A DNA stretch of 64,000 bases. It comes from Bosea sp. 685. GTDB taxonomy: Bacteria > Pseudomonadota > Alphaproteobacteria > Rhizobiales > Beijerinckiaceae. Position numbers and translations under genes: made by a program. The stretch is from NCBI RefSeq assembly GCF_031884435.1, contig NZ_CP134779.1, forward strand, positions 2,914,001 to 2,978,000, written 5' to 3'. The notes below the pieces were generated by a model. The model saw only the letters and a list, made by a program, of their open reading frames with translations. It did no database searches and was not told the DNA's origin. Every line of letters starts with the position of its first letter. The first letter of the stretch is position 1. This document shows, one piece after another, positions 1-64,000 of this stretch.

Positions 1-720
1 GGCGGCGATGCGGACTACGTCTTCCGCTTCTGGGTCCCCCGCCATGAAATGGAGATGTGCGGCCACGCCACGATCGGCGCTCTCTGGACGCTGGCAACGA
101 GCGGGCAACTCCGATCGGGGCAGGTTCGCATCGACACCCGCAGCGGACCGGTCACCGGTTTCGTCGATCTGGACCACGCCGAAGATCCCTATGTCGAAAT
201 CACCCAACCTGTCGGGAAGGTCGTCGATCTCACGCAGGATCAGGAGAACTTGGTGCTGGCGGCGCTTCGCCTCTCCCGCAGCGACCTGCTCGATCTGCCG
301 CTCCAGAATGCCGTCACGTCGCGCGTGAAGACCCTTATCCCAATGAAGAGCGTCGACCAACTCAACAATCTGCAATCGTCCATGCCCACAACCGAGACGT
401 GCTGCGAGAGCATCGGATCGACGGGCCTCTACCCCTATGCGGTCGAGAACCAGGACGAGCGCCATTTCGAAGCCAGGCAGTTTCCCAAATCATCCGGCTA
501 TCCGGAGGATGCCGCAACAGGGATCGCGGCAGCGGCTCTTGCATTCGGCTTGCTCAAGAACCGTCTCGTCAAGGCCGATAGCGGACGCATCAGGGTCCTG
601 CAGGGGCGACCAATGGGCTCTCTGTCCGAGATCGGGGTTCGGATCGGTTTTGCGGACGATATGCCTGTGGGTTGTCTCATCGGTGGCAGGACGAGATCCG
701 TCGCTTCCAAGGGGCGCTAA
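1..720 (+). CDS. PhzF-family isomerase/epimerase-like protein, 5' end outside the window
   Basis: The open frame runs from base 1 to a TAA at 718-720, so the N-terminus lies upstream. The visible 239 residues match the PhzF (phenazine biosynthesis-like) fold. Near the start is a conserved MCGHATIGA stretch, where the family has a cysteine/glycine-histidine loop, and late in the chain is an EDAATGIAA stretch matching the second conserved loop (EDPATGSA-type). The catalytic glutamate usually sits in the first 50 residues and is not visible here. Family members isomerise or epimerise small carboxylated substrates in the cytosol, and most have no assigned substrate. The family call is firm; the substrate is unknown. 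Confidence 0.85.
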   Translation, partial: GGDADYVFRFWVPRHEMEMCGHATIGALWTLATSGQLRSGQVRIDTRSGPVTGFVDLDHAEDPYVEITQPVGKVVDLTQDQENLVLAALRLSRSDLLDLPLQNAVTSRVKTLIPMKSVDQLNNLQSSMPTTETCCESIGSTGLYPYAVENQDERHFEARQFPKSSGYPEDAATGIAAAALAFGLLKNRLVKADSGRIRVLQGRPMGSLSEIGVRIGFADDMPVGCLIGGRTRSVASKGR

Positions 721-721
721 A

Positions 722-1061
722 TCAACCGACGCGCGTCCCGCTCAGGGCCAGCACTGCCGTTTCACTCAGATTGACGCGGTTGCCGACATGCAGGCCCAGC
801 GTAGTGAAGGCGACGTTTTCGCTGCCGCCGCGCTCGCTGAAGCCGTCAGTATCGAGGTTGAGATAGGCCAGATTGGCGACCGGCTCCAGGGCGAGCTTGC
901 CGAAATTCATGCCATAGGCGACCTCGCCGAAGATCTGCGCGGTGCGGCCTGGTAGCTCGCCGTCGTCTGGTCGGAAAAGCCGAGGAATCGGATCGAACGC
1001 TTGGTGCCGATCTCGTTCCAGGTGTAGGTGCCGCCGAAACGCAGAGTGAGTACGCCAAGCG
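722..1061 (-). pseudogene. Remnant of a classical autotransporter beta-domain, frameshifted and truncated
   Basis: Read on the minus strand, the first part gives LRFGGTYTWNEIGTKRS and GFSDQTTASYQ. After a shift of one base near 950 it continues as GRTAQIFGEVAYG, LEPVANLAYLNLDTDGFSE and FTTLGLHVGNRV. These phrases are diagnostic of the C-terminal autotransporter (AidA-type) barrel. The frame stops at 722 without the last barrel strands and without a terminal aromatic residue. Upstream it meets a TAG and has no passenger domain. It is a decayed fragment of a second autotransporter, lying beside a LuxR gene as the intact copy does further right. Confidence 0.8.
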
Positions 1062-1219
1062 TCTAGGCGGAGCCTTCTCAATGCATTCGGACGCCAATGG
1101 CACGCAGCTGATGATCGAAGTGCCTCATAAGCGACAGGCCTTTTGAATAACCGATGAAGCTTGTCGGCGAGTTTGCGTTTGCGGGCCTCCGATGCCAACG
1201 CGGCCCGTCAGCCTACAGC

Positions 1220-1927
1220 TCACAGCATACCTGCCAAGGCGAACTGTGCGACTGCTTGAGAGCGATTTCTGACCCCAAGCTTGATCCTGACATTGTCGAC
1301 GTGAAAGCGGACGGTGGCCGCGGAAATGCCGAGAATGACGGCGATCTCCACATCGGTTCGGCCATCGGCTACCCATCTGAGACACTCGACCTCACGGCCG
1401 CTCAAGATCGCGCGCATATCGCGAGCCGGCGCGAGCTTGCCCAATGCGCAGCAACGCTCATGGACAATGACGGCCATCATCGAGAGGCGCATTCTGCCGG
1501 CAGGGCTGAGGTCGAGCCCCTTCTCGGTCGCTGCCATTCCCATGACGGAGAAACTGCCCCGCGGTCCATGAATTGGCACGGTGAAGCCGTCCGTCCATCC
1601 CCATTCGGCGGCGGCGGTCCACGCTTCATTTTCCACCGGGGTGAATGTCCTTTCGCTCTTCAGCTGGCTCCAGGTGAATGGCGCAAATCTCCGTCGCGCT
1701 TCTGTGACTATCGCGGATTTCCTCGCGAAATTCCGTTCTGCGCTGATCCGTTTCCATGCCGCAGGCCAGTTCAGAAAGAAGTTGTGTTCCTGCTGTCCAT
1801 GCCCTGGGACGAATGCCCGGCCAGCCGATGCCGAAAACCCCTCGCGCGCCAGAGCTTTGCCATGGGCGCGCCCGACATCCTCGAGCGTGGCGCAGGCCAA
1901 CATCGTTTCGATGAATTCGTTGATCAT
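1220..1927 (-). CDS. LuxR-family transcriptional regulator (solo), copy 1
   Basis: A 235-residue regulator when started at the ATG giving MINEFIETML; an in-frame start at 1999 would add 24 residues of poor quality. The N-terminal two thirds resemble the autoinducer-binding fold (NWPAAW and PFTWSQL landmarks). The C-terminal 65 residues are a LuxR/GerE helix-turn-helix (LSGREVECLRWVADG, TVRFHVDNVRIKLGV). The aromatic and aspartate positions that contact acyl-homoserine lactones in TraR/LuxR are not evident: the stretch aligned with the usual DP reads KS. No LuxI-type synthase is in the window, so this is a LuxR solo with unknown ligand. It is a paralogue of the gene at 6426-7136. Confidence 0.85.
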   Translation of the reverse strand: MINEFIETMLACATLEDVGRAHGKALAREGFSASAGRAFVPGHGQQEHNFFLNWPAAWKRISAERNFARKSAIVTEARRRFAPFTWSQLKSERTFTPVENEAWTAAAEWGWTDGFTVPIHGPRGSFSVMGMAATEKGLDLSPAGRMRLSMMAVIVHERCCALGKLAPARDMRAILSGREVECLRWVADGRTDVEIAVILGISAATVRFHVDNVRIKLGVRNRSQAVAQFALAGML

Positions 1928-1999
1928 GAGCGGCTCCGGATTGAGCTGAAAGCCAAGGAAATGCTCGATTGCTGACGACGCCCCTGCTCGACAACTCAT

Positions 2000-2650
2000 G
2001 CATTCATATCACAGGCATATCACCGGCGTCCTTGCGCCACAGCGTTACCGCTGCAACCCGATCGGCAACCGAAAGGTTTTCCATAAGAACCTCCCGTTTT
2101 CGGGAGTAGTATTCACGATCTTCCCTCGGCTAGTATTCGACGAATGCGCGCGTCTGACAAGTTGATATGTCATACGGTGAGCTTGTCGGCAAAGAATCCG
2201 CAACCTGCCGTCAGAGACCGCATCGGCATGCCGATAGACTGTTTGGAAACGTCCTGAGCTCTCATCCTTGGAGACGCTGCTTCGTAGATCCTCATGATGA
2301 GGGCTCCAAGAAATCTCAAACAATCGCTGATCTCACGGACGGATCTCCACCTGGAGCGGTACACCTTTGCACAATTTGTGAAAAAATTCAAGCCAATTTC
2401 GCGGTTATGCAAGATGATTATTCAAGTTATATCGTAGATATCTGCCTTATTAGGGCCGTATAGCTTCGCCTCGATACGCGATCAAGAGAAATAAGCGACT
2501 CGAATCCTTACCGCTGTATTTTTGCTGTTTGATAGTTTTATTTCATTAGCCTCCCTTTTTCGGGGGCTGTTACGGCAAGCGGATTTCATAGGCTTCCCCG
2601 ACGTTTCTCCGCTGGACGAATCGATCCGGCGGTCGCGGGGGCCAGTATTG
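2000..2650. other. Intergenic region between divergent LuxR copy 1 and the autotransporter
   Basis: No convincing gene was found in these 650 bases; the short frames here are not protein-like. The stretch is less GC-rich than its surroundings, especially 2380-2540, which fits promoter DNA for the autotransporter. It contains a small hairpin (CTCCCG, TTTT loop, CGGGAG at 2091-2106) and a perfect 14-bp palindrome at 2222-2235. Confidence 0.6.
2222..2235. promoter_or_regulatory. Perfect 14-bp palindrome, possible LuxR-type operator
   Basis: The sequence ATCGGCATGCCGAT is its own reverse complement and sits between LuxR copy 1 and the start of the autotransporter. LuxR-type proteins bind dyads of about 20 bp, so a role as the operator of one of the two solos is plausible. 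The half-site ATGCCGAT recurs at 7318-7325, upstream of LuxR copy 2. This is inference from symmetry and position only. Confidence 0.35.
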
Positions 2651-5600
2651 ATGAAGCTCATTGGAACAATCGACCGATCGGGCAGGATTTCGTGCAAGAG
2701 GCCGGGGTCTCGTCTCGCCTTGCTCGGAGCCGTCGCGCTTGCGCCCATCATGCTGGCGACGCGTGTTCCGGCGGCCGACGTCAACGTTACCTCGAATGTC
2801 ACGACCGGGATCAACCTGGATGCCCAAGTCGGATCGACGATCGAAGTCTCGCCCGGCGTTTCGGTCACGAACACCCCGCTCAGCGTAACAGTCAATGCGA
2901 CGACCAGCGCCTGGACCCTAACCAACCGCGGTTCGATCTCGTCCGTGCAGTCGAATGCGATTTCACTGTCGTTCGCGGGATCCAGCGTCAGCAATTTCGG
3001 CACGATCACCGCAAACAGCTTCAACGGGATCGTCCTGAGCGGTGGCGGCGGCGTTTCCAACGCCGCTGGCGCCACCATCACGTCGGGAGCGAGCGGGATC
3101 AGTATCGGGACATCTTCGGCGGGCGCGGGAACGGTATCCAATCTCGGCACCATCACCCAGACCGGCACCTTCGGCGACCTCGTGGTCCTTCGGTTCGGCG
3201 GCAGCGTCGCCAATGCTCAAGGCGCGACGATCAGCGCCAACAACACCGGCAACGCCGTCAGCGTCGGCCAGGGCGCGTCGCGCACCGTGCAGAACGCCGG
3301 CATCATCACCAACACCGGCACGAATTTCGCCACTGGCGTGTTGGTGCAAGGCGGCGCCAGCACCGTCACCAACTCCGCAACAGGGCGGATCAGCGGGACG
3401 TTCAACGGCGTCTATGCCAGCGCCAGCGCGCCAATGACATTCACCAATGATGGCCTCATCGAGTCGACGAGCGCCACGGGGGCAGCCCGCGCCGTCGAGG
3501 CGACCGGCGGCGGAACCTTCGTCAACACCGGCACGATCCGCTCCGTCGCCAGCGACGGCCTCTATCTCGCGCGTGCCGGCACCGTGACCAACCGCGGCAC
3601 GATTTCCGGCGCTGTCAACGCCATCAATTTCTCCGGCAACTACGCCCGCACGCTCAACCTCGATACCGGCTCGGTTCTGAACGGCAATGTCCAGGGCGGC
3701 ACGGGCGTGGACGCCCTCGTGCTTCTGGGTAGCGGAACCGAGAGCGCCGCGAAATTCCAGGCCTTCGAAACCCTTTCGATGCAGGGGACGGCCTGGCAGC
3801 TCAACAACGCCGGAGCTTTCTTAAACAGCATGACGGTCCAGTCCGGCGTTCTTTCCGTCTCAGGCTCGCTGTTGAGCGGCGCGACGACGGTCCAGGCGAA
3901 CGGAACCTTGGCGGGCACCGGCACGATCCTCAGCGGCGTCAGCAATTTTGGCACATTGCTCGGCGTGCAAGGGCAGACGCTGACGATGGCCTCCCTAGGT
4001 CTTGCCCCCGGCTCGAAGATCAACGCGACGCTTGGCGCGCCGGGCGCGCAGCCGCTCTTCAATGTCACAGGCGCGCTGGTGCTGGACGGCACCTTGAATA
4101 TCTCCGCCACGAGCGGGTTCGGCGCCGGCGTCTACCGCATCCTGAGCTACAGCGGCAGCCTCACCGATAATGGCCTCGACATCGGCGCGGTTCCCGCCGG
4201 CTCGACCGCAGCGAATTACACCGTCCAGACGGCTGTCGCCGGGCAGGTCAACCTCATCAGCACAGCTGTCCTGCCCTCGGGTCCGTTCAATTTTTGGGAC
4301 GGTGCGGCGGTGGGAAGCGCGAATAACGGCGTGATCGATGGCGGTTCCGGCATCTGGAGCGCGACGGCTGCGAACTGGACGGACGCTAACGGCACGGTCA
4401 ATCGCGCCATGACGCCGCAACCCGGCTTTGCCATCTTCCAGGGCCAGCCGGGAACCGTGACCGTCGACGGCAGCGCCGGCGCGGTCAGCGTCACGGGGAT
4501 GCAGTTTGCCTCGAGCGGCTATGTGGTGACCGGCGCGCCAATCAACCTGAGCGCCGCCCAAACCGCCATCCGGGTCGGCGACGGCAGCATCGCCGGGGCG
4601 GGTTTCGTCGCAACGATAGGATCATCGCTCGTCGGAGCGGGAGGCCTCGACAAGACCGATCTCGGCCAATTGGTGCTGACAGCTGCGAACACCTATACGG
4701 GCGCGACCACGATCAGCGCCGGCACGCTCGTCGCCAACGGCTCGGTCGCCTCGGCTGTGACGATCAATGCCGGCGGCGTGCTCGGCGGCTCAGGCTCGGT
4801 TGGCGCGCTGACGGTCAACGGCATTCTCTCGCCCGGCAATTCGCCAGGCACCATCACGGTCAACGGAAACCTCAGCTTCGGCGCAACTGGCATCTATGTG
4901 GCGGAGGTGCAGGGTTCGGTTTCCGACCGGGTCAACGTTACCGGCACCGCCTCGCTCGCCGGAACGGTTCGGCTTGTGCCGCTCGGCGGGGTTTATGCGT
5001 TCAACTCGCCCTATACGCTGCTTTCGGCGGCGGGTGGGCGCAGCGGCAGTTTCGGCACCGTCGACACGACCGGGTCGTTTGGCGTCGGCGTGACGCCGAC
5101 AGTCTCCTATACCGCCACCGACGTCTTGCTGACGCTGTCTCCCGCCCCCTTGTCGCCGGCGGTCGCAGTAACGACGCTCGGCTTTTCCCGGCCCAGCAAC
5201 CCCGCCAGCGTCGCCCGCGGCATCGATCGCGCGGTTGCGGCCGGCGCCGACGCGAACCCGTTCTTCAACCTCTACAACCAGACGGCGGCGGCACTGCCGG
5301 GAGCGGTCAATTCTCTGTCCGGCGAGGTGCATACCGCCGCCAATGCGCTGGGCGTCGAGATCAGCGACCAGTTCCTGCGCAGCATGCTCGACCCCTTCGC
5401 GCCTGGGCGCCGCGCCGGCGTGGCCGACAAGCCCGGCAGCGCCAATGCGAGCCCCTATGCTGTCTGGGGCTCGGTGCTGGGCCGCCGGAGCCGTACCAAT
5501 GGCGACCCATCCGGGACCGGCTCGGCGACGCGGGACACCGAGAGCGCCAGCTTCGCCACCGGCGCGGATTATCGGCTGACGCGCGACAGCATCATCGGCT

Positions 5601-6298
5601 TCGCGCTGGCCGGTGGAGGCGCCAACGCATCGCTCGCCAACGGCCTCGGCAGCGCCGATGTCGGTGTCTTCGAGGCCGGCATCTATGGCATGACACGCTT
5701 CGGCGATCTGCAACTTGGCGCCTCCGGCGCCTATACCTTCCTCGACATAGACACCAAGCGGACCGCGCCGGTGCTGCGGCCGGGCACGATCACGGCCTCG
5801 TATCACGCCAACGGTTTCAGCGGGCGGCTGGAAGCGAGCTACCGTGTCGCCACGCTGGCCGGCGTCGCGATCTCGCCCTTCGCCGCGCTCCAGGCGCAAA
5901 CCTTCCAGACGCCCGCCTTCGTCGAGGATGGCGGCTCGGCCGGTCCGCTTGGCACCTTGACCAGCTATCGAAAGAGCAACCTGACGACACGCAGCGAGCT
6001 GGGCCTGAAGCTGGAGGCCAATACCATGCTCGCCGGCTATCAGACGACCGGCTTCCTGCGGGCCTCCTGGTCGCAGTCCTTCAACCGCGAAATGGCCTTC
6101 GCCGCCAGTCTCAACGGCCTCGCCGGCTCCCGTTTCGTCATTGACGGCGCGAAGGCCGATCGCAGCGCCCTAAGGCTCGCCACCGGCTTCGACATCAAGC
6201 TTCGCGACGACATCTCGCTCGGCGGGCGCATCGACAGCGAACTGGCTCAGAACAGTGTGCAATATGCCGGGAGTATCAGGTTGAGGATGGAATTCTGA
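2651..6298 (+). CDS. Classical (type Va) autotransporter with beta-helical passenger
   Basis: A 1215-residue secreted surface protein. The chosen ATG gives MKLIGTIDRSGR, followed by a hydrophobic signal peptide ending near VPAADV; starts further upstream add a low-quality leader. The passenger (about residues 45-880) is rich in Asn, Gly, Thr and Ser with repeated TNxGTI-type strands. It contains an autotransporter-associated strand (LDKTDLGQLVLTAANTYTG, then SAGTLVANGS, LGGSGSVG and LSPGNSPGTI), the usual signature before the translocator. The last 270 residues form the outer-membrane barrel, with AVWGSVLGRR, ATGADYRL and a final strand ending in RLRMEF. The terminal Phe is the Bam signal. 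The passenger has no recognisable enzymatic domain, so adhesion or aggregation is likely. Convergent with LuxR copy 2. Confidence 0.9.
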   Translation: MKLIGTIDRSGRISCKRPGSRLALLGAVALAPIMLATRVPAADVNVTSNVTTGINLDAQVGSTIEVSPGVSVTNTPLSVTVNATTSAWTLTNRGSISSVQSNAISLSFAGSSVSNFGTITANSFNGIVLSGGGGVSNAAGATITSGASGISIGTSSAGAGTVSNLGTITQTGTFGDLVVLRFGGSVANAQGATISANNTGNAVSVGQGASRTVQNAGIITNTGTNFATGVLVQGGASTVTNSATGRISGTFNGVYASASAPMTFTNDGLIESTSATGAARAVEATGGGTFVNTGTIRSVASDGLYLARAGTVTNRGTISGAVNAINFSGNYARTLNLDTGSVLNGNVQGGTGVDALVLLGSGTESAAKFQAFETLSMQGTAWQLNNAGAFLNSMTVQSGVLSVSGSLLSGATTVQANGTLAGTGTILSGVSNFGTLLGVQGQTLTMASLGLAPGSKINATLGAPGAQPLFNVTGALVLDGTLNISATSGFGAGVYRILSYSGSLTDNGLDIGAVPAGSTAANYTVQTAVAGQVNLISTAVLPSGPFNFWDGAAVGSANNGVIDGGSGIWSATAANWTDANGTVNRAMTPQPGFAIFQGQPGTVTVDGSAGAVSVTGMQFASSGYVVTGAPINLSAAQTAIRVGDGSIAGAGFVATIGSSLVGAGGLDKTDLGQLVLTAANTYTGATTISAGTLVANGSVASAVTINAGGVLGGSGSVGALTVNGILSPGNSPGTITVNGNLSFGATGIYVAEVQGSVSDRVNVTGTASLAGTVRLVPLGGVYAFNSPYTLLSAAGGRSGSFGTVDTTGSFGVGVTPTVSYTATDVLLTLSPAPLSPAVAVTTLGFSRPSNPASVARGIDRAVAAGADANPFFNLYNQTAAALPGAVNSLSGEVHTAANALGVEISDQFLRSMLDPFAPGRRAGVADKPGSANASPYAVWGSVLGRRSRTNGDPSGTGSATRDTESASFATGADYRLTRDSIIGFALAGGGANASLANGLGSADVGVFEAGIYGMTRFGDLQLGASGAYTFLDIDTKRTAPVLRPGTITASYHANGFSGRLEASYRVATLAGVAISPFAALQAQTFQTPAFVEDGGSAGPLGTLTSYRKSNLTTRSELGLKLEANTMLAGYQTTGFLRASWSQSFNREMAFAASLNGLAGSRFVIDGAKADRSALRLATGFDIKLRDDISLGGRIDSELAQNSVQYAGSIRLRMEF

Positions 6299-6425
6299 GC
6301 TCCCCAAACAGCCTCGTCCAAGCGGCGCACGCCCGCCAACTCTTAACTCCAGCCCTCCGTCCGACGGCTGAGGAACGTGATCGTGAAAGCCAGGTTGGGG
6401 TATGCGGCCAAGTCGGCCGTTCCTG

Positions 6426-7136
6426 TCAAAGCAGGCCTGCGACACATAGCTGGGCTACGGCTTGAGTGCGGTTCCGAACGCCGAGCTTGTTCCGGACGTT
6501 ATCGACATGAAACCGGACGGTGTCGGATGAGATCCCCAGAATAGTGCCGATCCTGTCATCGGTCTGGCCATCTGCAACCCATTTGAGACATTCGAGTTCG
6601 CGCACCGTCAAAGCTCCCTGAAGATCAGGCGCCGGAATGAGGTTGCGCAGTGCACGGCAACGCTCATGCGTCACGACGGCAAGCGTATAAAGACGCATTC
6701 TCGCGGCGTAGGTCAGATCGAGTTTCGTCTCCCTGCTCGCCATGGTCAGCATTGCAACGTAGCCGCTCGGGCCATGGATCGGCACCACGAACGCGTCTGT
6801 CCATCCCCACTCCGATATCGCGGCCCAGATCTCATTTTCCGCGGGACTAAAGGTGCCGCTGCTTTTGAGTTCGTGCCAGGTGAAGGGCATGTGCCTTCGC
6901 CGCGCTTCGCGGACGATCGGGCCGCTCGCGAGGAATTGCCGTTCGTTGCTGAGGGTTTTTTCCCACTCCGCCGGCCAATTCAGGAAGAGCGCATGCACTT
7001 GAATCTTGGCGCGTGGAAAGAAGGCGCGGCCGGTGGCTATGGCAAACCCCTCGGCGGCGATTGCTGCGCCGAAAGCGCGCTGAACATCGGCCAGGGTTGA
7101 GCAAGTCAGTAGCGTTTCAGTAAACGGCTCGATCAT
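6426..7136 (-). CDS. LuxR-family transcriptional regulator (solo), copy 2
   Basis: A 236-residue paralogue of the regulator at 1220-1927, recognisably similar along the whole length (shared NWP-W landmark, SEWGWTDAF, MRLYTLAVVTHERC and the helix-turn-helix LTVRELECLKWVADGQ). I start it at the ATG giving MIEPFTETLLTC because the paralogue starts at the equivalent point; the extra upstream codons from 7247 have no family likeness. The ligand-contact aspartate is again absent (SGP where AHL sensors have a DP). The gene ends 128 bases from the convergently transcribed autotransporter, so gene pair and orientation suggest control of that surface protein. Confidence 0.85.
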   Translation of the reverse strand: MIEPFTETLLTCSTLADVQRAFGAAIAAEGFAIATGRAFFPRAKIQVHALFLNWPAEWEKTLSNERQFLASGPIVREARRRHMPFTWHELKSSGTFSPAENEIWAAISEWGWTDAFVVPIHGPSGYVAMLTMASRETKLDLTYAARMRLYTLAVVTHERCRALRNLIPAPDLQGALTVRELECLKWVADGQTDDRIGTILGISSDTVRFHVDNVRNKLGVRNRTQAVAQLCVAGLL

Positions 7137-7457
7137 GACCTGACACGTTACATGGAGATCGAAGTGAGCGAGTCCGACGGCGGATCGGAAGCAGCCATGC
7201 TCCGCGCCGGCATCCGGCAGCCTCGCGATCGAACGAAAATTACGCAATGAACGTAGCGTGTTATTCAGGAAGCTGTGGCTTCAAGGCTGATCAAATGCTC
7301 CTGGAATGACCACGAAGATGCCGATGCGCAGGTGGATGTGACGGGTTGGATTATCTGCCGAAATCGGGATGGGCCTGGTTTCATGGCGCAGATGGTTGAC
7401 CCTCTTCGACATTCTGTCCAATATTGAAACAGCCTCACTTCATAACCGTGGGTTATC
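7137..7457. other. Divergent intergenic region between LuxR copy 2 and a LysR gene
   Basis: About 320 bases with no gene. It must carry the promoters of the two outward-facing regulators. A half-site ATGCCGAT at 7318-7325 repeats half of the 2222-2235 palindrome. No further structure is evident by eye. Confidence 0.5.
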
Positions 7458-8369
7458 TTGGATCTTCGCCAGATTGAACTGTTGAGCGCTATCCTCGAGA
7501 CGGGTTCATTCTCGAAAGCCGGCGAGAGTCTGCGGATCTCACAACCGGCCGTATCGAAAGCCGTATTTCAGCTCGAGCGTGAACTCGGCCTGAAGCTTTT
7601 CGAGCGACGGCCCGGACGATCGGCACCCACACCTGAAGCGCAGATGCTTTACCAGGCCTCGCGGCAGGTCACCGTAGGGCTCAGTGAACTGCGCCGTTTT
7701 GCAGTTGATCTCAAACAAAACCGCGGCGGCCACGTTTCAGTTGCGGCCTTTCCCGCTGTCTCCGTCTTTGTGCTGCCCAGTATCTTGGCGAAATTCCAGA
7801 TGGCGCGGGACAATGCCCGGGTGAGTTTTGCAACAATGCATTCACGCGAAGTCTATGACGCTGTCGCCACGGGCCGTGCTGATATCGGTCTCACCGTCAT
7901 GGATGTTGACGACAACCGGGTTGAAAAAATCGAACGGTTTGCGATTCCTCAACTCTGTATTCTTCCGATCGGCCACCGGCTGGCCAAGCATGCGGCCATC
8001 AAAGCTGCGGATTTGGCGGGTGAGCCGCTTATCTCGCTCAGCCAGGATTTTACTGCGCGAAGTCAGTTCGAAGCGGCAATTCAGGTGGACAAGCCGAGAC
8101 TGCAGGTGGTTGCCGAGACCAACCATTCGAACGGTGTTTGCGCCATGGTTGCCGCTGGCGCCGGCTGCGCGATGATCGATGCGATCAGCGCGCAAGGCTG
8201 GATTGGACGCGTGGAAATACGCCCCCTGTATCCACCTATCCAGACTCAAGAGTTCCTTATCCAGCCCAAGGATCGGCCGATCTCGCAATTGGCATCCCTG
8301 CTCGCGGTCGAAATCACGTCGTCCTTCCGTGCTTTTCTGACGGCCTCGATGCAGCACTCCCCATCGTAA
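7458..8369 (+). CDS. LysR-family transcriptional regulator with TTG start
   Basis: A 303-residue LysR protein. The N-terminal winged helix-turn-helix is complete (MDLRQIELLSAILETGSFSK, ISQPAVSKAVFQLE, LKLFERRPGR). It is followed by a linker helix and a periplasmic-binding-type effector domain with a clear GRADIGLTV stretch and late VAAGAGCAMID. The family start (M-D-L-R-Q) coincides with TTG at 7458 and no ATG lies in frame close upstream, so TTG is the likely initiation codon. It resembles the OccR/NocR-like group. The gene stands alone: LuxR copy 2 lies behind it and a 560-base gap ahead. Target unknown. Confidence 0.85.
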   Translation: MDLRQIELLSAILETGSFSKAGESLRISQPAVSKAVFQLERELGLKLFERRPGRSAPTPEAQMLYQASRQVTVGLSELRRFAVDLKQNRGGHVSVAAFPAVSVFVLPSILAKFQMARDNARVSFATMHSREVYDAVATGRADIGLTVMDVDDNRVEKIERFAIPQLCILPIGHRLAKHAAIKAADLAGEPLISLSQDFTARSQFEAAIQVDKPRLQVVAETNHSNGVCAMVAAGAGCAMIDAISAQGWIGRVEIRPLYPPIQTQEFLIQPKDRPISQLASLLAVEITSSFRAFLTASMQHSPS

Positions 8370-8376
8370 ACCTGGG

Positions 8377-8454
8377 ATCACGGCGCTCTACACATGGAGA
8401 GCGAAGTATCGCGGCGTGATCGTGCCGGAGAAGGCCCGTCTCGACATCGCCATG
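8377..8454 (+). pseudogene. Possible scrap of an IS3-type transposase orfA
   Basis: Translation in this frame gives TALYTWRAKYRGVIVPEKARL, which resembles the LYxWRxKYGG core of IS3-family OrfA helix-turn-helix proteins. Only about 25 residues match, there is no start codon, the frame soon loses any likeness, and no OrfB or terminal repeats are visible. If real it is a very short relic. The call rests on one motif. Confidence 0.35.
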
Positions 8455-8463
8455 CAGATAGCA

Positions 8464-8493
8464 GTCGATACTCCCGGAATCGGGAGTATCGAC
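8464..8493. repeat. Perfect 13-bp inverted repeat with 4-base loop
   Basis: GTCGATACTCCCG (8464-8476) and CGGGAGTATCGAC (8481-8493) are exact reverse complements around GAAT. No T-run follows on either strand, so it is not an obvious intrinsic terminator. It lies just past the LysR gene and within the possible transposase scrap. It may be an operator, a palindromic repeat unit or a relic of a mobile element. Confidence 0.7.
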
Positions 8494-8935
8494 TCTGCCA
8501 GCGATGAGGCAATGTTTGTTACACAGATTCCATTTGCAGAAACGTGACCGCAGACGCGTCATCCTTCGGAATTTCGAGAATATGAAAGCAGTAAATTACG
8601 ATATTTTCTGTTTTGTCATAATTATAAATCATAATACATTTTATGATGCTGAATTCATCTTGAGTATATTGCGGTTATTATAGGTTATTTCTACGTGTGA
8701 TCTCACTTAAGCGTTGCGTCGGCGCGGAATACGTATGCCATGCCGCTATGGTTGTTACCCAAGGGATCGCCTTTGAAAACGGCGTAAGGCCGCCGCGGAC
8801 CGATCCCTCTGCCCTGTCCCCCTCTTGAGGATGCAGGTCTTGTTGTGATGTTCCCGCCAAGAGCAACAGCCGAAACATCCCCGATTAAAATGCCAAGATA
8901 CGCCTGATCTCGAAATTTAAATGAAAGGAACCGAG

Positions 8936-9730
8936 ATGAACAAGCTTATATTCGCAGCACTCGCTGCAGCCGCGTTATCAGGCCCAGCCGTCGCCGCGGA
9001 TTTGGTATCTCACAATACCAAGGCTCCAGCTGCAGTTCCGATTATGATCTATAATTGGACCGGCTTTTACATTGGCGCGCATGCCGGTGCGGCCTTCCCG
9101 ACAGGCGGATCGATCACGGAAACGGCGCCTGTGGCGCCGGATACGTTTTACAACATCACGGGAGCGACCTCGGCACTGGGCAACAAGACGGATTTCACCG
9201 GCGGCGCCCAGGCCGGGTATAATTTCCAGATCAATCAGTTCGTTCTCGGTGCCGAGGGCGATTTCGGCTATCTCGGCTATCGTTCGACGGCGGTCCAGCG
9301 CAATCCGCTGACGGGTGCTCCGCAAGCGCCGCCCATCGGCGACACGTTCGGCCGAAAGAAGGCCGACTGGTTGGCGACGATTCGCGCGCGCGTCGGTGTC
9401 GCCTTCGATCGATTGCTGGTCTACGCCACCGCCGGTGTTGCCTTCTCCGATCTTCAATATTCGGTGAGCGACACCTGTAACGTCACGCCATGCGGCGGCG
9501 GCCTGATTTCAGGCAACGCGTCACCCGACATCGGCTGGGTCTTTGGCGGCGGCGCCGAATACGCCTTCACGGATAACTGGACCATCAAGGGCGAGTATCT
9601 CTACAATCGCTTCGAGGGTAAAAACATCCGCGGCGATGCGACCTATCGGGTCGGCTCCGGCTCGACACCGTACCACGCCGCCGCGACGGAGATTCACGTC
9701 GTGCGTCTCGGCCTCAACTACAAATTCTGA
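8936..9730 (+). CDS. Outer-membrane beta-barrel protein of the Omp25/RopB type
   Basis: A 264-residue exported protein. I start at the second ATG (MNKLIFAALAAAALSG) because AAAGGA, part of the upstream in-frame codons at 8921, makes a good ribosome site. A signal peptide ends at AVAADL. The mature part opens with YNWTGFYIGAHAGAAF, the classic WTGFYxGxxxG entry strand of the alphaproteobacterial Omp25/OmpA-like porin family. It ends in VVRLGLNYKF, with alternating barrel residues and a terminal Phe. The proteins are abundant, anchor the outer membrane and affect envelope stability. A strong terminator follows directly, so the gene is monocistronic. Confidence 0.9.
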   Translation: MNKLIFAALAAAALSGPAVAADLVSHNTKAPAAVPIMIYNWTGFYIGAHAGAAFPTGGSITETAPVAPDTFYNITGATSALGNKTDFTGGAQAGYNFQINQFVLGAEGDFGYLGYRSTAVQRNPLTGAPQAPPIGDTFGRKKADWLATIRARVGVAFDRLLVYATAGVAFSDLQYSVSDTCNVTPCGGGLISGNASPDIGWVFGGGAEYAFTDNWTIKGEYLYNRFEGKNIRGDATYRVGSGSTPYHAAATEIHVVRLGLNYKF

Positions 9731-9750
9731 AGTCAATCGATCGGCGAACG

Positions 9751-9782
9751 AAGAACCCTGGCTGCGCCGGGGTTCTTTTTTG
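9751..9782 (+). terminator. Intrinsic terminator of the outer-membrane protein gene
   Basis: AAGAACCC pairs with GGGTTCTT around a short GC-rich loop and is followed by a run of T residues, 20 bases after the stop codon. A second small dyad (GGCTCAG ... CTGAGCC, 9782-9806) follows immediately. Confidence 0.85.
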
Positions 9783-9819
9783 GCTCAGTCCCTTCGCGGC
9801 TGAGCCAAAGCAGCCGCCT

Positions 9820-10005
9820 TTTGCGGAGCGACTTAGGTCCGCACTACGGAAAGACTTTGCCCCCGTCTTCGCCCGCGACATGGAAGTGCATCCGGAGAGG
9901 ATCAGAGGCTTTCCTGTTGAGCTTGCCGAGCGGGTTGCAAGCCTGACCGCGGGAATCAAGGCCGATCTCGACGATGCGATCGAAGGCGAAGTTGATCTCC
10001 AAGCC
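9820..10005 (+). pseudogene. C-terminal remnant of a PrlF-type antitoxin
   Basis: In this frame the translation reads LRKDFAPVFARDMEVHPERI, then PVELAERVASLTAGIKADLDDAI and EGEVDL. That is the C-terminal half of PrlF/SohA antitoxins (compare the E. coli pattern: helix, D-x-D/E, HPER or NPQK, then VAGxxVxxDDEI). The N-terminal AbrB-like DNA-binding half is absent, because the sequence upstream runs into the terminator of the preceding gene. No YhaV-type toxin is readable downstream. It is likely a dead half-gene of a former toxin-antitoxin pair. The match is by eye only. Confidence 0.5.
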
Positions 10006-10202
10006 ATGCCTGTCGTCAATGATTGGCGCGAGTGGAACCATAGTTTGGTTTTTGGCGCTGCCAGTTCGGCTCGAATGACGCAACAGCCTGCCGCGCCATC
10101 GCGCCGCCGACGGCAGTGCCGGGCTGGGGCAGCAAGCCATCAGGCACTCGCCATCCCTCGTGGCTCGCCTCATCCGCGTCGCGTTCGGCAAGCTCCTTAT
10201 TT

Positions 10203-10217
10203 ATTGTCCTGGACAAT
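10203..10217. promoter_or_regulatory. Candidate LysR operator (T-N11-A dyad) before the hydrolase operon
   Basis: ATTGTCCTGGACAAT is a perfect dyad with the LysR-type T-N11-A architecture; with one more matching base on each side it is 17-19 bp long. Sixteen of 20 positions across it are repeated at the lysR/aldo-keto reductase divergent promoter (14587-14606). It lies about 85 bases before the first gene's start. The natural reading is that the LysR encoded at 13690-14586 binds both sites. Confidence 0.6.
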
Positions 10218-10304
10218 AAGTCCTATCGCATTCGGACGTCTAATCAAAAACTCCACCCGCGGCCATATTCGAAACGGCAGTCCGAAATCGAAGGTGGCAC
10301 GACT

Positions 10305-11396
10305 TTGCAGTTTCAAAAGACGATCAAACACATCGTATCGACGGCGCTGCTCACTGTCGGCATCGCGGGAGCCACAGCGACGATGGCGCAACAGGCGGCC
10401 AAGCCCTCCCCTCTGATGATCCAGGAGCAAGGCAGCTTTGCTGTCGGCGGAGCGGTGGCAAGCACTCCTGGAACCTATGACAACAACAAGCCCGCCTCTG
10501 CGGGGCAAACGCTCCATGGCGACCATCTCTACGCCTTCTACCAGGTGCCGCGGAATCCGAAGGTGCTGCCGATCGTCATGCTGCACGGCGCCTACCAGTC
10601 GGCGCGGAGCTGGGAGACGACGTCGGATGGGCGCGAGGGCTTCCAGACCCTCTTCCTGCGCCGCGGTTTCCCGGTCTATCTCGTCGATCAGCCGCGCCGC
10701 GGGCGGGCCGGCAACAGCACGGTCGCGACGACGATCGAGCCCACCCCCTACGACCAGCTCTTCTTCGATCAATTCCGGCTCGGCAAATGGCCGAACTTCT
10801 TCGACAGCGTCCAGTTCGACCGCAAGCCTGACACGCTGGATCAGTTCTTCCGCTCGGTCACGCCGAACACCGGACCATACGACGCCGGCGTCATTTCCAA
10901 TGCGATGGCGGCGCTGTTCGCCAATACTGGCCCGGCGATCCTGTTCACGCATTCCCAAGGCGGCGGCCCAGGCTGGCTGACGGCGATCAAGAACGCCAAC
11001 GTCAAAGCGATCGTCGCTTTCGAGCCGGGTAGCGGCTTCATCTTCCCGGAAGGCGAATTGCCCCCGGCCATGCCGAGCGCTGCTGGCACCTTGTCGCCCG
11101 AGGCGGTGCCTCCGGCGGACTTCCAGAAGCTCACACGCATCCCGATCGTCATCTATTACGGCGACAATTTTCCGGTCGAGCCGACCACGGAGCGTGGACA
11201 GGACAATTGGCGGGTGCGGTTCACCATGGCGAAGCTCTGGGTCGCGGCCGTCAACAAGCATGGCGGCGACGCGCACCTCGTGCATCTCCCCGAGATCGGC
11301 ATCAAGGGCAACACGCACTTCCCGATGTCCGACCTGAACAATGTCGAGATCGCGGATCAGGTCTCGAAGTTTCTGGCTGAGAAGACGCTGGATTGA
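10305..11396 (+). CDS. Exported alpha/beta hydrolase, TTG start
   Basis: A 363-residue protein starting at TTG, with GAAGGTGG a few bases upstream. The leader has a basic start, a hydrophobic core (TALLTVGIAGATATM) and an A-Q-Q junction, so export is expected. The mature part is an alpha/beta hydrolase: VMLHGAYQS supplies the oxyanion-hole HG, THSQGGGPGW holds the nucleophile serine, and KGNTHFPMSD near the end holds the catalytic histidine. The acid is not assigned with certainty. It is the first gene of a five-gene operon of exported proteins. The closest general group is the secreted esterase-like hydrolases; substrate unknown. Confidence 0.85.
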   Translation: MQFQKTIKHIVSTALLTVGIAGATATMAQQAAKPSPLMIQEQGSFAVGGAVASTPGTYDNNKPASAGQTLHGDHLYAFYQVPRNPKVLPIVMLHGAYQSARSWETTSDGREGFQTLFLRRGFPVYLVDQPRRGRAGNSTVATTIEPTPYDQLFFDQFRLGKWPNFFDSVQFDRKPDTLDQFFRSVTPNTGPYDAGVISNAMAALFANTGPAILFTHSQGGGPGWLTAIKNANVKAIVAFEPGSGFIFPEGELPPAMPSAAGTLSPEAVPPADFQKLTRIPIVIYYGDNFPVEPTTERGQDNWRVRFTMAKLWVAAVNKHGGDAHLVHLPEIGIKGNTHFPMSDLNNVEIADQVSKFLAEKTLD

Positions 11397-11480
11397 GCCG
11401 CCCGGCGTAACCTCTCGCGAGGTGACGTCGCGGTTCTGCTCCGGGATATCGTGTTCTTCCCCCTTGAGGAGGCGTGCACC

Positions 11481-11912
11481 TTGAAGAAGCTCACCAGAAC
11501 TCTGCTCGCCGCAGCCGGCCTGCTTCTGTCTGGAGGAATGTCCACCGTGGCGATCGCCCAAAGCCAGCCCCCCGCCGCAGCCAGGGCTGCTCCAACCAAG
11601 CCGCAATCCCGCGCCCAGCAATTGATGGGCGACATAGCGCCAAAGCTGGCGGAGCTGACCGACACCGTCCTGTTCGGCGATATCTGGGAGCGCCCGGGCC
11701 TCGCCAAGCGAGACCGCAGCCTCGTGACCGTCAGTGCGCTGATTGCTCTGAACCGTCCCGACCAGCTTCGCTCCCATCTCGCCTTGGCGCGGCAAAACGG
11801 TGTCAAGGAGGAAGAACTCGTCGAGGCGATCCCCCAGCTCGCCTTCTACACCGGCTGGCCGAACGCCATCACGGCGGTCGGGGTCGCCCGCGAGGTCTTC
11901 AAGCAGAAGTGA
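11481..11912 (+). CDS. Exported carboxymuconolactone decarboxylase-family protein, TTG start
   Basis: A 143-residue protein starting at TTG behind GAGGAGG. The start gives [19 protein letters not shown], an unmistakable signal peptide ending in AIAQ; the ORF can be extended to 11451 but that removes the leader. The mature part is an AhpD/CMD-like helical domain ([35 protein letters not shown]). The AhpD-type CxxC pair is missing, as there are no cysteines in the mature chain, so a peroxidase role is unlikely. Members often stand beside cupin and reductase genes, as here. The reaction is unknown. Confidence 0.85.
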
Positions 11913-11970
11913 GCCGGGCATCCAGACCAGCCCGCCGCCTGTCCGGCGTCGGCGAGATGAAGGGAATGTG

Positions 11971-12441
11971 ATGTTTGCGCCTGCTCTGACACTGCTCGCC
12001 ATGCTGCTGCCCGCAACTTCGGCACTGGCCCAGACCGGCGAGGAGATCACCGTCCAACGCGCCGGCTCCCAGAAGCCGACGATCGGCGCTGCTCAGAACT
12101 TCACGGGATCGGTTCGGGTCGACGGCCCATTCAGGGGCAGCGCGCCGGCACGGGTCAGCGGCGGCACGGTGACCTTCGAGCCGAGGGCGCGCACCGCCTG
12201 GCACAGGCATCCGCTCGGCCAGACGCTCATCGTCACCTCCGGGCTCGGGCTGGTGCAGCACTGGGGCGGTGCGATCCAGGAGATCCATCCCGGCGACGTC
12301 GTCTGGGTTCTGCCCGGCGTGAAGCATTGGCACGGCGCAGCGGCGACCACGGGCATGACGCATGTCGCCATCTCGGAGGCGCTCGATGGCAAGACCGTCG
12401 AATGGCTGGAGCATGTCACGGACGAGCAGTACCGGCGCTGA
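11971..12441 (+). CDS. Exported cupin-domain protein, hydroxynitrile-lyase-like
   Basis: A 156-residue protein with signal peptide [26 protein letters not shown] precedes the ATG, and a GTG lies directly before it. The single cupin barrel keeps its metal-binding set: [15 protein letters not shown] supplies two histidines and a glutamine, and PGVKHWHGA a further histidine. These motifs closely follow the bacterial Mn-dependent cupin hydroxynitrile lyases, in which the HPLGQ and KHWHGA segments are typical. A cupin next to a CMD-family gene is a recurrent arrangement. The export signal would place the enzyme in the periplasm, which is not usual for hydroxynitrile lyases, so the reaction remains open. 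Confidence 0.8.
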
Positions 12442-12513
12442 TCGACGACCGGACGGGCCACCGGTGCGGCCCGTTGCCAATTCATTCTCTCCGAACCCAA
12501 AGAAAGTCCGCTC

Positions 12514-12996
12514 TTGAAGAGATTTGCCAATCCCCTTGCATTGAGTGCCCTAGCCGCCTGTGCCGTCTCCCTGGTCGGCTGGCAGGTCCATGCTGAATCT
12601 AACCGCGTCGCGTTTCCCGAGCTCGACACGCTGGTGCACTATACGACCGTCAAACGCGGCAATGTGACCGAGCACATCATGACGACGCCGGAGGCGATGG
12701 CGGCCGTCAAGAGCGGGAAGCCGATCCCGGCCGGCACGCATTTCGTGCTGGTCGATCATCGCGACGGCAAGCTCTACCGCTACTTCGTCATGGAGAGGGG
12801 CGCGGGCTTCGGCGCCGACTATGACGCGAGCCGCCGTACCGCCGACTGGCAGTTCCAGTGGTTCTGGCCCGACAAGTCGATCAACAAGGACGAGAACACC
12901 GCCCGCTGCCAGTCGTGCCACCGCAGCCAGCAGGGCAGCGACTACCTGTTCACGGCCTATCGCATTCCTCGGTTCAACGGCACTCCGGTCGAGTAA
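12514..12996 (+). CDS. Cytochrome P460-family c-type haem protein, TTG start
   Basis: A 160-residue exported protein starting at TTG, since no in-frame ATG offers a signal peptide; the leader gives LSALAACAVSLVGWQVHA. One haem c attachment site, CQSCH, is at residues 132-136. Before it lies the family's beta-rich region with ERGAGFGADYD and WQFQWFWPD, and after it QGSDYLFTAYRIP. Cytochrome P460 proteins oxidise hydroxylamine or bind NO in the periplasm using a haem cross-linked to lysine or tyrosine. I cannot place the cross-linking residue. It sits in the middle of the operon, suggesting an electron-transfer or oxidase step for its neighbours. Confidence 0.85.
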   Translation: MKRFANPLALSALAACAVSLVGWQVHAESNRVAFPELDTLVHYTTVKRGNVTEHIMTTPEAMAAVKSGKPIPAGTHFVLVDHRDGKLYRYFVMERGAGFGADYDASRRTADWQFQWFWPDKSINKDENTARCQSCHRSQQGSDYLFTAYRIPRFNGTPVE

Positions 12997-13689
12997 GCGG
13001 AGGTCACGCGTTTGAGCCGCTTATTCCTCTTCCGGTTGGCGTTCGATATCGCGGCCGCTTGCCTGCTGCTGTTCGGCTTCTCGTATTGGTGGCTCGGCAA
13101 CGTCGCGCATGAACTGGCCGGAACCGCCATGTTCCTGCTGCTCATCATGCACAACGTCTTCAACCGGCGCTGGTATGGGACGATTTCGCGGCGCCGGCGC
13201 GACGCGCGCGGCGCGTTCAACACCGCGGTCACATTCGCATTGGCCACCGCGATGCTGGCGCTCCTCGTCACCAGCATCCTGATCTCCAATGCTCTATCTG
13301 GAATCATGTCGGCTTATGGCGGCTTCACAGTCCGGCAGCTCCACACCCTGGCGGCCTATTGGGTCCTCGTGATCGTCGCGGTCCATCTCGGTCTGCGCTG
13401 GTCGATGCTCATGAGCTTCGCCCGCACCCTGCTCGGTATCTCCTACCCCAACGCCGCAAGGACGCTCGTGCTCCGGGCCGTCACAGCCGCGACCGCGATC
13501 CTCGGGGTGTGGAGCTCGTTTCAGCTCGGCATCGGCGGCAAGCTCTCGATGCAGATGACGCTCGACTGGTGGAATTTCGAGGAATCGGTCGCGGGCTTTT
13601 TCATCCACTGCATCGCGATCGCTGGGCTCTACATCGCCCTGACATACTACGCGATGAAAGGGCCACGGAAGAACAAGCGGCAAGCCGTG

Positions 13690-15692
<2,003 letters not shown>

Positions 15693-16046
15693 CAGCAACG
15701 AGGACGATCGCTCTGCTTCCAGGCAGGGCGGCCGGACAGGTCCTGTTCAAACTCGCATTCGATGCAATAGGGACATGTTGGGAGATCGATACGCCGCAGC
15801 CTCTGCCGGCTCCATTCTCCGCGAGGGTATTTCACCGCCGGCCCTGGCGTCAAACGCCAGGGAAAGCTTCAAAATTCGGAACGTTAACCATTTGAGCGCG
15901 GCCGTAGGCATCACGGATTGACAGTCGCCTTACGTAATCGCGCCTCTATCGCGGGAGTGGTGCGGGGTTGCCCGGCCACCAGACATCGCAACGCCTGTGA
16001 ATTTTCGACAGAAAGCCAGGAGGTTGCACGGCTATCGGAGCACTCG
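15693..16046. other. Intergenic region with a 9-bp hairpin
   Basis: About 350 bases without a gene. A perfect hairpin CCCTGGCGT-CAA-ACGCCAGGG lies at 15842-15862 with no T-tail; it might end transcription of the reductase in a rho-dependent way or act as an operator. In-frame codons before the next LysR gene extend back to 15918 but show no family likeness. Confidence 0.5.
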
Positions 16047-16997
16047 GTGATTCCTAAATTGGTGGGCTCGACCCCGCTGCGCTACTTCTCCGAGGTGGCC
16101 GAGCGCGGTTCCTTTCGCGCCGCGGCTGAAGCGCTTCGGATCGCGGCCTCAGCGATCAACCGGCAGGTCAGCAATCTCGAGGCCGATCTCGGCGTGAAAT
16201 TGTTCGAGAGAGCGCGCGGGCGGGCCGGGCTGCAATTGACGGATGCGGGGCGCATCCTGCAGTTCCGCCTGCGTTCGGCGATCAATGAACTGCGCATCGC
16301 AAACGATGAAATCATCGCGCTTCAGGGTCTGCAGCGCGGGCATGTGACCATCGGCTTCAACGATGTCGTCGTGAACTCCATATTGCCGGGCGCGATCAAG
16401 ACATTCAGCCGGACACATCCGGGCATTACGTTCGGAGTCCGGGTCGATAGTACGCGCGGCCTGGTTTCGCGGTTGAAGGATGGCGATATCGATTTCGCCG
16501 TCGCCTATAATTTCGCCTCCGACGTCGAGCTGTCCTGCATGGAGAGCGTTTCTCTCAGGATGTACCTGGTCGCCTCGCCCGATCATCCGCTGGCCGCGCG
16601 CGCATCGGTTACGCTTGCCGACCTCGCCGGCTTCAACCTCATCCTGCCGGACGGTTCGGGGTTTCTGCGCCAGATCTTCGACGTCGCGTTTCGTGGCTCC
16701 AATGCGCAGATCCATTCTCTCGTTGAGACGAACTCCTTCGAGTTGATCCATTCGCTGGTGGAATACGGCGTCGGCATCAGCATCGTGACGGGACGGGCGC
16801 AAAGGGAGGACGGCCGGCCGCGACTTGTCCATGTCGAGATCAAGGATGCCCTTCTCTCGCAGAACGTGCTCGCATGCTGCAGATTGCCCGACCGCAGCCT
16901 GTCGCCCGCGGCCGCAGCATTCGCGGACGTCGTCTGCGATGCTTTGAGAGCATTCGGACATCGCGAGGCCCGTTCCAGTCAAGCTGGAGAAGGATAG
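16047..16997 (+). CDS. LysR-family transcriptional regulator
   Basis: A 316-residue LysR protein when started at GTG 16047, with GGAG seven bases ahead, giving VIPKLVGSTPLRYFSEVAERGS; the frame is open to 15918. The helix-turn-helix segment is AAAEALRIAASAINRQVSNLE, followed by LGVKLFERARGRAGLQLTDAG and an effector domain (GDIDFAVAYNF, VEYGVGISIVTG). It resembles the LysR subgroup that starts with a short LRYF motif and controls small catabolic operons. It is an isolated gene, so the target cannot be read from context. Confidence 0.85.
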   Translation: MIPKLVGSTPLRYFSEVAERGSFRAAAEALRIAASAINRQVSNLEADLGVKLFERARGRAGLQLTDAGRILQFRLRSAINELRIANDEIIALQGLQRGHVTIGFNDVVVNSILPGAIKTFSRTHPGITFGVRVDSTRGLVSRLKDGDIDFAVAYNFASDVELSCMESVSLRMYLVASPDHPLAARASVTLADLAGFNLILPDGSGFLRQIFDVAFRGSNAQIHSLVETNSFELIHSLVEYGVGISIVTGRAQREDGRPRLVHVEIKDALLSQNVLACCRLPDRSLSPAAAAFADVVCDALRAFGHREARSSQAGEG

Positions 16998-17446
16998 GCA
17001 GCTGCCGATCCCGCGGATCCGTGCCGTGAGGCGATTTCGGAAATCGCCGGGGATGCCGAATCGACAAAGCCTGCCTGACGCGACACGAAAGAGAGTGCTG
17101 CCGGGCAAGGCGCGATCCACCATTAGGCGATCAGAGCAAGCCGCCTTGCCGCGCAGACGCCCCCTCCGGCCAGCGAATGGCGGGATTCGCCATGCTTCTG
17201 CGGCATGCCATGTGTCGGGATGATGCATAACGGATTCCGCGCTTATGTATGGCGGGTGGCGCGCGCGGCCGTGTTTCTCAATTTTTCCCGATATTTCTGG
17301 CTTCTACCCGCCTTTGATCACGTCACGAATTCAATGCGCTAATTTCGTGCCTTCAATGAGGCCAAATTGGCGCTTTACGCCGGCGAGCAGTCATGAGTAC
17401 GCAACGGAAGCTCAAATAAGCATGCAAGGCGGCGATTGGCTAGAAT
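16998..17446. other. Intergenic region upstream of the adhesin operon
   Basis: About 450 bases with no credible gene in any frame. The right half is less GC-rich and should carry the promoter of the adhesin operon. No terminator-like hairpin was recognised after the LysR gene. Confidence 0.5.
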
Positions 17447-17866
17447 ATGAGCAAAGAAATTTCGGAATTTGAAATAATTTGCTCGAAAGTCGACGCAGCA
17501 TGGGCTGCTTTACAGACGCAATACGCTGAGAGATTAACCGCGGCGGAGATCGATTTTCTGTTCTCCCGCCTCGTCCTCGGTCTGAGTTCGCCATTCTACG
17601 CCGGGCGCGAGCCGGCGCTTCATTTCGATGTCTGCGGTGAACTCGTCGGGCGCAAGCTGCCGCCCGAGCGCGTCCACGCGGCTTTGCATGCCGTTCCGCA
17701 ACCCAGCCAGCCATGGGTCGAAAGGGCCTTTGACCTGGCGGAAGAGCACGGCGCCAAAATCGGAATGACGCTGGCGCAACAGCGCGATCGAACCGACCAC
17801 ACAGACGCCAAAGCCGATGCGGCACATCGAGAGCTTTCGAGCGGGGCCAAGGAGCAAGTGGGCTGA
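17447..17866 (+). CDS. Small protein of unknown function, coupled to the adhesin gene
   Basis: A 139-residue protein not recognised as any family. The first 60 residues look helical and folded (EISEFEIICSKVDAAWAAL, FLFSRLVLGLSS), and the last 40 are charged and low in hydrophobics (QQRDRTDHTDAKAD). There is no signal peptide or membrane span, so it should be cytosolic. Its stop codon overlaps the adhesin ATG (TGATG), which implies translational coupling and a shared role, for instance regulation, dosage control or a chaperone for the adhesin precursor. The ribosome site is weak. It is a candidate partner worth testing. Confidence 0.65.
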   Translation: MSKEISEFEIICSKVDAAWAALQTQYAERLTAAEIDFLFSRLVLGLSSPFYAGREPALHFDVCGELVGRKLPPERVHAALHAVPQPSQPWVERAFDLAEEHGAKIGMTLAQQRDRTDHTDAKADAAHRELSSGAKEQVG

Positions 17867-20800
17867 TGACTGCAAGTGGGTTGGTGACTGACTGCACTGA
17901 CAGGCGCACACAGGCCGGGTTCCGTGGCGGCTTTACCGGCAACTGGGTTTCAGGCGGCGGCGAGAGCCGCTCGCTGCGCCGCCGGCTGATGGCGGTGCTG
18001 CGCATGGCCCATCGCGTACTCGGCGTCAGCCGCAAGGGGCTGGGGCTTGGTTCGCTCGGCGTTGGCGGGGCCTTGGCGGTGCCGCTGGTGGCGCTGGGCG
18101 GAATCGGATGGGTCTCGCCGGCGCAGGCGCAGGCGGTGAGCTGCGCTGCGTCGCCTTACAACGCCTATAACGGCACCGCCTCCTGCATGGGCTTGTCGGC
18201 TACGGCCTCGGGAACCGGGGCAACCGCGCTGGGCTCGCTTGCGGCCGCCGATGTCCTCGGCGGGCTCGCGGTCGGGTATAATGCCCATAGCGCCGCACAG
18301 AATGGCATCGCCCTGGGTTTCCAGGCTAATGCCGCCGCCATCAACTCGATCTATCTGGGCGCCCGCACCGCCGCCGGAACCGGCGCGCTGGCAGCCGGCG
18401 CCATCGGAATCGGCACGGATGTGACAGCATCTCAAGCCAACGCCCTTGCGATAGGAACCGTAGCGACCGCGTCCGGCGTGCAGAGCGTTGCGCTGGGCTA
18501 TTCGGCTGCCGCAACGAGCAATGCCGCTACCGCCGTCGGAAATGGCGCTCAAGCGCAAGGTCAGAGTTCGCTCGCGCTGGGCACGCAGGCTATCGCGGTC
18601 GGCAGCAGCACGGTTGCGGTCGGACAGGGCGCCGGTGTCGGCTCAACCACCGGCAATTCCAGTTCGGTTGCGATGGGCGTCGCAGCAGGTGCGCTCGTGA
18701 GCGGCGCACAGAACACCGCCATTGGCGGTGGCATTCCTAGCGTCATGAGGGGCGCCGGCTCAGGCGTCACGGGAGCACGCAACCTCGCCCTGGGAACCGG
18801 CGACGGCACTGTCACTTACGACGGCACTCTGCAGGCCTCCGCGGGTAGCCTCGTCACGGGCAGCGACAATGTCGCGATCGGAACCAACGCCGGTATTGGC
18901 GTCACCAGCAACGCAACGACGTCGATCGGCCAGAACGCCAAGGCAGCGGGGACCAATGCGGCGGCGATTGGCGCCGGGGCAACGGCGAGCGGGCTGAACT
19001 CGGTCTATCTTGGCGCGCGTACTGGTGTGGGAACGGGCGCCCTTGCCCAGGGCGCCATCGCCATTGGCACCGATGTGACAGCGTCTCAGACCGACGCCAT
19101 GGCGATGGGACGCGCGAGCCGGGCGACTGCACTCAACAGCACGGCAGTTGGCGTCCAGGCCAATGCATCGGGCAACTTCGCAATAGCTCTGGGCAATGCG
19201 GCCGTGTCGAGTGGAACGGGCTCGGTTGCCGCAGGTTCGGGAGCACAGAGCACGGGCGTCTCCTCCGTGGCACTCGGCAATAACACTGTTGCGAGCGTGG
19301 CGCGCGCCACCGCGCTGGGCGTAAGCTCCTCGGCCGGCGCGCAGAGCGCGCTCGCCATCGGCGATACCGCCAATGCCAGCGCCCAGAATGCGATCGCCGC
19401 CGGTACCGGCGCCGTCGCGAACTCCGCCGACTCCGTCGCAATGGGGACTGGTGCAACGGCCGGAGGCGGCAAGGCGGTGGCGATCGGCGCCGGCAATGTC
19501 GCCTATGGCAACGGCGCGGTGGCGATCGGCGATCCCAGCTACGCCAGCGGCACCGGCGCCTTCACCGGCGGCGCGAACAACATCGCCAATGCCGACGGCA
19601 CGGCGAGCGCCACGGCGGCGAACCAGGCCAATGGCGCGGTCGCGATCGGCAATGGCAATACCGCTATCGGCCAGGGCTCCGTGGCGATCGGCAATACGAG
19701 CCGCGCGGGCGCAACGGGCGCGGTCGCCTTCGGTGATGCCGCCATCGCCACCAACGCCCGCGACGTCGCCCTGGGCTCTGGCTCGGTGACGGCGGTCGCG
19801 GTCGGCACGTCGAGTGCCGTGGTCAACGGCACGACCTATAATTTCGCCGGCACGACGCCGGGCTCGACCGTGAGCGTGGGCGCGGTGGGGGCCGAGCGCA
19901 CCATCACCAATGTCGCGGCGGGCCGGATCAGCGGCTCTTCGACCGATGCGATCAACGGCTCGCAGCTTTTCGCGACCAACCAAGCCGTCGACAGCATCGG
20001 CGCCACCGTCACCAACATCAACACCGGTGGCGGCATCAAGTATTTCCACGCGAATTCTGCCCTGCCGGATTCGCAGGCGCTGGGGACCAATTCCGTCGCC
20101 ATCGGCCCGAATGCGGTCGCCAACAATGCCGGCGACATCGCGCTTGGCCTGGGCTCGATCACAGGCGCAGCGGTGGGCACGTCGAGCATCGCGATCAACG
20201 GCACGACCTACAACTTCACCGGCACGACGCCGGGCTCGACCGTAAGCGTGGGCGCGGTGGGCGCCGAGCGTACCATCACCAATGTCGCGGCAGGCCGGAT
20301 CAACGGTTCCTCGACAGACGCGGTCAACGGCTCGCAGCTTTTCGCGACCAACCAGGCCGTCGACAGCATCGGCGCCACCGTCACCAACATCAACACCGGC
20401 GGCGGCATCAAGTACTTCCACGCGAATTCCACCTTGCCGGATTCGCAGGCGCTGGGGACGAATTCCGTCGCCATCGGCCCGAACGCGGTCGCCAACAATG
20501 CCGGCGACATCGCGCTTGGCCTGGGCTCGGTCACGGACACGGCGGTGGGTACGGCAAGCGTCGTGATCAACGGCACGACCTATAATTTCGCCGGCACGAC
20601 GCCGGGCTCGACCGTGAGCGTCGGTGCGGTGGGCGCCGAGCGCAGCATCACCAATGTCGCGGCGGGCCGGATCAGCGGCTCCTCGACCGACGCTGTCAAT
20701 GGCTCGCAGCTTTTCGCGACCAACCAAGCCGTCGACAGCCTCGCCAGCTCGGTCACCAACATCAACACCGGCGGCGGCATCAAGTATTTCCACGCGAATT

Positions 20801-22632
20801 CCACCTTGCCGGATTCGCAGGCGCTGGGGACCAATTCCGTCGCCATCGGCCCCAATGCCGTGGCCACCAACACCGGCGACGTCGCCATCGGCCTCAATTC
20901 GGTGTCGGGCACCACGACGGCGGTGGCGGGCGCGACGATCGGCGGCACGGCCTACAGCTTCGCCGGCGCGACGCCGGCTGGCGCCTTCTCGGTCGGCTCG
21001 GCTGGCGCCGAGCGTCAGATCCAGAACGTCGCGGCCGGGCAGCTCTCATCCGCATCGACCGACGCGGTCAACGGTTCGCAGCTCTTCGCGACCAATCAGC
21101 AGGTCACGGTGAACACGACCGACATCGCCACGCTCGGCACGACGGTCAACAACATCGCCGGCAATGTCTCGACCGCCTACACCGACGCCAATGGCGACGG
21201 CATCCGCTATGTCCGCACCAATGACCGGACGCTTGCGATCACCGATTCCTTCGCCCAGGGGATTGCGGCGACCGCTGTCGGCTACCAGGCGACCGCCGTT
21301 GCCGATAATTCGCTGGCGCTCGGCCGCGACAGCCAGGCCACCATCCTGGGCGGCGTCGCGCTCGGCTCCGGCTCGATCTCCGATCGCGCGCTGGCGCCAA
21401 TCACCGGCACGCTGCCGGCTGGGTCGGCGATCATCCAGTACAATACCACCGACAAGACGCTGCTCGGAGCAGTCTCGGTCGGGACGGCGACCTCGTACCG
21501 GCAAATCACCAATGTCGCTGATGGCACGCAGTCCCAGGACGCCGTGACGATCCGCCAGCTCCAGGGCGCCATCGCCTCGGTCGCGACGACGCCGACCCTG
21601 TATTTCCACGCCAATTCGACCGGGCTCGACTCGCTTTCCGTCGGGGCGGAGTCGATCGCGGTCGGCCCCAGGACGGTGGTCAACGGCGATAACGGCATCG
21701 GCATCGGCAATGGCGCGATCGTCGAGCAGACCGCGCCTGGCGGAACGGCGATCGGCCAGAACGCGCATGTCGTGCTGGCCGACGGCGTCGCGCTCGGCAC
21801 GAATGCGACGGCGGGCGGCATTCAATCCATGGCGCTGGGTGCGGGCGCGACCAGCAATTTCGCCAACAGCGTCGCGCTCGGCGGGAACTCGGCGACGCAG
21901 GCAACGGTCGCGACGGCGAGCACCACGATCCGCGGCACGACCTACAATTTCGCGGGCGCTGCCCCGGTCGGCACCGTCAGCATCGGCGATGTCGGCGCGG
22001 AGCGGACGCTGACGAACCTCGCCGCCGGCCGCCTCTCGGCGACCAGCACCGACGCGATCAACGGCTCGCAGCTCTATGCGACCAACATGGCGCTGGAAAG
22101 CGTGCAGGGCGGCATCGGCGCGATCAACAACAGCGCCGTCTTCTATGATCTCAATATCGACGGCAGCAAGAAGAACAGCCTCACCCTGCAGGGCGGCGAC
22201 CCCAATGCGCCGGTCGTCATCTCCAATGTCGCCGAGGGCGTGAAAGGCACCGACGCCGTCAACGTCAACCAGCTCAACCGGGGCGTCGCCGAGGCCAAGG
22301 CCTATACCGACAGCCAGATGGGGGCGGTGGCCGATGCGGCCAGGAACTATACCGACCAGAAATTCGGGCAGCTCAACCAGCAGGTTCGCGCGGCCCGCCA
22401 GGAGGCCAGGCAAGCAGCGGCGGTCGGGCTGGCCGCGGCGTCGCTGCGCTTCGACGATCGGCCCGGCAAATTCAGCGCGGCGGCCGGCGGCGGCGTCTGG
22501 CGGGGCGAAGGCGCGCTCGCCTTCGGCGCCGGCTACACCAGCGAGAACGGCCGCGTCCGCGCCAACCTGACCGGCGCCACCACCGGCGGCGAATGGGGCG
22601 TCGGCGCCGGCGTCAGCGTCACGCTGAACTGA
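17866..22632 (+). CDS. Trimeric autotransporter adhesin (YadA/BadA type, type Vc)
   Basis: A 1588-residue surface adhesin. It has a long extended signal (about 90 residues, with RSLRRRLMAVLRMAHRVLG and a hydrophobic core ending SPAQAQA). The head region is made of YadA-like left-handed parallel repeats (VALG, AIGxxA and SVALG units every 14-16 residues). It is followed by repeated neck and stalk modules: AGRISGSSTDAINGSQLFAT is the TAA neck signature, then FHANS and NSVAIGP. The C-terminal anchor (about the last 80 residues) has a coiled coil (YTDQKFGQLNQQVRAARQEA) and four strands ending GVGAGVSVTLN. The product would trimerise and bind host, matrix or partner cells. Start by TGATG coupling; an internal ATG at 17989 is an alternative. 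Confidence 0.93.
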   Translation: MTASGLVTDCTDRRTQAGFRGGFTGNWVSGGGESRSLRRRLMAVLRMAHRVLGVSRKGLGLGSLGVGGALAVPLVALGGIGWVSPAQAQAVSCAASPYNAYNGTASCMGLSATASGTGATALGSLAAADVLGGLAVGYNAHSAAQNGIALGFQANAAAINSIYLGARTAAGTGALAAGAIGIGTDVTASQANALAIGTVATASGVQSVALGYSAAATSNAATAVGNGAQAQGQSSLALGTQAIAVGSSTVAVGQGAGVGSTTGNSSSVAMGVAAGALVSGAQNTAIGGGIPSVMRGAGSGVTGARNLALGTGDGTVTYDGTLQASAGSLVTGSDNVAIGTNAGIGVTSNATTSIGQNAKAAGTNAAAIGAGATASGLNSVYLGARTGVGTGALAQGAIAIGTDVTASQTDAMAMGRASRATALNSTAVGVQANASGNFAIALGNAAVSSGTGSVAAGSGAQSTGVSSVALGNNTVASVARATALGVSSSAGAQSALAIGDTANASAQNAIAAGTGAVANSADSVAMGTGATAGGGKAVAIGAGNVAYGNGAVAIGDPSYASGTGAFTGGANNIANADGTASATAANQANGAVAIGNGNTAIGQGSVAIGNTSRAGATGAVAFGDAAIATNARDVALGSGSVTAVAVGTSSAVVNGTTYNFAGTTPGSTVSVGAVGAERTITNVAAGRISGSSTDAINGSQLFATNQAVDSIGATVTNINTGGGIKYFHANSALPDSQALGTNSVAIGPNAVANNAGDIALGLGSITGAAVGTSSIAINGTTYNFTGTTPGSTVSVGAVGAERTITNVAAGRINGSSTDAVNGSQLFATNQAVDSIGATVTNINTGGGIKYFHANSTLPDSQALGTNSVAIGPNAVANNAGDIALGLGSVTDTAVGTASVVINGTTYNFAGTTPGSTVSVGAVGAERSITNVAAGRISGSSTDAVNGSQLFATNQAVDSLASSVTNINTGGGIKYFHANSTLPDSQALGTNSVAIGPNAVATNTGDVAIGLNSVSGTTTAVAGATIGGTAYSFAGATPAGAFSVGSAGAERQIQNVAAGQLSSASTDAVNGSQLFATNQQVTVNTTDIATLGTTVNNIAGNVSTAYTDANGDGIRYVRTNDRTLAITDSFAQGIAATAVGYQATAVADNSLALGRDSQATILGGVALGSGSISDRALAPITGTLPAGSAIIQYNTTDKTLLGAVSVGTATSYRQITNVADGTQSQDAVTIRQLQGAIASVATTPTLYFHANSTGLDSLSVGAESIAVGPRTVVNGDNGIGIGNGAIVEQTAPGGTAIGQNAHVVLADGVALGTNATAGGIQSMALGAGATSNFANSVALGGNSATQATVATASTTIRGTTYNFAGAAPVGTVSIGDVGAERTLTNLAAGRLSATSTDAINGSQLYATNMALESVQGGIGAINNSAVFYDLNIDGSKKNSLTLQGGDPNAPVVISNVAEGVKGTDAVNVNQLNRGVAEAKAYTDSQMGAVADAARNYTDQKFGQLNQQVRAARQEARQAAAVGLAAASLRFDDRPGKFSAAAGGGVWRGEGALAFGAGYTSENGRVRANLTGATTGGEWGVGAGVSVTLN
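19804..20919 (+). repeat. Three tandem 372-bp units inside the adhesin gene
   Basis: Units begin at 19804, 20176 and 20548, exactly 372 bases (124 codons) apart. Each encodes a GTTYNF strand, the TVSVGAVGAERxITNVAAGRI neck, NGSQLFATNQAVDS, NTGGGIKYFHANS and NSVAIGPNAVA. They are nearly identical in DNA; the last diverges after about 20870. A weaker, older relative of the same unit follows, and another near 21910. Such units expand and contract by recombination and set the length of the stalk. Confidence 0.92.
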
Positions 22633-22639
22633 GGGCGGC

Positions 22640-23230
22640 ATGGCTGGCAGGCGCGCCCTATCCGTTTCGGCCATGGGCATGGGCATGGGCTTGGCTTGCC
22701 TGCTGCTTTCCGGTCAGCACTCGGCCGGACAGGCAACGACCGGCTCCGACTACCGGATCAAACCCTCCGACGTGGCTTTGCCTGCCAATGCAAAGCTGGG
22801 CAGCTACCGCCGGATCACTCAGCCTTTCGAAAACTGGACCTTGATCTGCGACGAAAACCTGCAGACGCATCAAAAGGTCTGCAACGTGACCCAGACCATC
22901 GAGGATTCGGCCGGCCGCCTGGCGTTCAGCTGGTCGCTCGCCGCCACGAAGGACGGCAAGCCCTACATGATCCTGCGCACCACATCGGATGCGAAATACC
23001 CCGGACTGGTCGCGTTGCGGTTTCAGGGCCAGGCCAGCCCGGTCAAGGTTGAGCTGGACGGCTGCAACGCCGCGGTCTGCGTCGGAATGCTGCCGGTTGG
23101 GCCGGCGGTGCGCGAGCAGATCTCGAAGAGCGCGGCCCCGGAGGTCTCCTATGAGACGACCAGCGGAACGATGGTGACGCTTGCCGCCACTCTCAAAGGG
23201 CTCTCGAAAGCGGTCGAGGCGATCAAATGA
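22640..23230 (+). CDS. Invasion-associated locus B (IalB)-family exported protein
   Basis: A 196-residue protein with an N-terminal hydrophobic leader (SAMGMGMGLACLLLSG) and an IalB-like domain. Landmarks are FENWTLICDENL, the cysteine pair in CDENLQTHQKVC, YMILRTTSD and the later GCNAAVCVGMLP cysteine pair. Family members are periplasmic or surface proteins of alphaproteobacteria. The prototype promotes erythrocyte entry by Bartonella, but most homologues have no known role. The gene starts seven bases after the adhesin stop, so it is in the same operon and may assist adhesin assembly or stability. Confidence 0.85.
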   Translation: MAGRRALSVSAMGMGMGLACLLLSGQHSAGQATTGSDYRIKPSDVALPANAKLGSYRRITQPFENWTLICDENLQTHQKVCNVTQTIEDSAGRLAFSWSLAATKDGKPYMILRTTSDAKYPGLVALRFQGQASPVKVELDGCNAAVCVGMLPVGPAVREQISKSAAPEVSYETTSGTMVTLAATLKGLSKAVEAIK

Positions 23231-23243
23231 ACGGGCAACCCCG

Positions 23244-23921
23244 ATGAATCAGCAATCCATCCATGATCGGATCATGTCGCGGCAGCAGAGCCGTCCGGTC
23301 CGGCTCGACAGTGACGCGCCGATCAAACCCAGGCGCAGTTGGGCCAAGATCGCGATCTATTCGGTCATCGGCATCACAGCCTTGACCGGACTTGCCTATG
23401 GCGCGATGAACTTTGCCGCAATCCGCGGCCTGATCTCGCAGCCGGCGATCGCGGAAACGAACAAGACCGACCGGTCCCGCCCCGAAACACCCTTCCTGCA
23501 GCACGCCAGGCAGGCGGGCCTGAAGAGCTGCTCCACGGTTTTCCCGGTTCTCGGCGAGTTGCTGACGAATGGCGCCAAATACGACGTTCAGTCATCGTGG
23601 AACGTTGAGGCCGCCGACAGCCATGCCGTGCAGGCCCTGGTCGGCATGAGCTACACGACCCAGAACTATAGCGGGCCGGCCGCCGGCGTGGTTTTCGCCG
23701 CGCCGACGCAATCGACCTGCGAAGGCACGATGGTCCGGGTGGCGCCCTTCTCCGCCTCATGCGCCGAGATTCCGGCCATTCTCCCGCAAGGCAGCAGGCT
23801 CGCCAGCAATCTAGGGCAGATTGCCGTCTACGCCCTCGCCAATAATGGCGGAAACGCACTGCTTCTCCCGACGGGGAATGGCTGCGTCGTCGTCTCCGTG
23901 GCCGCGGCCGCACGACAGTAA
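23244..23921 (+). CDS. Membrane-anchored protein of unknown function in the adhesin operon
   Basis: A 225-residue protein not assigned to a family. It has a positively charged cytosolic tail (KPRRSWAK), one transmembrane span at about residues 35-57 (IAIYSVIGITALTGLAYGAMNF) and a periplasmic domain with four cysteines (SCSTVFPVLGELL, TCEGTMVRV, SASCAEIP, GCVVVSVAA), probably two disulphides. The ATG at 23244 lies 14 bases after the ialB-like stop. By position and topology it might be an inner-membrane or periplasmic assistant of the adhesin, comparable in idea, not in sequence, to SadB or TpgA. Confidence 0.7.
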   Translation: MNQQSIHDRIMSRQQSRPVRLDSDAPIKPRRSWAKIAIYSVIGITALTGLAYGAMNFAAIRGLISQPAIAETNKTDRSRPETPFLQHARQAGLKSCSTVFPVLGELLTNGAKYDVQSSWNVEAADSHAVQALVGMSYTTQNYSGPAAGVVFAAPTQSTCEGTMVRVAPFSASCAEIPAILPQGSRLASNLGQIAVYALANNGGNALLLPTGNGCVVVSVAAAARQ

Positions 23922-23931
23922 GGAGCTCATG

Positions 23932-24426
23932 ATGAAACTCCGTTCTGCCATTGCAGCGATCGGCGTGCTTTTCGCCTGTTGCGGGCAACTCGGCGCGGCC
24001 GATCTGGCGACGAGGCCGATCAAGGGGCCTGTCTCGCCCCCGGCCAAGGAGAGCGGCATCTGGGCAGCGATCGCCTATGCGAGCGCCAACGAGAAGCACG
24101 GCTTCTTCTGGGGCGCCGACAAGCGGCAGGAGGCGGCGGATCTGGCCCTCGAGCATTGCCGGCGGGCCGGAGGCGAGGACTGCGTCGTCGTCAGCGTCTT
24201 CCGCAATCATCGCCATTGGGACGATGATGACCGCACCGGGTTTCCCTATCATCACTGTGGCGCGCTCGCTGTGGCCAAGGACAGGGACGACCGCGTCACG
24301 AGCGACCGAGTCAGGCCTTGGAGCGCAAAGGCGGCGCCGACGCGCCAGCAGGCCGAGGATCTGGCCGTGCAGGCCTGCGAGCGGACAGGCGCGCAATGCG
24401 CGGTGCGCGAATGGGTCTGCACCTGA
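23932..24426 (+). CDS. DUF4189-domain exported protein
   Basis: A 164-residue protein with a signal peptide (LRSAIAAIGVLFACCGQLGAA) and a DUF4189 domain: IWAAIAYASANEKHGFFWG, then AADLALEHCRRAGGEDCVVV, and a second AxxLAVQACERTG helix with CAVREW. The repeated AxxxAxxxC pattern with paired cysteines is the family mark. AAGGAG lies at 23920-23925; the second of two consecutive ATGs has the better spacing. It is the last gene of the adhesin operon. Function of the domain is not established. Confidence 0.8.
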   Translation: MKLRSAIAAIGVLFACCGQLGAADLATRPIKGPVSPPAKESGIWAAIAYASANEKHGFFWGADKRQEAADLALEHCRRAGGEDCVVVSVFRNHRHWDDDDRTGFPYHHCGALAVAKDRDDRVTSDRVRPWSAKAAPTRQQAEDLAVQACERTGAQCAVREWVCT

Positions 24427-24474
24427 CGCGATGCTGGATGCAATGAGCTGGAGCGCGGCCGTCGATCGGCCCGG

Positions 24475-24580
24475 CTAGAGCAGTTTCCGACCCAATTGGA
24501 TCGTTCAACAGCTCCTGCTCCATGTTTTGACACGTTTTCTTCACGCGAACCGGCATCCGCTTCGCTCGAAAACGCTCTGG
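24475..24580 (+). repeat. Dispersed palindromic intergenic element, copy 1
   Basis: It starts CTAGAGCAGTTTCCGA, has a decayed hairpin, then a conserved half with TTTTCTTCACGCGAACCGG and TTCGCTCGAAAACGCTCT. The same layout occurs at 25436-25541, 41419-41485 and 58779-58882. Between the adhesin operon and pxpA; not coding. Confidence 0.85.
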
Positions 24581-24618
24581 GAAACCATTCGTCGTCCTGA
24601 GCGATGATAATCAGTCGA

Positions 24619-25386
24619 TCAAGCCAGGATCTCGGTCGCAGGGGTGACGGTGCCGCCGCCCGCCTCGATCGTTGCGCGGACGGTCCGAGCGAGCTGCGTC
24701 GAGCCCGGCGTGTCACTGTGCACCAGGATGGATCTCGCGCGTATCTTGAGGCGCTTGCCCTCGATCGTCGTCACCGTGCCGTCGTCGAGGAATTGCCGCA
24801 CCCGTAGGGCGACCTCGTCCGGCGAGGTGATCACCGAATTCGGGCGCTTGCGCGAGACCAGCTCGCCATGCTCGTCATAGGCCCTGTCCGCGAGAAACAG
24901 CGTCAGGACACGCAGGCCCGCACGCTGCGCCGCGCGCTCGACCTCCGTATCGGGCATCGAGAAGACGATGAGGTCGCGGTCGATGGCGGCGATGGCGCGA
25001 GCGAGCACATCCGCGACATCCTTGTCGGCGGTCGCCATGTTCCCGAGCGCGGCGTGATAGCTGACATGGGTCACCTTGTGACCCGCGGCCACGGCGATGC
25101 CCTGCAGTGCGCCGATCTGGTAGACGAGATGCTTCTCCAGCTCGGCGCTGTCCATCTGGATGATGCGGCGGCCGAAGCCCATCAGATCCGGCAGGCCCGG
25201 ATGGGCGCCGATGCCGACCTTGCGCGCCTTGGCCGACCGCACGGTGCGATCCATGATGACCGGGTCGCCGGCATGGAAGCCGCAGGCGACATTGGCGGAG
25301 GAAACGATCTCCATCAGCGCTTCGTCATCGCCGATCCTGTAGGGTCCAAAGCCCTCGCCCATGTCGGAATTGAGATCGATCTTCAT
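24619..25386 (-). CDS. pxpA: 5-oxoprolinase subunit A (LamB/YcsF family)
   Basis: A 255-residue cytosolic protein with the LamB/YcsF signature at its start (MKIDLNSDMGEGFGPYRIGD), then SSANVACGFHAGDP, VGIGAHPGLPDL and late HSDTPGS. With PxpB and PxpC it forms the bacterial ATP-dependent 5-oxoprolinase, which opens 5-oxo-L-proline to glutamate. It is the last gene of a seven-gene minus-strand unit that begins with an ABC importer. It is separated from pxpC by 151 bases occupied mostly by a palindromic repeat, so it may depend on read-through or have its own promoter. Length and motifs are normal for the family. Confidence 0.93.
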   Translation of the reverse strand: MKIDLNSDMGEGFGPYRIGDDEALMEIVSSANVACGFHAGDPVIMDRTVRSAKARKVGIGAHPGLPDLMGFGRRIIQMDSAELEKHLVYQIGALQGIAVAAGHKVTHVSYHAALGNMATADKDVADVLARAIAAIDRDLIVFSMPDTEVERAAQRAGLRVLTLFLADRAYDEHGELVSRKRPNSVITSPDEVALRVRQFLDDGTVTTIEGKRLKIRARSILVHSDTPGSTQLARTVRATIEAGGGTVTPATEILA

Positions 25387-25435
25387 CTTCGCGTTCCTCG
25401 TTCGTCCGGTCGCGCTATCATCGTTATTGCCGCTG

Positions 25436-25541
25436 CTAGAGCAGTTTCCGATCCAGACGGATCGGAAACTGCTCTAGATCTTTGTTTTGACGCGCTTTCT
25501 TCACGCGAACCGGTATCAACTTCGCTCGAAAACGCTGCTAG
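25436..25541 (+). repeat. Dispersed palindromic intergenic element, copy 2
   Basis: This copy has a perfect hairpin: CTAGAGCAGTTTCCGATCC (25436-25454), loop AGAC, and its exact complement to 25477. The conserved half follows, ending in GCTCGAAAACGCTGCTAG. It lies between pxpA and pxpC, and its last CTAG contains the TAG stop codon of pxpC. Confidence 0.9.
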
Positions 25542-26539
25542 CGCGGCCGTTGCCGGTAGAGTTCGACCATTCGGCGAACCTGCGCGAGATAGGCGTTCAC
25601 GGGCGCCATCGCGGCAACGGCATCGTCATAGCCGGTGTCGACGAAGCGGATGGAACTGCCGATCCGGGCCTGAGCCAGGCGCCAGAGATCGGCCTCGACG
25701 ACGCCGGCGATCTTCGGATAGCCGCCCGCCGTGTTCGCATCGCTGAGCTGGATGATGGGCTCTCCGGAAGGCGGCACCTGGACCACGCCGGCGACGATGC
25801 CGTAGGAGCGCATCTCGACGCGGGATGCGAGTTTCAGGGGCTCGCCGCCGAGCCGATAACCGGCTCGGTCGCTCTGATGAGTGATCTTCCAGGCCGTCCG
25901 CCAGAAGCGCTGGCGGGCCTCCTGCGGGAAGAGTTCGTATTCGCCCGCGCGCAGCACCCTGACCGGCAATGCGTCGTCGCTCGACTCGGTCTCGCCGGGA
26001 GCGCCCGGCGGCAGCGCTATTTCGGCGGGCTCGGCCCCGAATTCTTCAGGTGGCGGCCGCGTCGGCCCGCCGGCTTCGCCTGCGGTTGCGACGACATCGC
26101 CCTTCGCCAAGGCGCGCCCCAGGAAGCCGCCGAATTCGCTGCGCAGATGTGTGCTGCGGGAGCCGAGTATGATGGGCACGTCGACGCCGCCGGCAAGCGT
26201 CAGATAGCTGCGCGCGCCTCTCATGGGCGGATGCAGCTTCAGCACCTGCCCGGCCTTCGCTGGAGCGGTCCACCAGGGTGGCAGCAGGCGCCCGTCCAAT
26301 GTCGCGGTGCAGTCCGCCCCGGTCACGGCGAAGGCAGTGTCGGCCTGGAAGCGCAGCTCGAACGGGAAGGTCTGGATTTCGATGCCGGCCGCATCATCTG
26401 GGTTCCCGAGCAGGATATTGCCGACCGTCAGGGCGAGCGGGTCCATCACCCCGGAGGTGCCGACGCCGAGATGGCGGGAGCCGAAGCGCCCGAGATCCTG
26501 CACCGTGTTGAGCGCGAAGCTGGAGAGAACCTCGATCAC
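25538..26539 (-). CDS. pxpC: 5-oxoprolinase subunit C (biotin-dependent carboxyltransferase-like)
   Basis: A 333-residue protein of the KipA/PxpC family. It starts MIEVLSSFALNTVQDLGRFG and GTSGVMDPLAL, and has AGPQ-like AVTGADCTATLDG and the typical GARSYLTLAGGVDVPIILGSRST. Later comes LTPGD-like QARIGSSIRFV. This fold is shared with the carboxyltransferase domain of urea carboxylase. Here it pairs with PxpB, and the reading frames overlap by four bases, suggesting equimolar synthesis. The stop codon TAG lies in the end of a dispersed repeat. Confidence 0.92.
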   Translation of the reverse strand: MIEVLSSFALNTVQDLGRFGSRHLGVGTSGVMDPLALTVGNILLGNPDDAAGIEIQTFPFELRFQADTAFAVTGADCTATLDGRLLPPWWTAPAKAGQVLKLHPPMRGARSYLTLAGGVDVPIILGSRSTHLRSEFGGFLGRALAKGDVVATAGEAGGPTRPPPEEFGAEPAEIALPPGAPGETESSDDALPVRVLRAGEYELFPQEARQRFWRTAWKITHQSDRAGYRLGGEPLKLASRVEMRSYGIVAGVVQVPPSGEPIIQLSDANTAGGYPKIAGVVEADLWRLAQARIGSSIRFVDTGYDDAVAAMAPVNAYLAQVRRMVELYRQRPR

Positions 26540-27357
26540 GGCTCGACTCTCTCGATGGTGAAGCGAACGATGTCGCCAGGCGCCAGCAGGGCCGGAATGT
26601 CACGCGCCAGATCGAACATCGACACCGCGGTGAAGCCGATCGCGTTCCAGCCATTGGGCCCGGTCGAGACCGAGACCCCGGCCTGCATGCCGCCGATCGT
26701 CACCGTGCCCGCCAGCATGCGCAGGGACGGCACGGTCTTGCGCGGCATGAAGATCCGCGGATCGAGACCATGCAGATAGCCGAACCCCGGCGAACTGCCG
26801 AGGCAGCAGACGGTGTAAGTGCCGCTGCTGTGGATGCGTATGACCTCCTCCCGCAATAGGCCGGAATAGGCGCAGACGGCGGCGAGGTCCGAGCCGAGCT
26901 CGCCGCCATAGATGACCGGGATCTCGACCACGCGGCTGGACAGCTGCTTCGGCGGCAGGCGCCGCCAGGCCTCGGCGAGCGCGCGCCGGCAGGCCTGGAG
27001 ATCGCGCGGCGGCTCGACGAAGATCACCATCAGATTGGTGACGCCGGGAACCACCTCCGCCACGCCGGGCCATGCGGCGACCTCATCCGCCAGCGCCAGG
27101 ATGCGCCTCTGCTGCAGCAGGTCGAACGCGCCCGGCGCCTCGATGATGAGCGCGCGCGTTCCGATATTGCTGAGCTTGGGCAGCTCCTCGGTCGGCGCGG
27201 GAGGCGCCTCGTCGGCCTCAGCGGCGATCGTCAGGTCCAGCGACACGGAAACGGCATCTCCAGAACGAAACGGCCCAGGCGGCAGCGCTGCCCCGGCCGG
27301 GCTTGTCGGACAGCGTTTTTCTTTGCCCTTCTGAGTAGCGCGGCCGCCAAGACCCAT
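26536..27357 (-). CDS. pxpB: 5-oxoprolinase subunit B (KipI family)
   Basis: A 273-residue reading frame whose C-terminal 225 residues are a KipI/PxpB protein: LSNIGTRALIIEAPGAFDL, VPGVTNLMVIFVEP, VVEIPVIYGGELGSDLAAV and GFGYLHGLDPRIFMPRKTVP. The first 37 codons are Pro- and Gly-rich and unlike the family. A GTG at 27246 with GGAG upstream (giving VSLDLTIAAEA) is an equally good or better start. PxpB forms the cyclophilin-like partner of PxpC in the oxoprolinase. Four-base overlap with pxpC downstream. Confidence 0.9.
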   Translation of the reverse strand: MGLGGRATQKGKEKRCPTSPAGAALPPGPFRSGDAVSVSLDLTIAAEADEAPPAPTEELPKLSNIGTRALIIEAPGAFDLLQQRRILALADEVAAWPGVAEVVPGVTNLMVIFVEPPRDLQACRRALAEAWRRLPPKQLSSRVVEIPVIYGGELGSDLAAVCAYSGLLREEVIRIHSSGTYTVCCLGSSPGFGYLHGLDPRIFMPRKTVPSLRMLAGTVTIGGMQAGVSVSTGPNGWNAIGFTAVSMFDLARDIPALLAPGDIVRFTIERVEP

Positions 27358-27420
27358 TGCTTATGCGGGCATCGCGACGCGCTCTGGGGGCTGCCGACAT
27401 GGCGGAAGCGTGTCATGCGA

Positions 27421-28527
27421 TCAGCCATTGGGCAGGACATGGTTGCTCGATGCGTCCCAGCGGGCGATGACCTTGTCGCCGGGCGCGAAGGAACTGGCGC
27501 CTTCGCTGGTCCGGTTCTGCTGATAGGCGATGATCTCGGAGCCGCCCGGCAGTTTCAGGTAATAGTGATTGATGAAGCCGCGATAGACGACCTGATCGAT
27601 GGTCGCGACGACGCTGTTGGGCGTCTCCGCCCGGGGCGCTCCATTGCCCAGAGGCTCGACGATGATGGCCTCGGGACGCACGGAGACGGTCGCCTCACGA
27701 GCGTCCCCGGGCAGCCCGTCCACGAGCAGGCCGAAGCCCTCCGCGACGAAGACCAGCGCCCCTGCCCCGTCGCGCGTCTCGATCTTGCCGCTGAACAGGT
27801 TCGATGCGCCGAGGAAGGTCGCGACGAAGCGCGAAGCCGGCTTCTGATAGATCTCCGTGGCTCCGCCGACCTGCTCCAGGCGTCCATCGCGCATCACGAC
27901 GATGCGGTCCGCCATCGTCAGGGCCTCGTCCTGGTCGTGCGTCACCATGACCGTGGTGAGCCCGAGACGCCGTTGGAGTGCACGCAACTCCACCTGCATG
28001 CTCTCCCGCAGCCCCTTGTCGAGCGCGCCGAGCGGCTCGTCGAGCAGGAGCATGGCGGGCTCGATGACCAGGGCGCGTGCCAAGGCGACGCGCTGCTGCT
28101 GTCCACCCGAGAGCTGGGTCGGAAAGCGGTCGCCGAACTTGCCGAGCTGGACGAGGTCGAGCGCCCCGGTCACGCGCTTGCCGGCATCGGCCTTGCCGAC
28201 GCCGCGCATGTCGAGGCCGAAGGCGATGTTCTCGGCCACGGTCATATGCGGGAACAGCGCATAGTTCTGGAAGAGCATGCCGATATTGCGCTTGTGCACC
28301 GGCACGCGCGTCACGCGCTGCTCATTGATGAAGATCTCGCCAGAGCTGGGCTGGACCAGCCCGGCGATCATGCGCAGGCATGTCGTTTTGCCGCAGCCGC
28401 TGGGGCCGAGCAGCGCGACCATGCTGCCCGGCTCGATGGTGAGCGACACGTCCTCGACCGCAACCACCCGATGATAGTGCTTGTTGAGCTTTTCCAGTCG
28501 GACATTCGCGGATTTCATCTGGGCCAT
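27421..28527 (-). CDS. ABC importer ATPase, spermidine/putrescine (PotA) type
   Basis: A 368-residue ATP-binding subunit. Start taken at the ATG giving MAQMKSANVRLEKLNK; the frame runs upstream but inside the preceding gene. Walker A GPSGCGKTT at residues 41-49, signature LSGGQQQRVALARAL, Walker B MLLLDEPLGAL, and H-loop VMVTHDQDEAL are all present. The C-terminal 120 residues form a TOBE domain (VSVRPEAIIVEP). Only one base separates its ATG from the stop of the binding-protein gene. With two permeases and the PotD-like protein it forms one importer that precedes the oxoprolinase genes, so the cargo is probably 5-oxoproline or a related amino acid or lactam rather than polyamine. Confidence 0.9.
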   Translation of the reverse strand: MAQMKSANVRLEKLNKHYHRVVAVEDVSLTIEPGSMVALLGPSGCGKTTCLRMIAGLVQPSSGEIFINEQRVTRVPVHKRNIGMLFQNYALFPHMTVAENIAFGLDMRGVGKADAGKRVTGALDLVQLGKFGDRFPTQLSGGQQQRVALARALVIEPAMLLLDEPLGALDKGLRESMQVELRALQRRLGLTTVMVTHDQDEALTMADRIVVMRDGRLEQVGGATEIYQKPASRFVATFLGASNLFSGKIETRDGAGALVFVAEGFGLLVDGLPGDAREATVSVRPEAIIVEPLGNGAPRAETPNSVVATIDQVVYRGFINHYYLKLPGGSEIIAYQQNRTSEGASSFAPGDKVIARWDASSNHVLPNG

Positions 28528-28528
28528 G

Positions 28529-29593
28529 TCAGCTGCTGAAGACCTGATTGTAGCGTTCCAGCAGGCCGGCACGCTTGGGAATGATGAAGTTCCAGTCCGG
28601 CGTGAACAGGCCCATCTCATCCATCTTGGTGTCGGGATAGGCGAGGTATTTGGCCACCTCCGGCTTGAAGTTGATCCCGGCCACCGAGGGCGCGCCGAAA
28701 GTCTGCGAGGAGAGCATCTCCAGCACAGCAGGGTCGAGCATGCGGTTGATGAAAGCCGCGCCGAGCTCGGGCTCGGGCGCATTCTTGACTAGCGTCAGGC
28801 TGTTGATGCCGGTGAAGGAGCCTTCCTTTAGCGGCGCCATGTCGAGCGGCACGCCCTTGGCCGCGTGCGGATAGATCGATTTGGAGTAGTCGATGCCGCC
28901 GATATCGGCCTGTCCCTGCGCCACCATCAGGACCAGCGCCTCGCTGTCATAGATCGTCAGCACGTTTGGCTTGAGCTGGGCGAGCTTGTCCCAGCCCTGA
29001 TCGATGAGATACTGCGCCTCCTTGAGCGGCTTGCCGGTCGCCAGCGCCGTCGCGACGATGAGCATGAGCACGCTCTGCGTATTCTTGGGCGTGTTGAGCA
29101 GGATGCGCTTGCGGTATTTCGGATCGAAGATCTGCTCGTAGCTCGTCAGGCCGGTCGTCTTCTGCGGGTTGATGAACATGCCTGCGCTGGAGATGTTAAA
29201 GCCGACGCCGTAGCCGTCCTCGAACAGGAAGCGCTTGTAGACCTTGGCGAGATTGGGAATCTTCGCCGGGTCGAGCGTGTCGATCAGCTCCTCCTGCTTG
29301 GCCTGCGGCACGCCGACATCGTCCATCATCATGACGCTGAATTTCGGCGTGGCGCGCGTCGCCCGGAGCGCGGCGATGTTGGACAGGGTCGCGCCCTCGA
29401 TCGTGAAGACCCGGCATTTGTGCTCCTTCTCGAAGGCCGGGATGATTTCCTTCTGGACGAGTTTGCCCAGGGCCGAGTTGTAGACGCCGATATGGAGTTG
29501 CTTCTCCTGGGCATAGGCCCGGCTGATGATCGTCGGCATGACGATGGCGCTAGCGGCGGCGGATTTGATCAGCGTTCTGCGGTCGATTGTCAT
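28529..29593 (-). CDS. ABC importer periplasmic binding protein, PotD-like
   Basis: A 354-residue exported protein. The leader reads MTIDRRTLIKSAAASAIVMP, with a twin-arginine-like DRRTLIK, and ends near RAYAQEK. The mature chain is a type-2 binding fold (LHIGVYNSALGKLVQKEII, KFSVMMMDDVGVP, LNTPKNTQSVLMLIVATALA, ADIGGIDYSKSIY). Spermidine-binding acidic residues of PotD are not obvious by eye. In an operon with the oxoprolinase it most likely presents a neutral or acidic amino-acid-like ligand. Confidence 0.88.
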   Translation of the reverse strand: MTIDRRTLIKSAAASAIVMPTIISRAYAQEKQLHIGVYNSALGKLVQKEIIPAFEKEHKCRVFTIEGATLSNIAALRATRATPKFSVMMMDDVGVPQAKQEELIDTLDPAKIPNLAKVYKRFLFEDGYGVGFNISSAGMFINPQKTTGLTSYEQIFDPKYRKRILLNTPKNTQSVLMLIVATALATGKPLKEAQYLIDQGWDKLAQLKPNVLTIYDSEALVLMVAQGQADIGGIDYSKSIYPHAAKGVPLDMAPLKEGSFTGINSLTLVKNAPEPELGAAFINRMLDPAVLEMLSSQTFGAPSVAGINFKPEVAKYLAYPDTKMDEMGLFTPDWNFIIPKRAGLLERYNQVFSS

Positions 29594-29661
29594 GGTCCTG
29601 CATTCCCCTTTTTTATTGGTGATGAACGGTCGGCCTCGTCAGTGAATCCCTGTGTTGTCGG

Positions 29662-30465
29662 TCAGATCGCGACGGCCCGGCGCAGCCCCACGAGGCGCTC
29701 CAGGATCAGCACGCCGACCACGGCGAGCAGGATGATGATCGTCGACATCGCCGGCACCGACGGGTCGAAGACGTTCACGAGTTGCCGCATCAGGACGAGC
29801 GGGACCGGGCTGTATTCGGAGTTCGCCAGCCACATCGAGATCGGATAGTTGTCGAAGGAGACCATGAAGGCGAAGAGCGAGCCCGCAGCTACCCCTGGCG
29901 CGATCTGAGGCAGGGTGACACGCCAGAAGGTCTTCATCCGGTTCGCCCCGAGCGTGCGGGCAGCCTCTTCCAGATTGATGTCCATGAGCTGGAGGCTGCT
30001 GACCACCGTCCGGACCACGTAAGGCGCCGTGACGACGATGTGGCCGATCAGGAGGTTCACGCGCGCATCGCCCGAGCCGAGGCTGGAGAGGAGCTGCAGC
30101 AGGGCAAGGCCGGTCACGAGCGCGGGAAAGACCAGCGGCGAGAGCACCAGGCTCTTGAGGAAGGACTGCCCGAGAAAGCTGCCGCGCACGAGGGCGAAGG
30201 CGGCCGGGACACCGAGCAGAAGCGAGCCCATCGTCGTGCAGAAGGCAAGCACAGCGCTGAGCCCGAGCGCATCCAGGAAATCGCGATCCTGCAGGACCTT
30301 AGCGTACCAGCTCAGGGTGAAGCCCTGCGGCGGAAAGGTCACGAAATAGCTGTCCGAGACCGAGACCGACATCACGACCAGGAGCGGGGCGAGGATGAAG
30401 ATCATCATCGCGGCGGTGACGCAGTAGAGCACCCAGGCTCCGACGCCTTCGAGACGGCCGCTCAT
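29662..30465 (-). CDS. ABC importer permease, PotC-like
   Basis: A 267-residue inner-membrane protein with about six spans, the first at residues 10-34 (YCVTAAMMIFILAPLLVVM). The EAA coupling loop is near residue 175 (EEAARTLGANRMKTFWRVTLP). Its start overlaps the end of the preceding permease by four bases. Together with that permease it makes the translocation pore. Confidence 0.9.
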   Translation of the reverse strand: MSGRLEGVGAWVLYCVTAAMMIFILAPLLVVMSVSVSDSYFVTFPPQGFTLSWYAKVLQDRDFLDALGLSAVLAFCTTMGSLLLGVPAAFALVRGSFLGQSFLKSLVLSPLVFPALVTGLALLQLLSSLGSGDARVNLLIGHIVVTAPYVVRTVVSSLQLMDINLEEAARTLGANRMKTFWRVTLPQIAPGVAAGSLFAFMVSFDNYPISMWLANSEYSPVPLVLMRQLVNVFDPSVPAMSTIIILLAVVGVLILERLVGLRRAVAI

Positions 30466-31385
30466 GAGGCGATCCTCCGGAAGCGGCGCCCTTCGAGGAT
30501 GCGCATGGACAATGCATTGATGGCGAAAACCACGATGACGAGCACGACCGCGATCGTGGCGCCGAAGGGCCAGTCATAGACGACGAAGATCTGCTGCTCG
30601 ATCAGGTTGCCGAGCATCGTCGACGAGGTGCCGCCGAGCAGGACGGGGATGACGAAGGAGCCCGCGGTCAGCGAGAAGACCAGGGTGAAGCCCGCGACCA
30701 GTCCGGGAACGCTCAGCGGCAGCGTCACCCGCGCGAAGACCTTCCACCAGGGCGCGCCGAGCATCCTGGCTGCATCCTCCAGGTTCGGATCGATCTTGCC
30801 GAGCGCGGAGGCCAGCGGCAGCACCATCATCGGGAAGAAGACGTGCAGCGAGCCGATGACGACCGCCGTCTTGGTATAGAGCAGCTCCAGCGGCTCATTG
30901 ATGATGTGAAGCGTCAGGAGCAGCCAGTTGAGCAATCCGGTCGGCGTATTGACCAGGATGAGCTGCCAGCCATAGGCGCGGACGACGACGCTGACGATCA
31001 GCGGCGCGATCACGATCAGGCTGATCACGCGATTCACGATCGCGTTGCTTTTGACCATCGTGATGGCGACCGGATAGGCCATCACGATGGCGACGATCGA
31101 GGTGACGAAGGCGATCTGCAGCGTATTCCAGAACACCTTCAGATAGAGATCGACCTCGGCAATGTGCACATAGTGCGACAGGGTGAAAGGCCGCCCGATG
31201 ATGCCTTTCGCGTCCTGCGAGAGGAGGCTGTAGAATAGCAGATTGGCGGCCGGATAGAAGAAGAAGATCGACAGGAACGCCAGCATCGGCAAGGCCAGGA
31301 AACCGACGGATAGGCTGAGACGCCAAGGGGAGCGCTCATCAAGGTCGCCTGGCGCTTGCGCGGTCGTTTGCGCGACATCTGTCAT
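30462..31385 (-). CDS. ABC importer permease, PotB-like
   Basis: A 307-residue inner-membrane protein starting at the ATG giving MTDVAQTTAQAPGDLDERSP; 18 codons upstream are also open. The first span is FLALPMLAFLSIFFFYPAANLL. The EAA loop reads LEDAARMLGAPWWKVFARVTLP. First gene of the seven-gene importer/oxoprolinase unit, so its promoter must be in the 566-base gap to its right. Confidence 0.9.
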   Translation of the reverse strand: MTDVAQTTAQAPGDLDERSPWRLSLSVGFLALPMLAFLSIFFFYPAANLLFYSLLSQDAKGIIGRPFTLSHYVHIAEVDLYLKVFWNTLQIAFVTSIVAIVMAYPVAITMVKSNAIVNRVISLIVIAPLIVSVVVRAYGWQLILVNTPTGLLNWLLLTLHIINEPLELLYTKTAVVIGSLHVFFPMMVLPLASALGKIDPNLEDAARMLGAPWWKVFARVTLPLSVPGLVAGFTLVFSLTAGSFVIPVLLGGTSSTMLGNLIEQQIFVVYDWPFGATIAVVLVIVVFAINALSMRILEGRRFRRIAS

Positions 31386-31951
31386 TCCGGAGCAGTCTCC
31401 TGAGTCAACGGATCGTCGTGTTGTCTCTAATCGTTCCAAACGCTCAATCCGGCACCTCGCGGCCCGTCAACGGTATTCTCTGAGCCGGCGAACCTACCGC
31501 GGAGACCATCGGCAGGATCTGGCCGAGCCTCCGCCGCCGATGGCTGCGTCTCCTGGCTGCCGATAAGCGGCTCGCCCCTGCATCTTGTTTTTATCCGCGT
31601 CCCTCGAACCCGGATAAGACAAACTTCGTTTAGGGTCATCGGCCCTGCTTATGACCGTGCCATGCCGGGATGATGAGGATCTGAGCGTGTTGGCAAGGAA
31701 AGCAGCATAGCCAGCCTGGTATGGCGACTTGTGGCCGACCGCTTGAGCAAAGCAGGTCATGCAAGCCACGGCCTTGCCGCCGGGTAGCTTGATGCCCTGT
31801 TGGCGGCCGCGCCATAGGCAAGCGCTATGACGTCAGAACGAACCCGTCTTAGCGGCGCATCGCCTCGCGCCCTATCCTCACATCGGTCCAAGGGCCGAGA
31901 GGCCGGCCTGTCGACGCATGCGCGCCCGGGTCCTAGTGAGGTGAAATCTCG
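31386..31951. other. Divergent intergenic region between importer operon and aminotransferase
   Basis: About 565 bases. A minus-strand frame at 31494-31769 (contains VACMTCFAQAVGHK and GYAAFLANTLR) has a faint protein look but no start context, domain or neighbour support, and may be a gene remnant. No other structure was recognised. The promoters of the importer operon and of the aminotransferase must lie here. Confidence 0.45.
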
Positions 31952-33154
31952 ATGTTCGAAGCCGCCGACCGCATCAAGACTGTCAAGATTTCCGCATCCG
32001 CGGCCATGACGGACCGGGCCCGTGAACTGCGCGCCCAGGGCGTGAAGATCATCAGCCTGTCATCCGGCGAACCGGATTTCGCCACGCCCGCCCATGCGAT
32101 CGAGGCTGCGTACAACGCGGCCCTGGCCGGCGATACCAAATACCCGCCCCAGGACGGAACCAAGGCGCTGAAGGCTGCGGTCCAGCGCAAGTTCAAGCGC
32201 GACAACCGGCTCGACTACGAACTGGACGAGATCCTGATCGGCAATGGCGGCAAGCAGATCATCTTCGACGCCATCATGGCGACCTGCAATCCCGGCGACG
32301 AGGTGGTGATCCCCGCCCCCGGCTGGATCAGCTATGCCGACATGGTCATGGTCGCGCAGGCGACACCGGTCGCGGTGCCCTGCCCCGAGAACAACCAGTT
32401 CAAGCTGCGGCCTGAGGATCTCGAGGCGGCGATCACACCCAGGACGAAATGGCTGATCCTGAACTTCCCCAACAACCCGACCGGTGCCGCCTGTTCGCGC
32501 GCCGAGATGCAGGCCCTCGCCGATGTCCTGTTGAAGCATCCCCATGTCGCCGTCCTGACCGACGATATGTATGAGCACCTGATCTATGACGGCTTCGAAT
32601 TCTGCACCCTCGCCGAGGTCGAGCCGCGCCTGAAGGAGCGGGTGCTGACGGTCAACGGCGCCTCAAAAGCCTATGCGATGACGGGCTGGCGCGTCGGCTT
32701 CTGCGGCGGCCCAAGATCCCTCATCGCCCTGATGAACAACATGCAGGGCCAGGCGACCAACGGCATCTGCACGCTCGCCCAGGCTGCCGCGATCGCAGCC
32801 CTGGACGGTCCGCAGGATCTGCTGGCCGAGCGCGCCGAGATCTATCGCGCGCGGCGCGATTTCGTGGTCGAGCAGCTCAACCAGGCAACCGGCGTCCTCT
32901 GCCACAAGCCGGAAGGCGCGTTCTACGTCTTCCCCAACATCGCAGGCTGCATCGGCCGGACCAGCAAGGGCGGGCGCAGAATCGAGACCGACACGGATTT
33001 CGTCTTCGCCCTCCTCCAGGAACAGCATGTCGCGACCGTGCAGGGCTCGGCCTATGGGATGAGCCCCTATTTCCGGGTGTCCTACGCGACCGACATGGAA
33101 AGCCTCCGCGAAGGCTGCCGCCGCATCCAGGAGTTCTGCGGCGGGCTGCGCTGA
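31952..33154 (+). CDS. PLP-dependent aminotransferase, class I (aspartate aminotransferase-like)
   Basis: A 400-residue fold-type I enzyme. The PLP lysine is K239 in NGASKAYAMTGWRVG. Other marks are ISLSSGEPDFATP at the start, GNGGKQIIFDAI, NFPNNPTG, TDDMYEHLIYDG and the late arginine in SPYFRVSYA. This pattern is that of alphaproteobacterial aspartate/prephenate aminotransferases. It stands between the oxoprolinase operon and the accB/accC-like genes on the opposite strand. If 5-oxoproline yields glutamate, this enzyme could pass the amino group on. Confidence 0.92.
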   Translation: MFEAADRIKTVKISASAAMTDRARELRAQGVKIISLSSGEPDFATPAHAIEAAYNAALAGDTKYPPQDGTKALKAAVQRKFKRDNRLDYELDEILIGNGGKQIIFDAIMATCNPGDEVVIPAPGWISYADMVMVAQATPVAVPCPENNQFKLRPEDLEAAITPRTKWLILNFPNNPTGAACSRAEMQALADVLLKHPHVAVLTDDMYEHLIYDGFEFCTLAEVEPRLKERVLTVNGASKAYAMTGWRVGFCGGPRSLIALMNNMQGQATNGICTLAQAAAIAALDGPQDLLAERAEIYRARRDFVVEQLNQATGVLCHKPEGAFYVFPNIAGCIGRTSKGGRRIETDTDFVFALLQEQHVATVQGSAYGMSPYFRVSYATDMESLREGCRRIQEFCGGLR

Positions 33155-33208
33155 CATCGAGCCGCAGTCTCGCGGCCCGACCAACGCAAACCGCTCTGTT
33201 GCGGACGC

Positions 33209-33613
33209 CTATCGAATCCGGAACAGCGGCGATCCGAAACCGACCAGATCGCCGGCCGTCGCGAGGATCTGCTCGACGCGGCCGTCGCGCGGCGCGGTGA
33301 CCGGCGCGTAGACCGGCCCGGTCCTGACCAAAGCGAGGATGTCGCCGGAGCGGACGCTGTCTCCGGCGCGCACGAACGGTTTTTCGCGCGCGGGATGGCG
33401 GTCCTGGAACTGGCCGGGGCCCCGGGCCGTCACGATCTCCGCCGCATCGTCCTGCGGCGGCTCCAAGTTAGCGGACGGCTCGTCGGCGGCAGCCGAGCCC
33501 GCATCGCGCTGCAGCCTCAACCGCAGACCATGCTCGAGGCCTTCGATCTCGATGGAATCGAGGCCGGCCTCTTCGAGCCAGCGCACCAATTGCTCGATCT
33601 CGGCGATCTCCAT
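33209..33613 (-). CDS. BCCP-like protein lacking the biotinylated lysine
   Basis: A 134-residue protein built like a biotin carboxyl carrier: an N-terminal helix pair ([20 protein letters not shown]), an acidic/proline linker and a C-terminal lipoyl/biotinyl-type beta barrel (FVRAGDSVRSGDILALV, APRDGRVEQILA, VGFGSPLFRIR). Where genuine carriers have AMKM or AMKT the turn reads RTGPVYAPVTAP, without a lysine. It cannot carry biotin in the standard way. Its ATG shares one base with the accC stop codon. Perhaps a structural or regulatory subunit of the carboxylase. Confidence 0.75.
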   Translation of the reverse strand: MEIAEIEQLVRWLEEAGLDSIEIEGLEHGLRLRLQRDAGSAAADEPSANLEPPQDDAAEIVTARGPGQFQDRHPAREKPFVRAGDSVRSGDILALVRTGPVYAPVTAPRDGRVEQILATAGDLVGFGSPLFRIR

Positions 33614-34974
33614 CACGGCAGCTCCGCCCGCTGGCGCAGCGCCAGCCGCTTTTCCAGGAAGTGAATATCGACCCCGCCGGCGACGAAATCCGCGTCCTCC
33701 AGGATCTCGCGATGGAGCGGGACATTGGTGCTGATGCCTTCGACCTTCATCTCGGACAAGGCGATGCGGGCGCGGATCAACGCCTCCTCCCGCGTCGCGC
33801 CATGGACAATCAATTTGGCGATCAGGGAATCGTATTGGGGCGGTACGACGTAGTTGGCGACGACGTGGGAATCGATGCGCACCCCGGTCCCGCCCGGCAA
33901 ATCCCAGCGCGTAACGCGGCCGGGAGAGGCTGAAAAATTCTCCGGATCCTCGGCGTTGATCCGGCATTCGATCGCATGCCCGGACAGCTTGATCTCGGAC
34001 TGCTTCAAGGTCAGGCGCCCACCGCGCGCGACACGGATCTGCTCGCAGACAAGGTCGAGCCCGGTCGTCATCTCCGTCACGGGATGCTCGACCTGAAGCC
34101 GCGTGTTCATCTCGATGAAATAGAAGGCCTCGTCCTCATAGAGGAACTCGAAGGTGCCGACCCCGCGATAGCCGATCCGGCGGCAGGCTTCGACACAGGC
34201 CTCCCCGATCCGGGCGATCAGATCGCGCGCGATACCGGGCGCCGGGGCTTCCTCGACGACCTTCTGGTTACGGCGCTGCAGCGAGCAGTCGCGGTCCCCC
34301 AGCCACAGCGCCGTGCCATGCTGGTCGCACAGCACCTGGATTTCGATATGGCGGGGATGCTGGAGGAATTTCTCGACATAGATCTCGGGATTGGCGAAGG
34401 CGCGCTGCGCCTCCTCTCGGGTCACGGCGATGGCCTCCGCGAGCTCGCCCGGCGCGCGCACGACACGCATGCCGCGGCCACCGCCGCCGCCGGCCGCCTT
34501 GACGATGACGGGGTAGCCGATCTCCGCTGCGATGGCGGCAACCTGCTCGAAATCATTCGGCAAGGCGCTATCCGGCCCCGGGACACAGGGAACACCGGCC
34601 TCGCGCATGGCCCGTTTGGCCGCGACCTTGTCGCCCATGATCCGGATCGAGGCGGCCGTCGGACCGATGAAGCTCAAGCCGGCGGCTTCGACCTGCTCGG
34701 CGAAACCCGCATTCTCCGAGAGGAAGCCATAGCCCGGATGGATCGCCTGCGCGCCGGTCGCTTCCGCTGCGAGCAGGAGCGCAGCCGGGCTGAGATAACT
34801 GAGGCGTGCCGCGGCAGGGCCGATGCAGATGGCCTGATCGGCAAGGGCGACATAGCGGGCCTCACGATCGGCCTCGGAGTGAGCGACGATCGTCTTGAGC
34901 CCGAGCGCTCGGCAAGCGCGCTGGATGCGCAGCGCGATCTCGCCGCGATTGGCGATCAGGACATTATCGAACAT
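33613..34974 (-). CDS. Biotin carboxylase subunit (AccC-like)
   Basis: A 453-residue ATP-grasp enzyme, matching the 449-residue AccC in length. Landmarks: [20 protein letters not shown] at the start, the glycine-rich ATP loop GGGGRGMR, the [14 protein letters not shown] segment, [16 protein letters not shown] and the late RIDSHV. All catalytic segments look intact. It carboxylates a biotin carrier, here probably the AccB-like protein encoded just upstream. Another accC copy for fatty-acid synthesis is expected elsewhere in the genome, so this one may serve a specialised carboxylase with the PxpB/PxpC-like carboxyltransferase. Confidence 0.92.
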
Positions 34975-35025
34975 GGGCCTGCCTCGACCGGGCGACCAAA
35001 CCGCGCCGCATGGCGCTCGCGCCCT

Positions 35026-35478
35026 TCATGGAGCAATCCGCAGCAAGGGACGGCCGGCCTCGATCTCCTGCCCGCTCTCGACGAGGATCTCAGTGACCGT
35101 TCCGGCGACGTCCGAACCGATCGTGTTGAACGTCTTCATAGCCTCGATGATGCAAAGCTTCTGGCCCGGCACGACGATCTGGCCGATCTCCACGAAAGGC
35201 GCGGAATCGGGTGAAGGCGCGCGATGGAAGACGCCGAACATCGGCGCGACGACGATGTGGCCGTCCGTCTCACCCGGGGTCTCCACCGCGCCGCTCGGCC
35301 GCTGGGATTCAGCGGCCGGCTCATGTCGTGGCTCGATGAACCCAGCCGCTGCCGGCTGCGCGGAGGGAGGCGGCGACTTACAGATGCGGATACGCTCGCC
35401 CGCTTCCGTGATCTCCAATTCGGAAATCCTTGAGCGCGAGACCAGATCGATCAGCGCCTTCAACCTGGCGAGTTCCAT
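35026..35478 (-). CDS. Biotin carboxyl carrier protein (AccB-like)
   Basis: A 150-residue carrier. A helical N-terminus (MELARLKALIDLVSRSRISE) and a proline/alanine linker precede the biotinyl domain (APMFGVFHRAPSPDSAPFVE, CIIEAMKTFNTI, VESGQEIEAGRPLLRI). The lysine of AMKT is the biotin acceptor. The common motif is AMKM, so the Thr after Lys is a minor variant. It is 51 bases upstream of accC and in the same minus-strand unit. Confidence 0.9.
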   Translation of the reverse strand: MELARLKALIDLVSRSRISELEITEAGERIRICKSPPPSAQPAAAGFIEPRHEPAAESQRPSGAVETPGETDGHIVVAPMFGVFHRAPSPDSAPFVEIGQIVVPGQKLCIIEAMKTFNTIGSDVAGTVTEILVESGQEIEAGRPLLRIAP

Positions 35479-35527
35479 CCCGGGACCGTGGCCTTTCAGT
35501 GAGGCGCGGCTCTCCTGCCGCGCAGAA

Positions 35528-36283
35528 TCAGGCTGACGCCGGCGTGCTCTTGGCGAAATTCAGGCCGCCGACCACCTGCATGGTCGGCAGCACCTCCATG
35601 AAGCTGACATTCATGCGCGCCGGCGATCCCACGGCGAAGGCGATCGAATCCGCGATATCCTCGGGCTGCAGGGCCTCATAGCCCTCATAGAAGCGCTTAT
35701 GAGCCTCGTCGGGATCGCCGAGCAGACGCGCAAAAACCTCCGTCTCGACGCGGGCCGGGGAGATCTCGGTCACGCGTACCCGCGAGCCGTAGAGATGCGT
35801 CCGCAACTGCTTCGACAGCGCGTGAACGCCGGCCTTGGTCGCATGATAGACGGTGTTGCCGCCGGGGAAGGCGTAATGCGCCGCGATCGAGGTGATGTTG
35901 ACGACATGGCCGCGATTGCGCTCGAGCATGCCGGGCACGAACAGGCGGGTCAGATGCAGCACGCCGCGCAGATTGACGTCGATGAGGGAATCCACATCGG
36001 CGGCGGAGGTGTTCAGGATGTCGCCTTGCCGCGACTGGCCGGCATTGTTGACCAGGACGTCGATGGCGAGTTCGGAGGCGAGAGCGGTGATGTCGTCGAC
36101 CGAGCTGACATCCAGGGCATGCGGCAGGCAGCCGGTCTCGTCGGCCAGCACCTTGAGACGCTGCGCATCGCGCGCCAGCGCATGCACCTCGAGCCCCTCC
36201 TTGCGCAGGCGCCTGACCGTGGCGGCGCCGATGCCCGACGATGCGCCCGTAACCAGTGCGGTCCGATAATCTGAAAAAGCCAC
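35528..36283 (-). CDS. Short-chain dehydrogenase/reductase
   Basis: A 251-residue Rossmann enzyme: cofactor loop TGASSGIG near residue 10, NNAG, ITSIAAHYAF with the catalytic serine, and YHATK with catalytic Tyr and Lys. It has the YdfG/serine-3-dehydrogenase-like look (ISPARVETEVFARLLGD, EALQPEDIADSI). First of four genes with accB, accC and the BCCP-like gene. The substrate could be a hydroxy acid or a keto acid. Confidence 0.88.
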   Translation of the reverse strand: MAFSDYRTALVTGASSGIGAATVRRLRKEGLEVHALARDAQRLKVLADETGCLPHALDVSSVDDITALASELAIDVLVNNAGQSRQGDILNTSAADVDSLIDVNLRGVLHLTRLFVPGMLERNRGHVVNITSIAAHYAFPGGNTVYHATKAGVHALSKQLRTHLYGSRVRVTEISPARVETEVFARLLGDPDEAHKRFYEGYEALQPEDIADSIAFAVGSPARMNVSFMEVLPTMQVVGGLNFAKSTPASA

Positions 36284-36419
36284 CTGCGTCCGATCCTGAT
36301 CTTAGCCCGCATGACGCGAGCTCTCGACATCAAGCTAGGATCGCCACAGCGCCTTGAACACAACCAATTCGCTCTGAGGCCATAAGCCAAGGCGATGACG
36401 ACCAGCGAGCGGCTCCCGG

Positions 36420-37364
36420 CTATTCCGCCGCGCCCGCCCTCGTCGCAGAGAGCCGCCCCGATAAGACCGCCTGCGTTGCGATCTCGAACAGGATGCCGCG
36501 GATCGCAACGGCAGCCTCGGACAGCGGGATCAGATCGGACACGCATAGCGAGACCGTGTCCTCTATCTTCGGTGATGCGATCTGGCGGATCGCTGAACGT
36601 CCCGGCACGACCACCTGGTTCGCAACCGACCAGGGCAGGATGGTGGCTCCGGCGCCTTCGCTGACTGCATCGCGAAGCGTGCCGAGCGACTCGATCTCCG
36701 CGACGAGGCGTGGATCGTGCCGAATGCCGGCAAAGGCCGCATCGACAGCCTTGCGGACGAAATTCGCCCGGCTGGGGAGCATCAGCGGCATGTCGACGAG
36801 CTCGCCCAGGGCAATCGGCTCGTCCGGGTTTCCCGGCAGGGTCGCCGCCAACGGCGCCACCAGAACGAACTCCTCGACCAGAAGCGGCTGGAAACTGAGG
36901 CCGCGCATCGGCCCAGCGCCATGCATGACCGCCATATCCAGCCGCCCGGTCATAATCAGTTCGCTGAAGGGGCCGCCGAAACCCTCGTTGATGTGCAGCA
37001 GGATATCGGGATGCTTTTCGCGGGCAGCCGTCAGCAGGGTCAGCGCGAGAGTCGAGCCGGCGCTATAAGGCGCTAGACCGACCGAGACTGCGCCGCTCAG
37101 TGTCGTCGCGGCGCGTTTGACGTCGTTTTCGGCGTGCTCGAGCTGCTTCAGGATCGTGCGCGCATGCCGATAGAGCACGAGCCCGGCCTCCGTCGGCGTG
37201 ACGCCCTGCTGGCTGCGGATCAGGAGCTTCTGCTTGAAGTGGCTTTCCAGGCTGACCAATTGCTGGCTCAGCGCAGGCTGGGCGATGTTGAGCGCCGCAG
37301 CCGCCCGGGTCAGGCTGCCGGTATCGACGATCTTCAGGAACGATTTCAGACGACGCGTATCCAC
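36420..37364 (-). CDS. LysR-family regulator, Nac-like, copy 1 of a paralogous pair
   Basis: A 314-residue LysR protein: MDTRRLKSFLKIVDTGSLTR, IAQPALSQQLVSLE, KQKLLIRSQQGVTPTEAG, then an effector domain with ILLHINEGFGG, GRLDMAVMHG and GATILPWSV. This set is typical of the Nac/nitrogen-assimilation LysR subgroup. A closely similar gene lies at 38414-39349, with an SDR gene between. It precedes the SDR-accB-accC unit on the same strand by 136 bases and diverges from the SDR at 37615. It may control either. Confidence 0.88.
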   Translation of the reverse strand: MDTRRLKSFLKIVDTGSLTRAAAALNIAQPALSQQLVSLESHFKQKLLIRSQQGVTPTEAGLVLYRHARTILKQLEHAENDVKRAATTLSGAVSVGLAPYSAGSTLALTLLTAAREKHPDILLHINEGFGGPFSELIMTGRLDMAVMHGAGPMRGLSFQPLLVEEFVLVAPLAATLPGNPDEPIALGELVDMPLMLPSRANFVRKAVDAAFAGIRHDPRLVAEIESLGTLRDAVSEGAGATILPWSVANQVVVPGRSAIRQIASPKIEDTVSLCVSDLIPLSEAAVAIRGILFEIATQAVLSGRLSATRAGAAE

Positions 37365-37614
37365 TGAACCTCGCTTGGCTGGACCTCACTTGGCCGAGTG
37401 CCGTCAATGCCGCTTGCCGCACCATCTAGGTTGAAGGGCAACGATGCGGCAAGCGCTCCCAATCTCTCGCCCTCACCTCTCGGAGCTCCCGCCATAGCTG
37501 GCGCTTATGGCTCCAGACGCAGATCATCTTAGCCGCCCTCGGCCGGCCGGGCCTAGACTTCGACCGGATGCGCGCACATTCGACGCTGCGCCCGAAACCG
37601 GGAGAGATCGAGCC

Positions 37615-38307
37615 ATGCTGGAACCTGCAGGCCGTGTGGTCATGGTGTCGGGAGCCTCGCGCGGCATCGGGCGCGCGGTCGCTGAGCGGCTGCTGAGCCG
37701 CGGCTTCAGGGTTTCGTCCGGCATGCGCCGTCCCGATCCTGCGCTCGCCAGCGAAAACGAGATGGTGCACCGCTACGATGCCGAGGAAGCCGGCTCGGCG
37801 GAAGCCTGGGTCGCGGCCACACTGGAACGCTTCGGGCAGATCGATGCCCTGGTGAATGCCGCCGGCATCAACCCGAAGGTCAAGGTCTGCGACGAGGGCG
37901 AAGACCTCCTCGACGAGATGTGGCGCATCAATGTGAAGGGCCCGCTGCGCGTCATTCGCGCGGCTTTGCCGCATCTGGCCGTGTGTGGGCATGGCCGCGT
38001 CGTCAATCTCGGCTCGCTCTCCAGCAAGCGCGTCGCCTCGAATGTCGGTTATGCCATGACCAAATTCGCGGTCGCGGCGCTGACGCATGGGGTCCGGCGC
38101 GAGGGGCGCGATGCCGGCATCCGCGCCACCGTGATCTGCCCCGGCTATGTCGCGACCGACATGACGCTCAAGGATGACGAGATCCCACGGCATGAGATGA
38201 CCCAGCCGGGCGATCTCGCCGAGCTCGTCGAGACCCTGCTGCGCCTGCCCAACAATGCCGCGGTTTCGGAATTGCTGGTGCATTGTCAGTACGAGCCGAT
38301 GCTGTGA
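37615..38307 (+). CDS. Short-chain dehydrogenase/reductase
   Basis: A 230-residue SDR starting at the ATG giving MLEPAGRVVMVSGASRGIGRA; the frame is open upstream to 37507 without likeness. Motifs: SGASRGIG cofactor loop, LVNAAGIN, VNLGSLSSKRV, and YAMTK with the catalytic Tyr and Lys. It is divergent from LysR copy 1 and followed by LysR copy 2. Substrate unknown; a 3-oxoacyl or sugar-acid-type alcohol is typical. Confidence 0.88.
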   Translation: MLEPAGRVVMVSGASRGIGRAVAERLLSRGFRVSSGMRRPDPALASENEMVHRYDAEEAGSAEAWVAATLERFGQIDALVNAAGINPKVKVCDEGEDLLDEMWRINVKGPLRVIRAALPHLAVCGHGRVVNLGSLSSKRVASNVGYAMTKFAVAALTHGVRREGRDAGIRATVICPGYVATDMTLKDDEIPRHEMTQPGDLAELVETLLRLPNNAAVSELLVHCQYEPML

Positions 38308-38413
38308 GGCGGCGTCTGCCGCGATCATAACTTGCTGCGATCATATCCCGCCTGTCGCGTTTCCCTCCCGCTTGTCGCATCGTCGGGGGATACGTTGCGG
38401 GGGTGAAGCGCGC

Positions 38414-39349
38414 TTGGACACGAAACGTCTCGAAGCTTTCCTGAAGGTCGTCGATCTCGGCAGCGTCACGCGCGCGGCCAATGTGCTCAACGTCGCGCAG
38501 CCGGCCCTGAGCCAGCAGATCGCCAGCCTCGAGGCGGAGTTCAAGAAGCAGCTCCTGATCCGCAGCACGCGCGGGGTGACGCCCACCGAAGCCGGCCAGA
38601 TCCTCTACCGCTATGCGCAGATGGTCCAACGGCAGATCGAGGAGGCGCGCCGCAGCATTCTCGATTCCGGCGCCGCGGTCTCCGGCAACGTCACAGTCGG
38701 CCTTGCGCCGCTGAGCACCGCGAGCCTGATCGCGCCGGCGCTCCTGCGCGAGGTGCGCAGCCGCTTTCCCGGCATCGTTTTGAACATCTTCGACAGTTTC
38801 GGCGTGACCCTGAGCGAAATGACGCTGAAGGGCCGCATGGACATGGCCGTGCTCTATGGCGATGCGCCCGTGCGCGGGCTCAGCTATACGCCGTTGTTCG
38901 ACGAGCCGTTCTATCTCGTGGCGCCGCCTGCCTTCGATATCGGCAGCACGAACGAAACAACAATCTGGGTTTCGGAGCTCTCGAAGCTCGACCTGGTGCT
39001 GCCGGCGCGCGAATCCTATCTGCGCCAGGCCATCGAACGAGCCTGCAGCGAGGCGGGCGTGCGGGCGCGCGTGGTCGCCGAGATCCACGCGCTGCCGACG
39101 CTGGCGACCGCCGTCCTCGAAGGCATGGCGGCGACGGTCCTGCCATGGCCGATCGCGAGCACGCTGCTGGTTGGCATGAAGCCGGTCATCCGCCGCATCG
39201 CATCGGCAAGCGCCTCGCTGCCGATGTCTCTCGGCATCCCCGACAATGTCGCGCTGTCGGATGCCGCTTTCGCGGTCTACGGGGTCCTCAACGAACAGAT
39301 CCAGGCGTTGAAGGCGCGCTGGCCCGCAGACCATCGCGAATCCCTATGA
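38414..39349 (+). CDS. LysR-family regulator, Nac-like, copy 2, TTG start
   Basis: A 311-residue paralogue of the regulator at 36420-37364, sharing DTKRLEAFLKVVDLGSVTRA, NVAQPALSQQIASLE, LLIRSTRGVTPTEAG and GRMDMAVLYG. The family start falls on TTG 38414; no ATG is in place. It precedes the aldolase-like gene by 119 bases, on the same strand. Confidence 0.87.
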   Translation: MDTKRLEAFLKVVDLGSVTRAANVLNVAQPALSQQIASLEAEFKKQLLIRSTRGVTPTEAGQILYRYAQMVQRQIEEARRSILDSGAAVSGNVTVGLAPLSTASLIAPALLREVRSRFPGIVLNIFDSFGVTLSEMTLKGRMDMAVLYGDAPVRGLSYTPLFDEPFYLVAPPAFDIGSTNETTIWVSELSKLDLVLPARESYLRQAIERACSEAGVRARVVAEIHALPTLATAVLEGMAATVLPWPIASTLLVGMKPVIRRIASASASLPMSLGIPDNVALSDAAFAVYGVLNEQIQALKARWPADHRESL

Positions 39350-39468
39350 GGGTCACGCAATAATCTATTGGCGCGGGATTTGTCGCCTTCCTAAGACCGA
39401 AGGATCAGCGCCTGGCGCGAGACCGGCAGGCGGCAGAACCCGCTCGGATTGGGAAGACGGAGGGCCCC

Positions 39469-40140
39469 ATGGTTCATGTGATCAGATCGTTTGAGCGGCC
39501 GGACGCCGACGCTTTGGCGGCCATCTCGAAATTTCCCCCGGCAACATTGCACGAGGCGCAGGGCCGCAGCGGCGCCCTCACCTCGCGGATCAAGCCGATC
39601 TATCCCGGCATGCGGGCCAGCGGCCCGGCCCTGACCGCGCGATGCTTCCCCGGCGACAACCTGATGCTGATTACCGCGATCAGCATGGCCCAACCGGGAG
39701 ATGTGCTGGTGGTGAGCGCCGGCGACCATCCCGAGCAGGGAGGCTTCGGTGAGGTGCTCGCCACGGCCTGCATGGTGAAGGGCATCGTCGGGCTGGTGAC
39801 GGATGCCGGCGTGCGCGACGGCCCGGCCATCCAGAACCTCGGCTTCAACGTCTTCTGCTATGGCCTGTGCATGAAAGGCACCGTCAAGGAGACACTGGGG
39901 ACGATCAACCAGCCCATCGTGATCGGCGGTGTGGTGGTCAATCCCGGCGATTTCATCAGCGCCGATGATGATGGTGTCGTGGTCGTTCCCAAGGCCACGC
40001 TCCTCGATGTCGCGAAGAATTCCGCCGCGCGCGAGGATAAGGAAGCAGAGGTCATGGCCGCGCTCAGGAACGGCGGCAACATCCTCGAGCTTTCCGGCAT
40101 GGACAAGGTCCTGGCCGCGAAGAACTGTACATATGGCTGA
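39469..40140 (+). CDS. RraA-like / HMG-CHA aldolase-family protein
   Basis: A 223-residue protein of the RraA fold used by 4-carboxy-4-hydroxy-2-oxoadipate aldolases and oxaloacetate decarboxylases. Marks: TLHEAQGRSGAL, GMRASGPALTARCFPGDN, LVVSAGDHPEQGGFGEVL, VTDAGVRDGPAI (metal-binding Asp and Arg) and DDDGVVVVPKA. Members cleave keto-acids to pyruvate and a second fragment. Convergent with the M20 gene, 38 bases apart. It may be driven with LysR copy 2. Confidence 0.85.
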   Translation: MVHVIRSFERPDADALAAISKFPPATLHEAQGRSGALTSRIKPIYPGMRASGPALTARCFPGDNLMLITAISMAQPGDVLVVSAGDHPEQGGFGEVLATACMVKGIVGLVTDAGVRDGPAIQNLGFNVFCYGLCMKGTVKETLGTINQPIVIGGVVVNPGDFISADDDGVVVVPKATLLDVAKNSAAREDKEAEVMAALRNGGNILELSGMDKVLAAKNCTYG

Positions 40141-40178
40141 AGCTGGCTGAAGCGGTTGCGCGTCCCTGCACCATCGCT

Positions 40179-41378
40179 CTAGTTCAGCAACTCCATGGCG
40201 GTGCGCGACAAGGCAAGCACGCCATGGGCGATGCAGCTTTCGTCCGGCTGGTAGTTCGAGTTGTGGACGCGGTCCCGCCGGCCGGGCTGCGAGGAACCGA
40301 TCCGGATATGTGACGACGGCACGCGCTCGGAGAAGAAGGCGAAATCCTCGGCGCCAAAGCCGCCATCGATCTCGTGGATGGTCCCACCCTGCAGGCGGAC
40401 CGCCGCGATGGTGCGATCCAGCAAGCCGTCATCGTTCATGACCGGAGGCAGGTTGCGGCTATAGGCGAGCTTGCATGTCACGCGATGCATGATCTCGGTG
40501 CCGGCGCAGATCCGGCGAACGGCTGCTTCCATGGCGTCGCGCGTCTCGGGCGCGCGCGTGCGGATCGTGCCCGCCATCATGCAGCTGTCGGGGATGATGT
40601 TGTAGGCATCGCCGCCCTCGATCCGACCTACGGTGAGGACCGCGCTGCGGATCGGGTTGATCTCGCGCGAGACGATGGTCTGCAGCTGCGTCAGGAGATA
40701 GCCGGCAACCATAATCGGGTCGACAGCCTCATGCGGCTGCGCCGCATGGCCGGAGCGGCCCTCTATGGTGATCTGGAAGCTGTCGGCCGAGGCGAAGCTT
40801 GCGCCGCGGATGTAGCCGGTCGTTCCCGCCGGCACGCCGGGTTCGTTGTGGAAGCCCAGCGCCATGTCGACGCCATCGAGCACGCCGTCGGCGATCATCG
40901 CGGCGGCGCCGCTGTCGATCGTCTCTTCAGCGGGCTGGAAGACCAGCCTCACCGTGCCGCGCAGCTTGCCCGAGAGCTGGTTGAGGACGGCCCCCACGCC
41001 GAGCAGCGTTGCGGTGTGGAGGTCGTGTCCGCAGGCATGCATGCGGCCGGGGATTGTGCTGGCATAGGCGAGGCCCGTCATCTCCTGGATCGGTAGGGCG
41101 TCCATGTCGGCCCGGATCACCAGGCAGGGGCCGGGCGCTCCGCCGACGATGTCCGCCACGATACCGCTGCGCCCCACTCCGGTGCGGCAGGCGATGCCGA
41201 GCCGCTCGAGCTCGGTGGCGACGACACCGGCGGTGCGCTGCAGCTCGAAACCGATCTCGGGATGGGCGTGCAGATCGCGCCTGATGCCGATCAGCTTGGG
41301 CGCGATGTCCTGCACGATCGCATCGATCGCCTTGCCGACGTCGTTCATCTCACGAGCGTTGTCCACGAAGTCCCTCAT
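40179..41378 (-). CDS. M20-family amidohydrolase (hippurate hydrolase-like)
   Basis: A 399-residue binuclear metallo-amidase. Metal ligands: MHACGHDLHTATLLG, VFQPAEETIDSG, GFHNEPGVPAG and the final HNSNYQPDE. DADALP-like RADMDALPIQE is present. Family members remove acyl groups from amino acids such as hippurate, indoleacetyl-Ala or acetyl-diaminopimelate. I start at the ATG at 41378; a TTG 12 bases upstream and the internal ATG giving MNDVGKAID are alternatives. It lies downstream of the orphan ProX-like gene on the same strand, with a palindromic repeat between. Confidence 0.88.
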   Translation of the reverse strand: MRDFVDNAREMNDVGKAIDAIVQDIAPKLIGIRRDLHAHPEIGFELQRTAGVVATELERLGIACRTGVGRSGIVADIVGGAPGPCLVIRADMDALPIQEMTGLAYASTIPGRMHACGHDLHTATLLGVGAVLNQLSGKLRGTVRLVFQPAEETIDSGAAAMIADGVLDGVDMALGFHNEPGVPAGTTGYIRGASFASADSFQITIEGRSGHAAQPHEAVDPIMVAGYLLTQLQTIVSREINPIRSAVLTVGRIEGGDAYNIIPDSCMMAGTIRTRAPETRDAMEAAVRRICAGTEIMHRVTCKLAYSRNLPPVMNDDGLLDRTIAAVRLQGGTIHEIDGGFGAEDFAFFSERVPSSHIRIGSSQPGRRDRVHNSNYQPDESCIAHGVLALSRTAMELLN

Positions 41379-41418
41379 TCCTTGTCGCAAAACCGGCTGG
41401 TCGGATCAAAAAAGCGCC

Positions 41419-41485
41419 CTAGAACATCGATTTAACGCGTTTTCTTCACGTGAGCCGGCAACCACTTCGCTCGAAAACGCTCTAG
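41419..41485 (+). repeat. Dispersed palindromic intergenic element, copy 3 (short)
   Basis: CTAGAACATCGATTTAACGC then TTTTCTTCACGTGAGCCGG and TTCGCTCGAAAACGCTCTAG, without the large hairpin of the other copies. Its final CTAG contains the TAG stop codon of the ProX-like gene. Confidence 0.85.
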
Positions 41486-42516
41486 CGGGCAGCCATCGCC
41501 TCAGTGATCCAACCATCGAACAACGTCTGGTTCTCCTTGATCCAGGTGTCGCCGGCGGCCCGGATGGCGCGCGGCGAGCTGTCCCCCGCTATGGCGCCTT
41601 CCCATTTCGCCCAGGTATCGCGGGGATAGCGGGCGAGTTCGAGGAAGCGCCGGATGGCGGGGTTCTTCGCCAGGAAATCGCGGTTGGCGATAGGCAAGTA
41701 GTTCCACTGGCCGAGCGCCATGCGGCATGGATCCTGTCCGCCGGCGCAGCCCTTGACGCCGCTGACCAGCGCGCCGGTCGTGACCTTAATGTTGGGTGGA
41801 ATCGCATCGAACGGCGTAGGCAGCCAGACCACGTCTTTGCCCGGAACGAGCTTGTCCATGACCCAGGACGGGCTCCAGGCATAATAGAGCGTCGGCTCAC
41901 CACGCAGGACGCGACCGATGGCTTCGGCCATCAGCGCCTCATACTTGCCGCGCACCGATTTGATCGTGTTCTTCAGACCGAACTTGTCGAGCTGGTACTC
42001 GACGACGTCGCCGCAGGACCAGCCCGGGTCGCAATTGATCAGGTTGACCTTGCCTTCAGCCGCGAGTGCCGCCGCGATCTTCGGGTCCTTCAGCTGGTCG
42101 AGCTGGGTGATATTGTTGGCTTCAGCCGTCTTCTTGTCGATCAGATAGCCATTGATGCCGCCCTCGATGATCGTCCCCTCTCCGACCGTGGCGAGCTGCT
42201 TCTCCACTGTCTTGTATTGCGGCTCGCGCTGCGGAAAGTTGAGGCCGGTGAGCATGTCGAGATCGCCCAACGCCGCAGCCTGGAAGAATAATGTCGCATT
42301 GATCTGCGTTTCGGCGGTCTTGTAGCCCAGCTTCCGGAGTGCGATTTCGACGATATGATCCTGCATTCGCGTCGCACCCAACGTATCGCCGATGGCAATG
42401 CGGACGGTCCTGCCCTCGCCTGGCAAAGATTGGGCGCCAGCCGGGGACAGCACCAGGAGCCCCGCGCATGCCAGCGCAAACATCGAGCCCGTCTTGCGAT
42501 TCCAGGAAGCGGCCAT
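41482..42516 (-). CDS. Orphan glycine-betaine/ProX-type ABC binding protein
   Basis: A 344-residue exported binding protein (leader SMFALACAGLLVLSPAGAQ). OpuAC/ProX-type marks: GYKTAETQINATLFFQAAALG, NFPQREPQY, GGINGYLIDKKTAEANNI, LINCDPGWSCGDVVEYQLD and YYAWSPSWVMDKLVPG. It is strikingly similar along its length to the binding protein at 56198-57238, which has its own ATPase and permease. Here no ABC partner genes are adjacent, so it may feed the same ProVW pore with a different ligand. Stop codon supplied by a palindromic repeat. Confidence 0.88.
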   Translation of the reverse strand: MAASWNRKTGSMFALACAGLLVLSPAGAQSLPGEGRTVRIAIGDTLGATRMQDHIVEIALRKLGYKTAETQINATLFFQAAALGDLDMLTGLNFPQREPQYKTVEKQLATVGEGTIIEGGINGYLIDKKTAEANNITQLDQLKDPKIAAALAAEGKVNLINCDPGWSCGDVVEYQLDKFGLKNTIKSVRGKYEALMAEAIGRVLRGEPTLYYAWSPSWVMDKLVPGKDVVWLPTPFDAIPPNIKVTTGALVSGVKGCAGGQDPCRMALGQWNYLPIANRDFLAKNPAIRRFLELARYPRDTWAKWEGAIAGDSSPRAIRAAGDTWIKENQTLFDGWITEAMAAR

Positions 42517-42664
42517 CGTCTTCGAGCTCCTACGGTTATGATCCCCGTCTGGATTCGTAGCGGGCCGGCACTGAGAGAACTTCCTGTGGCAAAGCGGATG
42601 AACGGGCGCGGCCTTCCTGCGAAATCGCGCATGCCGGCCGATGCCGGGATCATTCGGCCCGGGC

Positions 42665-43132
42665 TCAGGGCTCGATCGGCAGGGCGAAGCCCGCCTTCAC
42701 GCGGTCCATCACCACCATCGTCTTGAAACCCTTGATGTCAGGGTTCTCATAGAAGAACCGGCGCGTGAAGCGCTCATAGTCTTCCATGTCGCTGGCCGTG
42801 ACATAGAGCACGAAATCGGCGTCGCCGGTCACGTAGAGGCCGATCATCACCTCTTTCGTCGCGCGGATCGACGCCTTGAAGCGGTCGACGATGTCGGCGC
42901 GCTCGCGCTCCAGCGTCACCAGCACCAGCATGGAAACCGGACGCCCGACGGCCTTGGGCGAGACCACCGCAATGTCGGCCTCGATGACACCTTCGTCGCG
43001 CAGCCGCTTCAGCCGCCGCTGGCAGGCGGTCGCGGAGAGGCCGACCTGCTGGCCGAGCTCGGCGGTGGTCAGCCGGTTGTCCTGCTGGACGGCGGCGAGA
43101 AGGCGCCGATCGAGGCTGTCGAGCGAAGTCAT
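42665..43132 (-). CDS. Lrp/AsnC-family transcriptional regulator
   Basis: A 155-residue protein: N-terminal helix-turn-helix (LDSLDRRLLAAVQQDNRLTT, QVGLSATACQRRLKRLRDEG), then the RAM effector domain (VLVTLERERADIVDRFKASI, VTGDADFVLYVTASDM). The ATG at 43132 fits the family start. Divergent from the ALDH/aminotransferase pair, which it most likely controls in response to an amino acid; a palindrome lies in the shared promoter. Confidence 0.9.
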   Translation of the reverse strand: MTSLDSLDRRLLAAVQQDNRLTTAELGQQVGLSATACQRRLKRLRDEGVIEADIAVVSPKAVGRPVSMLVLVTLERERADIVDRFKASIRATKEVMIGLYVTGDADFVLYVTASDMEDYERFTRRFFYENPDIKGFKTMVVMDRVKAGFALPIEP

Positions 43133-43162
43133 GCAGAAACCCTGCGTTAAAGGAGAGAACAA

Positions 43163-43177
43163 CGCCGAAATTCGGCG
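43163..43177. promoter_or_regulatory. Palindrome in the lrp / aldehyde dehydrogenase promoter
   Basis: CGCCGAA-A-TTCGGCG is a perfect 15-bp palindrome, and AACGCCGA recurs immediately to its right (43182-43189), making a one-and-a-half site. It sits about 30 bases before the lrp start and 85 before the dehydrogenase start, a good position for an Lrp/AsnC operator acting on both. Confidence 0.55.
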
Positions 43178-43261
43178 CAATAACGCCGATTATACAGCAA
43201 TGCGCTGCGCCGCCCGCGATAATTTCCGGCGCAGGTCAATCACTGGTTCCGGAGGATTTTG

Positions 43262-44740
43262 ATGCAGGGCATATCCGCGAAAGCGCTGAAGGGGCTCGCG
43301 CGAGCCGACCTGCTGCAGAGCCGGGCTTTTGTGAATGGCGCGTGGCGCGACGCTTCGCAGCGCCAGGTGGTCACGGATCCCGCGACCGGCGAGACCATCG
43401 CGGAGGTCGCCTCCTGCGAGGTCGGCATGGTCGATGAGGCCGTTGCCGTCGCGGTCCAGGCGCAACGCTCCTGGCGCGAGCGCCCGCCGCTCGAACGCGG
43501 GCTCTTGCTGCGCGACTGGGCCTCCGCGATGCGCCGCAATGCCGGCGATCTCGCCGTCATCATGACGGCCGAACAGGGCAAGCCGCTGGCGGAGTCGCAT
43601 GGCGAGATCACGTATGCGGCGGCCTTCCTCGATTGGTTCGCGGCCGAGGGCGAGCGCAGCTACGGCGAAACGATCCCCAGCCATCTGCCGGGAAGCCGGC
43701 TTTCGGTCCAGATGCAGCCGATCGGAGTTGCCGCGGCCGTCACGCCCTGGAATTTTCCAAGCGCGATGATCACGCGCAAGGCCGGCGCGGCCTTGGCCGC
43801 CGGTTGCGCAATGATCGTGAAGCCCGCGCCGGTGACGCCGCTGTCCGCCCTGGCGCTTGCCCGGCTGGCAGAGGAGGTCGGCTTGCCCGGCGGCGTTCTC
43901 CAGATCGTCACCGGCGAGGCCGCGCCGTTGTCGCATCGCCTGATGTCTCACACCGATATCCGCGCCTTCTCCTTCACGGGCTCCACCGAAGTCGGACGGC
44001 TGCTGCTTGGGCAGGCGGCGCAGACGGTGAAGCGGGCCTCGCTCGAACTCGGCGGTCACGCGCCCTTCATCGTCTTCGACGATGCCCCGCTCGCGGCCGC
44101 CGTTGCCGGCTGCATCGCGGCGAAATTCGCAACCTCCGGCCAGGACTGCCTTGCGGCCAACCGCATCTATGTCCAGCGGAACTCCTATCAGCGCTTCGTC
44201 GCTGCCTTCTCCGAGGCGACTGCGCGCTTGCGGGTCGGTCACGGTCTGTCCGAGGGCACCGATATCGGGCCGATGACCAAGGCCTCGGTCGCGGAGAAAT
44301 GCCGCCAGCAGATCGCGCAGGCGGTCGCGGCCGGCGCCCGGATCGTCACGGGCGGACAGGACAGTCCGCTCAGTGGCAATTTCGTCCAACCGACCGTGCT
44401 CGCCGATGTCATCGATGCGATGACGATCGCGCGCGAGGAGACCTTTGGGCCTATCGCCGCGATCCTGCCCTTCGATGACGAGGACGAGGTCGTCGCCCGG
44501 GCCAATGCCACCGAAATGGGGCTCGCGGCCTATGTCTACACCGACGATCTGCGTCGTGCGATGCGCCTCACCGACCAGCTCGAATACGGCATGGTCGCGG
44601 TCAACACGGCAAAGTTCACCGGGGCGCCGATCCCTTTTGGCGGCTGGAAGCAGTCGGGCCTCGGCCGGGAGGGCTCGCGCCACGGCATCACCGAATATCT
44701 CGAAGCGAAATATGTCTGCTTCGGGAATCTCGCAGCCTGA
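43262..44740 (+). CDS. NAD(P)-dependent aldehyde dehydrogenase, succinate-semialdehyde type
   Basis: A 492-residue ALDH, ATG chosen five bases after GGAGGA. Catalytic Cys296 is in SGQDCLAANR and the general-base Glu262 in LELGGHAPF. The Rossmann turn is FTGSTEVGR and the substrate-end motif is PFGGWKQSGLGREG. GabD-type succinate-semialdehyde dehydrogenases share the SGQDC-type loop. It is followed 16 bases later by an omega-aminotransferase, so the pair would convert an omega-amino acid (for example 4-aminobutyrate) through its semialdehyde to the diacid. Confidence 0.9.
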   Translation: MQGISAKALKGLARADLLQSRAFVNGAWRDASQRQVVTDPATGETIAEVASCEVGMVDEAVAVAVQAQRSWRERPPLERGLLLRDWASAMRRNAGDLAVIMTAEQGKPLAESHGEITYAAAFLDWFAAEGERSYGETIPSHLPGSRLSVQMQPIGVAAAVTPWNFPSAMITRKAGAALAAGCAMIVKPAPVTPLSALALARLAEEVGLPGGVLQIVTGEAAPLSHRLMSHTDIRAFSFTGSTEVGRLLLGQAAQTVKRASLELGGHAPFIVFDDAPLAAAVAGCIAAKFATSGQDCLAANRIYVQRNSYQRFVAAFSEATARLRVGHGLSEGTDIGPMTKASVAEKCRQQIAQAVAAGARIVTGGQDSPLSGNFVQPTVLADVIDAMTIAREETFGPIAAILPFDDEDEVVARANATEMGLAAYVYTDDLRRAMRLTDQLEYGMVAVNTAKFTGAPIPFGGWKQSGLGREGSRHGITEYLEAKYVCFGNLAA

Positions 44741-44756
44741 TCAAGGAGATCACCCC

Positions 44757-46163
44757 ATGACGATCGATGTCGCAGCCATCGGTGCGCTGGATCGCGCCAG
44801 CGTCCTGCACCCCTTCACCCAGCTCAAGGATTTTGCCACCGGCAAGCTCGGCGAGCCTACCATCGTCGAAACCGGGAAAGGCATCCGCATTCAGGATGTA
44901 ACCGGTCGCAGCTATATCGACGGCTTCGCCGGGCTCTACTGCGTCAATATCGGCTATGGCCGAACCGAGGTGGCCGAGGCGATTGCGCGGCAGGCCCACC
45001 GGCTCGCCTATTATCACAGCTACGCCGCCCACACGACCGATGAGCTCGCCATCCTCTCCGACCGCCTCGTCAGGATGGCGCCGGGACAAATGAGCAAGGT
45101 CTTCTACGGCCTATCCGGCTCGGACGCGAACGAGACCCAGGCCAAGCTGGTCTGGTATTACAACAACCTGCGCGGCCAGCCGCGGAAGAAGAAGATCATT
45201 TCGCGGCTGCGCGGCTATCACGGCTGCAGCGTCGTTTCCGGCTCGATGACCGGGATGAGCTTCTACCATGATCATATGGATCTGCCCTTCCCCGGCATTC
45301 TGCACACCGGCGCACCGCATCATTATTGGGGTGCTCAAGCCGGCGAGACCGAAATCGAGTTCTCGAAGCGCCTTGCGGACGAACTCGAAGGCCTGATCCT
45401 GCGTGAGGGACCCGAGACTGTCGGTGCCTTCATCGGTGAGCCGGTGCTCGGCACGGGCGGCATCACCCCGCCGCCGCAGGGCTACTGGCAGGCAATCCAG
45501 CTGGTGCTGCGCAAATACGACGTGCTCTTGATCGCCGACGAGGTCATCACCGGCTTCGGCCGTGTCGGCACGCCCTTCGGTTCGCATCTCTACGGCATCG
45601 AGCCCGACCTGATCACTGTCGCGAAAGGCCTGACCTCAGGCTATTTCCCGCTCTCGGCCGTGATCGTCGGAGAGAAGGTCTACAAGGTTATGGAGGACGG
45701 CGCGGACCGTGTCGGAGCCTTCTCGCACGGCTATACCTATTCCGGGCATCCGATCGGTGCGGCAGCAGCCAATGCCGTGCTCGACATCGTCGAGCGCGAG
45801 GATCTGGCGGGCAAGGCGCGCGATGTCGGCGGCTATTTCCAGGACCGGCTGAAGGCGACCTTCGCGCAATTGCCGATCGTCGGCGAGGTGCGCGGCGTCG
45901 GCATGCTGGGCGCGCTCGAATTCGTCGCCGACCGCTCGGCCAAGACCCGCTTCGATGCGGCGCTGAAGGTCGGGGCGCGCATCTCCAAGGCGGCTCGCGA
46001 CCGTGGCCTGATCGCCCGCGCGATGCCGCATGGCGATATTCTCGGCTTCGCCCCGCCACTTGTGACGACGAAGGAGGAAATCGACGAGATCGTCGGCATC
46101 GCCGAGCAGGCGGTGCGTCAGGTCATGGACGAACTGGCCCGCGAGAAGATTAAGGTGGCCTGA
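44757..46163 (+). CDS. Class III omega-aminotransferase
   Basis: A 468-residue PLP enzyme starting behind AAGGAG. The PLP lysine is K290 in LITVAKGLTSGYFPLS. Others: FAGLYCVNIGYG, GLSGSDANETQAKL, YHGCSVVSGSMTG, GEPVLGTGGITPPP, LIADEVITGFGR and HGYTYSGHP. This is the pattern of omega-amino acid:pyruvate and putrescine-type transaminases. It transfers the terminal amino group of a diamine, GABA-like acid or beta-alanine. It ends with a strong intrinsic terminator. Confidence 0.9.
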   Translation: MTIDVAAIGALDRASVLHPFTQLKDFATGKLGEPTIVETGKGIRIQDVTGRSYIDGFAGLYCVNIGYGRTEVAEAIARQAHRLAYYHSYAAHTTDELAILSDRLVRMAPGQMSKVFYGLSGSDANETQAKLVWYYNNLRGQPRKKKIISRLRGYHGCSVVSGSMTGMSFYHDHMDLPFPGILHTGAPHHYWGAQAGETEIEFSKRLADELEGLILREGPETVGAFIGEPVLGTGGITPPPQGYWQAIQLVLRKYDVLLIADEVITGFGRVGTPFGSHLYGIEPDLITVAKGLTSGYFPLSAVIVGEKVYKVMEDGADRVGAFSHGYTYSGHPIGAAAANAVLDIVEREDLAGKARDVGGYFQDRLKATFAQLPIVGEVRGVGMLGALEFVADRSAKTRFDAALKVGARISKAARDRGLIARAMPHGDILGFAPPLVTTKEEIDEIVGIAEQAVRQVMDELAREKIKVA

Positions 46164-46200
46164 GGCTTCGCGATGCGTCAGGCGCTTATCTCATGCATAA

Positions 46201-46227
46201 GGGCCCGCCAAAATGGCGGGCCCTGTT
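46201..46227 (+). terminator. Intrinsic terminator after the aminotransferase
   Basis: GGGCCCGCC pairs perfectly with GGCGGGCCC around an AAAAT loop and is followed by TGTTT, 38 bases after the stop codon. In reverse it can also serve the convergent DUF1185 gene (TTTTGGCGGGC side). Confidence 0.8.
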
Positions 46228-46265
46228 TCGATCGGCGGATGCGGAGCATCTTCAGCGCGATACGC

Positions 46266-46856
46266 TCAAGCGTTCTCCAGTTCCTGCTTCATCTCGTCCA
46301 TATCCTGGAAGCGATCGGCGAGGCGCGGATGGGCCCGGCTGTTGTCGCAGGCTCCGATCGCAACCAGAACCTCGTCGGCGGCCGGCGCGTCCGGAATCTG
46401 GAAGTTCGCGGTCAGGAAATGCGAGCGCTTGCCGGTTTCGCTCTTGTGGATCATCGGCAGCGAGAGCAGTGCGCCGGGCGCGTTGCGCGTGTTGGTGAAG
46501 CTCAGATAGGCGGTGCCTTTGACGGCATCGCGGAACATGTTGCCGAAGCGCAGCGTGTGGATCAGCGCCGAAGCATGCTCGATCTCGCCATTGGTGCCGA
46601 CCGCCGCGGCCTTGCCGTAAGCCTCGACCTGTTCGGCCGGCATCAGTGCGACGAGGCGCTTGGTCAGCTCTGTGCCGAGATGGGGCGCGATGCGCAGGAT
46701 TTCGGGCCGCAGGTTCTCGACGAAACCCTGGCCCGCCCAGGGGTTGCGCAGCACGGCGGCGACGATGACCATGCGAACCGGCCGGTCGGTGGCCTTGCCG
46801 CCCTCGATGAAGGTTTCCTCGACGAAGGTCGAGATCTTGCGCAAGCCAAAATCCAT
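46266..46856 (-). CDS. Amino acid synthesis-family protein (DUF1185)
   Basis: A 196-residue protein starting MDFGLRKISTFVEETFIEGG and carrying the DUF1185 core: MVIVAAVLRNPWAGQGFVEN, LGTELTKRLVALMPAEQVEAYGKAAAVG and EIEHASALIHTLRFG. Structures exist for the family but no reaction is established. The genome context here (divergent from a PucR regulator that leads a flavin monooxygenase operon) matches its recurrent association with catabolic clusters. The frame runs upstream for hundreds of codons but only as the shadow of pucR. Confidence 0.87.
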   Translation of the reverse strand: MDFGLRKISTFVEETFIEGGKATDRPVRMVIVAAVLRNPWAGQGFVENLRPEILRIAPHLGTELTKRLVALMPAEQVEAYGKAAAVGTNGEIEHASALIHTLRFGNMFRDAVKGTAYLSFTNTRNAPGALLSLPMIHKSETGKRSHFLTANFQIPDAPAADEVLVAIGACDNSRAHPRLADRFQDMDEMKQELENA

Positions 46857-47000
46857 GAGGGTCCACCTGTTGTGATTGTCCGATGCGGCCGCAGCGTAAC
46901 GGGCCGGTTGCGCGAACGTCTTCCGTCGGATCGCTGGAAGATTCTGCGGACTGCCCCTGCGATGCGGGGTAAGGTCGCGATGTTGGCTCGGGAGAACTGA

Positions 47001-48809
47001 ATGGCGGATCAGGCATCGCAGATGCGCTCGTTGCGGGATGTCGCAAGCCGGATCAATTCCGATGGCGATCTCGAGACGATCCTGCGCGACCTCATCCATG
47101 CCGCCTGCGAGCATGGCGGCTGGACGCTGGGATCGATCATGGCGATCGACGCCGCCCATGGCGAGGCGCATGTCATTGTGCGGCATGACCCGACGCTGCT
47201 GCGCCGACCGCTCGAAAACCGATGGGAGCTGGCGACGAGCCCCGCCCTGATCGCGCTGCAACGCAACGAGTCGGTCTATATCCGCGACGCTCGCGCCTCC
47301 GACGAGTTCCCCGGCTATCGACGCGAAGCTTTCGAGCGCGACTACCGCACGGTGCTCGTGCTGCCGATGAGCTGCGCCGATGCCGAAAACCGGCCGATGG
47401 TGCTGAACGTCGTCTCGCGCGGTATCACCGAGGTGTCGCCCGATGATCTCGCCTTCATGAGCATGATCGTCCATCTCGGTGGGATCGCGGTCGAGCGCGA
47501 GCATCGGATCAGGGCCGAACGCCAGGCGGCCGAGCAGCTGCAGAAGGCACTGCAGACGCAGACGACGCTGCTTCAGGAGGTTTTGTCCGGCGGGTCGACC
47601 TCGGCGCTGGCGGCGATGTTGGCGGACCTCCTGCCCGCCCCCGTGCTGGTCGTCGATTTCTCCGGCAATGCGCTGGTCGCCAGCCGGTCGCCGACGCCGC
47701 TTCATTTCGACGACACGGCCTGGCAGCGGGCGATCGACACCACCCTTGGCAGCCAGATCGTCACAGCGGCGCGGGACGCCGTCGCGGCGCAGCGCAGTGA
47801 TCCGCGGGGCTTGCGGCTCGATGACGGCGAGCGGCAGCTGCAGCTCATGGCCAGGATCGAGCCCCTGAATGTCGATGGGCAGGCCGTTGGGGCGCTCGTG
47901 ATCTTTCCGACTGCGCAGGCGGCCGGCGATCTCGAACGGCTCCTGCTCGACAGTGTGAAGTTCGCCCTCAGCGTCCAGATGATGCGCAGCGTCATCCGCT
48001 TCCGCTTCGAGACGCGGACATTGACCGAGCTGTTCTTCGAGATCGTCGAGCGCCGATGGCGCGATGCCGACGACGTTCTTCTGCGCGGCCGTCGGCTCGG
48101 CCTTGCGCTGGGGGCTCCGGCCCGCATGGTGGTCGTCGATTTTCCGGACATGCCGTCCCTGCCGGCCGACATCAGTGTCGATTGCCACCATGCGGTGACG
48201 CGGCTGGCACGCCAGCTGAATGTTCCCGCGAGCGTCGTCGCCGTCGGCGGCGGGTTGGTCTGCCTCCTGCCGCATGATGGGGACGACGGCCAGGAGCGGA
48301 TCGGACGCCTCGCGCGACGCATGGTCGAGACGCTGCGACACAGCTTCAACCGGGAGCCCATCGTGGTGCTCGGTGGCATCTGCGGAGGTCTCGATGACTA
48401 CCCCAAGGAATGGGAGCGCTGCTGGCGCATGATCCGCATCGCGCGTGATTTCGGCCGCACGGGGACCCTTTCGGCCTCGGACTTCGGCCCGATGCCGATG
48501 CTGATCGGCGCGGCGGAATCGGCCGATGTGCGCAGCTTCGTCGACGGCAGCATCGGCATCGTGGTCGCGCATGACCGCAAGCACGACACGCCCTATCTGG
48601 AAACCCTCGCCGCTTATCTGCGCGAAGGCTGCCGCGCCCAGGCCTGCGCCGATGCGATGGGGTTGCATGTGACGACGCTGCGCTACCGGCTGTCGCGCAT
48701 CCAGGACCTGTTCGGGATCGACCCGGAGACGGCGGATCGCCGCTTCGCGATCGAACTGGCGATCCGGCTGCATGGCGTGATCGAGAACGGCAGCGCCGCG
48801 AGCCGCTAG
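47001..48809 (+). CDS. PucR-type regulator with GAF sensor domain
   Basis: A 602-residue regulator. An N-terminal GAF domain (about residues 10-165, with LRDVASRINSDGDLETILRD, FERDYRTVLVLPM) is joined by a short coiled stretch to a central GGDEF-like/CdaR-type domain (VCLLPHDGDDGQERIGRLA, VLGGICGGLDDYPKEWERC) and a C-terminal PucR helix-turn-helix (LETLAAYLREGCRAQACADA, GLHVTTLRYRLSRIQDLFG). It resembles regulators of purine/amide catabolism. Divergent from the DUF1185 gene and 123 bases before the flavin reductase, which suggests it activates the operon on sensing a small substrate. Confidence 0.88.
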   Translation: MADQASQMRSLRDVASRINSDGDLETILRDLIHAACEHGGWTLGSIMAIDAAHGEAHVIVRHDPTLLRRPLENRWELATSPALIALQRNESVYIRDARASDEFPGYRREAFERDYRTVLVLPMSCADAENRPMVLNVVSRGITEVSPDDLAFMSMIVHLGGIAVEREHRIRAERQAAEQLQKALQTQTTLLQEVLSGGSTSALAAMLADLLPAPVLVVDFSGNALVASRSPTPLHFDDTAWQRAIDTTLGSQIVTAARDAVAAQRSDPRGLRLDDGERQLQLMARIEPLNVDGQAVGALVIFPTAQAAGDLERLLLDSVKFALSVQMMRSVIRFRFETRTLTELFFEIVERRWRDADDVLLRGRRLGLALGAPARMVVVDFPDMPSLPADISVDCHHAVTRLARQLNVPASVVAVGGGLVCLLPHDGDDGQERIGRLARRMVETLRHSFNREPIVVLGGICGGLDDYPKEWERCWRMIRIARDFGRTGTLSASDFGPMPMLIGAAESADVRSFVDGSIGIVVAHDRKHDTPYLETLAAYLREGCRAQACADAMGLHVTTLRYRLSRIQDLFGIDPETADRRFAIELAIRLHGVIENGSAASR

Positions 48810-48932
48810 GGGGGCCATGCCTTACCGCTCTTCGCAGAAGAATTTTGCCGATCTATCCCTCTTTTCATAGGAAGATGTAGCTCGCATCGCCGCCTAGCCT
48901 TCACCGATCCTGACTTGATCGAGGTGAAGCGC

Positions 48933-49913
48933 ATGCTCGCTGCGGCCACGAACGCCCCCAATACGATCGACCCCGTCGCGCTGCGTCGTGCGCTGGGGAC
49001 GTTCGTGACGGGCGTGACCATCATCACGACCCGCGATGCCGACGGCACGCCGCGTGGCATGACGGCGAACTCGTTCACCTCGGTCTCGCTCGATCCGCCG
49101 CTGCTGCTGGTCTGCGTCGGCAAGGGCGCGCACAGCTTTGCAGCCTTCAACAGTTCGCCCGCCTTCGCGGTCAACCTGCTGCATGAGGGGCAGATCGACG
49201 TCTCGAACCTGTTCGCCTCGAAGGCGGCCAACAAGTTCGACACCGTCAGCCATGACCGCATCCATACCGGCTCGCCGGTCCTGACGGACTGCCTGACCTG
49301 GTTCGACTGCACGGTCCACCGCCGCGTCGATGCCGGCGACCATGTCGTGCTGATCGGCGAGATCCAGGCCTTCGGTACGAGCCCGTCGCCGCCGCTCGGC
49401 TTCTGCCGGGGTCGCTATGCCAACGTCAAGGATCCGCTGCCGCCGGGCTGGCTCGCCTCGCATGGCATGATCGTCGGCTATCTGATTGAGGCCGATGGCC
49501 AATTGCTGCTGCGCGCGGACGGTCGGGGTGGCTGGGTGCTGCCGAGCGCGCAGCGCCGCATCGCCGATAACGAGCTGAAGCTCGAGGGCGGCGACGCGCT
49601 GACGCTCGTGCCGGACGACACCTTCCTCTACTCGGTGTTCGACGTCACCGACGGCGACCCCGGATACCTGATCTACCGCGCCCGCCTCGCGCAGGATTCC
49701 GCTGCAGCGACGCTATCGGCCGGGCTGAAGTTCTTCCCGATCGACCAGCTTCCCTATGACGCGATTCCGACGCGCGAGATCAGCGCGATGCTGCGCCGCT
49801 ATGCCCGCGAAAGCGCGAGCAAGCGCTTCGGGATCTACATGGATTCCAACGATGGCGGGCGTCTCGCCATGGTCGGCGAGGCCCAGCCCTGGGCGCCAAA
49901 CCCGCAATCCTGA
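48933..49913 (+). CDS. Flavin reductase with C-terminal Nudix-like extension
   Basis: A 326-residue protein starting at the ATG giving MLAAATNAPN, with GAGGTGAAG upstream. Residues 10-165 are a flavin reductase domain (RRALGTFVTGVTIITTRDAD, GMTANSFTSVSLDPPLLLVC, FAVNLL, DHVVLIGEI). It supplies reduced FMN to a two-component monooxygenase, here the LLM enzyme two genes on. The last 150 residues (LIEADGQLLLRADGRGGWVLP onward) resemble a Nudix fold but lack the RExxEE box. They probably sense a ligand rather than hydrolyse a nucleotide, as in the regulated reductases of hydroxyphenylacetate hydroxylases. Confidence 0.83.
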   Translation: MLAAATNAPNTIDPVALRRALGTFVTGVTIITTRDADGTPRGMTANSFTSVSLDPPLLLVCVGKGAHSFAAFNSSPAFAVNLLHEGQIDVSNLFASKAANKFDTVSHDRIHTGSPVLTDCLTWFDCTVHRRVDAGDHVVLIGEIQAFGTSPSPPLGFCRGRYANVKDPLPPGWLASHGMIVGYLIEADGQLLLRADGRGGWVLPSAQRRIADNELKLEGGDALTLVPDDTFLYSVFDVTDGDPGYLIYRARLAQDSAAATLSAGLKFFPIDQLPYDAIPTREISAMLRRYARESASKRFGIYMDSNDGGRLAMVGEAQPWAPNPQS

Positions 49914-49928
49914 GCCGGCAGAGCAGAT

Positions 49929-51440
49929 ATGAAGACCACGGTCAAAACCCTCGAAGGCTCACGCCAGGATCTCTTCATCGACGGCCGCTTCGTCGCGCCC
50001 AAGAGCGGCGTCTACCTGCCCTCCTACGATCCGACGACCGCCGAGCCCTGGTACGCCTTCGCGCAAGGCGACGCCGCCGATGTCGATGCCGCCGTGCGCT
50101 CGGCGCGTGCCGCTCTGGTCGACCCGGCCTGGCGGCGCATGACCCAGACCGAGCGCGGCAAGCTGGTGCGCCGTCTCGCCGAGCTCGTGCTCGAGAACGC
50201 CGACGAGCTGGCGATGATCGAGTGCCGCGACAACGGCAAGCTGCTCAAGGAGATGCGCGCCCAGATGCGCGCGATTCCGGACTCCTATCTCTATTTCGCG
50301 GGAATGGCCGACAAGCTCCAGGGCGACACCATCCCGGTCAACAAGCTCGACACGCTGAACTTCAACCTGCGTGAGCCGATCGGCGTGGTCGGGATGATCA
50401 TCCCGTGGAACTCGCCATTGATGATGCTGACCGGCACGCTCGCGCCCTGCCTGGCAATCGGCAACACCATCGTGGTGAAGCCCTCCGAGCACGCGACGGC
50501 CTCGACGCTGGCGCTGGCCGAACTCGTGATCGAGGCCGGCATTCCGCCCGGCGTCGTCAATGTCGTCACCGGCGACGGCGCGACCACGGGCGACGCGCTG
50601 ACGCGCCATCCCGGCATCGCGAAATACGTCTTCACCGGCTCGACTTTCACCGGCCGCAAGATCGCCGGCAACGCCGCCGAAAACCTGGTGCCCTGCCAGA
50701 TGGAGCTGGGCGGCAAGTCGCCCCATGTCATCTTCTCCGATGTCGACATCGACAAGGCGGTGAACGGCGTCGTGTCCGGCGTCTTCGCGGCGGCCGGGCA
50801 AACCTGCGTCGCCGGCTCGCGCTGCTTCGTCGAGCAGCCGATCTATGACCGCTTCGTCGAGGCGCTGGTCGCGCGCACCCAGCGCATCAAGGTCGGCCAT
50901 CCGCAGCTTGAGGACACCGATATCGGGCCGCTGGCGCTCTCAGCGCAGCTCGCCAAGGTGGAGGATTATGTCGCCTCCGGCGTGCGGGAGGGCGCGAAGG
51001 TCGCGGCCGGCGGGCGCAAGCCGCAGGACGGCGAACTGGCGCGCGGCTGGTATTTCGAGCCGACGGTGATGACCGAGGCGAGCAACGACATGCGCTTCAT
51101 GCGCGAGGAGATCTTCGGGCCGGTCGTCGGCGTCGTGCCGTTCAAGAGCGAGGAGGAGATGATCGCCCTCGCCAACGACACCGAATACGGCCTGGCATCG
51201 GGCATCTGGACCCAAAACATCGACCGCGCGATGCGCTTCGCCCGCAACATCGAGGCCGGCACCGTCTGGATCAACACCTATCGCTCCGCCGCCTACATGT
51301 CCGCCAATGGCGGCATGAAGAACAGCGGTTACGGCCGCCGCGGCGGCTTCGAGGTCATGCGCGAATTCTCGCGCCTGAAGAATGTGGTGATCGACTATTC
51401 GGGCGCCATGCAGGACCCCTTCGTGATCCGCCTGCGCTGA
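49929..51440 (+). CDS. NAD-dependent aldehyde dehydrogenase
   Basis: A 503-residue ALDH: catalytic Cys293 in AAGQTCVAGSR, Glu259 in QMELGGKSPH, GSTFTGRKIA cofactor turn and EIFGPVVGVVPF. The sequence is of the general broad-range group, different from the ALDH at 43262. It starts 15 bases after the flavin reductase and is in the operon. It likely oxidises the aldehyde released after the flavin monooxygenase step. Confidence 0.9.
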   Translation: MKTTVKTLEGSRQDLFIDGRFVAPKSGVYLPSYDPTTAEPWYAFAQGDAADVDAAVRSARAALVDPAWRRMTQTERGKLVRRLAELVLENADELAMIECRDNGKLLKEMRAQMRAIPDSYLYFAGMADKLQGDTIPVNKLDTLNFNLREPIGVVGMIIPWNSPLMMLTGTLAPCLAIGNTIVVKPSEHATASTLALAELVIEAGIPPGVVNVVTGDGATTGDALTRHPGIAKYVFTGSTFTGRKIAGNAAENLVPCQMELGGKSPHVIFSDVDIDKAVNGVVSGVFAAAGQTCVAGSRCFVEQPIYDRFVEALVARTQRIKVGHPQLEDTDIGPLALSAQLAKVEDYVASGVREGAKVAAGGRKPQDGELARGWYFEPTVMTEASNDMRFMREEIFGPVVGVVPFKSEEEMIALANDTEYGLASGIWTQNIDRAMRFARNIEAGTVWINTYRSAAYMSANGGMKNSGYGRRGGFEVMREFSRLKNVVIDYSGAMQDPFVIRLR

Positions 51441-51442
51441 AC

Positions 51443-51480
51443 CCCAAAAAGCCAAGAACGCCCAAAAAGCCAAGAACGCC
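51443..51480. repeat. Perfect 18-bp tandem duplication
   Basis: CCCAAAAAGCCAAGAACG occurs twice head to tail (51443-51460, 51461-51478), followed by CC, in the 56-base gap between the ALDH stop and the next ribosome site. It looks like a slip-strand expansion; no role is evident. Confidence 0.8.
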
Positions 51481-51496
51481 GAGCCGGGAGGCCATC

Positions 51497-52600
51497 ATGA
51501 AATTTGCCGTTTCGATCAGCATGGAGCGTTTTTCGCCCCAGGATTCGATGTCGGACGCGGTCGCCAACATGCGCGCACTCGCAAAGATCGCTGACGAGGG
51601 CGGCTTCGAGACGCTCTGGACCGCCGAACATCACACCATCGAGTGCACGGTCTCGCCCAACCCGTTCCAGACGTTGACCTGGCTCGGCCAGCACACCGAC
51701 CGGATCAGGCTCGGCACGGCCACGCTTGCCGCGCCCTACTGGTCGCCGATCCGGCTGGCAGGCGAAGCAGCGCTCTGCGACCACTTGACCGGCGGCAGGC
51801 TCGAATTCGGCATCGCGCGCGGCGCCTATCAATACGAGTTCGACCGCATGGCCGGCGGCATCCCCCAGCAGGAGGGCGTCGCCTACATGAAAGAGCTTGT
51901 GCCTGCCGTGCAAAAGCTCTGGGCCGGCGACTATGCCCATGATGGGCACTACTGGAAATTCCCGCTGGCAACCTCGGTGCCCAAACCGCTGCAGCAGCCG
52001 CATCCGAGCATCTGGGTGGCGGCGCGCGACCCCGGCACCTTCGACTGGGCGATCGGCATCGGCGCCAACATCCTCTCGACGCCGCTCTCCTCGCCTCCGG
52101 CCGAGGTCGGCGTGCTCGGCGAGAAGTTCCGCAAGGCCGTGGCCGACCATCCCGAGCGGCCGCGCCCGCGCCTGATGATGCAGCGCCGGACCTGCGTTTA
52201 TGACCGACAGGAGGACTGGGAGGTCGCGGTGCGGCACTCCGTCGATTACGGGCGCTATTTCGAGAATCTGATGCAGAACATCGGCACCGTGACCAACGGC
52301 TTCCCCGAGGCGGTGCCGTTCGAGGCCGTGGCCAACCGCGCCAACTACAATCCCCAGGCCGTCCGCGACAACCTGATGTTCGGCACGCCCGACGAGGTCA
52401 TCGAGAAGCTGCAGGTCTATGAGGATGCGGGCGTCGATCAGTACTGCCTCGGCTTGTCCTTCAACCTGCCCTTCGAATTGCAGGTGAAGACGCTGCGACT
52501 ATTCATCGACGATGTGATGCCGCATTTCGCCGCCCGAGATCAGGACCGTGCGCGGGATCATGCGCAAGCGGCGCCGCGCCGCTCCGCTGTGGGGCACTGA
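51497..52600 (+). CDS. LLM-class flavin-dependent monooxygenase (bacterial luciferase-like)
   Basis: A 367-residue TIM-barrel monooxygenase behind GGGAGG. Marks: FETLWTAEHHTIECT, RLGTATLAAPYWSPI, HLTGGRLEFGIARGAYQYEF, PSIWVAARDP and the late GTPDEVIEKLQVYEDAGVDQY. It uses reduced FMN and oxygen to oxidise a small substrate, with the reductase encoded upstream. RutA of pyrimidine catabolism and various C-N-cleaving enzymes belong to the family. The substrate is unknown. Confidence 0.9.
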   Translation: MKFAVSISMERFSPQDSMSDAVANMRALAKIADEGGFETLWTAEHHTIECTVSPNPFQTLTWLGQHTDRIRLGTATLAAPYWSPIRLAGEAALCDHLTGGRLEFGIARGAYQYEFDRMAGGIPQQEGVAYMKELVPAVQKLWAGDYAHDGHYWKFPLATSVPKPLQQPHPSIWVAARDPGTFDWAIGIGANILSTPLSSPPAEVGVLGEKFRKAVADHPERPRPRLMMQRRTCVYDRQEDWEVAVRHSVDYGRYFENLMQNIGTVTNGFPEAVPFEAVANRANYNPQAVRDNLMFGTPDEVIEKLQVYEDAGVDQYCLGLSFNLPFELQVKTLRLFIDDVMPHFAARDQDRARDHAQAAPRRSAVGH

Positions 52601-52601
52601 G

Positions 52602-53450
52602 ATGGGCGCCGCGACAGGCGCTGTCCGCCCTCCGCAGGCGGATGGTGCCACGTGCCTGAGCGTCGGCGAGGCCACGCTGAACTACCGGCTGCAGGGCTCA
52701 GGCGAGCCGCTGGTCTGCATCCATGGCGTCGGCTCCTATCTGGAGGCCTGGGACGGCATTGCCGAGCGCCTTTCCGACCGGTTTCGCATCCTGAGCTTCG
52801 ATCTGCGCGGCCATGGCCGCTCGAGCAAGGTCAGGGGACGCTACGAGATCGACGATTTCGTCGGGGACGTGCTGGCTCTCGCCGATCATGCCGGCTTCGA
52901 GACCTTCCATCTCGCCGGCTTCTCGCTGGGCGGGCTGATCGCGCAGCGCCTGGCGCTGACGCATCCGGGGCGGCTCAGGCGGCTCGTGCTGCTGGCGACC
53001 GTGGCGGGCCGCACCGAGGAGGAGCGCGAGCGCGTTGCCGCCCGCCTCGCCGCTCTGCAGGCGGGCGATCGCGGTTCGCATTATGACGCCTCGCTGTCGC
53101 GCTGGCTGACCGAAGGCTTCCAGGCGCGCAACCCTGACCTCATCGCGATGCTGCGGCAGCGCAACGCCGAGAACGACCCCGAATGCTACGCCGCCGCCTA
53201 TCGCGTGCTGGCGCAGACTGATTTCGGCGGTTTGCTCGACCAGATCCATATGCCGGTCCTCATCGCGACCGGTGAGGAGGATGCCGGCTCCAACCCACGC
53301 ATGGCGCGCTACATGCACGAGCGCATCAGTGGCTCGCAGCTGCACATCCTGCCCGGCCTGCGTCACTCGATCCTGACCGAGGCCCCCGAGCAGGTGGCCG
53401 CGCTGATGCGTGACTTCCTGACCGGTAGCGCGAAGGGAGAGCCGGCATGA
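52602..53450 (+). CDS. Alpha/beta hydrolase
   Basis: A 282-residue cytosolic hydrolase. The ATG at 52602 follows the stop of the monooxygenase gene by one base. The nucleophile serine is in AGFSLGGLIAQRL, the oxyanion segment in VCIHGVGSYLEAW, the acid in ATGEEDAGSN and the histidine in GLRHSILTEAP. It looks like a carboxylesterase/enol-lactone or RutD-like aminoacrylate hydrolase. Placed after the monooxygenase, it should act on the oxidised intermediate. Confidence 0.88.
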   Translation: MGAATGAVRPPQADGATCLSVGEATLNYRLQGSGEPLVCIHGVGSYLEAWDGIAERLSDRFRILSFDLRGHGRSSKVRGRYEIDDFVGDVLALADHAGFETFHLAGFSLGGLIAQRLALTHPGRLRRLVLLATVAGRTEEERERVAARLAALQAGDRGSHYDASLSRWLTEGFQARNPDLIAMLRQRNAENDPECYAAAYRVLAQTDFGGLLDQIHMPVLIATGEEDAGSNPRMARYMHERISGSQLHILPGLRHSILTEAPEQVAALMRDFLTGSAKGEPA

Positions 53451-53761
53451 TCGTCGAGGAGCGGATCTACCGCATTCGCAACGGCCGGATGGGGCGCTAT
53501 CTTCAGTTGGTGCGCGACGAGGGCCTGGCGATCCAGCAGCCCATCCTGGGCCATCTGATCGGCTACTTCACCACCGAGATCGGCCTGCTCAGCCATGTCA
53601 CCCATCTCTGGGCCTATGCCGATTTCGAGGATCGGGTGCGGCGGCGCCAGCAACTGGCTGACGATCCACGCTGGCAGGCCTTCCTCCCGCGACTGTCGGA
53701 GAATATCGAGCAGGCGGAAAACCGCATCCTGCTGCCGACCGATTTTTCGCCGCTGCGTTGA
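53447..53761 (+). CDS. NIPSNAP-family protein
   Basis: A 104-residue protein, start overlapping the hydrolase stop by four bases. NIPSNAP marks: VEERIYRIRNGRMGRYLQL, GYFTTEIGLLSHVTHLWAYADFEDR and LADDPRWQAFLP. It is a dimeric alpha-beta barrel of unknown chemistry that often occurs in aromatic and amide catabolic operons. Last gene of the operon, 175 bases before proV. Confidence 0.87.
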   Translation: MIVEERIYRIRNGRMGRYLQLVRDEGLAIQQPILGHLIGYFTTEIGLLSHVTHLWAYADFEDRVRRRQQLADDPRWQAFLPRLSENIEQAENRILLPTDFSPLR

Positions 53762-53936
53762 GGGCAAGGATCAGGTGAAGCGCCGCGATCGCCCTTAGCG
53801 CTTTTCCGACAAGGGATGACAGCATTCGTCCTCTGGATCGCAGGAAGACGGACCGCGCGCGCCGGCTCTTAATCGATAGCGGCAGGGGTCGGACAAGCCC
53901 GAAGACATCGGGCGCCGAGAGGAGGGGTTTTCGGAC

Positions 53937-55130
53937 ATGACCGAGCGATTGCAGATTCAGAATCTGTACAAGATCTTCTCAGCGGCGCCGGAGGCGGCGT
54001 TGCAGATCCTAGCGAATGGCGGGGACAAGAACACCGTGTTCGACAAGCTCGGCGCCGTCGTCGGGCTCAACAATGTTTCGCTGAGCGTGCCTGAAGGCGC
54101 CATGTACATGGTCATGGGCCTGTCGGGCTCGGGCAAGTCGACGCTCGCGCGCTGCATCAACCGGCTGAACGAGCCAAGCGCCGGCAAGATCCTGCTCGAC
54201 GGGCGCGATATCGTTCCCCTGAAGGAAGAGGAGCTGCGCGAGGTCCGCCGCACGCGCATCTCGATGGTGTTCCAGCATTTTGCGCTCCTGCCGAACAAGC
54301 GCGTCATCGAGAATGTCGAATTCGGGCTGAAGCTGCGTGGCGCCTCTCCGGCGGATCGTCGCCGCCGCGCCGACGAGGTGCTGAGCGTGGTCGGGCTTGC
54401 GCGCTGGGGCTACCATTTCCCCCATGAGCTGAGCGGCGGAATGCGCCAGCGCGTCGGCCTTGCCCGCGCGCTCGCGACCGATGCCGATATCCTGATCATG
54501 GACGAGGCCTTCAGCGCGCTCGACCCGCTGATCCGCACCGAGATGCAGGACGAATTGCTGCGGCTGCAGCGCACGCTGAACAAGACCATCCTGTTCATCA
54601 CCCATGATTTCCAGGAGGCGCTCAAGCTCGGCACGCGCATCGCGATCATGTCTGAAGGCGAGCTGGTTCGCGAGGGCACCCCGCAATCGATCGTGCTGGA
54701 GCCGGGCAGCGATTATGTCGCGGCCTTCACCCGAGAGATCGACCGGGCCCGGCTTTTCGACGCCCGCTCCGTCATGCGCGAAGCCGCCCCGATCCTGCGC
54801 TCCGAGCGCGGCATCCTGGTGGGCGGCGCGGAGGCCGGCGACCCCGGTTTCGTTCTCGATGGCGAGGGCAGGATCCTCGGCGCGCTCGACGGGGCGGCGC
54901 TGGGCCATGCGCGCCAGAGCGGCGAAATCGGCACGCCGAGCAGCGATTACGTCAGCGTCCCGGAGAATGCCAAGCTCATCGAGGTCGCGCGCAGCTATCG
55001 CAACGGCGCGCCGATGGCGGTCGTCGATGGGGATGGCAGGCTCGTCGGGACCCTGGGCGTCGGCGAGCTCCTGTCCCGCATGTCCTCGACCTCCCCCAAA
55101 ACCGCCTCAGCCGGAGATCGCCATGTTTAA
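53937..55130 (+). CDS. Glycine betaine/proline-type ABC importer ATPase (ProV-like)
   Basis: A 397-residue ATPase with a long N-terminal segment as in ProV (LQILANGGDKNTVFDKLGAV). Walker A GLSGSGKST, signature LSGGMRQRVGLARAL, Walker B ILIMDEAFSALDPL and H-loop FITHDFQEAL are visible. The C-terminus has a degenerate CBS-like regulatory part (GFVLDGEGRILGALDG, MAVVDGDGRLVGTLG), the ionic-strength sensor in osmoregulated members. It is the first gene of a three-gene importer; the permease gene overlaps it by eight bases. Confidence 0.9.
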   Translation: MTERLQIQNLYKIFSAAPEAALQILANGGDKNTVFDKLGAVVGLNNVSLSVPEGAMYMVMGLSGSGKSTLARCINRLNEPSAGKILLDGRDIVPLKEEELREVRRTRISMVFQHFALLPNKRVIENVEFGLKLRGASPADRRRRADEVLSVVGLARWGYHFPHELSGGMRQRVGLARALATDADILIMDEAFSALDPLIRTEMQDELLRLQRTLNKTILFITHDFQEALKLGTRIAIMSEGELVREGTPQSIVLEPGSDYVAAFTREIDRARLFDARSVMREAAPILRSERGILVGGAEAGDPGFVLDGEGRILGALDGAALGHARQSGEIGTPSSDYVSVPENAKLIEVARSYRNGAPMAVVDGDGRLVGTLGVGELLSRMSSTSPKTASAGDRHV

Positions 55131-56070
55131 GGCCGACGATCTTGCCATTTTCCCGATCGACAGCTGGATCCAGCAGGGTGTCAGCTGGGTCGCGCTCAAT
55201 CTGCGCCCCCTCTTCCTCGCCATCAAATGGCCGGTTGAAGCTCTGCTCAGCCTGAACGACGCGCTGCTGCACGCGATTCCGTTCCCGGTTTTCGTCGTCG
55301 GCTTTACCTTGCTGGCATGGCGTCTGGCGACTCCCGGCATCGCGGCCTTCAGCGCGATATCGCTCGTGGTGATCGCGATGCTCGGCGTCTGGAACGAGGC
55401 GATGACGACGCTCTCGCTGATCTCGACCGCGATCGTGTTCTGCGCCGTCATCGGCATTCCGATGGGGATCTGGTGCGCGAGCAGCGACCGTGTCTGGAAC
55501 GTGGTGCGGCCGATCCTCGACATCATGCAGACGACACCGAGCTTCGTCTATCTGGTGCCGGTCGTCATGCTGTTTGGCGTCGGCACCGTGCCGGGTGAGG
55601 TCGCCGTCGTCACGGCAGCGGCGCCGCCCTTGATCCGTTTCACCAATCTCGGCATCCGCATGGTCGAGCACGAGATCGTCGAAGCCGGCCTCGCCTTCGG
55701 CGCCGACAAGCGCCAGCTCCTGTTCGAGATCCAGCTCCCCCTTGCCATTCCGACCATCCTCGGCGGCCTCAACCAGACGGTGCTCACCGCGATGGTACTC
55801 TCCGTCGTCGTCGCGATGATCGGCGCCGAGGGCTTGGGGCTCGTCGTCCTCCAGGGCCTGGGCCGTCTCGATGTCGGCCGCGCGGCGGTTGGCGGCATCG
55901 CCATCGTACTGCTGGCGATGGTGCTCGACCGGGTCACGCAGAAGCTGGCCGAACCGAAGCGTGGCGGCGTGGCGCGGACCTCACTGCTCGCCACGGTGAT
56001 GCGCCTGTTCAAGGGCGGTCGCTCGGAAGAACCGACGGCAACCGTGACTGCGGCAAAGCAAGCGCTCTGA
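55123..56070 (+). CDS. Glycine betaine/proline-type ABC permease (ProW-like)
   Basis: A 315-residue membrane protein starting at the ATG giving MFKADDLAIFPIDSWIQQG; longer upstream codons belong to the proV shadow. It has spans through the central region (FVVGFTLLAWRLATPGIAAFS, FCAVIGIPMGIW) and a conserved LDIMQTTPSFVYLVPVVMLFG. The coupling loop is EAGLAFGADKRQLLFEIQLP. Pore of the importer. Confidence 0.9.
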   Translation: MFKADDLAIFPIDSWIQQGVSWVALNLRPLFLAIKWPVEALLSLNDALLHAIPFPVFVVGFTLLAWRLATPGIAAFSAISLVVIAMLGVWNEAMTTLSLISTAIVFCAVIGIPMGIWCASSDRVWNVVRPILDIMQTTPSFVYLVPVVMLFGVGTVPGEVAVVTAAAPPLIRFTNLGIRMVEHEIVEAGLAFGADKRQLLFEIQLPLAIPTILGGLNQTVLTAMVLSVVVAMIGAEGLGLVVLQGLGRLDVGRAAVGGIAIVLLAMVLDRVTQKLAEPKRGGVARTSLLATVMRLFKGGRSEEPTATVTAAKQAL

Positions 56071-56197
56071 CGCCGCCGCCGAACGGCATGACCGGATAGC
56101 CGGAGCGCTAGGGCGCGCCGGCTCGAAGACCCGCCGCAAGGCGGTCAGGGGAAATCACAAAACGACCGAACAGGTCGGCATCGAGAAGGAGAACGCA

Positions 56198-57238
56198 ATG
56201 ACAGGCATAACCGGATTGAAGACATTGACGGCTGCGGCCGTCGCCATGACCGCGATCGCTTTCGCGACAGTGCCTGCGGCTGCGCAGGAGCTTCCGGGGA
56301 AGGGCAAGACCATCCGCTACGCCCAGAGCGACAGCCTGGGCGCCAATTACGTCGTCGCGCAGATCGTGATGAAGGCGATGAAGCAGCTCGGCTACGACGT
56401 GAAGCTCAGCACCGTCAACACGACGCTGTTCTTCCAGGCCGCAGCGCAGGGCGATCTCGACATTGCAACCGACGTCAATTTCCCACAGCGCGAGCCCGGC
56501 TTTCGCGCTGTCGAGAAGCAGGCCGAGATCGTGGGTGCCGGCATGATCGTCGGCGGTGGCATCAATGGCTATCTGATCGACAAGAAGACAGCGACCGCCC
56601 ATAACATCACCACGCTCGAGCAGATGAAGGATCCCAAGATCGCAGCGCTGTTCGGCAGGGACGGCAAGGCGGATCTGATCAACTGCGATCCTGGCTGGAG
56701 CTGCGGCGACGTCGTCGATTTCCAGCTCGACAAGTTCGGTCTCAAGGACACGGTGAAATCGATCCGCGGCAAATACGAGGCGCTGATGGTAGAGGCCGTC
56801 GCCCGCGTGAAACGTGGCGAGCCGGCGTTCTTCTATGCCTGGAGCCCATCCTGGATGAACAACGCCCTCGTCCCGGGCGAGGATGTGGTCTGGCTGCCGA
56901 CACCGGCGGACGCGCTGCCGCCCTCCGTGCCGAACAAGGGCTCGGCGCTGGTCAGCGGCGTCAAGGGTTGTGCCGGCGGGGCCGATCCGTGCCGCATGGC
57001 GATGTCGTCATGGAACTGGTCGGCTGTCGCCAACAAAGGGTTCGTCGCGGCCAACCCGGCGGTGAAAACCTTCGTGGAGCAGATGAAGTTCCCGCTCGAA
57101 GACTGGTCGAACTGGGAAGCCAGCATCAACAAGAATGGCGGAAGCACCGCCCTCGTGACCAAGATGGCCGATGAGTGGATCGGCTTGCACAAAGGTCAGT
57201 TCGAAGGCTGGGTCGAGGCCGCCCGTTCGGCAAAATGA
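56198..57238 (+). CDS. Glycine betaine/ProX-type binding protein
   Basis: A 346-residue exported protein (leader AAVAMTAIAFATVPAAAQ). It has the ProX fold: KTIRYAQSDSLGANYVVAQ, TTLFFQAAAQGDLDI, NFPQREPGF, INCDPGWSCGDVVDFQLD and FFYAWSPSWMNN. Closely related to the orphan at 41482-42516. The ligand-box aromatic residues typical of betaine or choline binding are partly visible (W in DPGWSC and YAWSPSW). Transports a quaternary-ammonium or similar compound, perhaps the substrate of the nearby catabolic operon. Confidence 0.9.
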   Translation: MTGITGLKTLTAAAVAMTAIAFATVPAAAQELPGKGKTIRYAQSDSLGANYVVAQIVMKAMKQLGYDVKLSTVNTTLFFQAAAQGDLDIATDVNFPQREPGFRAVEKQAEIVGAGMIVGGGINGYLIDKKTATAHNITTLEQMKDPKIAALFGRDGKADLINCDPGWSCGDVVDFQLDKFGLKDTVKSIRGKYEALMVEAVARVKRGEPAFFYAWSPSWMNNALVPGEDVVWLPTPADALPPSVPNKGSALVSGVKGCAGGADPCRMAMSSWNWSAVANKGFVAANPAVKTFVEQMKFPLEDWSNWEASINKNGGSTALVTKMADEWIGLHKGQFEGWVEAARSAK

Positions 57239-57759
57239 AGTCCGGTCCTTCTCAATCCGGGCGCGCGACCGTTTCGTCGAAGCCTTTGGACCCGAGCTCA
57301 TAGCCCGCTTGCAAACGCAGCCGCCCGATGTGCGGCTGCGTTTGTGCCAAAGCCGGGCAAGGACAGCAAACCGCGGCGCGAAGGCAGCGTTGACCTTGAA
57401 ACCGGCGTGATCGGCCCAGGGCTTCTGTCCCGAAATCCGGATAAGGGCGCCGTTCTCCAATCGCCTGATCGGCGTCGCATGGCAGGCGCATCACGAACGA
57501 TAACGACGGCTGGCTCGTTCTGAACCGGCTCGCATATTGCGGTGTGGATGCCGTTTTTGGATCAATCGAGGATGCATCCACGGGGGCAAGGATTAGATGT
57601 CAGGCCGAGAGTTTGATGACCGCCCTCGCCTTCTCGCGGCTTCGCTGGCCGCGCAGCCTCCATAGCTGAAAATCCCTCACCTGAAGGCTGATGAAGCTTC
57701 ACTTCACCGCCTGCGCCCGGCAGGTCTAATCTCGCTCCACGGACAGCAAGGAGCGCAGC
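57239..57759. other. Intergenic region with a strong hairpin, upstream of the ureohydrolase
   Basis: About 520 bases without a gene. It begins with the end of the importer unit, has a 13-bp hairpin at 57312-57344 and ends with the control region of the ureohydrolase gene. A ten-base palindrome TGAAGCTTCA lies at 57692-57701. Confidence 0.55.
57312..57344 (+). terminator. Likely terminator of the ProVWX-type operon
   Basis: CAAACGCAGCCGC and GCGGCTGCGTTTG are exact inverted arms of 13 bases around a seven-base loop, 73 bases after the binding-protein stop. The T-run is only the TTT in the arm, so termination may be weak or rho-assisted. Confidence 0.6.
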
Positions 57760-58740
57760 TTGAAACATCTCGATCTTCTCCCACCCGGCCTGATCGTCAA
57801 CACCATGAAAGGCGATGTGGCGGAGCATCGTGCCGGCGCCTGGCTGAGCTGGGACGGTACGCTCGATCTCGACTGCGCCATCGTCGGCGTGCCCTATGAC
57901 GGCGCTTCCGTGGTCAGGACGGGCTCGCGGCACGGCCCCGATGCGGTGCGCCAGGGCCTGATGTATTTCACCACCTATTCGAGCCGCGACCGCCGCACCA
58001 TGACGGATTTCCGCGCCGCCGATATCGGCGACGTTCAGGTGGTGCTCACCGATATGGAAGGCACCTTCAAGCGCATCACGCAGACGGTCAGCACGCTGGT
58101 CTCGCGTGGGATCGTGCCGGTGATGATCGGCGGCGATCACTCGATCGCTTATCCCAATATGCGCGGCGTGATCGAGGCGATGGGCCCGGGCAAGAAGCTC
58201 GGCGTGATCCATTTCGATGCCCATCACGATCTGCGCAAGGCGCATCTGGGCGCTGAATCGAGCGGCGTGCCCTTCCGCAAGACGCTGGAGATGCCCGGCA
58301 CGCTGCTGAGCGGCCCCAATCTGGTGCAGATCGGCATGGCCGAGTTCACCAACTCGCCGCAACTCGACGACTACGCCAAGGAGATGGGGGTCACCGTCGT
58401 CTCCGGCCTCGAGGTTCGCGAGCGCGGCATGGCCTCTGTGGTCGAGCAGGCGCTCGAGGTCGCCGGAAACGGCACGGACGCGATCTACGTCTCCGTCGAC
58501 ATCGACGTGCTGGACCTGTCGCAGGCACCTGGAACCGCAGCCCCCAACCCGTTCGGCCTTCCCGCTCACGATATCCAGTATGCGCTGCGCCGGATCGGCG
58601 CGAGCGGCAAGGTGATCGGTGCCGATCTCGTCGAGATCTCACCGCCCTTCGATCCGCGCAACATCACCGGCTCGACCGGCGCCTCGCTGATCCTGAGCCT
58701 GCTCTACGGGTTGTCGTCGAAGCCTGCTGCCGCCGCCTGA
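57760..58740 (+). CDS. Agmatinase-family ureohydrolase, TTG start
   Basis: A 326-residue binuclear manganese enzyme. Metal motifs: GGDHS at residues 124-128, DAHHD at 153-157, SVDID at 245-249. The common DP after that segment reads LDLSQA, a small variation. AAGGAG stands six bases before TTG 57760, which is the family start. Members cleave agmatine or other guanidino acids to urea and an amine or amino acid. With the aminotransferase/ALDH pair upstream in the window, a route from a guanidino acid to succinate is possible; the exact substrate is undecided. Confidence 0.9.
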   Translation: MKHLDLLPPGLIVNTMKGDVAEHRAGAWLSWDGTLDLDCAIVGVPYDGASVVRTGSRHGPDAVRQGLMYFTTYSSRDRRTMTDFRAADIGDVQVVLTDMEGTFKRITQTVSTLVSRGIVPVMIGGDHSIAYPNMRGVIEAMGPGKKLGVIHFDAHHDLRKAHLGAESSGVPFRKTLEMPGTLLSGPNLVQIGMAEFTNSPQLDDYAKEMGVTVVSGLEVRERGMASVVEQALEVAGNGTDAIYVSVDIDVLDLSQAPGTAAPNPFGLPAHDIQYALRRIGASGKVIGADLVEISPPFDPRNITGSTGASLILSLLYGLSSKPAAAA

Positions 58741-58778
58741 GCTGATGGCTGACGGCGCTGTCGGTCGCCGAAGCGACG

Positions 58779-58882
58779 AGAGCGTTTTCGAGCGATGTGG
58801 ATATCGGCTCGCGTGAATAAAGCGCGTTAAAACAATGGCCTAGAGCAATTGAGTGATCCAACTTGATCGGAAACTGCTCTAG
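58779..58882 (-). repeat. Dispersed palindromic intergenic element, copy 4 (inverted)
   Basis: Reverse orientation of the other copies: AGCGTTTTCGAGCG, GGCTCGCGTGAATAAAGCGC, then TAGAGCAATT and GATCGGAAACTGCTCTAG. Its last CTAG contains the TAG stop codon of the ABC ATPase gene at 58879. Confidence 0.85.
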
Positions 58883-60918
58883 GACAAACCTAGCGCGACC
58901 GTCTCCAACTGCGCGTCCGGCAGGTGACACGCCATCATGACGCCATTGCTCAGCCGGCGCTGCGCCGGCGCTTGCGTCCGGCACAGGCTGCCGAGCTGCT
59001 GCGGGCAGCGCGAGGCGAAGGAACAGCCCTTTTCGCCGGGAGCGGCCATGGCGTTCTCGGCCAACCTGATGCGGTTGCCTGCCTGGGACCTTGCCGAACC
59101 CACGACCGGAACGGCCGACAACAGCGACGCCGTATAGGGATGATGCGGGCCGCGCAGGAGCTGGGCTGCCTCGCCCTGCTGCACGATGGCGCCACGATAC
59201 ATCACCGCGATCCGGTCGGAGATATGCGCGATCACACCGATATCGTGGGAGATGAACAGATAGGACAGGCCGAACTGCGCCCGCAGGTCGGAAAGCAGAT
59301 TCAGCACGGCGGCCTGAACGGACACGTCGAGCGCCGAGACCGCCTCGTCGCAGACGATAAATCGCGGCCGCCCCGCAAGGGCGCGCGCAATGCCGATGCG
59401 CTGCTTCTCCCCACCCGACATCTGGTGCGGATAGCGCGTACGGTAGCTGCGCGGCAGCCGGACCAAATCCAGCAGCCGGTCGATCTCCGCGCCCGCCGCC
59501 GCCCCCTTGGCAATCCCGAACAGTTCGAGCGGACGCTTCAGGATTTCTAAGACCGTATGATGCGGGTTGAGCGCGGAATCCGGGTTCTGGAAGATGATCT
59601 GCGCCTGCTGGCAGAAATCGCTGGAGGGGTGCAGCGGAACCTCAGTGCCGCCGAATGCGAGTTGCCCCGCATCGGCCGGGACCAGACGTAAGAGCAGCCG
59701 CCCAAGCGTCGACTTGCCGCTGCCCGATTCCCCGACAAGGCCCAGAACCTCGCCGCTGCGGACTTCGATCGTCACATCGTCGACCGCGACGACACTCTTG
59801 CGCGGCGCCAGCTTCGGCCAACCGCTCCGCCAGTCGAGACTGCGCCAGAGGCCGCCATGGCCGGCGAAACGCCGGCTCATGCCGCGCGCCTCGAGCAAGG
59901 GCCGGCGCTCCGGCACGGCCACCATCGATGAGGCCTCGTTCGTCTGTTCCGGCCAGGGCAGAGCGGCTGTCTCGGCCGCCCGGTGGCAGCGCGCGCGATG
60001 ATCGCCCTCGCCTGCCAAAACCTGGGGCTCGGCGCATGACGCCACCGAGAAGGGACAGCGCGGCGCGAAATTGCAGCCGGGATCGGCCACCGTCAGATCC
60101 GGCAGATTTCCCTCGATCGAGGTCAAGCGCTGCTTGGCATGGCTGATGACCGGCATGGCCGCCATCAGCCCGCGCGCATAGGGATGGCGCGGCCCCGCGA
60201 GAACCCGGGCACAGGGCCCCTGCTCCACCACGCGGCCGGCATAGAGCACCGTCAGGTCGTCGCAGATCCGGTCGACGATGCCGAGATTATGGCTGACCAA
60301 CAGCAACGAGATCCCGCGCCGCGCCCGCAGCGCGTCGAGCAGATCGAGGATCTGCGCCTCGACCGTGACATCGAGTGCAGTCGTCGGCTCGTCGAGCAGC
60401 AGCAGGTCCGGCTCGCAGCCGAGCGCCTGGGCAATCACGGCGCGCTGCTTCATGCCGCCCGACAATTGATGCGGATAGGCCTTCAGCACCGAGGCGGGAT
60501 CGTGGATACCGGTCTCCGCGAGAAGCCCCTCGGCTCGCTCCATTGCCTCGCGCCAGTTCATGCCGCGATGCAGGGTCAACGGCTCAGCCACCTGCATACC
60601 GATGGTCAGGGCTGGATTGAGCGCCGCCGAAGGATCCTGGAAAACGGTTCCGATCCGCCGCCCGCGCAGGGACGCGGCAACCTTCAGCAGATCCTGCCCG
60701 TCGAAGCGGGCAGCATCGGCCGTGACCGCGGCACCCTTGCCCAGCAGGCCGAGCATGGCCAGCAGCATGGACGATTTGCCGGAGCCGCTTTCGCCGACGA
60801 GGCCCATCGCGCCGCCGCGCGGGATCGCCAGCGAAACATCGTCCAGCGCCGTGACCGGGCCGTTGGCCGTGGCATAGCGCAGCGACAGGCCTTGAATATT
60901 GAGCAGGAGGTCAGCCAT
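58879..60918 (-). CDS. Peptide ABC importer, two fused ATPase domains (DppD-DppF-type)
   Basis: A 679-residue protein carrying both nucleotide-binding halves, where E. coli has two proteins. Start at the ATG giving MADLLLNIQGLSLRYATANG. Half one: Walker A GESGSGKSS at 42-50, signature LSGGMKQRAVIAQ, Walker B LLLLDEPTTAL. Half two: Walker A GESGSGKST near residue 395, signature MSGGEKQRIGIARAL, Walker B IVCDEAVSALDV. Each half has an OppD/DppF-type cysteine segment at its end (CNFAPRCPFSVASC; CSFASRCPQQLGSLC). It overlaps the permease gene by eight bases. Fusions like this are known in alphaproteobacteria. Confidence 0.92.
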   Translation of the reverse strand: MADLLLNIQGLSLRYATANGPVTALDDVSLAIPRGGAMGLVGESGSGKSSMLLAMLGLLGKGAAVTADAARFDGQDLLKVAASLRGRRIGTVFQDPSAALNPALTIGMQVAEPLTLHRGMNWREAMERAEGLLAETGIHDPASVLKAYPHQLSGGMKQRAVIAQALGCEPDLLLLDEPTTALDVTVEAQILDLLDALRARRGISLLLVSHNLGIVDRICDDLTVLYAGRVVEQGPCARVLAGPRHPYARGLMAAMPVISHAKQRLTSIEGNLPDLTVADPGCNFAPRCPFSVASCAEPQVLAGEGDHRARCHRAAETAALPWPEQTNEASSMVAVPERRPLLEARGMSRRFAGHGGLWRSLDWRSGWPKLAPRKSVVAVDDVTIEVRSGEVLGLVGESGSGKSTLGRLLLRLVPADAGQLAFGGTEVPLHPSSDFCQQAQIIFQNPDSALNPHHTVLEILKRPLELFGIAKGAAAGAEIDRLLDLVRLPRSYRTRYPHQMSGGEKQRIGIARALAGRPRFIVCDEAVSALDVSVQAAVLNLLSDLRAQFGLSYLFISHDIGVIAHISDRIAVMYRGAIVQQGEAAQLLRGPHHPYTASLLSAVPVVGSARSQAGNRIRLAENAMAAPGEKGCSFASRCPQQLGSLCRTQAPAQRRLSNGVMMACHLPDAQLETVALGLS

Positions 60919-61762
60919 GACCGCGCCCCTGCATGCGAGGATCGAGCAGGTCGCGCAGGCCCTCGCCGACGAAATTGACCGCGACCAGCAGGACGCAGAG
61001 GCACAGCCCGGGCGCAAGACCGATCCAGGGTGCGCGATCGAGGAAGGGCCGGCTTTCAGCGATCATCAAGCCCCATTCGCTGGCGGGCGGCTGCGGGCCG
61101 AGACCAAGAAAGGAGAGCGCGGAACCCAGCAGGATCGCGAAGGTGATGCGCAGCGAGGTCTCGACGATGATGGTCGGCCAGACATTCGGCAGAACCTCGC
61201 GCCAGAGAATGTAGAAGGTCTTTTCCCTGCGGGCGGCAGCGGCCTCGATGAAATCCTGCGCCAGCACGCTGAGCGCCACCGAGCGCGTCAGGCGCGTCAT
61301 GATCGGTACATAGACCAGCCCTACCGCGACGATGGTCTTGCCCAGCCCCGGCGAGGTCACGGCCAAAATCAGCAGCCCGACCAGGATCGGCGGCAGCGAG
61401 ATCATCAGATCGATGATCCGCATGATCACATCGTCGATCCAGCCGCGATAGAAGGCCGCGATCAGCCCGAGCGGAACGCCGACGACGAGGCTGATCGCAG
61501 TCGCCCCGAAGCCCATCGCCAGCGAATAATAGCCGCCGGCCAGGATGCGCGAGAGCACATCGCGGCCGAACTCGTCGGTGCCGAACCAGTGCAGCCCGGA
61601 AGGTGGCTGCATGCGGCTGCGGACGGCGAACATGGTGGGATCGTAAGGCGCGATCCAGGGTCCGATCAGCCCGAGCAGGACGATGACGACAACGATGGCG
61701 GCTCCCACTACCAGAATGAGCGGCACATGCCGGCGGCGGCGTTTCTGCGCGACGGCCGTCAT
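60911..61762 (-). CDS. Peptide ABC permease (DppC-like)
   Basis: A 283-residue protein with a first span IVVVIVLLGLIGPWIAPYDP and the Opp/Dpp coupling segment near the middle (FIEAAAARREKTFYILWREVLPN). GTDEFGRDVLSRILAG is the classic DppC motif. Shares its start base with the stop of the DppB-like gene. Confidence 0.92.
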   Translation of the reverse strand: MTAVAQKRRRRHVPLILVVGAAIVVVIVLLGLIGPWIAPYDPTMFAVRSRMQPPSGLHWFGTDEFGRDVLSRILAGGYYSLAMGFGATAISLVVGVPLGLIAAFYRGWIDDVIMRIIDLMISLPPILVGLLILAVTSPGLGKTIVAVGLVYVPIMTRLTRSVALSVLAQDFIEAAAARREKTFYILWREVLPNVWPTIIVETSLRITFAILLGSALSFLGLGPQPPASEWGLMIAESRPFLDRAPWIGLAPGLCLCVLLVAVNFVGEGLRDLLDPRMQGRGHG

Positions 61763-62718
61763 CAGTGCGCGGCCCCCAACCGGATGCGCGGGTTCAGCAT
61801 GGCCGATGCGAGATCGGCGACCAACGTCGCCAGCGAATAGACCGCCGTGACGACCAGCATCCCGGCCTGCAGCAGCGGGATGTCATGGTTCTGGATGGCG
61901 TACATCAACAGGCTTCCCAGCCCCGGAAAGGAGAACACGGTTTCTGCCACGACGATGCCGCCGATCAGGATGCCGGCGTCGATGGCGAGCACGGTGATCG
62001 CCGGCAGCATGGCGTTGGGCAGCGCGTGCCGCAGCAGCACCAGCCGCTCGGGCACGCCCTTGGCGCGCGCGGCCAAGACGTAGCGGCTCTCAATCGCCTC
62101 CAGCATCGATGAGCGCACCATGCGCGAGACATGCGCCGTCAGGCCCAGCGACAGGCAGATCACCGGCAGGATCAGATGCCGCAGCCATTGCAGCAGGCCG
62201 GCATCAGCGAGCGGCGTATAGCCGGTCGCCGGAAGCCAGCCCAGCCAGACCGCGAAGACGATGATGGCGACGGTGCACCAGAAGAATTCGGGGATGGCGA
62301 TCAGCGTGTACTGCATCATGGTCAGAACACGGTCGCTGAGCGAGCCACGATGGACGGCGGAATGAATGCCCAGCGCGATGCCCATGATCGCCACCAGCAG
62401 CAGGCTCATGCCGCCGAGCGCAGCCGAACGTTCGAGCGCCCCGCCGATCAGCCTGGCGACCGGCTGATCGATCGAGAGCGCCTGGCCGAACTCGCCATGC
62501 AGCACGCCCGAGAGCCAGCGCCAGTATTGCACCAGGATCGGGTCGCGCAGGCCGAGCTTCAGCTCCAGCGCCGCCACAGCGTCGGCCGTGGCGTATTCGC
62601 CCAGCACCATATGCGCGACCGAGCCGGGCAGCAGATGGATCGCCGCGAAGACCACCGCCGACATGGCGAACAGGACGACGACCATGCCCAGGATGCGGCG
62701 CGCGGCATAGACCAGCAT
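61762..62718 (-). CDS. Peptide ABC permease (DppB-like)
   Basis: A 318-residue protein with a first span MLVYAARRILGMVVVLFAMSA and the DppB marks LELKLGLRDPILVQYWRWL, LRHALPNAMLPAITVLAIDAG and ETVFSFPGLGSLLMYAI. Second gene of the importer unit, one base after the binding-protein stop. Confidence 0.92.
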   Translation of the reverse strand: MLVYAARRILGMVVVLFAMSAVVFAAIHLLPGSVAHMVLGEYATADAVAALELKLGLRDPILVQYWRWLSGVLHGEFGQALSIDQPVARLIGGALERSAALGGMSLLLVAIMGIALGIHSAVHRGSLSDRVLTMMQYTLIAIPEFFWCTVAIIVFAVWLGWLPATGYTPLADAGLLQWLRHLILPVICLSLGLTAHVSRMVRSSMLEAIESRYVLAARAKGVPERLVLLRHALPNAMLPAITVLAIDAGILIGGIVVAETVFSFPGLGSLLMYAIQNHDIPLLQAGMLVVTAVYSLATLVADLASAMLNPRIRLGAAH

Positions 62719-62719
62719 G

Positions 62720-64000
62720 TCAGGCGAAGCTTGCGTTGCGCAGATCGAACCAGCGCATCGGATGGGCGGTGACGCCCTTCAGGGCGCTGCGATAGGCGCA
62801 GCCGAAATTCACCGCATAGGCGAAGAAGCCCGGCGGATTGTCGTAGAGCAGGCGCTGCAGCTGGACATAGTGCTCGCGCTGCTGGACGGGGTCGATGGCC
62901 CTTCGCGCCGCCTCCAGCGTCTTGTCGACCTCCGGATTGTTGTAGTGCCAGAGCAGATTGTTGAAGACGCCGGTCGAGTGGAGGAAGGAATAAGTCGCCG
63001 TATCGAGCGTCGGGCGCGCCAGATAGCCATCGACATAGAGCGGCGCCTTGCCGGACACCTCCGCCAGATAGCGCGCCGCCGGCACGCGCTGGATCTCGAT
63101 GTCGAAGCCGCCGGGACGGGCAAGCTGCTGCAGCGTGACGCCAAGCCGTTCGCGCGTGGCGCGGCCGACCGGAATGACCAGCGGAACCTTGACGCCGTTG
63201 GGATAACCGGCCTCGCGCAACAGCTTCCGCGCCGCCGCCGGATCGGACTTGGCGATCGGCAGATCCGTTGCAAAAGCCGCGCTCGATGGTGCTATCGGGC
63301 TGTGAACCGGCGCCCCTTCGCCGAAGAGCGTCAGATCGATCACATCGCGCTTGTCCACGGCCAGATGGAAAGCCTTGCGGACACGCACATCGTTGAACGG
63401 CGCGATGGTGTTGTTCATCACGGCCGTATCCCAGGATGCAGAGGTGACGCTTTCGACCCGCAGGCTCGGGTTCTCGCGCAGCACCTTGATATCCTCAGGG
63501 TTCAGCTCCCAGACGATATCGATGTCTCCCGCCTTGAGCGCATTCAGCCGCGAGCTCATCTCGGGCATCATGCGAAGCTCGACGCCGGCGAGCTTGGGCA
63601 GGCCCTTCTCGAAATAGTCGTCGTGACGCACGAGCACGATCCGGTCGCCGGGCGTATGGCTGCGGAAGCGGAACGGGCCGGTCCCGATGGGCTGGGTCGC
63701 CATGGTCTCGATGGCGTCAGCCGGGACGATCTTGGCCTGGCGGTCGCCGAGAATGTCGACGAAGCCGGCATAGGGATATTTCAGCGTGAAGGTGACGGTC
63801 AGAGGGTCGCTCGCCTCGATCGCCTCGATCATCTCGAAGGTATTGCGGGCGATCGCGCCAGTGGCCGGGTCGACGATGCGGCGGAAGGTGGCGACCACGT
63901 CGGCGGAGGTCATTTCGCGCCCGTTGTGGAATTTGACGCCCGGCTTCAGCTTGAAGGTGCAGGACTTCAAACTGCTGTCCCAGCTCCAGCTTTCCGCCAG
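62720..64000 (-). CDS. Peptide ABC binding protein (SBP family 5), 5' end outside the window
   Basis: The frame is open to the right edge, so the N-terminus and signal peptide are not visible. The 426 residues seen have family-5 marks: FKLKPGVKFHNGREMTSADVV, TLKYPYAGFVDILG, QPIGTGPFRF, MMPEMSSRLNALKAGDIDIVW, VRKAFHLAVDKRDVIDLTLFG and AARKLLREAGYPNG. The first gene of a Dpp-type importer that continues leftwards through two permeases and the fused ATPase. Confidence 0.93.
   Translation of the reverse strand: MAESWSWDSSLKSCTFKLKPGVKFHNGREMTSADVVATFRRIVDPATGAIARNTFEMIEAIEASDPLTVTFTLKYPYAGFVDILGDRQAKIVPADAIETMATQPIGTGPFRFRSHTPGDRIVLVRHDDYFEKGLPKLAGVELRMMPEMSSRLNALKAGDIDIVWELNPEDIKVLRENPSLRVESVTSASWDTAVMNNTIAPFNDVRVRKAFHLAVDKRDVIDLTLFGEGAPVHSPIAPSSAAFATDLPIAKSDPAAARKLLREAGYPNGVKVPLVIPVGRATRERLGVTLQQLARPGGFDIEIQRVPAARYLAEVSGKAPLYVDGYLARPTLDTATYSFLHSTGVFNNLLWHYNNPEVDKTLEAARRAIDPVQQREHYVQLQRLLYDNPPGFFAYAVNFGCAYRSALKGVTAHPMRWFDLRNASFA

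Follow-up and report, generated by a model that had tools for sequence, protein, structure and literature searches.

The window analysed here is a stretch of 64,000 nucleotides from contig NZ_CP134779.1 of Bosea sp. 685. All seven genes that a preliminary description had placed at 46266-53761 are present, at the positions and with the families given there, as confirmed by Pfam. Together with their surroundings they are arranged as follows.

41482..42516, minus strand: second ProX-like binding protein, possibly linked (PRK11119, 335.2 bits)
42581-42599, no strand: weak operator-like site upstream of the second ProX (2 mismatches)
42665..43180, minus strand: Lrp/AsnC regulator, possibly linked
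43259..44740, plus strand: aldehyde dehydrogenase (ALDH) of succinate-semialdehyde dehydrogenase (SSADH) type, possible TgnE counterpart (TIGR01780, 583 bits, cut-off of 646.35 not reached)
44751..46163, plus strand: class III aminotransferase, possibly linked
46266..46856, minus strand: DUF1185/AA_synth protein, TgnF-like (Pfam PF06684, 222.6 bits)
46921..46939, no strand: operator-like palindrome in the divergent DUF1185/PucR intergenic region (2 mismatches to TTCCT-N9-AGGAA)
47001..48809, plus strand: PucR-family regulator with GAF, GGDEF-like and HTH_30 domains (Pfam HTH_30 with GGDEF_2 and GAF_2)
48855..48873, no strand: operator-like palindrome before the reductase operon (2 mismatches)
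48933..49913, plus strand: flavin reductase, TgnA-like (Pfam Flavin_Reduct, 142.6 bits)
49929..51440, plus strand: aldehyde dehydrogenase, TgnC-like (Pfam Aldedh, 565 bits)
51497..52600, plus strand: luciferase-like FMN monooxygenase (LLM), TgnB-like, of the type B clade defined below (Pfam Bac_luciferase, 188)
52602..53450, plus strand: alpha/beta hydrolase, TgnD-like (Pfam Abhydrolase_1, 106.8)
53447..53761, plus strand: NIPSNAP-domain protein (Pfam NIPSNAP, 103.2)
53828..53846, no strand: operator-like palindrome before ProV (1 mismatch)
53937..55130, plus strand: ProV-type ATPase of a betaine importer (TIGR01186, 341.1 bits, cut-off of 326.6 passed)
55123..56070, plus strand: ProW-type permease (PRK10952, 328.4 bits, cut-off of 439 not reached)
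56198..57238, plus strand: ProX-type binding protein (PRK11119, 397.2 bits, cut-off of 215 passed)

The gaps from the reductase through the NIPSNAP gene measure -4 to 56 bases, which is consistent with a single predicted operon, and the DUF1185 gene diverges from that of PucR. We placed the reductase start at ATG 48933 (alternative, TTG 48915), and the hydrolase probably starts at ATG 52602, one base past the LLM stop. The importer genes (53937-57238) begin 175 bases past the NIPSNAP gene; their assignment to the ProVWX betaine importers follows from the proV and ProX models, the ProW model staying under its cut-off, and the window ProX matches its E. coli namesake, a glycine-betaine protein (1r9l). 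No Rfam family reached its gathering threshold between 40000 and 60000, and a sigma-70 promoter scan found none.

Judging from sequence, the described system closest to the window cluster is the tgn pathway of Acinetobacter baylyi for trigonelline, a pyridine alkaloid of plants. It was reportedly presented by Perchat et al. in PNAS in 2018 (cited in PMC7913881 and PMC8269262) as the trigonelline degradation cluster tgnA-F, together with its chemistry, the TgnD step included. The reductase, LLM, ALDH, hydrolase and DUF1185 protein correspond to TgnA, TgnB, TgnC, TgnD and TgnF, respectively: A. baylyi TgnF, TgnA, TgnB, TgnC and TgnD are 52, 33, 40, 42 and 34% identical to the window proteins, the window LLM shares 41% identity with TgnB from Acinetobacter sp. 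PK01, and the hydrolase is 31-34% identical to TgnD-type proteins. Homologues of TgnA, TgnC, TgnD and TgnF lie in one cluster with a TgnE-like SSADH nearby (45% identity to its counterpart in the Sinorhizobium meliloti cluster), and the regulator is a PucR protein in place of the GntR type that is usual, perhaps not defining, for tgn. The window cluster is not the tgn locus itself, as a tgn-like locus apart from it is found at 5.11 Mb of the same genome. Genes of that locus were the best-ranked matches to PK01 TgnA, TgnC and TgnD, and the window genes ranked second each time, namely the ALDH among 19 matches (416.7 bits; next, 331.6), the hydrolase among 13 matches to the PK01 TgnD-position hydrolase (98.5 bits) and the reductase among 5 (157.2 bits). 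An LLM profile built on both types of oxygenase and searched against the genome at E <= 1e-20 retrieved these two loci only.

The cluster had been called Rut-like, and it does share enzyme classes (LLM oxygenase, flavin reductase, alpha/beta hydrolase) with the Rut pathway. We nonetheless regard a pyrimidine-opening pathway of this kind as very improbable, given that RutF (87.9 against a cut-off of 254.75) and RutD (72.1 against 238.5) fell short, that no RutA model stood among the best 25 of the 29 families matched by the LLM, and that the whole cluster matches tgn instead. The DszA/NtaA group was also rejected, the LLM scoring 41 bits on TIGR03860 (cut-off, 279.7).

In what follows, type A denotes tgn-type loci and type B the sister clade that holds the window oxygenase, both names being our own. 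The LLM tree was built without two distant LLM outgroups because end branches exceeded 7 when these were included. Type A was supported at 100/100 and the clade with the window at 100/99.8, and an AU test rejected placement of the window oxygenase inside type A (p 0.0004), so that it belongs to a separate sister clade and not to that of TgnB. Across an alignment of 94 type A and 22 type B oxygenases, 37 positions were fixed differently and 66 were common to both. Of the preliminary claim that the pathway is undescribed, only the part concerning the sister clade and the substrate of its pathway holds.

A type B cluster was defined as a B-clade LLM accompanied by PucR, DUF1185, reductase, ALDH, importer and palindrome, all of which the window locus contains. 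Among the 22 type B loci examined, which are not independent of one another, DUF1185, PucR, reductase, ALDH and LLM were each found in 22, the hydrolase in 20 (no match in L140 and L141), a CMD-family gene, absent from the window, in 17 and NIPSNAP in 6. The gene set recurs on plasmids and chromosomes of alphaproteobacteria and Caballeronia, and hence its clustering goes far beyond chance. This count leaves out L142 and L143, whose oxygenases fall inside the window clade (63-64%) and whose surroundings hold a PucR-like gene (31-32%) and ProX, with no match for DUF1185, the TgnC-like ALDH or the hydrolase. The adjacent importer had been assigned to the cluster, rightly so on present evidence: an importer adjoins the core genes in all 22 loci (14 polar-amino-acid-type ABC, or PAAT, and 8 ProVWX), and in the window an operator-like site precedes ProV. 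As to the other neighbours, the trio of SSADH, aminotransferase and Lrp adjoins DUF1185 in the window, L018 and L181 (3/22 loci), its internal order in the latter two differing from that in the window; an Lrp-type gene occurs in 8 further type B loci and adjoins DUF1185 in L008, L016 and L018.

Could type B simply be an isofunctional second trigonelline pathway, opening the same compound under another regulator and with another importer? Its core enzyme set is the same as that of tgn, many of its plasmid hosts are legume symbionts, which encounter trigonelline, and, at the thresholds applied, type A genes are lacking from a number of type B genomes (G051, G189 and 4 of the 6 in the Rhizobiaceae sample). 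Against this, the two types coexist in the window genome, G084, G136, G551 and four named organisms, the oxygenases form separate clades with the 37 divergently fixed positions, and importer and regulator families differ from those of the type A loci examined. In the order sample both types occurred together in 3 of 5 type B genomes (expected 0.45, p 0.006), or in 2 of 4 when the window's own genome was set aside (p 0.04); in the Rhizobiaceae sample they did so in 2 of 6 (expected 0.87, p 0.21), which is not beyond chance. Type B could accordingly serve trigonelline in genomes that have no type A. Taken as a general account, we consider a second trigonelline pathway unlikely, while granting it some weight.

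The PucR-family protein is likely the regulator of the cluster, as a PucR-type gene accompanies 22/22 type B loci versus 0/91 type A loci, and a GntR-type gene 81/91 type A loci versus 0/16 type B loci. The palindrome TTCCT-N9-AGGAA lies upstream of the reductase gene in all 22 type B loci, and sites of this type precede PucR in 16 of 22 and ProV-like genes in 7 of 9 examined (7/8 ProVWX loci); in type A loci it was found before TgnF in 1 of 91 and before TgnA in 1 of 86. In 13/22 loci the 150 bases preceding the LLM gene also contained matches; these lay mostly inside the ALDH coding sequence and were not counted as sites. Because the palindrome stands before the reductase, the DUF1185/PucR pair and ProVWX in the window, the three transcription units look like one regulon, with PucR likely acting on this candidate operator.

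Three parts of the cluster had been thought unfamiliar, and each has a counterpart in tgn-type loci: the ALDH is TgnC-like, NIPSNAP occurs in 10 of 91 such loci, among them that of S. meliloti pSymA, and DUF1185, a TgnF homologue according to PMC7913881, occurs in 88 of 91. The window DUF1185 protein is 53% identical to the pSymA copy. The TgnF role comes from a single sentence cited from PMC7913881, whose authors did not observe such an effect for their own DUF1185 protein; an older proposal (PMC2954203), drawn from fold and gene neighbours, assigned DUF1185 to amino-acid metabolism. PDB 1VQY is closely related to the window NIPSNAP and identical to that of an Agrobacterium type B cluster (L015).

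We think it probable that the cluster is a diverged paralogue of tgn, a two-component FMN oxygenase pathway that would open an N-methylpyridinium-type betaine other than trigonelline, another such betaine being the likely substrate because the genome has its separate tgn-like locus. The substrate would enter through ProVWX; the reductase would supply reduced FMN, with which, together with O2, the oxygenase would open an N-alkylated pyridinium-type ring. The TgnC-like ALDH would then oxidise the ring-opened aldehyde or lactol, the TgnD-like hydrolase would cleave the product to succinate semialdehyde or a close relative, the linked SSADH may convert succinate semialdehyde to succinate, and DUF1185 would assist the end of the route, PucR acting on TTCCT-N9-AGGAA ahead of all three units. 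The homology of each core step, the separate clade and the co-conserved regulator, importer and palindrome are read from sequence; substrate, products and PucR binding are what we infer from them. The earlier suggestion of an oxidative route begun by an LLM monooxygenase and its own flavin reductase is supported by these data, the compound being small, N-containing and probably a quaternary ammonium.

The same toolkit might instead act on another chemical class (for example, an N-heterocycle other than pyridine, or a quaternary amine that is not aromatic), the flavin chemistry alone being conserved. LLM enzymes are chemically versatile, and the wider TgnB-like family extends to additional clades in which one genome has several paralogues (G004 has four at E <= 1e-60), so that substrates have probably diversified. 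However, TgnC-, TgnD- and TgnF-like steps are conserved along with the oxygenase, suggesting the same type of ring-opened intermediate, and we judge a change of class improbable. Returning to the pyridinium betaines, a more specific proposal can be made tentatively: type B may be a dedicated new pathway for a quaternary N-heteroaromatic (homarine or a further N-methylpyridinium carboxylate), PucR controlling import and catabolism through TTCCT-N9-AGGAA, and may be just one of several branches in a wider TgnB-like family, with a different ring opened by each of the others. Homarine itself is a guess, for which the literature matches listed included no gene-level paper; PMC8269262 argues that TgnAB itself is unlikely to act on it. 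None of the titles and abstract openings among the matches listed mentioned the present cluster or another pathway of tgn type. A remote Rhodococcus cluster (L158) looks like one for pyridine degradation; as the matches listed offered no confirmation, it was left out of the argument.

Pyridinium betaines are solutes of plants and plankton (trigonelline in legumes, homarine in the sea), and to our knowledge the genes for their breakdown are poorly known. The cluster has an importer and a regulator to itself, as well as a likely control site on the DNA, and so probably consumes a related compound. That soil and root bacteria possess another tgn-type cluster under separate regulation provides a short list of testable enzymes and a concrete candidate operator and regulator, gives context to two crystal structures without function (1VQY and 3RH7), and indicates that DUF1185, and at times NIPSNAP, travel with this chemistry.

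Compared with known systems, the window resembles the A. baylyi tgn cluster in its clustered TgnA, TgnB, TgnC, TgnD and TgnF homologues with SSADH nearby, and differs in an LLM of ~40% identity from another clade, in PucR and ProVWX as opposed to GntR and a cytosine-permease-type carrier, in a divergent DUF1185 and its own palindrome, and in having NIPSNAP where A. baylyi has DUF1330 and CMD genes. With the Rut pathway it has enzyme classes alone in common; the RutD and RutF models were not passed, and RutA was not among the best 25 of 29 families. The S. meliloti pSymA tgn-like locus likewise unites DUF1185, hydrolase, reductase (PDB 3RH7), LLM, ALDH, NIPSNAP, an ABC importer and SSADH in one block, but with a GntR regulator, another importer family and a type A oxygenase; from its position near noeAB/nodL and a cited title, it perhaps represents the trc trigonelline genes. 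The type B cluster on Agrobacterium fabrum pAt (L015) shares the clade (LLM, 76%), PucR, ProVWX and NIPSNAP with the window, and differs by an extra CMD-family gene and a DUF1185 gene located downstream.

All seven genes assigned to the cluster by the preliminary description (PucR, DUF1185, flavin reductase, ALDH, the luciferase-like FMN oxygenase or LLM, alpha/beta hydrolase and NIPSNAP) were present where it had placed them and their families were confirmed, as was the ProVWX importer downstream of NIPSNAP. We refined two starts: the reductase probably begins at ATG 48933 and the hydrolase probably at ATG 52602, 1 base past the LLM stop. The gaps from reductase through NIPSNAP are -4 to 56 bases, a spacing that fits a single operon.

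We placed the oxygenase in a tree of 47 LLM sequences, each trimmed to the start motif. Eighteen sequences, including those of Acinetobacter baylyi and Sinorhizobium meliloti and the other copy in the window's genome, were split off from the rest by a branch supported at 100/100 (type A, the clade of TgnB-type oxygenases of the trigonelline pathway, tgn), and 17 including the window oxygenase were split off by another supported at 100/99.8 (type B). Forcing the window LLM into type A was rejected (AU p 0.0004). Among 60 of 424 plasmid records listed at even steps, relatives of the window LLM were 76-89% identical (type B) and then 41-45% (type A), and none below type A exceeded ~32%. When 94 oxygenases of type A were compared with 22 of type B, 37 positions proved to be fixed differently and 66 to be common to both. 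Loci L142-L155 hold more oxygenases of the TgnB-like kind, with 49-64% identity to that of the window (in genomes G004, G051, G117, G035, G033 and others), some of them with PucR, DUF1185 and ProVWX (L144), and G004 carries four oxygenases of this family at E <= 1e-60. An analogous layout was seen in an actinobacterium, on a plasmid of Rhodococcus rhodochrous BX2 (L158), where a remote LLM (~25%) accompanies a flavin reductase, ALDH, amidohydrolase, NIPSNAP and SSADH; that cluster perhaps acts on pyridine.

The gene content of the loci was then compared. At a limit of 67% LLM identity, set after the data were seen, we examined 22 type B loci (11 chosen plasmid loci, 10 genome loci and the window, some from near-identical strains), and every one had DUF1185, PucR, reductase, ALDH, LLM and an importer, of PAAT (polar-amino-acid) type in 14 and ProVWX in 8. 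The hydrolase was found in 20/22, a CMD-family gene in 17/22 and NIPSNAP in 6/22. SSADH, aminotransferase and Lrp genes stand beside DUF1185, as in the window, in three of the 22, with a different internal order in the other two. A ureohydrolase-family gene after ProX (window 57760-58740; formimidoylglutamase-like, 214 bits vs a cut-off of 229) was not found in 15 other type B loci checked. Two of the 17 clade members, L142 and L143 (LLM 63-64%), were left out of this count; they are surrounded by a PucR-like gene (31-32%), ProX and at most a weak reductase match, with no match to DUF1185, ALDH or hydrolase, so the full gene set marks a subgroup and not all members of the clade. For type A we used 91 loci, made up of the 80 best-scoring genome loci out of 555 relatives, 8 from plasmids and 3 from further genomes; contig ends cut a few of them. 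They carried DUF1185 in 88 and reductase, ALDH and hydrolase in 89 each, together with GntR (81/91), DUF1330 (61/91), SSADH (30/91), CMD (27/91) and NIPSNAP (10/91); PucR was found in 0/91. Two PDB entries correspond to proteins of these loci: 3RH7 ('hypothetical oxidoreductase') is all but identical to the tgn-like reductase of S. meliloti, and 1VQY fully identical to the NIPSNAP of an Agrobacterium type B cluster.

The type B loci also share a palindrome, TTCCT-N9-AGGAA, for which we scanned from 150 bases upstream to 30 bases into each gene, allowing <=2 mismatches. The window has one candidate site before each of three units, and a weaker one:

46921-46939, candidate palindrome site
48855-48873, candidate palindrome site
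53828-53846, candidate palindrome site
42581-42599, weaker site, before a second ProX-like gene

It was found at the reductase gene in 22/22 type B loci, ahead of PucR in 16/22, ahead of DUF1185 likewise in 16/22, and ahead of 7 of 9 ProV-like genes (absent for L020 and the distant ProV-like gene of L180), against a background elsewhere in the same loci of 174 places in 471,985 bases, or 0.12 per 320 bases. No site preceded ALDH (0/22), hydrolase (0/20), NIPSNAP (0/6), ProW (0/8), ProX (0/8) or Lrp (0/9) in these loci; CMD genes had 2/17 and PAAT importers only 3/14. Matches before LLM (13/22) lie largely inside ALDH coding sequence and are less clear. In type A loci the palindrome preceded TgnF in 1/91 and TgnA in 1/86. 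Since PucR is present in all type B loci, we infer that it binds the palindrome. Scanning seven loci of other or outlying clades at <=1 mismatch gave an exact site before the reductase of L145 (position 7258), a site with 1 mismatch just before the PucR gene of L187 (position 6239), one in L142 far from the cluster genes and none in four loci; its presence in L145 and L187, of another clade, suggests that it may serve as an operator more widely within a PucR subfamily.

Using proteins of the plasmid tgn locus of Acinetobacter sp. PK01 as queries in the window's genome, TgnC matched 19 ALDHs (691 bits for a copy at 5.11 Mb, 416.7 for the window ALDH, 331.6 for the third), the hydrolase 13 places (189 at 5.11 Mb, 98.5 in the window, next 62.2) and TgnA five (229.2, 157.2, then 98.7). 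A profile of both LLM types found just two places at E <= 1e-20; taken together, these rankings indicate that the genome has two tgn-type clusters. The one at 5.11 Mb comprises DUF1185, a hydrolase-reductase fusion, LLM, ALDH, NIPSNAP and an importer. TgnD-like hydrolase and TgnA-like reductase form one long open frame of ~590-650 codons there (C2:5104000-5121000 in genome coordinates) and in L012 and L160. Elsewhere, C2:2291181-2292323 holds a tandem pair of DUF1185 genes that share only 33% and 40% identity with the DUF1185 of the window. The 16 kb extracted around them contain no TgnB-like gene; DUF1185 thus probably has roles beyond tgn-type pathways too. Another NIPSNAP gene lies between two more flavin reductases at C2:617850-620885, possibly another flavin-monooxygenase locus.

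Of 199 genomes sampled from the order to which the window belongs, 18 had type A, 5 had type B (called at >=640 bits) and 3 had both, against 0.45 expected (hypergeometric p 0.006). The window's own genome was picked for having type B; without it, two of four type B genomes had both (expected 0.34, p 0.04). Among 277 genomes of the Rhizobium family, which share one type B genome with the order sample, the counts were 40, 6 and 2 (expected 0.87, p 0.21). Both types are also carried by a class-level genome (G551), by Mesorhizobium ciceri WSM1271 and Ensifer adhaerens M8 and, by identity alone, by Rhizobium leguminosarum bv. trifolii WSM2304 and Caballeronia sp. SBC2. The two types are therefore compatible in one cell, and type B also occurs alone.

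The tgn pathway includes a hydrolase step and ends in succinate semialdehyde. The PK01 record names tgnC as the dehydrogenase of (Z)-2-((N-methylformamido)methylene)-5-hydroxybutyrolactone. By homology, the window reductase would supply reduced FMN to the oxygenase, which would open the ring, TgnA and TgnB being given as the ring-opening step of tgn in PMC8269262. The ProVWX-type importer points to a quaternary ammonium compound as the substrate. The nearest match of the window ProX is E. coli's glycine-betaine protein, in which the PGW, W-P-x-W and VNW stretches form the binding cage; in the alignment the window protein retains the tryptophans of the first two, while the third reads VNF. The substrate is most likely another N-methylpyridinium-type betaine and not trigonelline.

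The cluster had been proposed as a Rut-like pathway containing unfamiliar parts, but neither idea was borne out, as the parts match those of a tgn-type pathway. The lead came from PMC7913881, where DUF1185 is referred to as a TgnF homologue. In PK01, tgnA, tgnB and tgnC adjoin the hydrolase and DUF1185 genes, with SSADH downstream. This block recurs in the type strain of A. baylyi, whose TgnF, TgnA, TgnB, TgnC and TgnD are 52%, 33%, 40%, 42% and 34% identical to the window proteins. On S. meliloti pSymA, near noeAB and nodL, DUF1185 (53% identical to the window protein), hydrolase (31%), reductase, LLM (43%), ALDH (43%), NIPSNAP (47%), an ABC importer and SSADH (45%) stand in a single run; judged by position, these are perhaps the trc trigonelline genes. 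The window cluster is thus a tgn-type pathway but not the tgn locus itself, to which it stands as a sister, conserved and with regulation of its own.
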